A stretch of DNA of 64,000 bases, taken from Pseudisothecium myosuroides (Eukaryota; Streptophyta; Bryopsida; Hypnales; Lembophyllaceae). The translations under genes were made by a program, and so were the position numbers. Shown here piece by piece: positions 1 to 64,000 of the stretch. The notes beneath the pieces were generated by a model. It did not search any database. It worked only from the letters and a program-made list of their open reading frames with translations, and was not told where the DNA came from. Where the stretch lies: assembly GCA_951799445.1 (NCBI GenBank), contig OX637290.1, positions 28,452,987 to 28,516,986 on the forward strand, in the 5' to 3' direction. Every line of letters starts with the position of its first letter. Positions within the stretch are counted from its first letter, which is position 1.

Positions 1-711
1 TTCACAAGGTCACATTCATTTTAAAAAATGACGAAAATTGGGGTAACTCTTTGGATTCATTCTTGAAGGCAAGTTCGGTCCATGCTTGACAATTTTTAGA
101 TCATTTACAATTGTACAACACATAGGAAAAAAATACAAAATAGAAAAAAGTAGAGGATGATTGAAAACACTAAATTGTTAGGAATTTGATGAAGGAATTG
201 AAAAATGCCAGTCCCAATGGTTGTGATGTTGAAATAAAGAATCTTGAAACCCAATATATTTTTTTTTTCCCAGAAATACTGAAATTTGAATTAAACAAAT
301 GACTTTGATTTTTTTTTGGGAGTAAGGATTGAAAAAATACCGTCAAACTAAAAATCCGCTTGAGTTTTGGCTTGGTGATCGGAATGGATTAATGGAATGA
401 TTCAAAGCTTCTTTTGTTTATACAAATCTGAAGAACCAATTTTAAATTTTAATTTTTGAAGCAAGTGATTTTTGAAGACGTTTTCTTGCTGCCTGAGCTG
501 CCCAGAGATAAAAAAAATACTTATCATGCAAAACCTTTCTGACCTTGTAGTTAGATGATATGAAATTATTGGGCCTGATCCGCCGGAAAGCTACTCGGAG
601 AGCACATCGTGTGTGAAAATTTGAAATAATGAAAATAAAAATTCTATGCATAATAAACTATCCAAAATTGATATCTTGCCCAAAAATAGTATTTGGGCCT
701 ATAGGCGTTAA
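1..711. mobile_element. TTAA-flanked MITE-like element, left part outside window
   Basis: AT-rich non-coding sequence that resembles 5016-5720 over most of its length (shared blocks around the CACAAGG start, the TTGTACAACA block and the AAATGCCA-TCCCAATGGTT block). It ends at GGGCCTATAGGCGTTAA, which closely resembles the right terminus of the element ending at 55811 (GGGCCTTTAGGGGTTAA). I read it as the right part of a member of the same TTAA family. Open frames in it are short and unconserved. The 217 bases after it (712-928) show nothing I can name. Confidence 0.5.
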
Positions 712-928
712 AGTGGAGAAAAGAAGTTCTTAAAGACATTATGGAATGCAGTGTTTTGATTTTGAAGATTTCGCACTTGAAATTTTGCAATAGTGAGTTG
801 TGAGCTTTGAATCTGGAAGTTGGAGAATTGTGTTGGTAGTTTAGCCGAGAGGAAATTAAAAAAAAATTTAATTGTCAAAATTTTTTATTATTCATATATG
901 GAAGTGCCAAAGTGGATACAATGAATCA

Positions 929-1861
929 TTAACCCCTAAAGTCCCAAGGCCATTTTTCTGTCAAAAACCACTCAAAACTGCCATTTTTGCTGCGTTCATC
1001 CAAGAACACAAAAAAAATCATTTTTTAAAAATATAACCGTAGGATCTTGTACTTCACTTGTTAAAGATCATGTGGTAAAAGTTTCATGAAGTTTGACCGT
1101 ACGGATTGGAAAATATTAACATTTGAAGTTGGAAAAAGAAGCTTTTTTGAACTGTGGCCTGTAATTTCAGATGATTTTGACCGCCATTTGTGGAATTTTT
1201 TTGCACTATAGACTTTGAATTTAAAATTTTTTATGTTGAATATGTGAGTTGAGAGTCTATAAAAAAAATTTCAAAGAAAAAACACTTGATCTTCATTCTT
1301 TAAAAAATTGTTAAGTAGACGTAGGTCCAAGATTGAAGGAAAAACTAAATCGTTAATAGCTCTTAGACGGGATTGAAATACAATAATCCCAACGGTGAGA
1401 TTGTTTTAGCAAGCGAACACAACATCCTCAAAAAAAAAAAAATGAAAAACTGTGAAAATTGCATTCAGAAATGAACCCTACAAGTTATTTTTTTCAGGAA
1501 GATGCTCTAAGTGCCCCAAAAGTAAGATTGTCCATAACTTTCTCATAACAAATCCAAATGGAATGAATCAAAGCTTCAGATTTAGACAAAAATATATTCT
1601 TTCAGAGAAAAATGTCCAAAAAAAAAAAGTTGACTTTTTGAAAAAATTTTTTTGCTGCCCGCCAAGTTCGGTTTGAGGGTTTTTGTGGTATAACTTTTGC
1701 TCCCGGGCACCAATTGAAAAAAAAATTATATTCCCACGAAGCTTAGCAGTTTCTCTATCTTCACTAAAAGTTTCAAAAAATCACAACAAAAATTCAGCCC
1801 GCAGGTACCTGCCCGAAATCTGATTTGTCCCCCGAGGGGACAATGGGACTTTAGGGGTTAA
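929..1861. mobile_element. Complete TTAA-flanked MITE-like element, 933 bp
   Basis: The ends are perfect 18-bp inverted repeats, TTAACCCCTAAAGTCCCA at 929-946 and its reverse complement at 1844-1861. Both begin with TTAA, so the TTAA can be read as a 4-bp target duplication around a terminal repeat starting CCCC. A second palindrome (TTGTCCCCCGAGGGGACAA) lies just inside the right end. There is no transposase. Internal blocks recur in the element ending at 55811. TTAA target sites with CCC-type termini are typical of the piggyBac superfamily; that assignment is inference. Confidence 0.8.
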
Positions 1862-2155
1862 ATTTTAATATCTTTTGCATTAAATAAGACTAGGGTAATT
1901 CAATGGTAAGATTATTGAAGCCCAAAAAAATGAACCACACAGACCTGTTTCTGTGAAAAAAAAAATTGAAGAAATTGCATTCATCAATGAAATTCTACAA
2001 GTTCGTTTTCTCAAGTGCCTTGAAAATAAGATTGTGTAAAACTATTTGTAACCAATTGAAATGGAATGAATGAAAGATTTCTAGGTAGACAACAGTAGCA
2101 CGAATGGGAAAAAAATCCCCTCAAAAAAACTTCCTTTTGGGCTGCCCTCAGCCCT
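1862..2155. repeat. Fragment of the same TTAA-family repeat
   Basis: This stretch resembles the internal part of the adjacent element (about 1440-1665): the same order of a TTGCATTCA block, a CTACAAGTT block, AAGATTGT, ATGGAATGAAT and a TTGGGCTGCC-like end. No intact terminal repeat is seen, so it is a fragment, possibly the target into which the 929-1861 element inserted. Confidence 0.5.
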
Positions 2156-2266
2156 CCTCTTCCCTATTTTCAGCTTATTTCAGCAGAACTTTGGATTTCC
2201 GGAATGTAGGCACGGTTGCGAAAAAAATTCTATTTCCATCTTTCTACGAACTTAAGAAAACCAGCG

Positions 2267-2470
2267 ACTCCCCGCCGACCGCCCAGTTTGTCGACCGCCG
2301 ACTGTGCCGACCGCCAACTATGCCGACCAGCGATGTGCCGACCGCCGACTATGCCGACCGCGAGCCGAACCCTAATCTGTCACCGCCGTCCGATGCGGCG
2401 GGGCGCTCGATGGAGCGGTCGGGCCGTCCGATTCGGCGGTCGGGGCGACCGCAAACTATAAGAGGGGCGG
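2267..2470 (+). promoter_or_regulatory. GC-rich tandem repeat and TATA-like box upstream of the kinase-like gene
   Basis: An abrupt GC-rich island in AT-rich surroundings. It contains several degenerate copies of TGCCGACCGCCGACTA-like units, then CGGTCGG-type palindromes, and a TATA-like CTATAAG at 2456-2462, about 250 bases upstream of the ATG at 2715. Its position and orientation fit a core promoter for that gene. The short open frames across the island follow from repeat composition and are not called as genes. Confidence 0.4.
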
Positions 2471-2714
2471 ACGGCCAGACCGCTCCCTCACTTTTGCTAT
2501 CCCCCTTGCCTTGTGCAAGCGTGGAGCGGAGAGCTTGGTGGTTTGTCCTCCATTGGCTCCTCTCCTTGGGAAAGCAAGAGTCCGGTTTTGGGGGCCACTT
2601 ATTGCCAATTTTTTTGACAACTTGATTGCAGATTACGTGTACTCCAGAGTGAAGTGAAATCGCGACTGGTAATTTTCATTACCGATTGTAATTAAATACC
2701 GGTAGTTCATTAAG

Positions 2715-4199
2715 ATGCCAAGGGCAAAGAAGGCTGCAAAGAGGCGAGACGGGGTGCAATCAGGGCAACCAAGTATCAAAGAGTTGAAGGAAATTCCCTC
2801 TGATGCATGCAAGAACTTTCTCATCGAATTCACCTTGAAATTCTTTGAGTCTGAAACCACTCTTTCCTTGGACAATAAATACATCAGATACCAAGAGGAG
2901 TGCCCAAAAAAATTCATGGATGATATGTCGCAGAAGATGATGGAAGCCCTTCACGTTCCTGAATGGCATCATGAAATGGAGAAGAAGGGCTTTGTGAAAT
3001 TCCTTCACAACAGGGCGTATGATGCGTTGTGGAATTCCAAAGTGGTTCTCGCAAAATATGTGAAGCAACACCGCGCCGATGATGAAGCCTTTCAAGAAGT
3101 TATCCTCAGAGCTGATTTATTCACGAAGCGGTGCAAGCCATTTGCTAACACGCGCAATAGAAGGAAATCAATGACATGGTGGAATAGCAATGATGGAAAG
3201 GATGAATTGTACCATGGCAGGAGACATCTCATTGCACTTCCAGATACGGCACAAGTAATTGCCCAAGATGATAAAATTATAAAGGGTGGATATGCTACTA
3301 TTCGGAGGGTCCGAATTGAAGGATGTGCTCTTATAGTACCGTTTTGGGAGTTTGCAGCAAAGAGATCTCACCAACACAATAAAAGGCCTGAGTTAGCGAA
3401 GTTGGAACACCTGAACGAATCAATGGCAGTGAGGATTGCGCACCCTGGAGTAATACGTTTTGTTGCAGTGCATGCAACAAGGAATGAAGGGTACTCCTAT
3501 TGGTGGAATGGTGGGACACTGCGAAATATGCTGAACATGGATAATGATTATCCAGACAACATACAGGTTCGGTTGATGTATGACAATCCATCGGAAGCAG
3601 AGGTGATTAACGCTTTCCGCCTCGCTCGATTCAGGAAGAAGCGAACGGAACTTACATGGGCGTTCGTGCACATTATGAATGCAAAGCATGTTGCTGGACA
3701 TCTCCACAATGATATTTCTCCAGACAACATCATGTTTCACTTTCCCGACGATGAGTCACGTATATATGTTGGAATTTGTGATTGGGGCTTAACTAGCTTA
3801 GCTAGTGAACGTCCTAAATCCTTGTACACATTCACATCTGCCATTCAGAGGGATCAAACTTTGACACAGAGGTGGTGGTTGGATCCCAGTAGCGCCTACT
3901 TGCACAAAATTGATGCGAATGAGGACGTCATTCCAAGGTTATCATGTGAAACGGAAGCATATGCGGTTGCTAAAATAGCTCAGAGGATGAACAGGCAGTG
4001 CATGTCCAAGGCTTACACTGCATTGCAGAAGGAAACTCCACAATGCAGCAGATTCGAACACCACACATTGGGACTGGCGTTTCACGAGTACTTACAACGG
4101 GTCATCAGAAAAGAAAGCACTTTGGCTCACGTCGTGAATCGATTCTGCACTACTTTCAAGTTTCCTATGCCCGATGAATATTTCCGGCAATCATACTAA
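2715..4199 (+). CDS. Protein kinase-like protein with altered HRD and DFG motifs
   Basis: Single-exon ORF of 494 residues, intact from ATG to TAA. Residues 1-180 match nothing I recognise; the start is Lys/Arg-rich (PRAKKAAKRR). A kinase fold follows: glycine loop GGYATI at 191-196, candidate ATP-binding Lys in FAAKRS (K216), catalytic loop HNDISPDN at 331-338 (D333, N338) and CDWG at 355-358 in place of DFG. HRD is HND and the metal-binding motif is DWG, so the key Asp residues are kept while neighbours differ. The ~60 residues between the candidate hinge region (WWNGG, 263-267) and the helix before the catalytic loop are unusually long. Activity cannot be judged by reading. It is one of very few uninterrupted genes in the window and may be a host gene or cargo of a repeat family. 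Substrate and pathway are unknown. Confidence 0.8.
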   Translation: MPRAKKAAKRRDGVQSGQPSIKELKEIPSDACKNFLIEFTLKFFESETTLSLDNKYIRYQEECPKKFMDDMSQKMMEALHVPEWHHEMEKKGFVKFLHNRAYDALWNSKVVLAKYVKQHRADDEAFQEVILRADLFTKRCKPFANTRNRRKSMTWWNSNDGKDELYHGRRHLIALPDTAQVIAQDDKIIKGGYATIRRVRIEGCALIVPFWEFAAKRSHQHNKRPELAKLEHLNESMAVRIAHPGVIRFVAVHATRNEGYSYWWNGGTLRNMLNMDNDYPDNIQVRLMYDNPSEAEVINAFRLARFRKKRTELTWAFVHIMNAKHVAGHLHNDISPDNIMFHFPDDESRIYVGICDWGLTSLASERPKSLYTFTSAIQRDQTLTQRWWLDPSSAYLHKIDANEDVIPRLSCETEAYAVAKIAQRMNRQCMSKAYTALQKETPQCSRFEHHTLGLAFHEYLQRVIRKESTLAHVVNRFCTTFKFPMPDEYFRQSY

Positions 4200-4821
4200 A
4201 TATCAGTAGGTTACCAACTTACCGTAATCTATAGAGGTACATAAGTAGGGGACTAGGGGATGAATTTAGATATGAGGATTTATCGTGTGTAGAGGACGTA
4301 GTATGTATGCACATATAATCTATACCAATGTATGTGGAATTGGATATACAATTTGATTTTTTGTGTGTTTTTCAAATTGTAATGAATACAAATGTTTACT
4401 ATACAAATTGTATGCTTTGTGTGGATGAGAAGTGCAGTACTCCTTGTTAATGGATATTGGATTGTCGCGGTTGCATGACAAATAGAGTGATATATGACAT
4501 TTGGATATTTTGAACTTAGGCGTCAAGGGACACATGTGTAGGGTGAAAGGAATATTAGAAAAATTTCAAGATCCGAAAGGCCAGAAAGTGAAGTGTAAAT
4601 TAGGAAGGAAATTTTAATTCATATCATTCAAAAGATTCATAAGGATTGAAGGTTTTTACCATTTCATGGATACAAATCCCCTACCCACAAAAAAATAGGG
4701 TGTGAAAAGAGAGGTAGAAAACGAAAGCAATGATAGTACATAATTGAAGATGAGAAGGTGTCAATGTAAAAAAAATTTTACGCTGCGAAAAGTTTGTTTT
4801 TGAAAAATTGAGGGTGTGAGC
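4200..4821. other. 3' flank of the kinase-like gene, no gene seen
   Basis: AT-rich sequence directly after the kinase-like stop codon, presumably its 3' UTR at the start. I see no conserved ORF, no clear AATAAA-poly(A) arrangement and no structured RNA. Confidence 0.4.
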
Positions 4822-5850
4822 TTAACCCCTAAAGGTTGTTGAGTATATATTCACCCAAAACGTTCCGAAACTGCCATTTCCAAAAAATAACCCAAATTTT
4901 AGAAAGAAAATATTTTAGGACACATATAATCATAGGATCTTGTAGTGAATTGGTTTAAGAAGATGTGGAAAATTTTTCAGAATTTTCCACCATGTATATT
5001 GCAGGGTAACAACATTTGAATCGACAGAAATGTTTTTTAGGTCCGGGCCAAAACCGGACAGCTGCATTTCACAAGGTCTCATTTGTATCGGAAAGTATCA
5101 ATAATGGTGGTTTCATTTGGATTCATTTTCAAGGTGAAGCTGGCTCTGTGCTTGAAAATTTCCAAAACATTAGGAATTGTACAACATATAGAAAAAAAAT
5201 AGCAAACAGAAAGAAGTAGTGAATGATTCAAACCACTAAATTGTTAAGAATTTAATTATATAATTGGAAAATGCCAATCCCAATGGTTATAATGTTGTAG
5301 TAATGTATCTACATTCTTTTTTTTCTTTTTTTCAAAAGATATTGAAAATTAAATTGAATAAAGGATTTTAAATTTTATTTCTGAGCGAGGAATCCAGAAT
5401 TGCCCGCAAACTAGATCACCGCGTACTTCTGATCTCATAAATGAAAAATAAAAAAAATCCAAACCTAAACTTGCATATATAGATCTAGAGAACTAGTTTG
5501 AAGTTTTATTCTTTTTTTAAAGCGATTTTTAAGAATTTTTGAGCTGCCCACCAAGCATTAAAAATCACATATCAATATATCATACAATAACTTTTTAATC
5601 TCTAGGTTAGAAGTTATGAAGAAAAGTTGGACCTTAAAGCTACTCCTCCTGAAAATGCCTTGTGAAAATTTGAACTAAAAAAAATAAAAACTCTGCTTGT
5701 AGTAAGTTGCCCCAAAATGCTATGTTCTCTAAAGACCAAAATGCATGTTCAATGCCTTGTGGATTAAATTGAGACTTTGATAGAAGTCGTAGTATCTTAC
5801 CCAAAATAAGATGGTGTGAAAATAACTTTAAAAAAATGTACAACAACCAT
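4822..5850. mobile_element. Diverged TTAA-family copy, right end not found
   Basis: Begins with TTAACCCCTAAAGG, the family terminus. It then shares blocks with the 929-1861 element (an AAACTGCCATTT block and an ATAGGATCTTGTA-like block) and, from 5016, with the copy at 1-711. No matching inverted terminus is visible downstream; similarity fades near 5720-5850. Probably an old, eroded copy. Confidence 0.5.
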
Positions 5851-6784
5851 ATTGAGACAATGTTATTTTCCCCCCTCCTTGAAAGTAATGTGTAAAAAGA
5901 GGAACTTCTTTTTACACCGATTGAAGTGTCTTTCTACAAAAGTAGGGTGTGATAATAAACCAAAAATGCCACACCTATTAAAATTTCTTATTTTTGATTG
6001 TTCCAAATTGATGATCTTCTCTTCTGGTAATCCAAACTTCTCTATTGTTCTTGTTTGGTTACTTCAACGCAATGGTAGTCGCATTTTCATAGCAAGCAGT
6101 TGCATGACATCGCGGGATGACCTTTGTTTCTAATAACTGTTATTTCTTTCAATGAAAATCAGCACTCTTCAAAATATCCTTAATTCATTTCAATCATTTA
6201 CATCACACCAAGCAATTCTTACCATAGCCAAAACTTCTCAAGGACCCTTACGCAAAATTCTATTTCCACTCAAACACCCGCGTACGTTCATTGTTGAGTT
6301 CCTAGTGACCTAGTCCCATTACTCCTATAACATTCAGTAGCTTGTAAACCAAAAAAAAAAGGAAAAAAAAAAATTCTGTACAATTTGTATGACAAGATTA
6401 TTTGGCTTTGTCACTTTGTGCCTTCTAAGCTTATAAGTTTTTAACTATTGATATTCATTTCTTAAATTTTTTCTCTTAAATATTTGAGTGAAAAATTTAG
6501 AAAACAAATTTAGGAAAATATAACTAAATTTTCATTCATTATAAAATTGGTAAGTGGAACTAGGTTTCAGAATCCCGGAAAAAAAAAAATCATTAATACA
6601 TTTATTATGAAAGTGGAACTTGGAACACATTCAACTCCCTTTGGTTCGGTGTATTGTATCCTTTTTATCAATGGAAATTGTTCATGTGTTTTAAAAGAAA
6701 AAGAAAAACAGAATACAACAATCCCAAAGCTCACATTATTTTAACAACTGATTTAAGGGTTGACCGATATGCTTCAAGGACTTT
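5851..6784. other. AT-rich intergenic sequence with repeat-family remnants
   Basis: No gene is supported. Part of 6470-6620 resembles internal blocks of the TTAA family (ATTTTCATTCATTATAAAATTG followed by a GGAACTAGGTT-like block, compare 55245-55300). The rest is homopolymer-rich and unassigned. Confidence 0.4.
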
Positions 6785-7400
6785 TTGACACCTCGGGTTG
6801 ACGGTTGGGTTTTCGGTCGGGATTTCGGACGGTCAGGTTTTCGGTCGGAGTTTCGGTCGGTCGGTCCGATTTTCGGTCCGGTTTTCAGTCGAGAATTCGG
6901 TCAGTCTGGTTTTCGGTCGAGAATTCGGTCGGTCTGGTTTTCGGTCGTCGGTCGCATTTTCGGTTGGTCCGGTTTTTGGACGGGTTTTCGGTCGGATTTT
7001 CGGTCGGTCCGGTTCTCGGACGCGTTTTCGGTCGGGTTTTCGGTCGGTCCGGTTCTCGGTCGGTCGGGTTTTTTGTCGGTCGGGTTTTTGGTTGGTCCGG
7101 TTATCGGTCGGGTTTTCGGTCGGTTAGTCGGTCGGGTCCTCAGTCGGTTTTTCGGTCGGGTCTTCGGTCGGTTTCTCTCGGTCGGTTTTTCGGTCGATTT
7201 CTCTCGGTCGTTTTTTCGGTCGGTTTCTCTCGGTCGGGTTTTCGGTCGGTCGGGTTTTCGGTCGGTTAGTCGGTCGGGTCCTCGGTCGGTTTTTCGGTCG
7301 GTTTTTCGGTCGGGTTCTCTCAGTCGGTTTTTCGGTCGGTTTCTCTTGGTCGGTTTTTCGGTCGATTTACGGTCGGGTTTTCGGTCGGGTTTTCGGTCGC
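6785..7400. repeat. TTTTCGGTCGG-type minisatellite
   Basis: About 615 bases of short tandem units built from TTTTCGGTCGGG, TCGGTCGG and TTTCTCTCGGTCGG, with strong strand asymmetry (G and T on the plus strand, almost no A). Three plus frames and one minus frame are open for long stretches because the unit lacks stop codons. These frames are composition artefacts, not genes. Confidence 0.9.
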
Positions 7401-7461
7401 GGAATTTACCATGTAGGTAAAAAACATAAAAAGTGAATGTCACAGGACGTTGGGGGGGCAG

Positions 7462-7515
7462 CGTCCCCGGACTTTGGACGTCCGTCCGAACGTCCGAACG
7501 TCCGAACGTCCTGAC
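7462..7515. repeat. Short tandem array of CGTCCGAA
   Basis: An 8-bp unit (CGTCCGAA) is repeated several times in the stretch that follows the minisatellite. The sequence from here to about 10.5 kb is visibly rich in TCCGG/CCGGA words, unlike the AT-rich flank to the left, so it may mark the edge of a different insertion. Confidence 0.6.
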
Positions 7516-8187
7516 AACCCAGGGTCCTCCTTACTACAACGACAGATACCGGACTTCCGGAACTAAGGGAATGACTTCCTAGCTCTCGACCGCTCATGAG
7601 GTTGACTAGCCTTCCGGATGGGTGGAAATATTCCTCTGGCGGTTGCCTATCTCCGCACGGAACCGCCCCTGCGAATTCCGGACTAGCTTCCGGACCACTC
7701 CTTGGTCTCCACCGGATTACCGTACCAACGATTTAAAGGCGCCACTTTCTCACTGCGCAAGTCTAAAAACTCATCCGTAAAACACACTCAGCCTAATCCG
7801 GCAGTCCACGAATCCGGACTCCTCCCCTTGCACACTCTCACTTACACATCCACACAAGTGACTATAGACGCGATACGCAAGAGAATAATCCAACGAGTGC
7901 TTTCCTGAATGCTTCAGATTAAATGAACAAGGAAAAGGAATGACAGGCCAACAAACCGGCCTGCCCTTAAAAACCCACAAAAAGGCAGCCCAAACGGCCA
8001 CCAGAAAAACCGGCCAACGGCCAACTAAAAAGCAAAAAGGCAACGGCCCTGAAGACCGTTCCAGGAAAACTGGGAAACCGTTTAACTCCTAAAAGTCCGG
8101 AACTACTGGACCCACATCCGGAAAATCCGGTTCCGGAACTACCATCCTGGTAAGAATCCTAACTATAATTACGGCTACCCTAGATAG
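7516..8187. other. TCCGG-rich region downstream of the minus-strand ORF
   Basis: No ORF with coding character. Given the orientation of the gene at 8188-10086 this is its 3' flank. It shares the TCCGG-rich vocabulary of that gene and of the upstream segment to about 10.5 kb, suggesting that 7.44-10.5 kb is one unit. No long terminal repeats or inverted repeats were found by eye. Confidence 0.3.
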
Positions 8188-10086
8188 TCACCTATTTCTC
8201 TTAGCCTTCTTTACAGAAGTGCCACCCTGAGATGGCGATCCACCTGTCTTCTGGGGCGGGGTGTTCTTTGTCTTTGACTTGGTCCGGGGAGGCTGCAATT
8301 CTTCTTCCTCCGATTGAGTCGTCTCCTCCTCTTTCGATTCCGGGTCCGTCTCGCTCAGTAGCCGTCGCCCCCTTGGTTTCGGAACAGTAAGATCGATGAG
8401 CTGGGACGGTGGCGGTGTCTGGAGAAAGGGCTGGAGCATGTGAGTGAAACTCACCGGATCCGTCCGAGCTGGGTTCAACACCGTTCCGGGTGAAGCTGGT
8501 TCCCGGAAAGTAGAAGCAACCGGTCTGTCGGGGAAGAGATTTGCCACCGACGCAGTTCTTCCGGCTGGAAAGCCTAGGACAACATCTTTTACCGGAGTCG
8601 AGGCCGCAAACTGCTTTACTAGCGACCTCCTCTTCTGGGCCGATGTTGTTCCGGCTTGTGACGTTCCGGCAATTGTTTTATTCTTTGCCAGAGAAGGATG
8701 GTTCTGTGCCCTTCCCTCTTGGAGATCCTGACCCAGGTCAAAAAGGCCTTGGTCTAACCCCTCAAGCGGATCCAAGTTCCCCAACAGTTGCCGAACTTCC
8801 TTGAGCATTCCTTGAATCCGGACTTCAAAATCTACGAGGATGCTCACCACCTTCGTTCCGGCCACGTGACCATCCTTCACCATCTGATTATTCCAGAGTG
8901 TAGCTCTGGCAAGAATATCCGCCGGATTGTCAAATAGGCTCCTGACATTCCGGACCAGATCGAGGGCTTCTCCCTCCTTTGCTTCAGCGGCCATCCTCTC
9001 TTTCTCCGACCACGCAGCTTGTTCTCGAAACCGGTTCCGTTCTTGCTCCAAGGTCAGAATCCGGTCCTCCAGTTGCTTCACCGCTTCCGGATCTGGCCTT
9101 TCCGTCAACGCCATCAGGATTTGGGTTTCTTCCTTCACACCCAATTTCTCGCACATCTCCCGGATCAGCGTTGACATCCGCTCATTTTGTGCCCTGGTAG
9201 CTAACAGCCATTTGATGGTGGCCTCTAGCTGATCCGTTTCCGGAAGTGGTTCTCGGGGCTTCTCCACCTCCTCGGCTTCTTGCTTCCCCCGCGCACCCTG
9301 ATCAGTTGATTTACGGCGCGTCCCTCCAACGTTTGGTGATGCCTGCTCCGGTTCCGGTTCCTCTTCTTCCGGCTCGAGCTCATCCAGTTCATCTTCCGCG
9401 AGAAGTCCGTACTTTAACAAATTCTCGCCCTTCCGGTATACTGTCATTTCCGGTCCGGCCAGTGCATCCTCGGAGTAATACAGATGGAAAAGATAGGGGC
9501 TAATCGGACTTGACTTTTTGTTTGCGATATTGACCGCTAACTTTTCCACTACGGAGTGAATGATCACTCCCCAACTGACCGGTCTGGGAGCCGGATTCTC
9601 TCTATCTCCCAGCGCTCCGAAAATAGTGTTTGCCACAGTCATTGTAATCTGGGTGGACTTTTCCGGATACAAGATAGGGATGAGGAATGCTAACAATTGC
9701 CCATCCCGGGGACTCTTACAATCACTTGCGGTGTTTCCTTCCTTGGAATCCGCATGACTCCGGAATACCTCCAAGGCGTAAGTGTCCGTCCGGGACGCCA
9801 TTCCGGAACCCCTGCTTGGCGTAAAGTATGCCTTCGCCCTCAACTCCGGAGTCCAGGCCCTAGATCGACCCCTAATCGTCAAATCGAATTGATTACCTAC
9901 TCCGGAAACCAGCTCGTCAATCATCTCTTCACTCCGGACGTTCCATGGACGTTTTACTAATCCTAAACACCCCATGATTTCTAGGTCCTCTTCTAACTCC
10001 TTCAGGCGCTCCGGATCTGATGGGATAACGGGACGTACGCCCCGGGCTGTCACTACCGACCTCCGGGATCGACTCGCTTCCGCCAT
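8188..10086 (-). CDS. Transposon-associated protein with central coiled coil, 632 aa
   Basis: Intact minus-strand ORF. The first ATG in the open frame is at 10086 (MAEASRSRRSVV, context GAGATGG); the frame opens 111 bases earlier but only with a GTG codon, so the ATG is preferred. Residues ~20-200 form a folded domain (from the PSDPERLKELEEDLEIMGCL block to the ISPYLFHLYYSED block), recalling the 'putative plant transposon protein' type often found beside retroelements. That resemblance is from memory and weak. An acidic, Glu-rich linker follows, then a likely coiled coil (roughly 330-400, with heptad-like Leu and many Glu/Arg), and a long Ser/Pro/Lys-rich basic tail ending KKAKRNR. No zinc knuckle, protease or polymerase motif is present. 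Most likely a protein of an uncharacterised mobile element; function unknown. Confidence 0.6.
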   Translation of the reverse strand: MAEASRSRRSVVTARGVRPVIPSDPERLKELEEDLEIMGCLGLVKRPWNVRSEEMIDELVSGVGNQFDLTIRGRSRAWTPELRAKAYFTPSRGSGMASRTDTYALEVFRSHADSKEGNTASDCKSPRDGQLLAFLIPILYPEKSTQITMTVANTIFGALGDRENPAPRPVSWGVIIHSVVEKLAVNIANKKSSPISPYLFHLYYSEDALAGPEMTVYRKGENLLKYGLLAEDELDELEPEEEEPEPEQASPNVGGTRRKSTDQGARGKQEAEEVEKPREPLPETDQLEATIKWLLATRAQNERMSTLIREMCEKLGVKEETQILMALTERPDPEAVKQLEDRILTLEQERNRFREQAAWSEKERMAAEAKEGEALDLVRNVRSLFDNPADILARATLWNNQMVKDGHVAGTKVVSILVDFEVRIQGMLKEVRQLLGNLDPLEGLDQGLFDLGQDLQEGRAQNHPSLAKNKTIAGTSQAGTTSAQKRRSLVKQFAASTPVKDVVLGFPAGRTASVANLFPDRPVASTFREPASPGTVLNPARTDPVSFTHMLQPFLQTPPPSQLIDLTVPKPRGRRLLSETDPESKEEETTQSEEEELQPPRTKSKTKNTPPQKTGGSPSQGGTSVKKAKRNR

Positions 10087-10197
10087 CTCACCGACTGCTA
10101 GGACAATCCGGTGCAATCGGCACCTTCTTCCCTTTCTCTCCCTAACACGCCCTAACTCACCACTCTTTCTTTCTTCTAACGTACCGTGGAAGAGCAC

Positions 10198-10497
10198 GGG
10201 TAAAAGAGACTGAATGAGGCTGGCGGTGGGGTTTAAGTACCTATCGGAACCCTAAGTTCCCGCCGCCAAAAACGTTCCCGTAAGTTCCCTAGCCGGAACC
10301 TAGGCGGTAGGTCCCTACGATCCGGAACTTTCCGGAACTTTCCGGCTTTCCGGCTACGGTTTCCGGCAGACTGCGTAGCCTATTTAGAGTTTTATCTTTT
10401 CTACGTAGAAACTAATTTCTATTTCTAATATCTAAGTCCTAAGTTTGTATTTAACTGCAAAAATTGAAAAAGTTCTGCTACTTTTACCTCCACTAAA
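10198..10497. other. Upstream flank of the minus-strand ORF
   Basis: Contains repeated TCCGGAAC/TTCCGGAA words up to about 10355, then AT-rich sequence. It would hold the promoter of the 8188-10086 gene; I see no convincing TATA box. Confidence 0.3.
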
Positions 10498-11639
10498 TTG
10501 TTAATTGGGACTTTCCGGATGATACGTACTCCCACATACGCACGGAAGGGTGGCCGCGTACTTACAGCTCTGAGTGCAGATCGAACATTGGTTGCATCTT
10601 CTTCCGAACCTCTGCGACGTTTCTATCACGCGCCAATTCGTACTCCGACTTCTCTTGCGGCGGACCCTCCATCGACTGGACTCCGGCGCAGATCCGTTAC
10701 TCCTGCATGCAACGGCGACTACGCTTGGCAGCCCCCGCTGTTGGAGGGACCCAACGACGTAATTCGGCCACAACGTCTTGGCGGCACAGATTTCGGCGGC
10801 GCTAAACAGTGGCGTTAGAGTCGGCTGGGTCCTCCTCGTCTTCTGATCCTCAGGTGCTGGAAGCGATAAGTGCCGGAGGAACTCAGTCATTACCAGGTTT
10901 GTATTTGAAATGCCCTTAAGAATGTGAGCAAGGCTGCTGTGTTTCATGATTAGGGAGGCCCATTTTGGCGGCTCTCCATTAATTACTGTCCGTAGTAATT
11001 ATATCTGTCTAGCGGGTGACTTGACGACCTCGACGTCCACGATCTTCTACTCATCGCCCTTGAGCGCTGTCCATTTAGGGGCAATGATGGCTTCTCATTT
11101 CATACTTCGAAGTAGGCCTAATTATTTCGATTCAGCTTAATTAATATCTGTGAACTCAATTACAGTGGATTTCACGGCACAATGAACGGCACAGGGCCGG
11201 AGAAGCGTCGACAATAGACGTCCGGCTGTGGACGTTCGCATCTAAGTCACAAGTTGTGAATAATGACTTCTATGCGACTTCTTGTAGTCATCCCTCAGTG
11301 ATGACAAGACTAGAAGAAGCTGAGTCCAAGTTATGAGTAATGCTAAATGACTTCGAGGTCATTGTGGTCTTCAGGCCACCTGTCTTTGGTGTCCGTGACG
11401 ACGGTGTCATCCATATGCCGATGGAAACAAGTGAATGTGTTTACTACCAACTTCTGGATTATGACAGTCCATTCATGAATGTGCCCAACCTTCGATTGTG
11501 CCTGTTAACCGGAATTCCTTGTCAAGACATGCTTCTCATATTGCAGAAGATGAGCTGCTTGGCTTGAAGTCGAGTCTCCTTTTTTTTAACCTGTCCTCCC
11601 TCCTTACCCTCCCCCCTTTGCTAGAAATTACAATTTTTT

Positions 11640-12023
11640 TTTTGGCCCGCTCTTCCTCATGGAAGAGGGCATTCCCTTTTTTTTTGGGCCATTCTTCCTC
11701 ATGGAAGAAGGCATTCCCTTTTTTTTTTGGCCCCCTCTTCCTCATGGAAGAGGGCATTCCCTTTTTTTTTTTAGGCCATTCTTCCTCATGGAAGAAGGCA
11801 TTCCCTTCTCTTTTTGGACCAGGAGTCCTCATGGAAGAGGGCATTCCCTCTTTTTTTTTGGGCCTTTCTTCCTCATAGAAGAAGGCATTCCCTTTTTTTT
11901 TTGGACCAGGAGTCCTCATGGAAGAGGGCATTCCCTTCTTTTTTTTGGGCCACTCTTCCTCATGGAAGAGGGCATTTTTTTTTTGGGCCCACTCTTCCTC
12001 ATGGAAGAGGGCATTCCATTTTC
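11640..12023. repeat. ~43-bp minisatellite with a hairpin in each unit
   Basis: About nine tandem units of 43-46 bases. Each holds CCTCATGGAAGAGGGCATTC followed by a T-run and GGGCC/GGACC. The core TCTTCCTCATGGAAGA is an inverted repeat (six-base arms, TCAT loop). Units differ mainly in T-run length and single bases. The frames open through it on both strands are repeat artefacts. Confidence 0.9.
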
Positions 12024-12460
12024 TTGGGGTACATATGCTTTCCAGTATTCCTCCTGGAGTGTCACATGAATACGATTTTCTTTCCTTGAACGCTGAGAAG
12101 CTTCCCTTCGTGCGGAGGATTCAGCGTGAAGAAGGTTCCACCTTCCATGTGCCATCGTTCTGCTTGCAATATTTTCCCAGTAGTCACTTATTTGTTCGAA
12201 GGCGCCTCCTTCATAGTTTAAGCGTGTGAGGGGTATTTTTTTTCATGGCGCACTTTCATGCAAGTCACTCTGTAATGTTGGTTTAGGTACGTCGGTATCG
12301 TAGTCCACTACTGTGCACCATCATTTACTATATTGAACTATATGGGCATAGGTTGTCCGTGACTCTAGTGATATGGACTTCAGAGATTCCATGGCATTTA
12401 TTATGTACGTGTATTTTCATTGTTTCCGCTTGACTATACTGTTCATATTCTTGCAGCGAT

Positions 12461-12655
12461 ATGGAAAGCAAAACAGGGCCTACTTTGTATTTCATAATGC
12501 TTGATTGGTCGGCTAGAAGAAACACCTCCTGGGCTTTTTTGAATACAGCCCCTTCAGAAGACATCTTAGTTTTCGGAAGACTAGCACTGGCAACCAAACT
12601 TGGCACACAATATTTGAAACTGTGGGAAGAAGATCACACTATCCGTTTCAATTGA
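12461..12655 (+). CDS. Small ORF or exon, function unknown
   Basis: A 64-codon frame beginning MESKTGPTLYFIMLDWSARR and ending at TGA. It is preceded within about 10 bases by a pyrimidine-rich tract and AG (TTCTTGCAG), so it could be a terminal exon rather than a free ORF. Composition looks more protein-like than its neighbours, but I recognise no family. Confidence 0.25.
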   Translation: MESKTGPTLYFIMLDWSARRNTSWAFLNTAPSEDILVFGRLALATKLGTQYLKLWEEDHTIRFN

Positions 12656-13285
12656 AAGTCCATACTTTTATCTTCTCGCCTTTCTTCCGACCGTCTCCGT
12701 CCGCTGTTGTTCGAACGCAATGTCCTTCTGCCCGTCTCATAGTGTTTTCCTAGAGTGGGGTATTCCTGGACTGTGTGATTGGTGTAGCTTAATCTTGTAT
12801 TTTCTTGTCTACGCCCTCCGGCCATGCGTTTGAACCTTCCTCCCTCGCTTGGCAACGGTTGATGGCTCGGCTCTTCGGAAGGATACCGCCGTACCTTTGT
12901 AACGAAGGCCTACTGGCTATTCCATGTTCACACATTGATCTTCACATCTGAAGTGAGGCCTAATACTATCGCTAGTAATTGAGAGGAAGGTGTTCCGCAC
13001 ATGAGTCCACGAATAGAAGTTTAGAATTCCTCAAATTTGCTCGCCCAACCGCCCAGTCACATTGTGATACTGCAGAGTCACTGGGTGAAGTAGTGTCAGA
13101 GTCGTAGGCAGGAAGCTTCACTGAAGCGGAACTCATTTCAGTCACTCTTCAGTCGCAACAAAGTCAAGACAGTCCTGTCTCCGTGCGCAGTACCAAGATG
13201 TTCAAAGCGGGAATTGCACACCCTAACCGCGTGTCCTGCTTGGAGTACAGGACGTGGAGAACTACTGATATCGTAGGCGGAGTCG

Positions 13286-13687
13286 ATGATACCCGCAAGA
13301 CTTCCCCTCTCTGCCAGTGAGAGGCAGCGGCTCAGAGATGAGCGTCTCTGGACCAGGGAGGTGCAACTGACTGCACGAGACAGCGCCACAAGACTGCATT
13401 GCCCTTGCACTAAATGCAAGGGCCGGAAGAAAATCTTGCTTTGAAATGTACGGGACAACCTCATCCACAACGGCAGGGATCCGACTCTGCGGAGGTAGAC
13501 CGGACCTGGCAACCGGGACTCTTCAGATGAGGAGTGGGAGGACGACTTCTGGGCACCTGCCGCAGAGGCTCCGCGTGAAGTGGATGCCACAGTGGATGTA
13601 CGCGGCATGGTCCACCAGGCATCACGTGCCGAGGAGGAGGCACCCTCTGCAGGTGATCGATTTCAGGAGGCCGTCATGGACGCCTTT
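13286..13687 (+). pseudogene. CACTA transposase, N-terminal part (transposase-associated domain)
   Basis: Frame from ATG at 13286 to the retrotransposon junction, 134 codons. It encodes the N-terminal domain typical of TNP2-type transposases: a Cys cluster LHCPCTKCKGRKK at codons 37-49, then a VRDNLIHNGRDP block and an acidic DSSDEEWEDDFW block. Two in-frame stops break it, TGA at 13442-13444 and TAG at 13496-13498. The frame crosses the junction in phase: the last codon ends at 13687, and the frame resumes at 34218 after the second CCTTT copy. The longer minus-strand frame over the same bases (13138-13608) is antisense shadow. Confidence 0.8.
13683..13687. repeat. Target-site duplication CCTTT, left copy
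   Basis: CCTTT directly precedes the TGTGAG end of the 5' LTR. The same five bases follow the 3' LTR at 34213-34217. Removing the element and one copy restores the transposase frame, confirming both boundaries. Confidence 0.95.
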
Positions 13688-14977
13688 TGTGAGCTCCCAA
13701 TTTGTCACTTGGGACTCGTAGAATTATTTTTTTGGAAATTTGCAATTTAAAGTTGATAAAAGTATAGAAAAATCCATAAAAAGAGTGTAGAACCAAAATA
13801 GGGTTGTGTCATACCCATTATAGTATTTGGTCTAGATTTGTGTTTCTTACTTAGAATCCCCCAAACCTTGCCTAAAATAGTGTAGAAATAACGAAAAGGT
13901 TAGATTTGGAGGATTCGAGTCACACAGCCCCAAAAGGGCTAAATCCCACCATGAATGTGGCGATTCATGGCTAGGTCGGTTCGAAGGATCCACAGCGAGG
14001 CCACTAGGTCGGGTCCTAGAGTTAGATTTAGAATTCCCCATTAGATCGACGAATTCCCAAAATCCCGATTGTTAGCATGCAGGAGCCACTCACGCAAGAC
14101 CGGGCCCGTGGAGGAATCTACAGCCCAAGGATGGTGTTCTAGGGTGAATCCCATGCCAGGAGTCCAACGGCGAAATCGGTTTGCCAAGATTCCTCCACCT
14201 GCAGAAGATTCCCGCACCGTCGCTGATTCAAGGAGATGTCCAGTTTAAATCTCCATTGACCAATCGTGCCAGATATGGGAACACACCCGCACGTCTTTCA
14301 TGCAACTCCCTAAGAGGTCACGTGAAAAATCCCGGAATCTTCCGACTTGCAGAAGAACCTTTTTCCGGGTGGTCAACCCTCCTAACCTCCAACGGGAATT
14401 TCATAAAAATTACCCAGGTTACAATAAAATCTCACTAAAAATTAGACTATCTTGTTTTATGTTAATAATGCGCTCCGTGAAGTTTCACGACATTCCGATA
14501 GCGGCAAGTACCCGAACTGGCGAGATTCCTTGGGAATTAACCACGTGGCGGGGTCCCCGCCACGTTGACCGGCATTCCGGGACCATACGATGGCAAAACG
14601 AAGTCAACCAAAAGTCCTTCCCGACTCTCTCGCACCTACCGGAGACCCTAGGCTATTCACATTTCTCAAAATAGGAGACCCCCAAGATCTAGGATTTTAC
14701 CACAATTTGGTTTTTAAACTAAATTAGCCTACGATGGGTTTTTGGCCTCGGTACGGGGTGTAGGGGGATCTAGGACTAAACACGGCGTTCTGGATCCAAC
14801 GGCGCAATCCGTTCAACGATTGGAGCTAATCTCTAAAAGTTAGGATGTTGGTCCAGCATAGATGGTAGAAGTAGAAATTTAGGATGTAGGATGAAAATCT
14901 TTGAGGATGAGGATGAAAATCCCCGTTGATAAGGTTACCTTAGAGCTTTAGAGAGAGGGGTGAGCCCTTGGGAAACC

Positions 14978-14985
14978 TATATAAG
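14978..14985 (+). promoter_or_regulatory. LTR TATA box
   Basis: TATATAAG followed by GGGCCCCATTTCTCTCTC. The same sequence is kept in the 3' LTR (30698-30705) and in the other family LTRs in this window, as expected for a conserved LTR promoter. Transcription would start some 25-35 bases downstream, leaving a leader of about 2 kb before the exon at 17135. Confidence 0.75.
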
Positions 14986-15540
14986 GGCCCCATTTCTCTC
15001 TCTAAAACACCCCCTCACTTTTGTTTGGGTCCGTGGGTCCAATTTGCTTTGGATATTTTGGCGTTTGAAGCCAAAAACCTCTACGGTGTTTTTGGAGCAC
15101 TTTTTGCTCCGTTGTTGCTAGATTTCAAGCTTTGAAGGTCCTTAGGGGGTCCTTCTATCTTGCCTTGTGTACTTCTCGTGCGTTTGTTATACCTTTGTTA
15201 CGAGTTAAGAGTCCTCATCTCTCTCTTGTAGTTCCTTTGTGATCTAACTTGTGAGTTTAGGAGTCTTTTGGTGTCTTGTCCTAATCCTAAAGTCACCCCC
15301 CACCGTACCTTGGCGATGCCGCTTTGGGGGGCCTTTAGCTTGTGAAGTTGTGTATCTTTACGTGTCCTAACCGTGTTGTTTTCCTCACTTGTGTATTCTC
15401 ACCTTCCTCTAATACTCCCTTTGTTGTGTGGACCCCCCCTCGGGACGGCGAAGCTTTGGCTTTGTCAAGTGTGTTCTTTAACTTTGTCTTTCCTACCTTC
15501 TTCTAATACTCCCTTTGTTGTGTGGACCCCTCCTCGGGAC

Positions 15541-15560
15541 GGCGAAGCTTTGGCTTCGCC
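15541..15560. repeat. Hairpin GGCGAAGCTTTGGCTTCGCC in the LTR
   Basis: Perfect inverted repeat with 8-bp arms and a TTTG loop. Half-site relatives (ACGGCGAAGCTTTG, ACGGCGAAGCCTTG, ATGGCGAAGCCTTG) occur at about 15445, 15635, 15693, 15757 and 15961. The same series recurs in the 3' LTR (hairpin at 31261-31280) and, with changes, in the other LTR copies. Confidence 0.8.
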
Positions 15561-16129
15561 ACGTGTGTTCCTTATGTTTGTCTTTCCTACCTTTTTCTAA
15601 TACTCCCCTTGTTGTGTGGACCCCCCCTTGGAAACGGCGAAGCTTTGAACTAGTGACAAGTTGAAGTCCTAAAACATATGTTAAAAGTGTAGACGGCGAA
15701 GCCTTGAACCCCCGAGGTGTCAAAAAGTCCTAAAGTTGGTGTTAAAACCAACTTAACGGCGAAGCTTTGCACTTCCCCCGGGTTTTAGTTCCAAAGTCTA
15801 GTTTCCAAGACCTTTGTGGAAACCTCCAGAGTTTAGCTTCCAAGATATTAGAGTCTAGCATGAAGTAGGAAGTGGTGGGCCAAGTTTAGTTACCTAGCCT
15901 TGGTATACGTGGTTGCTAAGCCGAACGTCTTGCTTCACAACCTTGGGCCTAACCCCCGGATGGCGAAGCCTTGACTCCAAACACTAATTTTTCCAAAACT
16001 CCAATTTTTATTGGTTAAGTGGGTTCCCCTAAGGGAACCCGTTGGGGTGATTAAAAATTTTGTGGTGCCAACGGACCAGCCAACCAACGGACCAGCCAGC
16101 CCAGCGACTAGCCAGCCAGCGGACCAACC

Positions 16130-16228
16130 CAGCTGCAGTAACGGAGCCCAGCTGCAGTAACGGAGCCCAACTGCAGTAACGGAGCCCAGCTGCAGTAACG
16201 GAGCCCAACTGCAGTAACGGAGCCCAGC
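16130..16228. repeat. 19-bp tandem array in the 5' LTR (five units)
   Basis: Five units of GCTGCAGTAACGGAGCCCA with an A/G alternation. The 3' LTR has only three units (about 31850-31910), which accounts for almost all of the 37-bp length difference between the two LTRs. Confidence 0.9.
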
Positions 16229-17134
16229 GGCAGCCGGTACAGGGCCGGTAGACCAAGCCGGTACACTGCCTGTCTAGCGCCCCAAACTTGGCCGGTCTTG
16301 CGATTTGGTTGGACTGACCATGTCTCACATGCATCATGGCTGATTTTCAGACCACAACGGGATGATGCTCTACGGGGCCCCAACTTTGGTTTTTGTTTGA
16401 AAAAACTCTCCACTAATCAGGACCTAGTTTAGAAAATTAGTTATAGATCTAGTTTAGGAAATTAGTGATAACTCTAGTTTAGGAACCTAGTGATAACTCT
16501 AGTTTAGGAAGTCAGTAATAGATCTAGTTTAGGAAATCAGAGGTAGAGCTAGTTTAGAAAGCCAGTTAAACCCAATGGGGATCCAAGGCCAAAAATTCCA
16601 AAACTTCCAAGTTGTGACTAAAGAACAAAGGGAAGGGAAGGAAGAGAGTCAAACACCTCACATCACTCCTACACACATAATTGCACCCTCCACGTCACAC
16701 CTGCACGCACACTTGAAACCTCTATTCTAACCAACCAAATACACACATGAACAATGGAGGGAGATTAGGAAGAAGGAGATGAAGTAGAGAACAAAAAGGA
16801 GAGAGACGATAAATAGTAACCTAGGTCTAAGCCTAGGTAGACTTAAGGAGGGAAATCTTGAGAATTTGTGGTGACCGTTGGGAGGAGGATTAGGATGACA
16901 CAAAGGCAAATTGTGTAAGAGGGTAGGAAGAACATTTAAACCCTTCTCGTAGTTTGAAACCATAGTGTAAGACTCATAAAAGCTTAGGTGGAATAGTGCT
17001 AGTGTAGAAGAGAGGGGAAGAAAGAAAAGAAAAGGAGGAAGGGAAAGAGGGAGTTTAGATCATCAAAATTGTAATATTTTCTCAATAAGCGGTGAGCTTG
17101 GGAAAAATTCAAAAAAACAAACCCAAAGACTACC

Positions 17135-19610
17135 ATGGAGCGGGAGGATGTACACGTAGACGTGGACGAAGTCATTTCCGACACCGGTAGTGAAGAGGTG
17201 AGTTTTTGATTTAATTTTTGATGTTTCTCCCTAATTAGCATTTATTGCCCTAATCTGCCCTTAGAGCGTGATTAGCATCCGAGATTAGTGTAGATTAGAA
17301 GTTTAGATTCAAAAGTTGATAGATTAGGAATAGAGGTTTCCGAAAACATCTTATAATTAAGATTTGACCGTAAACTGACCGCATTAGGCTAAGTTAAGCG
17401 GTAGGGGGTAGAACGGGGGAATTTTAATTAAAAGTGAACCACAAGAAACAATGGACGGGAATTAGGATTAGATTAGAGGGAGGATTTAGGATTAAAATTA
17501 AAGATCAAATAGCAAGTTAAAAACCTAGGATTAAATTAAGATTTTAATTAGGGAAGTTAAAATTCAGAGGTCGAAAGTTGGAATTAAATTTAGGAGGATA
17601 ACATTTAGAGCTAATCTAGGATTAAAACGATAGGATTAAATTTGGAAGTAGAAGTCAAAAGTCAAAAGTCAAAAGTTTAGATTAAATTAAAAGGTTAAAT
17701 TTAGTCAATTGGGGAGTAAAAAGTGAGAGTGAAAAGCTAAAAGTAGAAGTTAAAAGTTAGAAGTAGAAGTAAAATTTTAGAGTTAGTAGAAAAATCTAGA
17801 GTCAAAGTGAAAACGTGGAGTCAAACCTAGAGGTTAAAATTGGGAATTAATTTTAGAAGTAAAAATTGAGAGTTAAAAGTCAAAAACCTAGAGTTAAATT
17901 AGGAGTAAAAATCTACAGTGAAAAGGGAAAATTTAGAGTTAACTTTAGAGGGTAAACCCTAGAGTAGTTTAGAAATAAGAACATAGAATTAGAGGTAAAA
18001 TTTAGAATAGAATAGAGGAGTAAAAACCTAGAGTTAAAAGTCGGTAGTTAGTATTTAAACCCAAGTTAAAAGAGTAAAAACCTAGAGTTTCATTTAGAGG
18101 GTGAAGATTAGAGTAAGAGTTAAACTTTAGAGTTAGTCTTTAGAGTAGAACTTCTAGGTGGAGTCTTAAAATCCCACGATAGTCTTAGAGGTTCATGGAA
18201 GGAACATAGGGGTTCCTCTTTTTACATAGTTAGGGACGTTAGAAATGACGCCAACTACCCAGTCTACCCTCGACATAGGATAGATAGTTAGAGAGTTAGA
18301 ATTTTACCGCTACCCCTGAGCATTGCAGCTACCTTGTGAGTTACTACATGCATTCTAATTATTCGCTGCCATCCACGACACTTAGGAACGTTAGCAAAAA
18401 AGATCCATTGCTTGGAAGGCACAGTGGACCGCGCTCACATCACCCCCATATATTAAAAATTGTGGATAAAGGCATAGAACCTAGTCGATGTTCCCTCTAT
18501 TACCAAGGGTGGGTAATCTTGCGCCCACAATTTCGGTGCGTCTGCCGGGAGTTGAAAACATTAGATTACATTTGCATGTTTGAATGACAAGTGGTGCATG
18601 TGAAGGGCTCTGAAGGGGACTCGGACTCGGGATCATCTGAGCCGTTTTCCGATACTAGGGGCCACTCCGACCTTGAGGTTTGGGCGTCTACTTTCCACGG
18701 CATCCCCCTCAAGGATTACTTTGACTTCAAACTTGGCCAGGGAGAAGAGGGTGTTGTCCAGATAATCTCGTTAGCAGATTTGGCAACCGGGCCAAGGGCG
18801 CTAAAAATATCCTTCGAATATTGGGCGCATCTTGTTCGCCTCTACCTACACGACCCGAATCAGCATACTCCAGAGATTGCCCACGCAATCGCAGCAGGGT
18901 CATTCGGGGTACCGTCACACAGTTTCCACAAGCACATTTGTTTCTATTGGCACCTAGTAGTCCACTTTTGGTTTTTCAAAAATCATTATGTGAGAGAGTG
19001 TTTTGGATCGCGACTTCCATCACATCAGCGGGACGCGCCCTTGCAAGAGCTGCCGCACATCGACATACGCTATAAGGCCCCAAAGCCCCTCTTTGACGGC
19101 CAGTTGTATCGATTCGACGCGTCAGACGTCGAAAACCTTCAGGTACCAGAGAATCCCTACACTTGTCTCCAACACTTCCGATCGTGGCACGACCGCGGTG
19201 GCCATCTCACCAAAGACGGGTGCAAGGGCATCTCGACCCGCTACGTACCCTTCCACGCCGCCACCGTGCACCAGCTGAGCTACATCGCCGAATATCACTC
19301 AGCTTGTGAGCCGTGCCAAGACACCGAAGATATCCGAGTGGCGCTTAATACAGCACCAGGGCTTGAAACTTTGCATCAGCCTCGATTTCACCCTCTCTTC
19401 TATCGGTACCCGTGCCGAGGAAAGAGAACACGCTTCGTCCGTATCAAGAACGCTACGTTCTTTACGAACGAAGCCTCTTGGACTCGCCACCAAGCGTCCA
19501 TCGACCGCATCGAGAGGGAACAGGCCCCTTACTTTTTCGAGTACCGGCCAACCGCTACAGAGATTGCAGCTAGCTTGGCCCTCTATGGGATAGATCTAGT
19601 ACCCGTCTAA
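17135..19610 (+). CDS. ORF1 of the retrotransposon, predicted spliced from an LTR exon; 355 aa
   Basis: Predicted join of 17135-17197 and 18606-19610. Exon 1 (21 codons) starts in a strong ACCATGG context inside the LTR, is acidic, ends ISDTGSEE and stops exactly at the donor GAG|GTGAGT. The downstream frame has no ATG anywhere; its only upstream codon choice after the TGA at 18585 is GTG. The AG at 18604-18605 is in phase with the donor and joins GSEE to GSEGDSDSGSSEP, continuing the acidic/Ser character. The 1408-base intron covers the LTR end and primer-binding site. The body has aromatic and His-rich segments (FHKHICFYWHLVVHFWFFKNHY) but no domain I recognise. Its position before gag matches the extra ORF1 of Ogre-type elements, whose role is unknown. 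Splicing is inferred, not observed. Confidence 0.65.
17198..17203 (+). promoter_or_regulatory. Consensus splice donor in the LTR
   Basis: GAG|GTGAGT, a near-perfect eukaryotic donor. It is preserved at the same codon boundary in the 3' LTR (32880), the solo LTR at 44135-48958 (donor at 47426) and the inverted solo LTR (58819 on the minus strand). Confidence 0.7.
18533..18553 (+). other. Primer-binding-site-like sequence
   Basis: Three bases after the LTR end comes TCGGTGCGTCTGCCGGGAG. Its complement reads like the 3' half of a tRNA (acceptor strand AGACGCACC preceded by a CCGGC T-stem), as in plant Ty3 elements primed by tRNA-Asp or tRNA-Arg. The first bases (TCGG rather than TGG) deviate from a perfect site, and the tRNA identity is not settled. 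Confidence 0.5.
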
Positions 19611-19728
19611 GATTTCCAGCTTGATTACGTATAGTGTGGATTTGATTTGGTATTTGTGTTGTATTGACTTACTATTTATATATATGCGTGGATTTGATTG
19701 GTGTATACCTCGACTCGCCTAGAGTTAG

Positions 19729-19884
19729 ATGCCACCAAAGTCTTCAAAATCCCCGAGACCCAAAAGGGTAGCACGACCGAGAGGCGGAGGCGGGAGTTCG
19801 TCTCGACTAACGCCACCAACATCCCCTACGGCATCTATCCGGGAAAACCTTAATTCGCCCGAACCTTTAATAAGGGTAGGCTGA
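19729..19884 (+). pseudogene. N-terminal Gag segment ending at an in-frame TGA
   Basis: ATG at 19729 opens a 51-codon frame (Lys/Arg/Pro/Ser-rich, start MPPKSSKSPRPKR) that stops at TGA 19882-19884 and is in the same phase as the Gag ORF. The frame is open again straight after the stop, with acidic coding-like sequence up to the next Met at 19960. This suggests that Gag originally started at 19729 and that the TGA is a later mutation or a readthrough codon. Confidence 0.55.
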
Positions 19885-19959
19885 CCGGGGAATATAGAAG
19901 AGGAAATCCACCTCCCCGAACCTGTCGAAAGAGTAAGTGCGTCGGACTCATCCGGGGAG

Positions 19960-22900
19960 ATGGACGGCCACAAGCCTCTTAGACCTCCTGCTCCGCTCAA
20001 CGCCGGCGATGTTCCGCCAGCAGCGCCCTTCGTACTAGACATCGATCCGATGATGCTACCAAGAAGATTGCCCATTGTGGTACCGGAAGGACTGCGGGAA
20101 GTACCTATCCCTCACAACCTACCCAGGTTTTCGGGGGAAAGGGACGATGATCCCACAGCCCACGTGGAAAGGTTCGAGGAAGCTCTCATATCCAGTCTGG
20201 TCACTAACCCTGGCTACTATTTGATTTGGTTCCCCAGCACGTTGGTAGGAGCAGCTTACTCATGGTATCGATCTCATGGTGAAGGTGTATTTACCATGTA
20301 CCAGCAACTTCAGACGGCCTTCCTCCGGAAGTTCCGACCGGCAACGGGGCAACAACATGCTCTGGCTGCCCTAGACCGGATCCGTAAGGACTTCACGGAG
20401 GATGTGACTTCCTACATCACGAGATTTCAAATGGTATGTACTCGTTTCGTGGGTAATCTACTCAACAACGACACGATTCAATACTACTTCATCAAGGGGA
20501 TTAACAACCCTCCACTCATCCGTGACATTCTGGCACGTAGGCCAGAAACTCTCGAGGACGCTGTCCGCGCAGCGTACGATGTCGAACTCATCGAAAAGGA
20601 AAACGATCGGATGGTACGGCAAGGGTTGGATCCCATCCCAGCTTTCATCCCGGTCCATAACCAAGGGATAAGTATGGGGCCGTACCACTCGACCACCCTC
20701 AAGGTAAATCCACTATCTACCCACGAACCCATGCTAATGCTAACCGCGCCTGTCGATGAGTTACGAACAGAGATGCGGCAAGCTTCGGGGGAGATGACAC
20801 GAGCGGTGCGTGAGCTGGCCGATCAAATGGCGTTTCTAGTTCGAGGACAAACCCCGCCAGCTTGCCCCAGATACCATGAGTCAGGTCAACACGCAACCAC
20901 CATGTGGTGCAACCATTGTGGCCAGAAAAATCACACGCCTCCCTTCTGTCCGCTGTTGAAGGACGATCCTCCACCACCACGACCGCGAGAGCCACAGCCG
21001 TATCGACATCCCAATGCCGCACGTCAGGGACGATCCAACCCCGCTGACGGATGTCCCGCTTGCAAGAGGCGACATGCTCCAGGCAACTGCTGGGCTCAAA
21101 ACAACATCAGGTGCGAACGTTGTGATGGCCCCCACCCCACGATCCGGTGTACAACGGCGGATAGAGTCATTCCATTGGAATTTCCTAAAGCAGACTACGC
21201 CAAGCAGGCACAGGACAACCAGAGAGGCGTCCGCTTTGCCGACCCTGTTGTGTCAACCGGACCACCAAATATGTACTATGACCATGCCAACAACAGACAG
21301 ACACAAAAATCCCCAGTGGCAGTCCAAACTGCCCAAGGTACCATTCCGTTGAACCCAGCCTTGCCCCCTCAAGTGACACAGGATGCGAGATTTGTGGCAG
21401 CCACCATGGCAGAGTCCTCTAGGGCTCATGAGTGTCATCGGAGTATGTACGTCGCGGTTGAACCCGAGGGAGTCAAGCCGGCGAAGGATACCTCACATCA
21501 AGAAGTGTTGCCCGCTCTCGTAGTCACGAGAGGAGGAGCACAAACGATCCCTCCTCCACTACCCGAGCCTGGAATTATAGATTCCCCTGACTCTAGTTCC
21601 CCTAGTGGCATTCCCCTGGAATCCTCTCAAGACTCCCCTCAGTTCTCTGACCTCCAAAGTACACTAAGGGACACGGCGAAGGAGGTACGCTCCCCCGAGA
21701 ATCTCCCCACTCGCACTGAGATGGACGAGAACGAATACCAATTCGTCCAGCAGGGAGATGCCTTCCCTCCCAGGGTTCTTCCCCATCGGCCTAAAGCCCG
21801 AAGAACTAACAACCCCTCCGGCCCCTATGACTTGTGGGGGGATTTGGCACACACCAAGGCAAACATTTCCTTTGGACAGCTGGTCAAGACCTCTCCCGCC
21901 TTACGTAAGCAGCTAAAGGAGGGGGCCACCATTCCCCGCGCTCCTAAGCTCGCCTCTGTTAACCGAGTTGCGTCCCAAGTCATCCCCGAAGAGCTGGAGT
22001 CTGACCTTGAAGAGTCTACCCCACTAGTCAAGACGTCCCGCAAGAACCTTCAAACCGCTTTGGAGAGCTTTGAAGCGGTGGAGATTGAGGTCGAAATAGT
22101 CGACAAAATCATCCCCCGAACCCTAGTAGATGACGGCAGCGGCGTCAACATCATGCCAGCCTATACCATGCGCAAGTTAGGCCTAGAGATTACGCACCCT
22201 TCTTGCGTGACCCTCAAATGCGCTGATCAGCGATCGATCAAGACCATTGGCCGAATCAAAGATCTCCGGATTCAGACCGGGGGAGTCGATTACATTGTCA
22301 CCTTTGAGGTCTTGCCACTCAACGAGGAGGCCACCAGTCCCTACCCATTACTCTTGGGTCGGGGGTTCCTTCGCCAATGTGGCGGTGTAGTGGACTGGGG
22401 GAAGACCCAACCCACCTTCACCTACGGGCCAACCGAGGCAAGGACGAAGATACCAATCGTCTCCAACGACCTAGCTCTACGGGGGCCCCAAGAGTTCGTA
22501 TACACCACCATCCAAACTATGCAGGCCTCGACAACCACTGACCTAGGTCAGATGAAATGCTTAGGCTTAGGTCTGTATGGGTTGGAAGACAATACGCCGT
22601 TCGAGGAATGGCTTCAAGAGCACCCCGATTCCAGCGAAGATGCGTTGGTCATCATCTGCACCTCCGCAGTTCAAAACGATCCAAGCACCGCACAAAGTAC
22701 AGCTATCGAAGTCTCCACTGATAGCTTGGATCCGGAGGACGAAGCCGAATTAGCTCCTACACCAGGATCCGATCGGAGAATGGTACCCAACCACGAGGTC
22801 AGGACGAAGGCCAACCACCACCTTGCAGACGATCACCGAGTCCGACACGTCCCACACCGAAGAGTTGCTCCACAGCCACCACGTTGGCTACAACTCGGTC

Positions 22901-23268
22901 CTGAGGGGACACGGACAGCCTTTACCGTCATGACTTCAGGTATCACTTTTCCCACCGACGCGGGCCGCTCCGAATCACATGTTCCCATTGCTCTGCACCT
23001 CCTAGACACCATTATTGCGACACGGGAGGAACATTGGTCGCCCCCAGCCACGGCCCCCACGTCATGGGCGAAGATCTACCTCCAACTCCAAACACGTCCG
23101 AGCCGATGCGTTGCCAACTCCAAGAGATTGAGGATGGTGACCCGCAACCAGGGAACTATCTCAGTGACGAGGACAACAGTCCTATTGCGATCCGCAATTT
23201 CCCATTCAACTGTCATCCTCCAGAGGGGTGGATTCCGGGAGTACATGGCGAATGGGGAGAAGTCCTAG
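19960..23268 (+). CDS. Retrotransposon Gag with retropepsin-like domain
   Basis: Open frame of 1102 codons. Residues ~55-215 are a retrotrans_gag-type capsid domain (FSGERDDDPTAHVERFEEAL, then GAAYSWYRS and FLRKFRP). Three zinc knuckles follow: CX2CX4HX4C at 317-330 (CNHCGQKNHTPPFC), and CX2CX3HX4C at 365-377 and 385-397. After a Pro/Ser-rich linker comes a FGQLVKTSPALRKQL block (~638-652), common before plant Ty3 proteases, and a retropepsin-like domain with LVDDGSGVNIMP at 722-733 (catalytic Asp in DDGSG) and LLLGRGFLRQ at 797-806. Coding character in this frame fades after about residue 930. No reverse transcriptase follows. Role: capsid formation and processing, here presumably without its own polymerase. 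Confidence 0.85.
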   Translation: MDGHKPLRPPAPLNAGDVPPAAPFVLDIDPMMLPRRLPIVVPEGLREVPIPHNLPRFSGERDDDPTAHVERFEEALISSLVTNPGYYLIWFPSTLVGAAYSWYRSHGEGVFTMYQQLQTAFLRKFRPATGQQHALAALDRIRKDFTEDVTSYITRFQMVCTRFVGNLLNNDTIQYYFIKGINNPPLIRDILARRPETLEDAVRAAYDVELIEKENDRMVRQGLDPIPAFIPVHNQGISMGPYHSTTLKVNPLSTHEPMLMLTAPVDELRTEMRQASGEMTRAVRELADQMAFLVRGQTPPACPRYHESGQHATTMWCNHCGQKNHTPPFCPLLKDDPPPPRPREPQPYRHPNAARQGRSNPADGCPACKRRHAPGNCWAQNNIRCERCDGPHPTIRCTTADRVIPLEFPKADYAKQAQDNQRGVRFADPVVSTGPPNMYYDHANNRQTQKSPVAVQTAQGTIPLNPALPPQVTQDARFVAATMAESSRAHECHRSMYVAVEPEGVKPAKDTSHQEVLPALVVTRGGAQTIPPPLPEPGIIDSPDSSSPSGIPLESSQDSPQFSDLQSTLRDTAKEVRSPENLPTRTEMDENEYQFVQQGDAFPPRVLPHRPKARRTNNPSGPYDLWGDLAHTKANISFGQLVKTSPALRKQLKEGATIPRAPKLASVNRVASQVIPEELESDLEESTPLVKTSRKNLQTALESFEAVEIEVEIVDKIIPRTLVDDGSGVNIMPAYTMRKLGLEITHPSCVTLKCADQRSIKTIGRIKDLRIQTGGVDYIVTFEVLPLNEEATSPYPLLLGRGFLRQCGGVVDWGKTQPTFTYGPTEARTKIPIVSNDLALRGPQEFVYTTIQTMQASTTTDLGQMKCLGLGLYGLEDNTPFEEWLQEHPDSSEDALVIICTSAVQNDPSTAQSTAIEVSTDSLDPEDEAELAPTPGSDRRMVPNHEVRTKANHHLADDHRVRHVPHRRVAPQPPRWLQLGPEGTRTAFTVMTSGITFPTDAGRSESHVPIALHLLDTIIATREEHWSPPATAPTSWAKIYLQLQTRPSRCVANSKRLRMVTRNQGTISVTRTTVLLRSAISHSTVILQRGGFREYMANGEKS

Positions 23269-23561
23269 AGCTGATCGACGAGGAAGAGATTGCCGAGACC
23301 TTGTCAGCCATGCACGAGGTAGCAACGGCCTCTGTTGGAGTCATTCCGTACGGAATACACAACGCTTCGCACGATTGGTTGCAGCAGGTAAGGGCGCTAG
23401 AAATGCCACAGCAGCAGGAGGAGGACGAGCTGCAGCCACTGGTAAGTCCTGCAGCACCTACCACGCCTGATAACAAAGAGCAACCACCCACTGGCCAGGT
23501 ACGAGGTATCTCTGCCACAACTCTCTTCCAAACCATAGCTTGTTGGTTTCTGGGCGCCTAA
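23034..23561 (+). pseudogene. Continuation of the Gag-protease polyprotein in another frame
   Basis: From about 23034 the plausible protein sequence lies in a different frame (for example GWIPGVHGEWGEVLELIDEE), while the Gag frame over the same bases looks random. A third frame looks protein-like at about 22770-22930 (ITESDTSHTEELLHSHHVGY). At least two frameshifts therefore separate the protease from this acidic segment, which ends at TAA 23559-23561. No polymerase motif such as YXDD is present. Confidence 0.45.
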
Positions 23562-24283
23562 ACCGTAATCGGTTACGATTATTAGTAATTTAAGGTTAAC
23601 CTTATATTATAGATGATTGTGTAAAAGGCCTATTTAGCCCTCCGAACAAAAAAATTTAATAGCTAACCTCTTATTGTTCACGACGGATAGTAAGAAAGCT
23701 AGAAAAAACCCCAAAAAATACCAAAGAAATGAAAGCTTGAAAAAATCTTTGAAAATCCTAAAAAATTGAAGGTTCTAAAAGTTCACTATTGCATGATCTC
23801 CCAAATCCCTATGGGATTTTAGAATTAGGAAAAAATACAGAGAGGTGGTTGTTATTTCGGGGCCAAGTCAAGATCTAACATTCTCCACTTTCTGGCACAG
23901 AGTGGTGGTTGTTATTTCGGGACTAATCCATCTACCCCTTGGGAAGAATCAAGAATATTAAGATTCTTGAGGATGGTTCACATTTAACGTAAAAGTAAAA
24001 GCCGCGGGGCCAAAAGCCGCAAGGCCAACCAACTTTGTTGACCGTTCTAGCTTGCCTAACTCTCAGTAGGACAGGAATACGTCGAGTGTGTTGGAAATTG
24101 CTCACACTTGAGCCCAACACATGAGTGTGTTGGGAACTGCTCAGACCTGAGCCCAACACATCACCAACCTGTCAGAGTTAGCGTCATGTAGAAGACAGAT
24201 GACCTTTCACTTAGATTAGGTACTTGTCAGACCGTCAAAATAGAAGCCACATAGTCGGATGAAAGGGCGGCTGAAAGTTGACA
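23562..24283. other. Non-coding internal region of the retrotransposon
   Basis: No supported ORF. It holds two adjacent inverted repeats: GTGTTGG at 24088-24094 pairing with CCAACAC at 24114-24120, and GTGTTGGG at 24127-24134 pairing with CCCAACAC at 24152-24159. A GTGGTGGTTGTTATTTCGGG block also occurs twice (near 23843 and 23903). Confidence 0.5.
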
Positions 24284-24499
24284 CTCGTCCCTTGCTAGAC
24301 CGTCGAACCTGCTGATATGCTAACGAGGCGGCTAGTTTAAGAAGGGGCATTGGCGCTCGTCCCTTGCTAGACCGTCGAACCTGCTGATATGCTAACGAGG
24401 CGGCTAGTTTAAGAAGGGGCATTGGCGCTCGTCCCTTGCTAGACCGTCGAACCTGCCGATGTGCTAACGAGGCGGCTAGTTTAAGAAGGGGCCTGGGCG
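24284..24499. repeat. 72-bp tandem repeat, three units
   Basis: Units start at 24284, 24356 and 24428 (CTCGTCCCTTGCTAGACCG...). The second and third are almost identical; the first begins with a variant flank. No coding meaning is seen. Confidence 0.9.
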
Positions 24500-24579
24500 T
24501 TCGACCGTTGTAATAATGCAGAAGGCTTAAAGAACGGCTAGTTTAGGACTGACACCTTACATCATGTCCCCCACGTTAG

Positions 24580-24600
24580 GGTATAAGAATGGGGGGGGCA
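24580..24600 (+). promoter_or_regulatory. TATA-like box and G-run inside the retrotransposon
   Basis: GTATAAGAAT is followed by eight G. The TATAAG word followed by a leader-like region, and an ORF at 27792 once the CACTA insert is removed, could mark an internal promoter. Alternatively the purine run is a displaced polypurine tract. Neither can be decided by reading. Confidence 0.3.
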
Positions 24601-24848
24601 GCCCTTGTACTTTTAAGCTACTGGCAGCGTCATGTGCAGGTACCGCTCAAGTAACACATGGATCATGGATGGTTCAACCCGCCAACAGTCTTACCAGTCG
24701 CGCTTCAGATCAAAATTCTCTGTGTTGAGAAACGCAGCTTCTCCCATTTCCTCATCTCTCGCTTTGGTTTTAATTTCTTCCTCCGTGTGCTTCAGCATCC
24801 TTGGCCTGTGCAGATTCCCGTTGTTAACTATGGAGAGATCTGGGAAAG

Positions 24849-27503
24849 CACTACAAGAAAATGGGTACTTTCGTGACTGCAGAGGAATGACTGCATGTCC
24901 GGTTTCACTAGAAAATGACTGCAATTCTCTAATTGCACCATCTGTGAAACCAAAATCCGTCCCCAGTCATTTTGGAGTCGGCACAGCAACTACGGGATGA
25001 ACAGTCAACAGAAAAGGGCCGCAGGAGCGATGTTCTCGTTCACTGCGTCGTCAACTTATTGGCGGGAAAAGGGATAAATCCAACGTGGCCGGCAAAGTCA
25101 TTTCTGAGTCATTTTTCTGTCATAAATTTGACTGAGCTTCACTTTTGAGCGACTCAAGAATGACTATTGAATGACTGGCACGACTCCTTTAGAGACCTTA
25201 GTTAGTTTTACGGTTTGGACCTCTGCCCGTACTGACACGGGTAGGTAGTCCTTCAAATTTTATAGACTGAGAAAAGAAATGGAAAACTTTCAATTTATAC
25301 AAAGCCGTTCTAATCCAATACACCACACCGCACTACGATTTCAAAATCAACTAGAGTCGTTCTATACTACAAAATGACTACACCAATTGATACAATTTTG
25401 GACATTGAACTGCTGAGACAATTCTGACGTGTGGGGTCGCATACATTGCAACTGCGCCACCTCTACGCTATTACTGGGAAATGACTGTAAGCGACTCTGA
25501 AAGGACTTATTACAAACTAATAAATTACTATGTGGTCACTACTCTAATTCTTAGCCTCTAATACTACAACAATGACAACTTAATATCCTTCTTAAGTTGA
25601 TAAGTTCTCTTCCACTGACAATTTGATAGTCCCGACTAGATAAACTACCTCCGCTGTAATAAGCATCCATTGAGGAGCGGTCACCCCTACAATCTCTACA
25701 GTAGTATTAATAAAGATGTCCTTTGTGTCTTAGCAAATGACTGCCAGTTAACTACTTATAATAATCTAGAAGTGATGGGCTACTGATTGCTTGCTATCCT
25801 CATTTCCAAATGTAGAACTATTGGATCTCCCTATTAGAATCACGTTTATCATGCATTTTCTGACCATTGCTATGATCTTGCACTTATTAAGGGCACCCCG
25901 GGCATCTACAGCAGCACCTATTGAAAAGAATTCCTACAATGAAGCCTAATATGCCTCCTATACTAATAGGTTCTCCTTTGCCGATAATTCAATGGCGTCT
26001 ACCACTCCTCCATGGTTTACTTCCTAGATGCAACTACTCCGTTGATTTTAAGCAACCCCGGGGACAAGGAGACAAGGCTTACAAGCATTACAGTACTTTG
26101 AGGGGACTCTTTGAACGCTACTTTGTACCCTACAATCCTATGACTTCAATATGACTTCGTCATAGTCATTTAAAAGTCGCGGTGAAAGATTGTACTGCGT
26201 AAACGACTCAAAAATGACTAACAAATGACTTCTATACTATTGGCAACCGGACAATCAGCCTGGCATTTTCGCAGACTGCACATTCAACAATTCTGGAGGA
26301 CTGTTGACATCATGGATAGTCATCATCACACTTTCCTTGCATGAAGTGAGGAGTCCTAGAACAACTATATATGTCTATGTTTTGGGGAAGTCAAATAGGT
26401 GATCCTAAATCCCTAATCCTCTTTATGTGCCAATCATTTTCAATCCATTTAGCAAATTTGTCTATAACTTTTGATTTGAGGCCCAAAATGTAAAATGGAT
26501 TTTTGGAGATGAAAGTAAGATTGATTTTCTAACTTTTATTAGTTCAAATTTTTTTGGAAAAAATTAATCTACTATACCTCAATAAGGTCTAAAATATTAT
26601 TTGTAACACAATTCCTGCATTTTCAATATCCCACATGGTTTGTCTTGCCTACTACTACCCCACTTCTATAAAAGGCTTGTCATTTTATCTCTTCATACTT
26701 ATACACTAAGCCATGCAAGTCATGCAAAATATAAGTATGTTGTACAGTGTATTGTATAATGTATATGGTGTATTGTATATGTGATGTATTATATTTGGTA
26801 TATTGTATATGGTGTATTGTATTTGGTATATTGTATATGGTGTATTGCTATGGAACTTTGAATGTATCCATATGTGACTATAGAATGACTAGTTTCCTTC
26901 TATTTGTCATTATATTTTTTTTTGTACATAATGCATTGCCGCAAATTTAAAATGTTTCCAAAAAATGAATTACCCTGTCTTTGGAAAGTATATTAAACCC
27001 TAAATCTATGTCACTTCAAAACAACTACATGCGTCACTTAAACATGACTGGACAATCTTAAAAGTACATCCTACAAATGACTGCAGAATGACTGGACACG
27101 TGTCAAAGCGTCATTCGTCCGTTGAAGATAAAATCGCAATAAATGACTGGACACGTGTCATTTCCGCATTGGTCGACACAACTCCCTCATGACTGCAAAA
27201 TGACTGCAGAATGACTCACGCAAAGGTCCACGTCAGCAGCGGCCGACCAAATTTTTCAAAAAATGGGCAACTGCCCGGCCTTTCCCAAAAATTTTGTCCC
27301 CAGAACTCAGTGCCACGTAGACCCTCCCATCCGTTCTTCATCCAAGGCCCCATTCGTTGGTGATATTAGAGCTGCAGTCATTAAAAGAATGACTTGTCCA
27401 CTATGACTGCAGGGCCTGGAGTCGCGGTGGAGTCAATTATGTCCGGAATGACTGCAAAACTGTCATTTATCGCAGTCATTTATACCCCTGTTTTTTTGTA
27501 GTG
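24849..27503. mobile_element. Non-autonomous CACTA element, 2655 bp
   Basis: Left end CACTACAAGAAAATGGG, right end TTTTTTTGTAGTG (reverse complement CACTACAAAAAAA). It is flanked by the 3-bp duplication AAG (24846-24848 and 27504-27506). Both subterminal regions are dense in ATGACTGCA/TGACTGC words in both orientations, the expected arrangement of transposase-binding repeats. No transposase ORF is present. The termini match the right terminus of the large CACTA element (CACTACAAGAAAATGGGGGT), so the two belong to one family. A TGTATATGGTGTATTG tandem tract lies at about 26740-26850. It sits inside the LTR retrotransposon. Confidence 0.9.
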
Positions 27504-27791
27504 AAGCATCATCTACGTCCTAGTCTAGCATTCTCTCGAACAGCGGAGTGATTTCACAGTCTTCGGGCGCCTGTGCCCTTCTATCTCCTCCCTGCCCTGT
27601 CTTCGTTATCTTCTCCTTGCTTGATCTCTACCTGTTTTCCTCGTTTACCATTGTTCCTCGCTGTTCAGTCTCTTCAAGACTTCTTCTTTTTCAAAATCTA
27701 CTCCGACAGATAGATACGTCAAACCCTCACATTGCAGGTCCGAACCAACTCCATTTGGGGAGGACAAGGGGGATAGGGTAGTGTAGATGTC

Positions 27792-28424
27792 ATGTCGGTC
27801 AAAGACAACGGGTCCCCGGGGACCTCACCCGCGGCTCCGCCATCCTCGCCCTCGTCTGCATCTGCACCTGCCACCCCCACGGGGGCCAGGTCGTCTTCAC
27901 TGACCCCAACCTCGGTGGACGAGGTGGCGAGAGGCGTCCTCATGTTACCAACCACGTTATCTACATCAACACACGAACCATCCACACCGACTGAGGAGCT
28001 TCCGCTCCAACTTCCGGAAGAACTCGCACTCGATCTAACAGCTAACCCTGTTGGAGACGGACTTGCAATTTCGGGCAGGTTGCCTAACTCACGACGGCGA
28101 CTACGTGATGAGGAGGAGCAACCGGGTCGCGAGGTTCCACTGGCAAGAAGCCCTCTAGCTAGGGACATCAGGCAACCTAGGCCAAACGGGATCCGCTCAC
28201 TTATGATTCTCGTGGAGGATCACAACATCTTGTTGGGCCACCACCTTATGGTGACGGGCCAATTTTCAAGTGAGCGCCCCGCCATCAACATCACAAGAAA
28301 CTCCGTGGCCGGCGGCCACTTGCTGGCAGTCCGCGGACCGGAGCTCCAGCCTATCAGTCAAGGCCAGTATCCTCGCTACATCTTTGAGGTCCAAGACCAA
28401 CTACGCGTGTTCTTTGGAATATGA
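27792..28424 (+). CDS. 3' internal ORF of the retrotransposon, unknown function
   Basis: Intact 210-codon ORF from ATG to TGA. The N-terminal ~130 residues are Ser/Pro/Thr-rich and low-complexity; the C-terminal ~75 (from RSLMILVEDHNILLGHHLMV) look like a small folded domain with alternating hydrophobics. No motif is recognised. It lies in the place where some plant retroelements carry an extra 3' ORF, but an acquired cellular fragment is equally possible. The same region without the CACTA insert would put a TATA-like box (24581) about 0.55 kb upstream. Confidence 0.45.
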   Translation: MSVKDNGSPGTSPAAPPSSPSSASAPATPTGARSSSLTPTSVDEVARGVLMLPTTLSTSTHEPSTPTEELPLQLPEELALDLTANPVGDGLAISGRLPNSRRRLRDEEEQPGREVPLARSPLARDIRQPRPNGIRSLMILVEDHNILLGHHLMVTGQFSSERPAINITRNSVAGGHLLAVRGPELQPISQGQYPRYIFEVQDQLRVFFGI

Positions 28425-28495
28425 GCTGGTCCAGCCTCTTTGTACATAGCGTTAATTCTGGGCAAGATATAAACCCAACTGCCCTGTATATACTT

Positions 28496-28735
28496 AAAAA
28501 AAAAAAAAAAAAAAAAAAATCCTTGCCACTGTGCAACAGGGGAGGGACCGGTCCGACACCGGCACCGGCTTATATACCACCGAAGCAGACCGACGGACGT
28601 CTTCCGCCGCGGCAGCCGACAGCCTGTAGACCGCAGCTTCATCGCGGTAAAGATACCTCAATTTTCCCGTGGCGACGCAGGTTCGAACCTCGAGCCAGGC
28701 ACCGGGGCGCCCCCTATCTGAGCTAGTGACAAGAT
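28496..28735 (-). mobile_element. Possible tRNA-derived SINE
   Basis: On the minus strand TAGCTCAGATAGG (28725-28713) matches a pol III A box, and GGTTCGAACC (28689-28680) matches a B box at tRNA-like spacing. The unit ends in a 24-base T-run on that strand (an A-run at 28496-28519 on plus). Some plant SINEs end in T-rich tails, though this is long. No clear target duplication was found. The alternative is that the A-run is the tail of a retrocopied transcript including the ORF at 27792-28424. Confidence 0.4.
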
Positions 28736-28867
28736 GGCAAGAAATGCTGCGGCCTCCACGACGGAAGACACTTTTCCAAGTGAAGCTCCCGAGCATTGAG
28801 GTCTCAGACCACTTGCCTTTTCCATTTATGCTTTTCCTTTCTGTTTTTCTTTTTTCTTTTATTTCAT

Positions 28868-29090
28868 CTCATTAGTCCAAACTCACTCCGTTGAGGGAGG
28901 AAGGCGGGTTTGAAATATTTTTTATCTATAGTGTCCCGATTTGCTGTATTAAAGGAGGACGGGGGCTTCTCTCTCTACTTCTATCTCCCCCTTCGTTCCA
29001 AACTCACTCCGTTGAGGGCGGATGGCGGGTTTTTCTTACATTTTTTATCTATAGATCCAAGTCGACTCCGTTCGAGGCGGATGGGGAAAC
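28868..29090. repeat. Degenerate ~100-120-bp tandem repeat
   Basis: The block TCCAAACTCACTCCGTTGAGGG, followed by a GCGGGTTT and a TTTTTTATCTATAG block, occurs at about 28877 and 28998, with a shorter third version near 29056. No coding content. From here to the 3' LTR I see no gene and no polypurine tract directly at the LTR edge. Confidence 0.7.
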
Positions 29091-29407
29091 AACAAGAAAA
29101 TTAAAAACTAAAAGAAATAGAAAATGAACAAAAATATGAGTGATAAGTCTACGGGGGTCAAACTTCCTTTGACCACCCCTAGCCCTTCCACTTGGGAGGT
29201 GGACTACTCCCTCTGCTCTCTTCCCCCCTGTCAGTTAATCCGTCAAGAGTCTCTTGATAGAAATAACATCCTTTTAGATAGAGTCACATCTTGGTTTCTA
29301 GTCTGTCATTAGGTTTGATCTCGAAATGGACCGTGTACCCAAATAGTTGTAGCAAGAGATGCTGGGTCCTCATGATTTTGCAAATCATACCGCAGATGGC
29401 CGCCATA

Positions 29408-32400
29408 TGTGAGCTCCCAATTTGTCACTTGGGACTCGTAGAATTATTTTTTTGGAAATTTGCAATTTAAAGTTGATAAAAGTATAGAAAAATCCATAAA
29501 AAGAGTGTAGAACCAAAATAGGGTTGTGTCATACCCATTATAGTATTTGGTCTAGATTTGTGTTTCTTACTTAGAATCCCCCAAACCTTGCCTAAAATAG
29601 TGTAGAAATAACGAAAAGGTTAGATTTGGAGGATTCGAGTCACACAGCCCCAAAAGGGCTAAATCCCACCATGAATGTGGCGATTCATGGCTAGGTCGGT
29701 TCGAAGGATCCACAGCGAGGCCACTAGGTCGGGTCCTAGAGTTAGATTTAGAATTCCCCATTAGATCGACGAATTCCCAAAATCCCGATTGTTAGCATGC
29801 AGGAGCCACTCACGCAAGACCGGGCCCGTGGAGGAATCTACAGCCCAAGGATGGTGTTCTAGGGTGAATCCCATGCCAGGAGTCCAACGGCGAAATCGGT
29901 TTGCCAAGATTCCTCCACCTGCAGAAGATTCCCGCACCGTCGCTAATTCAAAGAGATGTCCAGTTTAAATCTCCATTGACCAATCGTGCCAGATATGGGA
30001 ACACACCCGCACGTCTTTCATGCAACTCCCTAAGAGGTCACGTGAAAAATCCCGGAATCTTCCGACTTGCAGAAGAACCTTTTTCCGGGTGGTCAACCCT
30101 CCTAACCTCCAACGGGAATTTCATAAAAATTACCCAGGTTACAATAAAATCTCACTAAAAATTAGACTAGCTTGTTTTATGTTAATAATGCGCTCCGTGA
30201 AGTTTCACGACATTCCGATAGCGGCAAGTACCCGAACTGGCGAGATTCCTTGGGAATTAACCACGTGGCGGGGTCCCCGCCACGTTGACCGGCATTCCGG
30301 GACCATACGATGGCAAAACGAAGTCAACCAAAAGTCCTTCCCGACTCTCTCGCACCTACCGGAGATCCTAGGCTATTCACATTTCTCAAAATAGGAGACC
30401 CCCAAGATCTAGGATTTTACCACGATTTGGTTTTTAAACTAAATTAGCCTACGATGGGTTTTTGGCCTCGGTACGGGGTGTAGGGGGATCTAGGACTAAA
30501 CACGGCGTTCTGGATCCAACGGCGCAATCCGTTCAACGATTGGAGCTAATCTCTAAAAGTTAGGATGTTGGTCCAGCATAGATGGTAGAAGTAGAAATTT
30601 AGGATGTAGGATGAAAATCTTTGAGGATGAGGATGAAAATCCCCGTTGATAAGGTTACCTTAGAGCTTTAGAGAGAGGGGTGAGCCCTTGGGAAACCTAT
30701 ATAAGGGCCCCATTTCTCTCTCTAAAACACCCCCTCACTTTTGTTTGGGTCCGTGGGTCCAATTTGCTTTGGATATTTTGGCGTTTGAAGCCAAAAACCT
30801 CTACGGTGTTTTTGGAGCACTTTTTGCTCCGTTGTTGCTAGATTTCAAGCTTTGAAGGTCCTTAGGGGGTCCTTCTATCTTGCCTTGTGTACTTCTCGTG
30901 CGTTTGTTATACCTTTGTTACGAGTTAAGAGTCCTCATCTCTCTCTTGTAGTTCCTTTGTGATCTAACTTGTGAGTTTAGGAGTCTTTTGGTGTCTTGTC
31001 CTAATCCTAAAGTCACCCCCCACCGTACCTTGGCGATGCCGCTTTGGGGGGCCTTTAGCTTGTGAAGTTGTGTGTCTTTACGTGTCCTAACCGTGTTGTT
31101 TTCCTCACTTGTGTATTCTCACCTTCCTCTAATACTCCCTTTGTTGTGTGGACCCCCCCTCGGGACGGCGAAGCTTTGGCTTTGTCAAGTGTGTTCTTTA
31201 ACTTTGTCTTTCCTACCTTCTTCTAATACTCCCTTTGTTGTGTGGACCCCTCCTCGGGACGGCGAAGCTTTGGCTTCGCCACGTGTGTTCCTTATGTTTG
31301 TCTTTCCTACCTTTTTCTAATACTCCCCTTGTTGTGTGGACCCCCCCTTGGAAACGGCGAAGCTTTGAACTAGTGACAAGTTGAAGTCCTAAAACATATG
31401 TTAAAAGTGTAGACGGCGAAGCCTTGAACCCCCGAGGTGTCAAAAAGTCCTAAAGTTGGTGTTAAAACCAACTTAACGGCGAAGCTTTGCACTTCCCCCG
31501 GGTTTTAGTTCCAAAGTCTAGTTTCCAAGACCTTTGTGGAAACCTCCAGAGTTTAGCTTCCAAGATATTAGAGTCTAGCATGAAGTAGGAAGTGGTGGGC
31601 CAAGTTTAGTTACCTAGCCTTGGTATACGTGGTTGCTAAGCCGAACGTCTTGCTTCACAACCTTGGGCCTAACCCCCGGATGGCGAAGCCTTGACTCCAA
31701 ACACTAATTTTTCCAAAACTCCAATTTTTATTGGTTAAGTGGGTTCCCCTAAGGGAACCCGTTGGGGTGATTAAAAATTTTGTGGTGCCAACGGACCAGT
31801 CAACCAACGGACCAGCCAGCCCAGCGACTAGCCAGCCAGCGGACCAACCCAGCTGCAGTAACGGAGCCCAGCTGCAGTAACGGAGCCCAACTGCAGTAAC
31901 GGAGCCCAGCGGCAGCCGGTACAGGGCCGGTAGACCAAGCCGGTACACTGCCTGTCTAGCGCCCCAAACTTGGCCGGTCTTGCGATTTGGTTGGACTGAC
32001 CATGTCTCACATGCATCATGGCTGATTTTCAGACCACAACGGGATGATGCTCTACGGGGCCCCAACTTTGGTTTTTGTTTGAAAAAACTCTCCACTAATC
32101 AGGACCTAGTTTAGAAAATTAGTTATAGATCTAGTTTAGGAAATTAGTGATAACTCTAGTTTAGGAACCTAGTGATAACTCTAGTTTAGGAAGTCAGTAA
32201 TAGATCTAGTTTAGGAAATCAGAGGTAGAGCTAGTTTAGAAAGCCAGTTAAACCCAATGGGGATCCAAGGCCAAAAATTCCAAAACTTCCAAGTTGTGAC
32301 TAAAGAACAAAGGGAAGGGAAGGAAGAGAGTCAAACACCTCACATCACTCCTACACACATAATTGCACCCTCCACGTCACACCTGCACGCACACTTGAAA

Positions 32401-34212
32401 CCTCTATTCTAACCAACCAAATACACACATGAACAATGGAGGGAGATTAGGAAGAAGGAGATGAAGTAGAGAACAAAAAGGAGAGAGACGATAAATAGTA
32501 ACCTAGGTCTAAGCCTAGGTAGACTTAAGGAGGGAAATCTTGAGAATTTGTGGTGACCGTTGGGAGGAGGATTAGGATGACACAAAGGCAAATTGTGTAA
32601 GAGGGTAGGAAGAACATTTAAACCCTTCTCGTAGTTTGAAACCATAGTGTAAGACTCATAAAAGCTTAGGTGGAATAGTGCTAGTGTAGAAGAGAGGGGA
32701 AGAAAGAAAAGAAAAGGAGGAAGGGAAAGAGGGAGTTTAGATCATCAAAATTGTAATATTTTCTCAATAAGCGGTGAGCTTGGGAAAAATTCAAAAAAAC
32801 AAACCCAAAGACTACCATGGAGCGGGAGGATGTACACGTAGACGTGGACGAAGTCATTTCCGACACCGGTAGTGAAGAGGTGAGTTTTTGATTTAATTTT
32901 TGATGTTTCTCCCTAATTAGCATTTATTGCCCTAATCTGCCCTTAGAGCGTGATTAGCATCCGAGATTAGTGTAGATTAGAAGTTTAGATTCAAAAGTTG
33001 ATAGATTAGGAATAGAGGTTTCCGAAAACATCTTATAATTAAGATTTGACCGTAAACTGACCGCATTAGGCTAAGTTAAGCGGTAGGGGGTAGAACGGGG
33101 GAATTTTAATTAAAAGTGAACCACAAGAAACAATGGACGGGAATTAGGATTAGATTAGAGGGAGGATTTAGGATTAAAATTAAAGATCAAATAGCAAGTT
33201 AAAAACCTAGGATTAAATTAAGATTTTAATTAGGGAAGTTAAAATTCAGAGGTCGAAAGTTGGAATTAAATTTAGGAGGATAACATTTAGAGCTAATCTA
33301 GGATTAAAACGATAGGATTAAATTTGGAAGTAGAAGTCAAAAGTCAAAAGTCAAAAGTTTAGATTAAATTAAAAGGTTAAATTTAGTCAATTGGGGAGTA
33401 AAAAGTGAGAGTGAAAAGCTAAAAGTAGAAGTTAAAAGTTAGAAGTAGAAGTAAAATTTTAGAGTTAGTAGAAAAATCTAGAGTCAAAGTGAAAACGTGG
33501 AGTCAAACCTAGAGGTTAAAATTGGGAATTAATTTTAGAAGTAAAAATTGAGAGTTAAAAGTCAAAAACCTAGAGTTAAATTAGGAGTAAAAATCTACAG
33601 TGAAAAGGGAAAATTTAGAGTTAACTTTAGAGGGTAAACCCTAGAGTAGTTTAGAAATAAGAACATAGAATTAGAGGTAAAATTTAGAATAGAATAGAGG
33701 AGTAAAAACCTAGAGTTAAAAGTCGGTAGTTAGTATTTAAACCCAAGTTAAAAGAGTAAAAACCTAGAGTTTCATTTAGAGGGTGAAGATTAGAGTAAGA
33801 GTTAAACTTTAGAGTTAGTCTTTAGAGTAGAACTTCTAGGTGGAGTCTTAAAATCCCACGATAGTCTTAGAGGTTCATGGAAGGAACATAGGGGTTCCTC
33901 TTTTTACATAGTTAGGGACGTTAGAAATGACGCCAACTACCCAGTCTACCCTCGACATAGGATAGATAGTTAGAGAGTTAGAATTTTACCGCTACCCCTG
34001 AGCATTGCAGTTACCTTGTGAGTTACTACATGCATTCTAATTATTCGCTGCCATCCACGACACTTAGGAAACGTTAGCAAAAAAGATCCATTGCTTGGAA
34101 GGCACAGTGGACCGCGCTCACATCACCCCCATATATTAAAAAATGTGGATAAAGGCATAGAACCTGGTCGGTGTTCGCTCTATTACCAAGGGTGGGTAAT
34201 CTTGCGCCCACA
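29408..34212 (+). repeat. 3' LTR, 4805 bp
   Basis: Direct copy of 13688-18529 with three instead of five 19-bp units near 31850-31910 and about a dozen point differences. It keeps the TATA box (30698-30705), the GGCGAAGC hairpin (31261-31280) and the leader exon with donor (32817-32879). It is followed by CCTTT (34213-34217) and then the CACTA transposase frame. Transcripts from this LTR could carry the exon and donor into sequence downstream. Confidence 0.95.
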
Positions 34213-34217
34213 CCTTT
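34213..34217. repeat. Target-site duplication CCTTT, right copy
   Basis: Partner of 13683-13687. Confidence 0.95.
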
Positions 34218-35579
34218 GCAACGGCAGATTCCATCCACGAAGAGTGCAGGGAAATGGACGCAGGGGACGATGCTGAAAGCGAGGAGTGTCATGATGTGGC
34301 CGTCACGACGGCCTCGGTTGAGGATGCCCGGGTGGCTGACGACCTCCCCACCGTCATTGCTGTGGAGGAGTCCATGAATGTGTTGTACGATGGCGCCCGG
34401 TCCAGCACACTAGCCGCCACAGTGCTGCTGATGAATCTATGCACAGTGCACGGTGTTACCAACACATGTGCAAACGAATTGTTCAGCATCCTCAACCGTC
34501 ATCTGCTACCTGAAAACAATACTTTGCCAACTACCTATCATGCTGCGAAGTCCCTCACAACGAAGCTGGGTTTGTCCTACAACACCATTCACGCATGCGA
34601 GCAAGGCTGCGTACTCTTCCGTGGTGAACACGCGAATGCCCTCCGTTGCCCTAAGTGTGGTGGGAAGAGATTCCAAGATGAGGAGCGGAAGGCCTTCCCT
34701 GTGAAGGTTCTACGTCACTTCCCAATAATTCCTCGTTTGCAGCGAATGTTCCGAAGTCCGACGTTGTCGAAGCTCATGGTGTAGCATCATGAGAACCGGA
34801 GCAACCAGGAGGGAGGGGACGGGCTGGTTCGTCATCCCTGTAATTCGAAGGCTTGGCGGCACTTCCATGATAATGTTGACCCCACCTTTGCATTGGATCC
34901 CCGGAATGCTCACTTTGCTTTGGCTGCAGACGGCGTGAACCCGTTCAAATAGAATAGTTCGTCGTGGTCCACGTGGCCAGTGCTTCTGCTGAATTACAAT
35001 GTCCCCCCTTGGCTGTGCACAAAAAAAAATTTTGTGCTGTTAACACTTCTAATTCCAGGGAGGGAGTCCGTGACCTCGGAGGTGTTTGACGTTTACCATG
35101 AGCCCGTTGTGGAGGAGTTGCTCCAGCTGTGGACGGGAGTGCCTGCATACGACATTACAAAGGGTCCAGGTTGCGAGGCATTCCAATTACGCGCCATGTT
35201 GTTGTGGACAATCCACGACTTCCCTGGCTATGGGACAGTGGGGGGCTTCTCCCATCAAGGCTACGCAGCATGTCCGTGGTGCGGCATGAACTTGGGCGCT
35301 GAGCATTCCCTGGAGTTGGGCAAGCAGACGTACGGAGGGACACGCCGTTGGTTACCTGACCACCACCCCTTCAGGTCATTTTCCATGAAGGACCACTTCA
35401 ATGGTGCCATGGAAACAAGACCTAAACCACCGGCCATCACAGTGGAGGAGCAGCTGGCACATGCGGCAGAGTTTGAGGCCTGGAAGGCGGGTAACCACAG
35501 AGACAACGGTGCAGGTGACCCCTCCAAAGTGCACGGAGTTAAGCGCATGAGCATTTTGTTCAAATTGCCGTACTGGAAG
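34218..35579 (+). pseudogene. CACTA TNP2 transposase, catalytic part
   Basis: Continues the frame interrupted at 13687. Recognisable TNP2 blocks are NLCTVHGVTNTCANELF, KLGLSYNTIHACEQGCVLFR, RCPKCGG, VLRHFPIIPRLQRMFRSP, LAADGVNPF, NYNVPPWLCTKK, LLIPG, LRAMLLWTIHDFPGYG and a CPWCG zinc pair. In-frame TAG codons at 34782-34784 (where the family has Trp) and 34950-34952 (where it has Gln) break it; both are explained by single transitions. The exon ends at AAG|GTGAGC. The protein would cut and join the CACTA ends. This copy cannot make it whole without suppression or repair. Confidence 0.85.
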
Positions 35580-35842
35580 GTGAGCCTCCCATCGCGCCTT
35601 GTCTCTTAGTAAACCGCATCTGTGTTGTGAGTTTGACGGCAGTAGAACGACTATGAAGTTGCGTTTCAGTAGAGAGGAAGTCGTAAGTGAGTTGCAGTGA
35701 CATTAAGAGACTCATTTGTGACTATTGTGCGACTGGTCTCCGTTGTGACCCGGTCCCCCTAAACCGCACTCGAGGTAGTCCCTATCCGCCGTATGTATGC
35801 TGTCACTTGCATTGATTCTTTATTTAATTCATTGCATATAAG

Positions 35843-36740
35843 ATCTTCTCATTCGGAATACGCTGGATGTCATGCATTGCGAAATGAACCTCGCCAAGAA
35901 CTTCCTCAAAACCATAACAGGCAAAAAGGACACAGTCAAGGTAAGGAGGGATTTGCAGAGGCGGCAGGTGAGGAGACACCTGTGGCTCACCCCACACCCC
36001 CAGAAGGCCGGAAAGATGTTGAAGCCAAGAGCCTCTTACGTGTTGACTGAAGAGGAATTTGAGACGTTTGCCCATTGCATAGAGTCTCTGAAGACTCCGT
36101 CTGGGTATTCATCTGACCTTGGGAAGTGCATACGGAAAAAGAATTTTGGGGGCCTCAAATCCCACGACTACCACGTGCTGATGCAGCAGGTCTTGCCTCT
36201 TGCGCTTCGCGGGCTAATGGAACCTGGGCCACGCATGGCTGTGATGCGGATGTGCAAGGTATTCAGACGCCTATGCACGAAGGTTTACAATCCGAGTGAT
36301 TTTCCCTCCCTCGAAGATGATGTCGCCGAGAGCATGGCGTTACTAGAGATCGAATTCCCTCCATCGTTTTTTGACATTATGACGCATCTCCCTTACCATT
36401 TAGCCAAGGAACTGGACCTGTGCGGGCCAGTGAGCGCCAGGTGGATGTATCCAGTGGAACGCTATATGAAAGTGCTGAAGAATCATGTCCGGAATTTGGC
36501 CAGGCCCGAGGCGTGCATGGCGGAGGGGTACTTGAAGGATGAGTGCATTGGCTTCATCACGGAGCACTTGCAGAGGTTTGAGCACACTCAAAGACGCGTG
36601 TGGGATGAAGATGAAGAGTATGGGGATGCTGAAGAAGTTCTTCAGGGTGCAGGGAAGCAGTATATTTTGACCGCTGCGCTGCGCAACATCGCACATGAGT
36701 ACGTGCTGACGAACGCATCCGTTATGGGAGACTTCTATGC
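35843..36740 (+). pseudogene. CACTA transposase, DUF4218-type exon
   Basis: The block from LDVMHCEMNLAKNFLKT through MTHLPYHLAKELDLCGPVSA to RWMYPVERYMKVLKNHVRN and RPEACMAEGY is the DUF4218 region typical of TNP2-type elements. The upstream intron runs from 35580 to about 35842 (acceptor ATATAAG). Donor and acceptor as read join out of phase by one base, so either an indel has occurred or the acceptor is misplaced. The exon ends at 36740 before GTGAGT, with no stop inside. Confidence 0.8.
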
Positions 36741-37124
36741 GTGAGTGCTACCTTCACCCTCGCATGTCAATCGAACTGACAGTACTCCAGTTATAACAGA
36801 AGTAGTTGTGACCGACCTGGCTTGCACGCCATTTCTTGTAATTGAAACCAGCGCTGTGAGGGACACAATCCTTGCAGCTTGTAGGACAAACTCGCGACTC
36901 GTTGTCTTGGAGTCGTTTTGCAGTCCGATGCGTGTACGGAAGTAGCGCTTTATATCAATCTGTGACTGTCTGTCAACTTCTTTCAGTCGAGTAGAAGTGG
37001 TGATACTGTCGCGGCTTGAACATTGGTGCATTTGTCAAATCCCCTCAGCGTCTATGCATTCTGGTCAGACGTGTCAACTGTGTGCACGATATTTTTTAAT
37101 GAAGTGCACCGTTTCGACGCGCAG

Positions 37125-37854
37125 GAAATGGAGGGCTGAACAGAGGTCAAATCCATCCACCCCAGCGCTGGCAGAGTGGGTACAGAGCGCCGTGCGCAAT
37201 TCTGATTTGGATATGCGCTCGCCTGAGGACCGGGATTGCTTGTTGCTAAGCACGAGGCCGTCACAGAGGGCCACGAGGTATTCCCGGATCACCGCTTTCG
37301 GAAACCACTTCCGCGTGGACGACGCAACCACATCCGCATTGCGAAGCTACAACAGCGGCGTGGCTTCGGTATTTGAACAGGCTTCGGAGGGAGCTGTGGA
37401 CTTACCCGTGAACTATGTCGGGGTGCTAAAAGACATTTTGGTGCTGGATTACGGAGGTCTCGGTACAGAAATAATTCTACTACGCTGTGATTGGGTGAAG
37501 GACCAAGACAATCGAGGGAATGCAACTTATGCGCGAGATGATGCTGGTTTCCTACTTGTGAACACTTGCCATACTTTACCTCGTATGGCAGATCCCTTCA
37601 TCTTTCCCAGCCAGGCCACACAAGTCTTTTTCTCAGATGTTGCCGGCAGACCTGGATGGAAAGTTGTCTTACGGAAAGAAGCAAGAGCTCGCCGGGAGGT
37701 CGTGGACAAGACAGACGCCTTCATCACCACCTCGTCGGAGAGTGCCGGACTGACTGCTCCGCACACGATGCCATTCCCCCCAGAGGCGGCGAATCTTTTA
37801 GGGGCCATTGAATTGTCTGAGGAAGACAATTTGTTGGCGCACTCACGGTACTAG
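37125..37854 (+). pseudogene. CACTA transposase, C-terminal DUF4216-type exon
   Basis: The intron 36741-37124 (GTGAGT...GCGCAG) joins this exon in phase (split Ala codon GC|G, then KWRAEQRS). The VGVLKDILVLDYGG...RCDWV block and PFIFPSQATQVFF are typical of the DUF4216 C-terminus. The exon is open to TAG at 37852-37854. It ends Asp/Glu-rich. Only the upstream exons carry stops. Confidence 0.8.
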
Positions 37855-38644
37855 TGGTCAGTAGCCCTGCAGTCGTGTCACAGTGTCCGTGGTAGTCTGC
37901 AATCAGTCACGGCCCAGTCGCGGCAGAGTCGCATTGTGGCCACTCCCTAGCCAGGTGTAGCATGTGACTGAACACGATGCGTGAGTCTTTTCATGTTCAT
38001 GCACTAACTGAAAAGTGAAGGGCTTGTTTCCCGCGTCTTTGCAATCTCTGTCCCCCTATATGTTCCCCATTTATGGTGTTCACATCGTTGCCAAAGTCAC
38101 CAGTGTTGCATATCTGCATTTTTCCTGCTCTGCTCGAAGTCCCTCTACAAAATGAGTACTTCAAAAACCCCGTGTGTACAGAAATTCCGTACAAGTCGCG
38201 TTCAAGTTCCTGTAAACTGAAGTTCTAGTCGTTTCCCAACGCCCTGAAGTGGCATATGGCGACTCACCGTGACTCCGTAACGACTGACTCAGATGCAGGG
38301 GTCACGTCAGCTCCCGTAATCCACGTAGGCAGCGTCAAAGACCATGTGACGTGGACAACAGAGCATCTCCAGTCACAAACCAGTTATGTTTTAGTCGTCC
38401 TGAGTCCCGAAATGTGACTTTAAGCTTCTTGCAGTAAAAGAAATGAACCGGGAAAGAAAACATGCGCAGGAAGCCTGCTTTTCTTTCCAGTCTTCATCCC
38501 CCAGTTGTGTCCGCGACTCCAGCGTGACTGTACTCCTAAACCGCATTTCAGCTCGTGCAATTAGAGAGGGACAGTCGCGCCCACGAGTGCAGGGCTGCAG
38601 TCACGTGACCCCGCAGTCACATATACCCCCATTTTCTTGTAGTG
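37855..38644. repeat. CACTA right subterminal and terminal region
   Basis: Non-coding. Rich in AGTCGC, CAGTCAC and GACTC words in both orientations (for example around 37870-37940, 38260-38300 and 38560-38620), as expected for subterminal transposase-binding repeats. It ends ATTTTCTTGTAGTG at 38644. Confidence 0.7.
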
Positions 38645-41033
38645 TCGGATGCTGGACTGAATGCTGGTTTCGGATGCTGGCTTCGGATCTGGTCTTTTGC
38701 TAAGGCTATATTAAGGCTGAATTTTTGCTAAGGCTATTTTAATACTGAGTTGCTGGCTAAGGCTAGGGGGAAATAAAACCTCGGGGGTACTAAACTCACT
38801 AAGACCGTGGGAAACAACTAAACTAAATAAAACTTTGGAAGACACTACACTTGATAAGTGCAAAGGAACCTACATCTCTTGGAAGCTAAACTCTGGAGGT
38901 TTCCACAAAGGTCTTGGAAACTAGACTTTGGAATCTAAGGCTATGGAGGTTCAAAGCTTCGCCGTAAAATTGGGTTTAACACCAACTTTAGGACTTGTGA
39001 TACTCCACGGGTTCAAAGCTCCGCCGTCTAAGAGTATTTTAACACACACTGTAGGACTTGACGTTGTTACTAGTTCAAAGCTTCGCCGTCGCTTTGAGGG
39101 GTCCACGCAACAAAGGGGATATTAGAAGAAGATAGAAAAGACAAACTTAGACACACGTGTGACAAAGCCAAAGCTTCGCCGTCCCGAGGGGGGGTCCACG
39201 CAACAAGGGAAAGATTAGAAGAAGATAGAAAAGACAAACTTAGACACACGTGTGACAAAGCCAAAGCTTCGCCGTCCCGAGGAGGGGTCCACGCAACAAG
39301 GGAAAGATTAGAAGAGGGTGAGGACACATAAGTGAGGAAAAACACACGTTTTAGTACACGTAAATACACACAACTTCACAAGCTAAAGGCCCCCCAAAGC
39401 GGCATCGCCAAGGTACGGTGGGGGGTGACTTTAGGATTAGGACACGACCCAAAAGACTCCTAAACTCACAAGTTAGCTCACAAAGGTACAACAAGAGAGA
39501 ACAAAGACTCTTAACTCGTAACAAGGATATAACAAACACACGAGAAGTACACAAGGCAAGATAGAAGGACCCCCTAAGGACCTTCAAAGCTTGAAATCTA
39601 GCAACAACGGAGCAAAAAGTGCTCCAAAAACACCGTAGAGGTTTTTGGCTTCAAACGCCAAAATATCCAAAGCAAATTGGACCCATGGACCCAAACAAAA
39701 GTGAGGGGGTGTTTTAGAGAGAGAAATGGGGCCCTTATATAGGTTTCCCAAGGGCTCACCCCTCTCTCTAAAGCTTTAAGGTAACCTTATCAACGGGGAT
39801 TTTCATCCTCATCCTCAAAGATTTCCATCCTACATCCTAAATTTCTACTTCGACCATCTATGCTGGACCAACATCCTAACTTTTGGAGATTAGCTCCAAT
39901 CGCCAAACGGATTGCGCCGTTGGATCCAAATCGCCATGTTTAGTCCTAGATCCCCTACACACCCCGTACCGAGGCCAAAAATCCATCGTAGGCTAATTTA
40001 GTTTAAAAACCAAATCGTGATAAAATCTTAGATCTTGGGGGTCTCCTATTTTGAGAAATGTGAATAGCCTAGGGTCTCCGGTAGGTGCGAGAGAGTCGGG
40101 AAGGACTTTTGGTTGACTTCGTTTCGCCATCGTATGGTCCCGGAATGCCGGTCAACGCGGCGGGGACCCCGCCACGTGGTTAATTCCCGAGGAAGCTTGC
40201 CGGTTCGGGTACTTGCCGCTATCGGAATGTCGTGAAACTTCACGGAGCGCATTATTAATATAAAACAAGCTAGTCTAATTTTTAGTGAGATTTTATTGTA
40301 ACCTGGGTAATTTCCATGAAATTCCCGTTGGAGGTTAGGAGGGTTGACCACTCGAAAAAAGGTTCTTCTGCAAGTCGGAAGATGCCGAGATTTTTCACGT
40401 GATCTCTCAGGGAGTTGCATGAAAGACGTGCGGGTGTGTTTCCGTACTTGGCAAGATTGGTCAATGGAGATTTAAACTGGACATCTCTTTGAATTAGCGA
40501 CGGTGCGGGAATCTTCTGCAGGTGGAGGAATCTTGGCGAACCGATTTCGCCGTTGAACTCCTGGCATGGGATTCACCCTAGAACACCATCCTTGGGCTGT
40601 AGATTCCTCCAAGGGCCCAGTCTAGCGTGAGTGGCTCCTGCATGCTAACAATCGGGATTTCGGGAATTCGTCGATCTAATGGGGAATTCTAAATCTAACT
40701 CTAGGACCCGACCTAGTGGCCTCGCTGTGGATCCTTCGGACCGACCTAGCCATGAATCGCCACATTCATGGTGGGATTTAGCCCTTTTGGGGCTGGATGA
40801 CTCGAATCCTCCAAATCTAACCTTTTCGTTATTTCTATATTATTTTTAGGCAAGGTTTGGGGGATTCTAAGTAAGAAACACAAATCTAGACCAAATACTA
40901 TAATGGGTATGACACAATTCTATTTCGGTTCTACACTCTTTTTATGGATTTTTCTATACTTTTATCAACTTTAAATTGCAAATTTCCAAAAAAATAATTC
41001 TACGGGTCCCAAGTGACAAATTGGGAGCTCACA
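38645..41033 (-). mobile_element. Truncated inverted LTR of the retrotransposon family
   Basis: Reads on the minus strand from TGTGAGCTCCC (at 41033) through the TATA box (TATATAAG, near 39740), the GGCGAAGC motif series and the ACCCCCGAGGTTTTATTTCC region, matching 44135 to about 46490. It is cut at 38645, exactly where the CACTA element begins, so the CACTA element inserted into it. The other half is not in the window. CCATC at 41034-41038 should be one copy of its target duplication. Confidence 0.85.
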
Positions 41034-41705
41034 CCATCTCCTTGACATTCTTCGGTAGCCCGGGGTACCACTGACCGAAGCTTGAATGAAGGTGACTCCT
41101 CACTTGCTTCAGCCTTCACCATGACTCTAACCAACAACTTGGATCGACTACTAACTTTGAGCTCTTCCTGCCCTAAACAATTGTGCACTACATACTCTGT
41201 CCCACAACAACAATCAGCCTTACAACCGCTTAACCAGAATCTCAAACTTGCACTCCTCCAAGCTCTGAGCTCCAAACTCTATTGCAATCATTCACTCTTA
41301 ACCGGAAAACACCAGAATGAAAAGATAGAATGCGGAGGCTCCTACTTGACCCCTACTTCTCGCCTAACCGTCCGGTTCCCCCGCTGTTGGAACTATCCGT
41401 TCCCATCCACACCGGAAAATGATTTCTGTTCAACGGCTCCCTAGTTTTCCCGTTAGTGACTGTTGGCTCCGGTTTTCGTTCCCGATAACCGGTTCGACCG
41501 TTCTCGAACTCCTAGAATCTCGGTTAGGATCCGACCTAGGTTTCCGATTTCTGGTTCAAGACAAGAACAACTAAGATCCGTCTTAACCATTTTATCTCTT
41601 TTAGAAGATCCGATGGTTACTAATCTAAAACTCTACTAAAATATGTACCTAACCCTATAAAACAACAAAAAAAATTGGAAATAAAATATCTTTAACCTAA
41701 TTCCA
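41034..41705. other. Unassigned region between the LTR and the MULE-like gene
   Basis: It has coding-like composition in its first 400 bases on both strands but no recognisable family and no long frame with conserved features. The last 150 bases are AT-rich. Possibly the 3' flank of the MULE-like element. Confidence 0.3.
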
Positions 41706-44129
41706 TTACAAAATAATAGAATTTGGCGTTCTAGGCTCCAACAGAGGTACCATCAGAATTGAGCAGATCTTTCCAACAACTGATAGAGCAGAGGCGCAGC
41801 TATTATGATGTTTGGTAGTCGGAGCAGAAGGATTTCTTCTAATATTCTTACCATATCTCTTTGTGGGGTGATCCGCAGGATTAGAGGGTGGAGGATAATC
41901 GTTCAGATTCACGGATATTCCGTCATTGAAGAGTTGTCGTGGAGACAATTGGACGCGCTCGGCAAGAGAGAACCCGGCATTTTCTAGAGAGAGAATCTCT
42001 TTCCTGCTTAAGTTTGTGCCCATAATAACAGGCCAGACATCCAGGATAGGCAGTTTGGAAACCACCCATTTTCGACTAGTGCCCTCCACACAGCGATGGA
42101 TGTCATCATTGCAGAAGAAAAACCGCATTCTCTCCAATCTAGTCTTTTTATAATTGTTCATGAGACTAGTATAAGTAGGGGCAGCTGTACTGTGATTGTC
42201 TTGCACAATCCTGGCCACGCACTTCTTCTTTGTCTTGACTTGCAGCGCAAAACAAGCTTTAGCAAATGTCTTTGGCAGCCTTGTAATATGCCACTGGTGT
42301 TCATCGCAAACAGTTTCCTGAACAAATTTGACGTTGTGCACCCTAGCGGAAGTTGTAGGTGTCTTGGGAGGAAGATCTTCCGATTCTTCTGGCACATGAT
42401 TGGGTTCGGATGGCAAATCTTCTGCAGTGAGGTCAACTATCTTTGGATCAATTTATGAATCTGGTGGAAGATCTGATTTTGACACGTGGGCGAGATATAC
42501 TTATCTTGTCTAGATGGTGCAAATCAAATTCTGAACCTGGTGGAAGATCTGATTTCCGTTTGGTGGAAATAAATACTTCTTCACCTTTGAGGTGAGGTTG
42601 GCATGTGCAGAAGTCGTCAGCACCTGGCATGTCGACGAGGGCGGCGTGAAGGACCTTAGCATTTTCAGAGCGTTGAGCGGTGCGATGTGCAATACGAAGT
42701 TGGAGTTCTTCCTTGCCAGGACTTGTCCTTGCTTTCTCACCTTTGAGGAATTGGTAGTAGGCTACAACCTGCATAAACGCCCGGACCATGTCATCCATAG
42801 TGGCAACATACAGGTCATTCCCCTTTTTGCCAGATTGCTGCAGCCACTTGTTGTGAACAGACTCCGCCAAATTACAAGATGGCATCTCAGCCAATTCAAC
42901 TTCCGAAATATTCTGCGAGGCAACATTTAAAGTTAGATGTTTGAATGAATAGCCAAAGAAAAAAGATTAAAGTAGGTCTCAAATAGCTACCTCAACAGGT
43001 ATCCACGGAGGAGAGACCACCAATGTCAATTCTCTCCCATCATTGCCTTCAGATAGGGTTACGGTGTTAAGGAGAGGTGCCGCTGATATTGGCTACGCAT
43101 CAGGAGCAAGGCCAATATCAGCACTGTATTACTGGGCAGGCAAAATCAAGAATTTTGAACAAATAATAAGCACTGTCAATATTGGTTGTGGTTTAGAAAA
43201 TAGAACTTCTAGTTGTTGTAATGTGATTATAAAACTTACCAGCTCCATGAACCCGCCCCATTGACGATATCTAAAGTGCCAGAAAGCTAGCCATAGGTCC
43301 AATTTCAATAGCGCCTCTTCAGTGGCTGCTCCAAAAGATAATCACGACGCCCGAATTGCTAAGTATTTGCTTTGCGCCTCTTCTAAGGAGGTGGAATTCT
43401 TGTATTGTTTGCAGAGTCGCCGATGTTGCTCTTGAAGTTCCGCCCTGATATCCGCCTTGGTGTGTTTTTCTAAGGATTGCAACCAGTGAAATAGGCAAGT
43501 TCGCTCCCGATTTACCATAGGCAGAGATGGATCGCCACTCCCATAGACGATACGCACTGCATTCCAATTTGTTTGGGCACTGTCGGCTATAAATCCTTTA
43601 AAATTTGGATTGGAAATATCATGCCTATTGGAAACTGCATTCAAATTTTTCCAGAACACTTGTTGTGCTACTACATTCTCGGATTGCATATCGCAAACAG
43701 CGATAGTCATGACTTGGCAGTAAGTAGAATTATACACGTGGTAGGCCATAGTGGTCCAAGACTTGACCCGTTTGACATGGTCAAACATCATCCAAGCGTC
43801 CTCCAAGTCTCCACCTGGTTGCATGCGCTTAACCAAGTCTACCCCGCTCTCGGGTCCCAGCTCCGCCATCTTGAAAATGAAGACTTTGTCAGACTCAGCA
43901 CCTTGTCCAGGATAACGGTTTTCTTGGACGAAGGCCCATGTACTAGAGCCCGACAGCCTAGTAATGCTATCCATTACCCCAAAACGACGCAAATATCAAA
44001 ATGTGGTAACCTCATTACGTATACTGGGTGATGACATTTGCGTGAACTTGTCCAAAACGGGGACAAGTTCGTCCACTGCCAAGTGCCAACATCTTATGGG
44101 GATTATCTTCTGCGCATAAAAGAAATTCG

Positions 44130-44134
44130 CCGAG
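44130..44134. repeat. Target-site duplication CCGAG, left copy
   Basis: CCGAG precedes the TGTGAG end of the solo LTR and recurs at 48959-48963 right after its CCCACA end. Confidence 0.95.
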
Positions 44135-47100
44135 TGTGAGCTCCCAATTTGTCACTTGGGACCCGTAGAATTATTTTTTTGGAAATTTGCAATTTAAAGT
44201 TGATAAAAGTATAGAAAAATCCATAAAAAGAGTGTAGAACCGAAATAGAATTGTGTCATACCCATTATAGTATTTGGTCTAGATTTGTGTTTCTTACTTA
44301 GAATCCCCCAAACCTTGCCTAAAAATAATATAGAAATAACGAAAAGGTTAGATTTGGAGGATTCGAGTCATCCAGTCCCAAAAGGGCTAAATCCCACCAT
44401 GAATGTGGCGATTCATGGCTAGGTCGGTCCGAAGGATCCACAGCGAGGCCACTAGGTCGGGTCCTAGAGTTAGATTTAGAATTCCCCATTAGATCGACGA
44501 ATTCCCGAAATCCCGATTGTTAGCATGCAGGAGCCACTCACGCTAGACCGGGCCCATGGAGGAATCTACAGCCCAAGGATGGTGTTCTAGGGTGAATCCC
44601 ATGCCAAGAGTTCAACGGCGAAATCGGTTCGCCAAGATTCCTCCACCTGCAGAAGATTCCCGCACCGTCGCTAATTCAAAGAGATGTCCAGTTTAAATCT
44701 CCATTGACCAATCGTGCCAAGTATGGAAACACACCCGCACGTCTTTTATGCGACTCCCTGAGAGATCACGTGAAAAATCTTGGCATCTTCCGACTTGCAG
44801 AAGAACCTTTTTTCGAGTGGTCAACCCTCCTAACCTCCAACGGGAATTTCATGGAAATTACCCAGGTTACAATAAAATCTCACTAAAAATTAGACTAGCT
44901 TGTTTTATGTTAATAATGCGCTCCGTGAAGTTTCACGACATTCCGATAGCGGCAAGTACCCGAACCGGCAAGCTTCCTCGGGAATTAACCACGTGGCGGG
45001 GTCCCCGCCGCGTTGACCGGCATTCCGGGACCATACGATGGCGAAACGAAGTCAACCAAAAGTCCTTCCCGACTCTCTCGCACCTACCGGAGACCCTAGG
45101 CTATTCACATTTCTCAAAATAGGAGACCCCCAAGATCTAAGATTTTACCACGATTTGGTTTTTAAACTAAATTAGCCTACGATGGATTTTTGGCCTCGGT
45201 ACGGGGTGTGTAGGGGATCTAGGACTAAACACGGCGATCTGGATCCAACGGCGCAATCCGTTTGGCGATTGGAGCTAATCTCCAAAAGTTAGGATGTTGG
45301 TCCAGCATAGATGGTCGAAGTAGAAATTTAGGATGTAGGATGGAAATCTTTGAGGATGAAGATGAAAATCCCTGTTGATAAGGTTACCTTAAAGCTTTAG
45401 AGAGAGGGGTGAGCCCTTGGGAAACCTATATAAGGGCCCCATTTCTCTCTCTAAAACACCCCCTCACTTTTGTTTGGGTCCGTGGGTCCAATTTGCTTTG
45501 GATATTTTGGCGTTTGAAGCCAAAAACCTCTACGGTGTTTTTGGAGCACTTTTTGCTCCGTTGTTGCTAGATTTCAAGCTTTGAAGGTCCTTAGGGGGTC
45601 CTTCTATCTTGCCTTGTGTACTTCTCGTGTGTTTGTTATATCCTTGTTACGAGTTAAGAGTCTTTGTTCTCTCTTGTTGTACCTTTGTGAGCTAACTTGT
45701 GAGTTTAGGAGTCTTTTGGGTCGTGTCCTAATCCTAAAGTCACCCCCCACCGTACCTTGGCGATGCCGCTTTGGGGGGCCTTTAGCTTGTGAAGTTGTGT
45801 GTATTTACGTGTACTAAAACGTGTGTTTTTCCTCACTTATGTGTCCTCACCCTCTTCTAATCTTTCCCTTGTTGCGTGGACCCCTCCTCGGGACGGCGAA
45901 GCTTTGGCTTTGTCACACGTGTGTCTAAGTTTGTCTTTTCTATCTTCTTCTAATCTTTCCCTTGTTGCGTGGACCCCCCCTCGGGACGGCGAAGCTTTGG
46001 CTTTGTCACACGTGTGTCTAAGTTTGTCTTTTCTATCTTCTTCTAATATCCCCTTTGTTGCGTGGACCCCTCAAAGCGACGGCGAAGCTTTGAACTAGTA
46101 ACAACGTCAAGTCCTACAGTGTGTGTTAAAATACTCTTAGACGGCGGAGCTTTGAACCCGTGGAGTATCACAAGTCCTAAAGTTGGTGTTAAACCCAATT
46201 TTACGGCGAAGCTTTGAACCTCCATAGCCTTAGATTCCAAAGTCTAGTTTCCAAGACCTTTGTGGAAACGTCCAGAGTTTAGCTTCCAAGAGATGTAGGT
46301 TCCTTTGCACTTATCAAGTGTAGTTTCTTCCAAAGTTTTATTTAGTTTAGTTGTTTCCCACGGTCTTAGTGAGTTTAGTACCCCCGAGGTTTTATTTCCC
46401 CCTAACCTTAGCCAGCAAACCAGCCTTAAAATAGCTTTAGCAAAAATTCAGCCTTAATATAGCCTTAGCAAAAAACCAGATCCGAAGCCAGCATCCGAAA
46501 CCATCATCCCAACCAGCATTTCAACCAGCATCCCATCAGAAATCAAAAGTTCCGTGTTCTTTTAAAAAAAAAAAGATTTAAATCCCGACCCCCCCAGCCA
46601 GCCAGCCGGAAAGGGCCAGGCAGGCTCCGGTTGGACAGAGGCTCTCGGTTGGACAGAGGCTCCCCGTTTGGACAGAGGCTCTCGGTTGGAACAGAGGCTC
46701 TCGGTTGGGACAGTAGGCTCCGGTTGGGACAGCAGGCTCTCCGTGGGCAACCGGGGCTCCTCCCAAATTTTGATTCCTTTTTTTTTTTTTCCTTGTTTGT
46801 TTCACATTTTGGTTCTCTCAAACCAGAACACAAACAAAGATAAAGCAAACTAAAGGAATGTTGGACTAATTAAGTGCTAAGCAAGGGTGAAGTAGAATTA
46901 GGGCCAATAAAAATACGAAAGGGAGGAGGAAGAAGAGAGCGGAGCACCACCGTACCTGCACACGAAATCGGGTTCTATCACCACTCACACCTACACACAA
47001 TGGAAGGAAATTAGGGAGAAGGATGTGTTATAGGAGTGGAAAGGAGAGAGACGATGAATAGTGCCTAGCTAGGAGATTAGGTAGGAAATCTAGAAGAACT

Positions 47101-48958
47101 CCTTGCAACCGTTGGGAGGAAGATTAGGATGACACAAAGCAAGGTTGCGTAAGAGGGTAGGAAGAACATTTAAACCCTTCTTGTAGTTTGAAACCATAGT
47201 GTAAGACCATAAAAGCTTAGGTGGAATAGTACTAGAGTAAAAGGAGAGAGGAAGAAAGAAAAGAAGGGAGAAGAAGAAAGAAAGAGTTTAGATCATCAAA
47301 AATTGTAATATTTTCTAAATAAGCGGTGAGCTTGGAAAATCAAACAAAAACCAAAGATTACCATGGAGCATGAGGATGTACACGTGGACGTGGACGAAGT
47401 TATTTCCAAAATCGGTAGTGAAGAGGTGAGTTTTTGATTTAATCTTTTATGTTTCTCCCTAATTAGCACTTATTTTCCTAATCAGCCCTTAGAGCGTGAT
47501 TAGCATCCGAGATTAGTGTAAATTAGAAGTTTAGATTCAAAAGTTGATAGATTAGGAATAGAGGTTTCCGAAAACATCTTATAATTAAGATTCGACCGTA
47601 AATTGACCGCGTTAGGCTAAGTTAAGCGGTAGGGGGTAGGATGGAAGAATTTTGAATAAAAATCATCCAAAAAGAATCATGGACGGACCTTAGGGGTTTA
47701 AATTAGAAAGAGAATTTAAGATTAAAATTAGGGATTAATTAGCGGTTAGAATTAGAATCAATTTACATTTTATTTCTTAAAACTAAAATTCTAAGGTGAA
47801 AATCTAGAGTTAACTTTGGGAAGTTAGAAAGTAGAATTAATTTGGAAGTTTAACTTAGGGGGTCAAAATTTCCAGTGAAACCTTAGGGTAGTTAGAAAAG
47901 GAAGTTAGAGTTGATTAGGGAGTCAAAAATTAGAGTAGAAAGTAGAGGTCAACAATAGAATTGAAAATTAACTTAGGAAGTAGATTTTTGAGTTAGGAAT
48001 AGAGTAAAAAGTAGAGGTCAAAACTTGGAGTAGCATTTAGAGTTCATCTAGGATTAAAACGATAGGATTAAAGTTGGAAGTAGAAAGTCAAAAGTTAAGA
48101 TTAAATTTAAAGGTTAAACTTTAGAATCAATTGGGGAGTAAAAAGTTAGAGTAAAAAGCTAAAAGTAGAAGTTAAAAGTTAGAGGTAGAAGTTAAAGTTA
48201 GAATTAGTTGTTGGAAGTAGAAGAAAATCTAGAGTCAAAGTGAAAATGTAGAGTCAAACATAGAGCTAAAATTCAAGGGTAGAGTTTAGAGTTAATTTAG
48301 GAGTAAAACCTTAGAGTTAAAAGTTAAAGCCTAGAGTTAAAATTCAAGGATAAATCTTAGAGTTAATTTAGGAGTAAAAACTTAGAGTTAAAAGTTAAAA
48401 CATAGAGTTAAAATTCAAGGGTAAATCTTAGAGTTAATTTAGGAATAGAAACCTAGAGTCAAAAGTCAAAACATTGAGCACAAGTCGGTAGTTAATATTT
48501 AAAGATCAAGTTAAAGAAGTAAAATCTAGAGTTACATTCCGAAGTTGGAACCTTAGGGATAGCTTTTAAAAGGAGAACTTCTAGGTGGAGTCTTAGAAAC
48601 CCAAAGATAGTCTTAGGGGTTCATGGAAGGAACATAGGGGTTCCCCCTTTTACGTAGTTAGGGATGTTATAAATGACGCCAACTACTCAGTCGACCCTCG
48701 ACATAGGATAGATAGTTAGGGAGTTAGGATTTCACCATCACTCTGAACATCGCAGTTAACTTGTGAGTTACTACATGCATTACTAATTATTCGCTGCCAT
48801 CCACGACACTTAGGAAACGTTAGCAAAAAAGATCCATTGCTTGGAAGGCACAGTGGACCGCGCTCACATCACCCCCATATATTAAAAAATGTGGATAAAG
48901 GCATAGAACCTGGTCGGTGTTCGCTTTATTACCAAGGGTGGGTAATCTAGCGCCCACA
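44135..48958 (+). mobile_element. Solo LTR of the retrotransposon family, 4824 bp
   Basis: Full-length LTR (TGTGAGC...GCGCCCACA) flanked by CCGAG on both sides, with no internal sequence: the product expected from recombination between two LTRs of one element. It is visibly more diverged from the LTR pair at 13.7/29.4 kb than those are from each other. It keeps the TATA box (about 45425), the GGCGAAGC motifs, and the leader exon 47363-47425 with GTGAGT at 47426. At 46600-46750 it has an 18-bp GGACAGAGGCTCTCGGTT-type array where LTR 13688-18529 has a different module. It interrupts the MULE-like gene. Confidence 0.95.
47363..47425 (+). other. Leader exon in the solo LTR
   Basis: Same 63-bp frame as 17135-17197, again in ACCATGG context and ending GAG|GTGAGT. 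It differs by several substitutions, including amino-acid changes, but no indel or stop. Confidence 0.7.
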
Positions 48959-50187
48959 CCGAGGTACTCCTTACTGGCCTCAAGGACAATGGCAGAATTA
49001 GTCGCCGACAGAGTGCGTTCTACTTGCTCGCCAATAAGAGATCGAAGTTTTGCGGAGGAGTCTCTATAATTTCCCTTCTTCACTGGATGGCTATGGATTC
49101 CGAGATGCACACAAGCTTGGGTCATCAAATTGGAGCCATGTACGTAGTAGATCCTAGCAAGGCAACTTCCAATGCATGTCAGCGAAACTTGACAGATTGA
49201 ACATGCAACTGTAGAATGCAATGGAAAATCAGAGTGTGGAACAAAGGGGGGACGAGGCAGTACCATTCCACTCAATCTCATTCAACGGTGACAGTCGGTG
49301 CCGTCGGTCTAAATATTTGCATGAATTGTTTGTGCATCGGAGGTGCCCAAACAAGCCGAAGTTCGAAAAGTAAGGTGAAAGTCAGACTGGATGTGCGTCG
49401 TCACTGTTCGGGTCCATGCATGTCCGTCATCTTTTTTATCCATTCCATGCAACCGCCCAGCCTTGTTTGATGATGGGTACTTTCCCATAGGTGGAAGTTT
49501 AAATATGACATCCCCATCAAACTCCGGAGGCAGAAAATCTACCTTCTTTATTGGAATGGAAGTGTAATCTAATTTACTGAGTACTGACTTTGCACCTCGG
49601 CAGGAGCTCAGATTGCGGAGGCATTGCACAATACTATCAACGGGGGAGAGTGGGGGTCTCACATGCACCGACTCTGCACAATGTAAAATCGGGGCGTTAT
49701 GAACAACATGTGCAAGTTCTAAATTGGGGCAACAACTAGCAGGTTTCGGTAGAATGCACTCACTATCCGAATCGTCACTAAGAACTAGAACAGGGATCTC
49801 CGGGGGCTCTAGTTTGACCTTCTAGAATAGAGGGGTGACATTAGTAGCTGTGGTAGAACGACCAGGAATTAAAGTGTTAGAACCAATAACTAGTGGAACG
49901 TCCATCAGTCCATACACTCAATAATTTGCAGGCGTCAACAACCAGACCTGACCACCAGCACGAGTAGTTGACAACTGAGCAACAGTATGTGATACCACAT
50001 TAGAGATTGGATCAACAACATCCATGTCCACATGCAAACTCCCTTCAAGAATATTGAACCGTGAAGCTAAACGGCTACCACTAACTATTGAGTAACCCTC
50101 TTCCCCCACAATGAAAGAAATCGAGATAGTTTGCCCCTCTCCCTTGATGAAAACAGTGACTGAGCCACCATCATGCAAGGCAGCCAT

Positions 50188-50810
50188 CGAACTAGTTGAG
50201 AAGATAGATAAAGCGATTTCAAGGCTAAAGAGGAAGTGGGTAGGAGTAGAGAGGCACTTAGAACTTCAGAAACTCATTGCTATTTAAGATGTTGTAATTG
50301 ATTGAAACATGGTACAACAGGTAGTAAGTTAATAGGATGGATTGTGATCTGGTATAGGAGTTGAGTTTAAAGGAGCTGAGCAGCCGTAATTTGTAATAAA
50401 TTAGTAACCACTTTGACAGATTATAATTAGGTGCTAGTCTCTAGAGTAGAATGGAGGCTGATGAATTAGCCGTCATTTGTTCAAAATTATTCTTTTTATA
50501 TTAGAATACTAGCGGTTGGTGCTTGCTATGCTACGCATTCATTATTAGAATTTTATTAGAATTTTATTAAAAATTTTATATATTAGATAAAATGCAGAAC
50601 AAAAATTTCAATAAATCTTCAAATAAAAATTACTAAAATCTTTGTATAATTTTGTTTATAAGTAAGCATGTATTGAAATGAACAATAGAAATTTATTGAA
50701 TGATGAATGAAATATATGCAATGGTGAATATTGTAAAAGATACACATTATTGTAATGCATTCAATAAATGACTCAGATTTCGGATAAGAATAGGATTTAG
50801 GGTGGTTTCT
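50188..50810. other. AT-rich flank, no gene
   Basis: Upstream flank of the MULE-like gene. AT-rich, with ATTTTATTAGAATTTTATTA-type repeats near 50540. No ORF or terminal repeat could be supported. Confidence 0.4.
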
Positions 50811-51175
50811 GGTCTCCCAAAAGCAACGCTGACGTCGGCGTTGCTTTTGGGAGCCGGCAGTTTCTGGAGACAGCGCCCCCGAAAAGATGAAGCCGACATT
50901 GGCCATGGTTTGGAGGGCTACTGGGGGAACAACGAGGGGACCCAAAAAATCGACGCCGATGTCGGCTTTGCTTTCGGAGGGCCGTTGGCCGTTCAGATTG
51001 CAGCCCTCCAAAAGCAAAGCCGACATCAGCGTCGATTTTTTGGGTCCCCTCGTTGTTCCCCCAGCAACCCTCCAAAACCATGGCCGATGTCGGCTTCATC
51101 TTTTCGGGGGTGCTGCCTCCAGCAACTGCCGGCTCCCAAAAGCAACGCCAACGTCGGCGTTGCTTTTAGGAGACC
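50811..51175. repeat. Long inverted repeat (172-bp arms, 20-bp spacer)
   Basis: The left arm 50811-50982 and right arm 51003-51175 are reverse complements with roughly nine in ten bases matching by eye. Within each arm are short palindromes of the type GCCGACGTCGGC and GCCGATGTCGGC embedded in AAAGCAACGCC words. A transcript would fold into one ~365-base hairpin. Long ORFs on both strands here are mirror images of the same repeat. Candidate foldback element or small-RNA-producing locus. Confidence 0.9.
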
Positions 51176-51192
51176 GGAAAACATCTCACATA

Positions 51193-51307
51193 ACTTTTGG
51201 AGAAATTGTCCAAATCGGGCATGGGAGATATTTTTTGGCATCTACAAAAACTGTAGATGCCAAAAAACATCTTACATGCCCAATTTGGATAATTTCTCCA
51301 AAAGTTA
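51193..51307. repeat. Second inverted repeat, centred near 51250
   Basis: AACTTTTGGAGAAATTGTCC at 51193 is mirrored by GGATAATTTCTCCAAAAGTT ending at 51307, with CATCTACA/TGTAGATG at the centre; arms are about 54 bases. Its right arm plus the following ~100 bases (51247-51410) recur as a direct repeat at 53026-53180. Confidence 0.85.
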
Positions 51308-51584
51308 TTGGCCTCCAAAGTTTGCAGCCAGGCAATGCAGATTCGTCCGATTCGTCCGATTCGTCCGTGAACAGTAAGATTCTGTCCAATATGAAAACCC
51401 TGATCAACATGATGTTTTATATAACAAAAATCGAGGCCAATATCGGCTTTGCTTTCTAGGGTGCACGAACTATAGCCTCTCTTATTAAAGACTTCTCTTT
51501 TGGGTGCTGCTGTTTGAACTTCTACGTTGTTGTTTTGTGCCAAACGCTTACTTTTTCCAATTGTTCATTTTGTTTCCAACAAGA

Positions 51585-52847
51585 GTTAGGTGAAGCCGTT
51601 GCACATGCAATGAGGCGGTTCAAAGAAAGATACCCAGAGAAGTCAATTGAGTGGACTACGGAGAAGTTGCACGAGGCAATTGGAAAGGCGGTGGATAAGG
51701 TAAAGAAGGATATTCAATCTAAACTGAAGAAACAACTCTCGATTGCAAATCCCAAATTAACCCCCTAGTTTCTTGAAGAAGTTAAAAAACATTACGAATG
51801 CCGGGAAAATGATCCTGAGATGTCTCAGGAGAAGCTTTGGTATCTTGCGACATCCTCCATGGATAATTCTATGAAGGTGAAGTGGCTTGAGCGTTGGAAC
51901 AAGCCGGCATCTCTACAGGAGGCTGTGAAGTTCCCAAAGTCCAAGTTTGCTGACCATGCGTTTCCAGAGTGGCTGCATAAAGCCACCTGGTGGGGTCAGG
52001 TGGATTTTGTTCAGCCAACACATTCATGATTTCAAAGTAATTCTCATTGTGTCAATTTTCTTATTTTCTTGTTTTCTTACAGATCGCGAGTGAAGTGCAG
52101 TTGCTTTTTGATGCAACGTTATCCGATATCGATGTCACAATTGACTATAACCCGCCTGGTGAAATTTCCATCAAATCAATTTCGGACTACGTGGAGGAAA
52201 TGCGAATTCAACTATGGGATTTGGCGTTTGAGGACAAATTCAAGGACAAAAAGGTTCACAAAAATCACCCACCTGAGCTCCAAGTGGGACTGCCAAAGGC
52301 TGTTTCACGTGTATTGTACAGGTATTTTATGTACATATTGTACCCAAGGAAGGCACTATCTAAGGTACCTGCATTCTTTACTAGCTATCTGGACATGAAA
52401 GCTGAGAATTGCATGATCACTGATGCCATTGATGCAAAATGGAAGAGAGAGCACTGGGAAAAATGTGGTTGGTACATTGATTGCCTGGTGACCAGGCCAC
52501 CATCATTTGACATCGACCTCCGAAATAATATCCAACCTGATTTAGCCGGCACGGATATTGTCATCCTCCCTGTGGCTACGACGGCTCCTGCTAAGAAAAC
52601 TCATGGTTTAAAGAGGAAGGCTCAAGAGGAGGAAGCTGCCAAAAAGAAGGCTGCGATGGAAGCTATGATCGCGGCAAAAGTTCAGGCAGCTATTGTTGTC
52701 GCTGAGGCCAACATGAAGCGACTCACAGAGGCGGCTATGGCAGATGCTAATGCTAGATTAGCAGCAGCCACTTCGTCGTTTGCCGCAGCTGGGTTGGATG
52801 AGGACTTGGAGGTCCTCAACAATGTCCCCCATCCTACAGCAAATTGA
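51585..52847 (+). pseudogene. Two-exon gene of unknown function with one premature stop
   Basis: Frame from about 51585 (after a pyrimidine-rich tract and AACAAGAG) to 51999, intron 52000-52082 (CAG|GTGGAT...TTCTTACAG), then exon 52083-52847 ending at TGA, joined in phase. TAG at 51766-51768 breaks the first exon; the same frame continues with good coding character (KKHYECRENDPEMSQEKLWY). The second exon has an acidic central region (DYVEEMRIQLWDLAFEDKFK) and an Ala/Lys-rich likely coiled coil near its end (from EEEAAKKKAAMEAMIAAK). No family recognised. It lies between the direct repeats at 51247-51410 and 53026-53180, so it may be carried by an element with those repeats. Confidence 0.5.
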
Positions 52848-53025
52848 CTTGTACTCCGTGCTCAGAGAACCCCTTCTGCAGTTGAAGATGAAGGATTTAG
52901 TCCTCTATCCTTTGCAACACAGAAATTGAAGTGGAAGGTGCTTTCAGGGAAATCAGCATCATCATCACCGGCGCCACCGCAGTCTTCTATCTTCGTCGCA
53001 AACACTTCCCTCATGATGATGATGG

Positions 53026-53180
53026 CTGTAGATGCCGAAAAACATCTCACATGCCCGATTTGGACAATTTTTTCAAAAGTTATTGGCTTCCAAAGTTTGC
53101 AACCAGTCAATGCAGATTCGTCCAATTCGTTGATTCGTCCGTGAACAATAAGATTCTATCCAATATGAAAACCCTGATTC
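53026..53180. repeat. Direct repeat of 51247-51410
   Basis: CTGTAGATGCCGAAAAACAT, the AATTTTTTCAAAAGTTATTGG block, GCAGATTCGTCC and TCCAATATGAAAACCCTGAT follow in the same order as in 51247-51410, with about 10% differences and one fewer CGATTCGTC unit. The first half also pairs with the left arm of the inverted repeat at 51193. Confidence 0.85.
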
Positions 53181-53182
53181 AG

Positions 53183-53330
53183 GTAATACTTTGCAAGTAT
53201 GCAAGGCAATTGGCCGCCACATTCAATAATTTCACTTTTGTCGAAATGGAGCTTTTAACTTACTCAATTTCTTATTGAATTTAGGTAATTCTGTGCAAGC
53301 ATGCAAGGCAATTGGCCGCCACATTGTTGC
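53183..53330. repeat. Local duplication around GCAAGGCAATTGGCCGCCAC
   Basis: A block of about 40 bases (AGGTAAT..., then GCAAGGCAATTGGCCGCCAC, ATT) occurs at 53187-53225 and again at 53282-53324. The second copy runs into the exon-like ORF at 53283. Confidence 0.75.
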
Positions 53331-53792
53331 CCTCGAGGAAGACACTAAAGTCTTTGATGTGAAGTTGAAGCCGTATCTGACTCTGCCTCCTCGGCCGATT
53401 TTGGCTACATCTGGGTCTGTGTCGCCTGCAATTGATATTGACCCTCCAATCCGCTTTGTGAAGAAGAAGAACCGATTGAGTAAGTGAGTTAACTTTGGAT
53501 TTCTTTCATTTTGCCAATTGAACTCTGCTTGTCAATACTTACATAATCATACTAATTGTATTTCTAATTTTTCAGACTGAGGGCAATGATTGTCTCACCG
53601 ATGAAAGACTACGTGATGGTTCCACGGGACACTGAAGTTGCAGATCTTCAAGCGGCCGCGTCCTCTCCAAGTTCGGCATCAACACGGCGGCAAATTGATC
53701 CCCAAGTTCGTAGATTCATTGACGACGAGGCTGTTGTTGAGATGCATTATCTCTCATCATCGTCTAACAGTTCTAGTGATTGGAGGATATGA
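53283..53792 (+). pseudogene. Two exon-like frames, unknown function
   Basis: 53283-53477 (after TTGAATTTAG; includes ALEEDTKVFDVKLKPYLTLP and PPIRFVKKKNR) is followed by a consensus donor A|GTAAGT. The second frame ends with DWRI and TGA at 53790-53792 after an acceptor TAATTTTTCAG at 53574. Joining the two as read gives an early stop, so either the splice differs or a base is lost. Coding character is moderate. They may be 3' exons of the gene at 51585-52847 or remains of another. Confidence 0.35.
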
Positions 53793-53903
53793 ATTTTGAG
53801 ATTTCTTATATGTTTGTGAATTTTGGATAATTACATCAGTGAATCTAATGGTAATCTTCAATGGGTTTTTTCTTCCTTCCACTCTTTCATTCTATTCTTT
53901 GTA

Positions 53904-55811
53904 TTAACCCCTTAACCTTCCATCGCCTAAAAGGACAAAAAGTGTCCTCACACACTGTAACTGTCCAGTTTGAAGTGCTCTAATTTTTGCATCTGATGTC
54001 CAAATTTAATAAAATTTATTGTAAAAGTTGCACTTCAAATTGAACTGGTCTAGTTTGTGTAGTAAAATTTTCAGATCAATCCAAGACGAATTGAGTTTGT
54101 GAAAGCCATTCGAAGTTCACAGGTTCAATTTGAGTTCAGCACACTGCATTGTCATGGCTGCAACTTTAGGGGCTTGTATCTTTTTTATCAAATGTTCATT
54201 TTCAATAAAAATTTGTTGGGTTTTGTTTCCCTTAAGGTCTAGTTATTGAGGTAAAATTTTCATGTCAATTCAAGCTATTTTGAATGTTTGAGAGCAATTC
54301 GAAGTTCAAAATCCAAACATTTTTGTATTATAGTAAACTTCGGCGGCTCATAACTCCTTCATACATGGTCCATTTTCAATAATTTTTGTTATAAAAGTTG
54401 CGCATACTAGTCTAGTTTTTGTGGTTAAAATTCATATTGATCCAAGAATTTATGAGTGACTGAGAAGCATTTTAGTAGAAGGAGGTTCAGCTATAGATGT
54501 GATTTTTTGCTACTTCTTTCACTGTTTTCTAGCATTTCAAATCCATTTTGCAAACATAATGAGTCATTCGAATGATATTTTTTTTCACCAAAGAGTTTAC
54601 TTTCTGTTTTTGAATCACTTGGCAATTTGATGTTTTTTCATTTGAGTAGGTTTAGAAATCGAATTTCACCTCCAAATGTGTTTTTAAGAAAATTTCAGCA
54701 CCTTTTTCCAACACTAAAACATTATAATCTTTCAATCTATACAGTCAAATGACCCCAAATTTGTTCCACACCATCTACAACATGCACACAACAAGATTGT
54801 ACGGTTGAGATTTTCATACCTTACTGAAATTTAGATTTTTAACACTTGCAAAGGCAAGATGCTTTTAAGCATGTTTGGACCTTAGGCGATGGAGGGTTAA
54901 GCCCCGAGGCCTTTTCTCCATGAAAACACATTCAAAACTGCCACTTCTATTGCAAAGAGCAAAAAAATATAAAAATTGTTTTTTTTTGCATATATAACCG
55001 TAGAATCTTATACTAGACTACTATGAGAATGTATGCAAGAAATTTCAGAAACTTTGACCAAATAGATTGCAAGATATTTGCATTCAAAGTGAAGAAAACA
55101 AGTTTTTTCGCACCTTGCTTGACTAGATTTTTGGGCTTTAAACCTATTTAACTTAAATTTTTTGTATTGTATCTTCAATGATTTTCTAAGTTTATATGTT
55201 GAATACTTCAGTTGAGAATTTAGGAAAAAAAATTCAAGAAAAAAACACTAAATTTTTACTCATTAAAAAATTATTAAGTAGAAGTAGGTTCAAGATTGAA
55301 GGAATAACTAAATCAATAATAGCTCTAAGACAAAATTGAAATACCATAATTCCAACAGTGAGATTGTTCTAGAAAGGAAATTCAACCTTGTCTAACAATT
55401 TTTTTCTGAAAATTTTGAAATTTGCATTCAAAAATGAATCCTAAAAATTATTTTTTCAAGAAGATGCTTAGATTGCCCGAAAAACTAAGATTGTCCATAA
55501 CTTTTTCATTATTAGTCCAAAGAGAATGAATCAAAGCTTCAAATGTAGACAAAAAGACAGATTTGGGAAAAATTAATTATGAAATTTATTTTGACTTTTT
55601 GTGACTTTTGTATGCTGCCTGCCAAACTCTATTTTTGGCATAACTTTTTCTCTCGGGCACCAATTAAAATAAAAATTATATATCCACAAAGCTCTCGCAG
55701 AACCGCACAACCTCAAAAAATCCCAAAAAATTTCTCTACAAATTGAGGTCACAGGAACCTACACGGACCCAAATTGTCCCCCAACGGGACAAACGGGCCT
55801 TTAGGGGTTAA
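53904..55811. mobile_element. TTAA-flanked element with another TTAA element in its terminal repeat
   Basis: Left end TTAACCCC at 53904-53911, continuing at 54897 with TTAAGCCCCGAGGCC; right end GGGCCTTTAGGGGTTAA finishing at 55811. Removing 53912-54896 gives a left terminus that aligns base for base in spacing with the left end of the 929 element (TTAACCCCTAAAGTCCCAAGGCC). Internal blocks match that element too (for example 55430-55560 against 1455-1590). No transposase. Confidence 0.75.
53912..54900. mobile_element. Nested TTAA-flanked element with a different terminal repeat
   Basis: Left end TTAACCTTCCATCGCCTAA (53912-53930), right end TTAGGCGATGGAGGGTTAA (54882-54900), reverse complements apart from one base. 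The flanking TTAA copies are 53912-53915 and 54897-54900, and the insertion site is a TTAA inside the terminal repeat of the outer element. Inside are three degenerate repeats of a GTAAAATTTTCATGTCAATTC-like unit. No ORF. Both elements use TTAA, pointing to a shared transposase type, probably piggyBac-like. Confidence 0.85.
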
Positions 55812-56561
55812 CCTTAGCTCTGTTTATTCTGATCTCATTATTTTACCTAGGTCCTTTAGCCCTTGGTCACTATCATCACATTCGTGCATATTCCCTCATG
55901 CACCCATACTCCCCACATGGACATGAAGATCAATATTCCCAAAATGTTAATAATTCAAATTTCACAGAAGATAATCTTTACAAGTTGCAAAGACTTAAAC
56001 ATATTTAAAAAATTGGAAGTTGAAATACTATATAGTTAGAAGCGACTCAACTAAGTCCGCATTCATGAACACATACACCCTACCCTGAAATTCTATTTCG
56101 CAGCAGCACTTTATTACTCGGACAGTTGAGGAACATAATATTTTCACTTTTACAAGAATGATGATAAAATGACCTATAGTTGTATTGTGATCTTATCCAT
56201 ACGTAAATTTTTTTGCTTTAATAAGCCTTTACGACCCACGGCCATAGGGTACATAATAATCTACCCAAATTGATAACTACTCTATTTACAATTTAAACAC
56301 CTCTTGCAACATCACTAGGTTACTATAGTTTCTATTATCACAGCAATTTCCACGGTTATAGGGCCCTAACACTATACTATTATTCTTATATTCACATTTA
56401 CTTTTACTTTTACTTTTACTTTTACTTTTATCTTTTGTCTCTACTTAACTTTAACTTTTAGCAAAAAAAAGTACAACTTTTTGCGCTCTACGCTCACGAC
56501 CCTACGCTCACCGCTCTGCGCATGCAAAATAGCAATCTCCGGAAAGTTACAACAACCAACC
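55812..56561. other. AT-rich intergenic sequence, TTTTAC microsatellite
   Basis: No gene seen. A TTTTAC hexamer array lies at about 56396-56431. The last ~100 bases are more GC-rich and run up to the GGCCC duplication of the next LTR. Confidence 0.5.
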
Positions 56562-56566
56562 GGCCC
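56562..56566. repeat. Target-site duplication GGCCC, left copy
   Basis: Matches 62655-62659 on the other side of the solo LTR. Confidence 0.95.
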
Positions 56567-57692
56567 TGTGGGCGCTAGATTACCCACCCTTGGTAATAAA
56601 GCGAACACCGACCAGGTTCTATGCCTTTATCCACTTTTTTACTATATAGGGGTGTTGTGAGCGCGGTCCACTGTGCCTTCCAAGCAATGGATCTTTTTTG
56701 CTAACGTTTCTTATGTGTCGTGGATGGCAGCGAATAATTAGAATGCATGTAGTGACTCACAAGTTAACTGCAATGCTCAAAGTGTTGGTGAAATGCTAAC
56801 TCCCTAATTATCTATCCTATGTCGAGGGTAGACTGGGTAGTTGGTGTCATTTCTAACGTCCCTAACTACGTAAAAAGGGGAACCCCTATGTTCCTTCCAT
56901 GGACCTCTAAGACTATCTGGGGTTTCTAAGACTCCACTTAGAAGTTCTACGTCTAAAAACTATCCCTAAGCTCCAACTTCTGAATGTAACTCTAGATTTT
57001 ACTTCTTTAACTTGATTCTAGATATTAACTACCAACTTCTATTCTATGTTTTGACTTTTGACTCTGGGTTTTACTTCTAAATCAACTTTAACTCTTAACT
57101 TCCAAGTTTTAACCTTCTAGGGTAATTCTAAATTTCACTTTTAATTCTATGTTTTTACTTCTAAACTACTCTAAGATTTACCCTCTACATATAACTCTAG
57201 GTTTTTGACTTTTAACTCTAAGTTTTTACTTCTAAAATTAATCTCAAATTTAACCTCTAGGTTTGACTCTATGTTTTCACTTTGACTCTAGACTTTCTCT
57301 ACTTCCAACAACTAACTCTAAAATTTAACTTCTACCTCTAACTTTTAACTTCTACTTTCAGCTTTTCACTCTAACTTTTTACTCCCCAATTGACTCTAAA
57401 ATTTAATTTTTAAATTTAATCTTAACTTTTGACTTTTGACTTTTGACTTTCTTCTTCCAATTTTCATCCTATCGTTTTAATCCTAGATTAACTCTAAATG
57501 TTACTCCAAGTTTTACTTCTAAATTTTGCTCTAGCTTTTGACCTCTAACATTCACTCTAATTCCGAATTTCTAACTTCAAGATCTAACTCCTATTTCTAC
57601 TCGTAATTTCTACCTCCTAAATTTAGTCTAAAGTTTTTACTTTTAATTTCTACGTCTTACTCGGATTTCTTTTTACTCCTAATTAACCCTAA

Positions 57693-58334
57693 CGGGCAAA
57701 TGCATGGTTGAGTGGCTCAATCTCTTGTCACACTCTTGAAAACTGCAAACAACTCATTTTCAAATTGATCTATAGGTCACTTAAATTTATTTTTTTCTAT
57801 GAAACAACTTGATTTAGGTAAATTAACTTGATGTCCAATAGTTCTATGATTTTTTATTTTTTTTTGTATATAGTATGTGAGTGCTAGGGACTTTTGAAAA
57901 AAAGTGGGTGTGACAGATCTGTTATCAACAAAATTAAAAAGGACTTTTTAAACTCCTTTGACTTAACCAAATGAATTGTACGTACTACGTTTCTAATAGA
58001 GTTTAAACTTATATTTTTAGAAACCAATGGCTTATAATGTAGATCTTCTTTACATGTTTGCTAGGGACTTTTTAACGACTTTTTAAACACTGAATTTTAC
58101 GAAGTCCTTTTCTTTTAGCCAATATTTTTTTTCCAAAAATTATTTTCTTATAGTGTAATAATTTTCAAGGTCTAGGGGTGCCCAAAAACCTAGGTATTTT
58201 TAGATTTTTAAAAAAATTTGTTTCTTATAGAATTCACTCCCAAGCATTTCACTCTCAAACATTTTACTCACAAAAAAGGACTTTTTGGACTTGGACTTTT
58301 GCCAAAAATGAGCCACTCAACCATGCATCCACCC
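57693..58334. mobile_element. MITE, about 640 bp, in the solo LTR
   Basis: Perfect 20-bp inverted repeats ATGCATGGTTGAGTGGCTCA (57700-57719) and its complement (58309-58328), with GGGC../..CCACCC outside them. TAA flanks both ends (57690-57692 and 58335-58337), and the surrounding LTR sequence joins up with the 47.9-kb LTR when the insert is removed. The 3-bp TAA duplication fits PIF/Harbinger (Tourist-like) elements. No transposase. Confidence 0.85.
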
Positions 58335-58819
58335 TAATTTCCTTTTCTAAACTACCCTAAGGTTTCACTGGAAATTTTAACCCCCTAAGTTAAACTTCCA
58401 AATTAATTCTACTTTCTAACTTCCCAAAGTTAACTCTAGATTTTGACCTTAGAATTTTAACGTTAAGAAATAAAAATGTAAATTGACTCTAATTCTAACC
58501 GCTAATTAATCCCTAATTTTAATCCTAAATTATCTTCCTAATCTAAACTCCTAAGTTTCGTCCATGGTATTCTTTGGATGAAATTTTACTCAAAATTCCT
58601 CCGTCCTACCTCCTATCGCTAAACTTAGCCTAACACGGTCGATTTAAAGCCAAATCCTAAGTGTAATATGTTTTTGGAAACCTCTATCCCTAATCTATAA
58701 CCTTTTGAATCTAAACTTCTAATTTGCACTAATCTCGGATGCTAATCACGCTCTAAGGGCTGATTAGGAAAATAAATGCTAATTAGGGAGAAACATCAAA
58801 GATTAACTCAAAAACTCAC

Positions 58820-58882
58820 CTCTTCACTACCGGTTTCGGAAATCACTTCGTCCACGTCCACGTGTACATCCTCATGCTCCAT
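58820..58882 (-). other. Leader exon in the inverted solo LTR
   Basis: 63-bp frame in ATG context with Met, Glu, His at the start and GSEE at the end, abutting GTGAGT. Same length and frame as at 17135-17197, 32817-32879 and 47363-47425. Confidence 0.7.
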
Positions 58883-59524
58883 GGTGGTACTTTGTTTTTG
58901 TTTGATTTTCCAAGCTCACCACTTAAATTGAGGAAATATTACACCCTTTGCAATCTAACTTCTTTCTTTCCCTTTCTCCTTTCTTTTCTTTCTTCCTCTC
59001 TCCTTTCTTTTCTTTCTTCCTCTCTCCTTCTACACTAGTACTATTCCACCTAAGCTTTTATGAGTCTTACACTATGGTCTCAAATTCCAAGGAGGGTTTT
59101 AAGATGCCAACTATCCTCTTACACAATTTTGCCTTTGTGTCATCCTAATCCTCCTCTCAACGGTCACCACAAATTCCCAAGATTTCTTCCTAAAGCCTAA
59201 CCCTAGGTCACTATTTATCGTCTCTCACCTCTCTTGCCTACTTCTTCTCCTCCTTCCTAATCTCCTTCCATTGTGTTTTAGGCGTGAGTGGTGAGAGGAA
59301 ACAATTTTGTGTGCAGGTACGGTGGTGCTCCACTCTCTTCTTCTTCCTCCCTTTTATATTATTTGGCCCTAATCCTACTTCAACCCCCACTTAGCACGAA
59401 ATTAGTCCAATATGCTTTTGGTTTGGTTTGTCTTTGTTTGTGTTCTGATTTGAGAAAACCACAATTAAAAAAAAAAAAAAAGAATCAAAAATTGGGGAGG
59501 AGCCCGAGTGGCCCCAACCTCCCC

Positions 59525-59592
59525 TGCTGTACCGAGAGCCTGCTATACCGAGAGCCTGCTGTATCGAGAGCCTGCTGTATCGAGAGCCTGCT
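59525..59592. repeat. 17-bp array CTGCTGTATCGAGAGCC in the LTR
   Basis: About four units. It lies at the position where the other LTRs carry unrelated short arrays (16130 and 46620 regions) next to a T/A-run. Confidence 0.8.
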
Positions 59593-59627
59593 GGCCTTCC
59601 GGTTGGCTGGCTAGGGGGTCGGCACAA

Positions 59628-59887
59628 TTTAATTAATTAATTTTTTAATTAATTAATTTTTTAATTAATTAATTTTTTAATTAATTAATTTTTTAATTAA
59701 TTAATTTTTTAATTAATTAATTTTTTAATTAATTAATTTTTTAATTAATTAATTTTTTAATTAATTAATTTTTTAATTAATTAATTTTTTAATTAATTAA
59801 TTTTTTAATTAATTAATTTTTTAATTAATTAATTTTTTAATTAATTAATTTTTTAATTAATTAATTTTTTAATTAATTAATTAATTT
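59628..59887. repeat. 16-bp AT minisatellite
   Basis: About 16 near-perfect units of AATTAATTAATTTTTT. It is absent from the other LTR copies, so it expanded after this one inserted. Confidence 0.95.
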
Positions 59888-61157
59888 TTTTGTACGCTGG
59901 TTCTGATTGTTGGCTGGTTGTTATGCTGGTTCTGATGTTGGTTGGGCGTATGCTGGTTCTGATGTTGGCTGGGCTGTAGGCTGGTTCTGATGTTGGTTGG
60001 GTTGTATGCTGGATCTGGAAAGACTGGATTTTTGACTAAGGCTAAATAAAAGACTAGATTTCTGACTAAGGCTAAAAAGATTGGATTTTTGGCTAAGGCT
60101 AAATAAAAGACTAGATTCTTGCTAACCTAGGGGGGATAGAACTTTGGGGGGTGCTAAACTCACTAAGATTTTTGGGATACAACTAAACTAAATAAACTTT
60201 GGGGAACAACTACACTCTCTAAACCTTGGGGAATGACTAAACTTCACTAAATGCAAAGGAACCTACATATCTTGGAAGCTAAACTCTGGAGGTTTCCACA
60301 AAGGTCTTGGAAACTAGACTTTGGATCTAAACACGGGGGAGGTGCAAAGCTTCGCCGTTAAATTGGTTTTAACACCAACTTTAGGACTTCTTGACACCCC
60401 GGGGGTTCAAAGCTCCGCCGTCTACACCTTTAATACACGCTTTAGGACTTCTATTTTGTTATTAGTTCAAAGCTTCGCCGTCCCGGAGGGGGGTTCACTC
60501 AACAAGGAGAAGATTAGAAGAGGTTTTAGGATAAACTTAGCAAAACATGTACAAGGAGGTTCAAAGCTTTGCCGTCCCGAAGGGAGGTCCACTCAACAAG
60601 GAAAAGATTAGAAGAGGGTGTAACAAAACACAGAGATAAACACACGAGTTAGACCACGTGGCAACACAAAGCTCATACGCTAAAGGCCCCCCAAAGCGGC
60701 ATCGCCAAGGTACGGTGGGGGGTGACTTTAGGATTAGTGCAAGATACTAAAGACCCTTAAAATTCCACAAGTTAGACCACAACATGCACAAGAGGAAGAG
60801 AGAGGCTCTCTATTTACAACGAGGTACCAAAAACTTCACAAAAGAGTACACAAAGCAAGGTAGAAGGAACCCCAAGGAACTTCAAAGCTTGAAATCTAGC
60901 AACAATGGAACAAAAAGTGCTCCAAAAACACCGTAGAGGTTTTTGGCTTTAAACGCCAAAATATCCAAAATAACTTGGACCCACGGACCCAAAATGAGAA
61001 TTGGGGGTGTTCTAGAGAGAGAAATGGGGCCCTTATATAGGTTTGTAAGGGCTCACCCCTCTCTCTAAAGCTCTAAGGTAACCTTATCAACTCGGATTTT
61101 CATCCTCATCCTCAAAAATTTTCATCCTAATCCCTAAAAATCTACTTCTACCATCTA

Positions 61158-61483
61158 AGGTAGAAGGTCCATAAACCAACCATCTAAGCACTGGAACTGA
61201 ATTTTAGGCAGGTGAAACTTCTCAAAATATTTTTCAGTGAATTTTCCTTCAAAGACAAGAGGAGTTGGCATCTAATCCAAGTCGTTTCATATTTTTTGGA
61301 TCATTTTTGAATTAGTTATGAAATTTTGAAGTTGAACTACCCTAGGGCTCTAAAACCGCCCACCCCTGAAATGTACACTGTTGGTACATCAGTGAAGGCT
61401 ATGAAAAAACAACATGTACAAACTGTGTACATTTATGGGGTGGGCGGTTCTAAATGCCCGAACTGTTCTCGAGCCTTCTACCT
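61158..61483. mobile_element. Stowaway/mariner-type MITE in the solo LTR
   Basis: Ends AGGTAGAAGG and CCTTCTACCT with TA on both sides (61156-61157, 61484-61485). The other LTR copies have the uninterrupted site CCATCTATGCTGG. A TA duplication with short inverted ends fits Tc1/mariner-derived MITEs. It contains a smaller inverted-repeat element. Confidence 0.75.
61354..61449. mobile_element. 96-bp nested inverted-repeat element
   Basis: Left AACCGCCCACCCC, then GAAATGTACAC; right GTGTACATTTATGGGGTGGG followed by CGGTT: about 25-bp nearly perfect arms. CTAA occurs on both sides (61350-61353 and 61450-61453). It lies inside the TA-flanked MITE, a third level of nesting. Confidence 0.7.
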
Positions 61484-62659
61484 TATGCTGGACCAACATC
61501 CTAACTTTTGGAGATTAGCTCCAATCGCCAAACGGATTGCGCCGTTGGATCCAGATCGCCGCGTTTAGTCCTACATCTCCCTACCCCCCGTACCGGGGCC
61601 AAAAATCCATCGTAGGCTAATTTAGTTTAAAAACCAAATCGTAGTAAAATCCTAGATCTTGGGGGTCCTATTTTGAGAAATGTGAATAGCCTAGGGTCTC
61701 CGGTAGGTGCGAGAGAGTCGGGAAGGACTTTAGGTTGACTTTGTTTCGCCATCGTATGGTTCCGGAATGCCGGTCAACGCGGCGGGGACCCCGCCACGTG
61801 GTTAATTCCCGAGGAATCTCGCCGGTTTGGGTACTTGCCGCTATCGGAATGTCGTGAAACTTTACGGAGCGCATTATTAACATAAAACAAGCTAGTATAA
61901 TTTTTAGTGAGATTTTATTGTAACCTGGGTAATTTCCATGAAATTCCCGTTGGAGATTAGGAGGGTTGACCATCCGGAAAAGGTCCTTCTGCAAGTCGAA
62001 AGATGCCGGGATTTTTCATGTGACCTCTCAGGGAGTCGCATGAAAGACGTGCAGGTGTGTTTCCGTACCTGGCACGATTGGTCAATGGAGATTAAAACTG
62101 GCCATCTCCTCGAATTAGCGACGGTGCGGGAATCTTCTGCAGGTAGGGGAATCTTGGCGAATCGATTTTGCCGTTGGACTCCTGGCATGGGATTTATCCT
62201 TGAACACCATCCTTGGGCTGTAGATTCCTCCACGAGCCCGGTCTTGCGTTAGTGGCTCTTGCATGCTAATAATGGGGATTTTGGGAATTCGTCGATCTAA
62301 TGGGGAATTCTAAATCTAACTCTAGGACCCAACCTAGTGGCCTCGCTGTGGATCCCTCGGACCGACGTAGCCATGAATTGCCACATTCATGGTGGGATTT
62401 AGCCCTTCTGGGGCTGTGTGACTCAAATCCTCCAAATCTAGCCACTTGGTTATTTCTATACTCTTTTTAGGCAAGGTTTGGGGGGATTCTAAGTAAAAAC
62501 ACAAATCTAGACCAAATACTATAATGGGTATGACACCACCCTATTTTGGTTCTACACTCTTTTTATGGCTTTTTGTATGTTTTTATCAACTTTAAATTGC
62601 AAATTTTCAAAAAAATAACTCTACGAGTCCTAAGTGACAAATTGGGAGCTCACAGGCCC

Positions 62660-63100
62660 CTACCCCAAAATAGTGACAAGTGCTTTTCACATCAACAAAA
62701 TAAAAAGTGGTCTTACCCACTACAAATTTTGAAGACCCTAAACCCTATTTTCAAAAACAATTTTTTGAGAAAATCAATAAATATTGAAATGCTGCCAAAA
62801 TAGACAATATTAAATGTATTATAATGTAATCATAAATATATTAAATATTATAAAGAGGTGCACTTGCTAAGCAAGTGATTACATACAAATTCAGTATAGA
62901 AGTAGTTCCAATACAATTCTATAAAAAAAATCCAATCACAGTATATGAAACCACACCATCTACTCGACAATAGGCAATACAAAATCATATGAATATGTCT
63001 ATAGTTCTGCAATAACGTTACCGTAGAAGAACCAAAAAACTGAAACTATAAAACTTAATTTCAAATACTACAAAACATCTCTAAAATACCCGCTACATGC
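62660..63100. other. AT-rich flank, no gene
   Basis: Sequence between the solo LTR and the stop of the last gene. No ORF, no terminal repeat; 3' flank of the minus-strand gene. Confidence 0.4.
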
Positions 63101-64000
63101 TCAATCGGAATTGTACAAAGACAAACTCCCGTTGATGACATCAACTTGAGCGGAAGGGATTTTAAGGACACACTCTATAGTGTCCTTCTTGACCTTGGAC
63201 TTCCATGCCGTGACGAGAGAATTCGTGTCTTTTCATATAGGCTCCTGTGTCTCATCCACTTTCCACCGCAATCCTTTGGCGGAGTCCCAACCGCTGTAAA
63301 ATTCCTGAACATTTCGACCTCGTGACGTGGGTTGAAAGTACTGGATCAGGATACAATTCGGATGATCTGGGTTACTGAAAGGATCAAACATAGCTCTGGC
63401 AATCCATATAGGCTTCTCATCACCATCAGCGGGTCGAACTGCAAGAAAATATCCTTCGAAAATATCACACGCGATATGGAAAGTTGGCAATGGGCGATCT
63501 CGGCGTTGCCCCACAAAAGCATCATCCTCAGCAAACTCCTCGCGAACTTTGCCATCCTCATCAAGTTCATCCTCCTCTGTCATTTCAATTCGTGTAGAAG
63601 GCCAGAAACCTTTGTTCAATGCCTCAGATGGTACAATTGGCTCGATTAAATTTGCTTTCACCGCCCGCCAGTAAAACACCAAATGCTCGAAACGTCTTCT
63701 GTACTCCCCACTCCCGTCTTCATTGCATAATGCCTGCCAATATTTGATGAACCCCGATATACCCTTTGAAATGTCATCCACGCCCCGCATTGGAAGGGGG
63801 GCCACAGGTACAGGTTCCTCACGAGGCCATAGACTTCGTCCTTCAGAGTCTTCTTGCCACATCTTGATGCCCCCTTCTTCTGGGAGCCAGTCACTATCCG
63901 TGCAATACTTCTTGTACTTCATAATCGGAATACCCGCCGAGTTGAGATAAAACTTAAATTGTTGCGCCTTCATATGACCAATAAGTGCTTCTTCCCCTTC
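63101..64000 (-). pseudogene. Unidentified gene, 3' part, with one premature stop
   Basis: Minus-strand frame entering from the right edge (first visible residues GEEEALIGHMKAQQFKFYL) and running to TGA at 63233-63235. The same frame stays open beyond that stop with clear coding character (ending PSAQVDVINGSLSLYNSD) to TGA at 63101-63103. The first TGA follows EPI where a Trp would suit, a single G-to-A change. The protein has an acidic middle (EMTEEDELDEDGKVREEFAE) and a segment PIWIARAMFDPFSNPDHPN before a Tyr/Phe-rich QYFQPTSRG block. The latter recalls reader-type domains with a sentence-like beta structure, but no family is named with confidence. It may be another transposon protein. Confidence 0.55.

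Follow-up and report, generated by a model that had tools for sequence, protein, structure and literature searches.

A candidate coding exon inside a plant LTR that may supply the start codon of an extra ORF before gag

How one retrotransposon RNA doubles as message and genome is an open question, and element E1 raises it within the 64-kb window (the whole stretch of DNA analysed here). The frame lying between its 5′ LTR and gag, ORF1, has no ATG, and a short frame that opens with an ATG and ends at a potential splice donor is situated inside the LTR. A sequence-only reading had proposed that ORF1 is made from a spliced mRNA beginning with this LTR exon, and the proposal is supported by in-phase exons at 29 of 43 related loci and by a codon-position pattern in the exon. 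The DNA carries the exon with its coding pattern, a stop, a branch-point-like motif, an in-phase AG and a depletion of ATG; from these features we infer splicing and, with it, separate pools of protein-coding and genomic RNA. That the LTR exon is spliced in phase to ORF1 we consider highly probable.

If this is correct, the intron would hold the primer-binding site and the first exon would lie in the LTR, so that the choice between message and genome would be settled at splicing. The extra ORF before gag would also gain a start codon and a route of expression. Gene finders that expect the ATG within the internal region would then wrongly score such ORFs as broken.

Element E1 and the exon inside its LTRs

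The relevant features of the window are the following.

13688-34212, plus strand: element E1, with paired LTRs and a 5-bp target duplication CCTTT at 13683-13687 and 34213-34217
13688..18529, plus strand: 5′ LTR of E1, 4842 bp, ends TGTGAGCTCCC...GCGCCCACA
16809..16815, plus strand: TATA-like ATAAATA, a possible promoter by its motif only
17135..17197, plus strand: candidate LTR coding exon, 21 codons, ACCATGG context, phase-0 donor GAG/GTGAGT
17198..18605, plus strand: putative intron of 1408 nt that includes the LTR end and the primer-binding site
17207..17209, plus strand: in-frame stop at intron codon 4, which would close a frame of 24 codons on unspliced RNA
18534..18551, plus strand: primer-binding site, recognised by sequence, one letter off TGGTGCGTCTGCCGGGAG
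18606..19610, plus strand: ORF1, putative second exon, 334 codons, no Met, ATG depleted in all frames
19684..19722, plus strand: 12-codon mini-ORF, found at the same place and with the same length in two other families that have a gag-like frame
19729..23268, plus strand: gag-protease frame, beginning MPPKSSKSP
29408..34212, plus strand: 3′ LTR of E1, 4805 bp
32817..32879, plus strand: exon copy in the 3′ LTR of E1, identical to the 5′ LTR exon
44135..48958, plus strand: solo LTR, target duplication CCGAG, exon at 47363-47425
56567..62654, minus strand: solo LTR, target duplication GGGCC, exon at 58820-58882

E1 has the structure of an LTR retrotransposon, with paired LTRs, TG...CA ends, a target duplication and a primer-binding site. 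Among 4804 aligned positions its LTRs show 12 substitutions, in addition to gaps of 1 and 38, and this small difference together with the target duplication marks E1 as a recent insertion. It encodes a Ty3/gypsy-type Gag (PF03732, Retrotrans_gag, E 3.9e-9, above its cut-off), with a Ty3_capsid match just below its cut-off (1.6e-6) and a weak protease match in gag-pro (0.0061, below cut-off). The 21 plus-strand ORFs of at least 60 codons that follow gag-pro gave no Pfam match to reverse transcriptase (RT), RNase H or integrase. E1 thus does not present these enzymes in the gypsy order expected of an autonomous Ty3/gypsy element and, because they are unrecognised after gag-pro, it looks non-autonomous. 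There is no obvious polypurine tract directly 5′ of the 3′ LTR (29381-29407), though E1 is young and has a target duplication.

Reading positions 17135-17197 (MEREDVHVDVDEVISDTGSEE, then GTGAGT) confirmed that an ACCATGG start, 21 open codons and the donor GAG/GTGAGT lie inside the LTR. The absence of an in-frame ATG from ORF1 also held, the 334 codons of the window copy (18606-19610) containing no Met, and the AG ending at 18605 does join ORF1 in phase with the LTR exon. Further in-phase AGs near the start of ORF1 end at 18551, 18641 and 18677; the ORF1 frame is open only from 18588, i.e. downstream of the first of these. The RNA of E1 would start about 30 nt downstream of the ATAAATA motif.

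The exon had been noted in four LTR copies of the window. All four are in frame and free of indels and stops, but two of them are the LTRs of E1 itself, so that they represent three independent insertions and not four. A degenerate pattern built from the copies matches at 17132, 32814, 47360 (with one mismatch) and 58885 on the minus strand; the same pattern had no match in 100 shuffles.

The window holds other repeats. A truncated LTR copy (38661-41034, minus strand) terminates at CACTACAAGAAAA, which we take to be the end of a CACTA-like transposon. It shares 98.9% identity, in inverted orientation, with positions 44135-46507 of the solo LTR 3 kb away. At 35842-37854 there are ORFs carrying DUF4218 and DUF4216, two domains commonly found in CACTA transposons. 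The minus-strand solo LTR contains tandem repeats in 16-bp steps (59628-60125).

Recurrence of the exon and the pattern of change in its codons

A search of the same genome with ORF1 gave 122 matches of 38-100% identity, with 120 of 190 candidates scored. For 43 of the 122 matches the 5′ side was fetched, the selection being made by ORF1 and not by the exon; these loci were chosen for diversity and intactness, the last four as second copies. Exons were sought as an ATG followed by open codons and an AG/GT in phase 0. A complete upstream exon was found in 29 of the 43 loci (13/19, 12/20 and 4/4 by batch), which span window-like ORF1s (88-98% identical) as well as distant ones (43-59%). Most exons are 21 codons long, the others 16, 17 or 24. 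They fall into seven types, four of them present in more than one locus and three on one copy each:

MEREDV and MEHEDA: related forms
MAEGGN: L050 and L053
MAND: L065, L088 and L089
MMEDEG: L059 and L086
MDQVEE: L049, one copy
MDFVNQ: L055, one copy
MADQEY: L087, one copy

A phase-0 candidate running from an ATG to a donor occurs in 30 of the 43 loci, against 6.6 expected from order-1 simulated sequence. Two of these 30, L056 and L060, are probably due to chance, and the exon of L054 was missed in this count because its donor is GTT. The reverse strand gave candidates in 5 of 43 loci and phase 1 in none of the 43, while phase 2 gave 21 candidates in 20 loci, 19 of which use the phase-0 donor. 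Since phase 0 and AG/GT are part of the search rule, they count as independent findings only against these phase-1, phase-2 and reverse-strand controls.

In the fetched 5′ stretches of the remaining 14 loci no complete exon was present. L072 and L076 are cut off by the limits of the stretch, partial exon similarity is seen in L056, L057 and L078, and L048, L052, L060, L062, L069, L074, L075, L081 and L085 show no trace of an exon in what was fetched. In L048 and L081 this absence coincides with foreign frames that resemble, by eye, a DDE transposase and a LINE reverse transcriptase. The MEREDV and MEHEDA forms occur with each of three ORF1 types (window-like, L047-like and L051-like), in all six combinations; such free pairing would be harmless because a common phase-0 intron would permit exchange. 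By eye, the exon peptide is absent from all eight protein-database relatives of ORF1 (P0004-P0011).

The LTR exon was predicted to show coding constraint, and such constraint is seen by codon position, not in overall divergence. In 22 exon copies (18 distinct; 20 with ORF1, including the window, plus the two solo LTRs), from which the non-alignable exon types were left out, pN was 0.105 and pS 0.416, a pN/pS of 0.25 with zero indels. Pairwise diversity at the three codon positions was 0.089/0.092/0.287, and a pattern of this kind is absent from six intron windows. Third positions are variable at 15 of 21 sites and the other positions at 14 of 42 (Fisher p 0.007, a guide only because the copies share ancestry). 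The expectation that the exon decays more slowly than the neighbouring LTR failed, the mean pairwise difference being 0.156 in the exon versus 0.114 in the next 243 alignment columns. A separate rate comparison on 38 copies was set aside because these had been chosen by exon similarity.

The putative intron, ORF1 and the approach to gag

The letters following the donor GT vary among 30 exon copies (GTGAGT, GTGGGT, GTAAGC, GTATTC, GTATGT, GTAAAT and others). An in-frame stop past the donor is present in all 30, at codon 4 in 28 and at codon 3 in the two copies of one exon type. An acceptor could be placed in 24 loci, the AG being chosen for being in phase, which gives introns of 794-1720 nt. 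YTRAY lies 22-28 nt upstream of the acceptor in 22 of these 24 loci, the exceptions being the window copy and L049; on letter frequencies, roughly one such 35-nt stretch in four would contain the motif anyway, and the loci share descent. The acceptor of the window copy is weak, with 35% pyrimidine upstream and no YTRAY. In L059 and L086 the acceptor is T-rich and follows ACTAAC. No acceptor was placed in L058, where a stop closes the ORF1 frame, and exon-bearing L064, whose ORF1 contains two stops, lacks an in-phase AG where the acceptor usually stands. The expected AG is visible by eye in L058, L086, L087 and L089, and L072 also has an AG at the acceptor site.

A primer-binding site lies between the exon and ORF1 in 21 of the 29 exon-bearing loci, in 16 of them as the exact 18 letters TGGTGCGTCTGCCGGGAG; given this position, splicing would remove it. 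An intron-less junction of the window-type exon and ORF1, the only pattern searched, was found neither in the genome at up to 3 mismatches nor in 94 loci at 0 mismatches. This result is neutral because a spliced RNA would lack the primer-binding site, and it fits no splicing equally well.

The sequence of ORF1 points to purifying selection, with dN/dS values of 0.13, 0.19, 0.44 and 0.26 in four within-family pairs. Pfam gave no domain for it, including those named for Ogre, Retand or Athila extra ORFs. A predicted fold for eight sequences (mean pLDDT 52) was set aside. In the families of L091 and L094 the 411-461 nt that follow ORF1 contain no recognised gag-like frame, yet ORF1 itself persists. 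It may work on its own coding RNA, or non-autonomous elements may require it.

Across the 20 loci whose matched ORF1 reaches 700 nt or more (L054, being shorter, was dropped), Met accounts for 12 of 6080 codons (0.20%), against 2.3% in the gag-pro of E1. The depletion extends to the other frames, in which these loci have 71 ATGs versus 133.5 expected (sd 8.3; lowest of 300 shuffles, 108). ORF1 of E1 itself has 2 off-frame ATGs versus 8.1 expected from synonymous shuffles, with none of 1000 as low (P 0.002 of 500), while its gag-pro, taken as a control, has 31 versus 24.7. Taken locus by locus, all 21 loci lie below their own mean, 10 of them at P < 0.05, the loci being related; L049 is only mildly depleted (13 versus 16.9). 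GTG and TTG are not depleted overall. A depletion of CTG was set aside, as it holds in part of the families and could reflect methylated-CHG decay. The ATG depletion suggests that ribosomes might traverse ORF1 by scanning until they reach gag, as they do in tungro and badnaviruses, and we would put such scanning at about even odds. It provides an independent, testable prediction on how gag is reached.

The gap between ORF1 and gag (19611-19728) is A/T-rich and contains TATATATA and the mini-ORF, which reads MRGFDWCIPRLA in E1, MCGFVWCESRLR in L092 and MIGLDLCESEIH in L093 (gag in the latter two being recognised by eye) and which ends 0-7 letters before the gag ATG. In the three families that were read and have a gag-like frame, an AG stands directly before this ATG (TTAG, ATAG, TTAG), in the phase of the exon and behind an A/T-rich tract. 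As the mini-ORF and the in-phase AG are kept in three families, a second acceptor before gag is also possible. Besides an acceptor region, the stretch could represent an internal promoter or a device for scanning. The gag frame of E1 has an in-frame stop at 19882-19884, where L037 and L090 are open.

Readings of the LTR frame and its relation to known systems

We propose that a transcript starting upstream in the 5′ LTR would be spliced from GAG/GT in the LTR to the AG just past the primer-binding site. The LTR ATG and 16-24 codons would thereby be joined in phase to ORF1, which itself lacks a usable start, and the spliced RNA would yield the ORF1 protein. Unspliced RNA would retain the LTR end and the primer-binding site and go into reverse transcription. 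Ribosomes starting on it at the exon ATG would halt a few codons past the donor, and the stop there suggests that the exon ATG also serves as a short upstream ORF on this RNA. Ribosomes missing the exon ATG might scan on to the gag ATG, which would be possible because ORF1 is nearly ATG-free. In this old lineage the LTR intron might even act as a switch for the whole life cycle. Unspliced RNA would be nearly silent in translation owing to its short frame and would be reverse-transcribed, while spliced RNA, which could not be primed, would make both ORF1 and Gag (the latter by scanning or through a second in-phase acceptor); the shared phase-0 intron would also let LTRs and ORF1s recombine freely. 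We see somewhat less than an even chance for this wider scheme.

Alternatively, the LTR frame could be no more than a conserved upstream ORF, some 24 codons long, through which translation on the unspliced RNA is adjusted, for example by ribosome shunting, with ORF1 starting at a non-AUG codon after the primer-binding site. Leader ORFs in plant pararetroviruses do tune translation by shunting. Splicing alone would not need the conserved in-frame stop past the donor, and the ORF1 frame is open for six codons before the acceptor AG, with GTG codons there. In the available passages of PMC5902531, rice tungro bacilliform virus (RTBV) begins one of its ORFs at AUU after a shunt. However, this explanation does not account for a GT that is fixed amid changing neighbours, for YTRAY, or for an AG beside the first conserved ORF1 codons, and we hold it to be very unlikely. 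The two roles are also compatible, the RTBV leader ORF doing both in the same portion of that source (PMC5902531).

In another scenario the same donor would join an acceptor just before gag, producing Gag with an LTR peptide as well as or instead of ORF1. The in-phase AG directly before the gag ATG in three families, with its A/T-rich tract upstream, speaks for such a junction. However, purifying selection on ORF1 extends to L091 and L094, in which no gag-like frame is recognised, and ATG depletion would be needless in an ORF1 that is skipped. This scenario appears unlikely, and the gag-joined product may simply come in addition to spliced ORF1, not in its place. The exon might finally be an ORF that happens to end at a GT in a decaying repeat and was copied along with the LTR. 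Copies of an LTR family do share descent, so the repeats in the window are not independent, and the two LTR exons of E1 are identical. However, such chance is already disfavoured, and indeed scarcely credible, in view of the excess over simulation, reverse strand and phase 1, the codon-position pattern of the exon and the recurrence of dissimilar exon sequences in diverged families.

An exon in the LTR spliced to ORF1 has partial parallels among plant elements. OTA elements have very long LTRs, large size and commonly extra ORFs, and in Ogre the GAG-PROT frame is apart from RT-RH-INT, with splicing documented between them, protease and RT, as far as the consulted part of PMC6317226 goes. OTA/Tat elements (Ogre, Retand) resemble E1, which has long LTRs and an extra ORF between the 5′ LTR and gag. 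OTA/Tat elements are otherwise recognised by RT/RH/INT phylogeny and an additional RNase H domain; E1 has no recognisable RT, and its likeness to them lies in the LTRs and the extra ORF. The Ogre intron lies between protease and RT whereas the putative intron of E1 begins in the LTR, and the Ogre account, to the extent available, has no LTR coding exon. In BARE1 and EVADE splicing yields a translated RNA distinct from the genomic RNA, according to the parts of PMC3735527 and PMC12786077 at hand. Their introns, as presented there, lie within or just after gag and the start codon is not in the LTR, in contrast to the exon start described here.

Coding sequence in an LTR also occurs elsewhere: HBZ has its start codon in an LTR exon and TYA of yeast Ty1 begins within the LTR. 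Retroviral leader donors precede gag. In the accessible sections of PMC12313066, HBZ of HTLV-1 comes from a spliced antisense transcript of the 3′ LTR, and in those of PMC3059260 the polyprotein of CRM group A extends into the 3′ LTR. None of these (HBZ, retroviral leader donors, Ty1 TYA, CRM) is a sense-strand plant LTR exon that feeds an extra ORF before gag. Searches of an open-licence library brought up no coding exon in any plant LTR, a result whose partial coverage does not establish absence from print.

A further parallel to the proposed splicing is RTBV, in which a leader ORF is fused by splicing to a distant ORF and in which, as in badnaviruses, long ORFs without internal AUG let ribosomes scan on (PMC5902531, from the passages available). 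E1 likewise has an upstream ORF depleted of internal AUG, and its DNA anatomy and selection fit a possible splicing of the RTBV kind, in which a leader start codon would be joined in phase to a distant ORF. In RTBV, so far as that portion describes it, splicing serves ORF IV, which follows the polyprotein, and translation of the AUG-free ORFs takes place on unspliced RNA, whereas in E1 the AUG-poor ORF would itself be the spliced product. E1 is also, unlike RTBV, an integrated element with LTRs. The Caulimoviridae genome has no LTRs, and the paired LTRs and target duplication of E1 place it outside this family.
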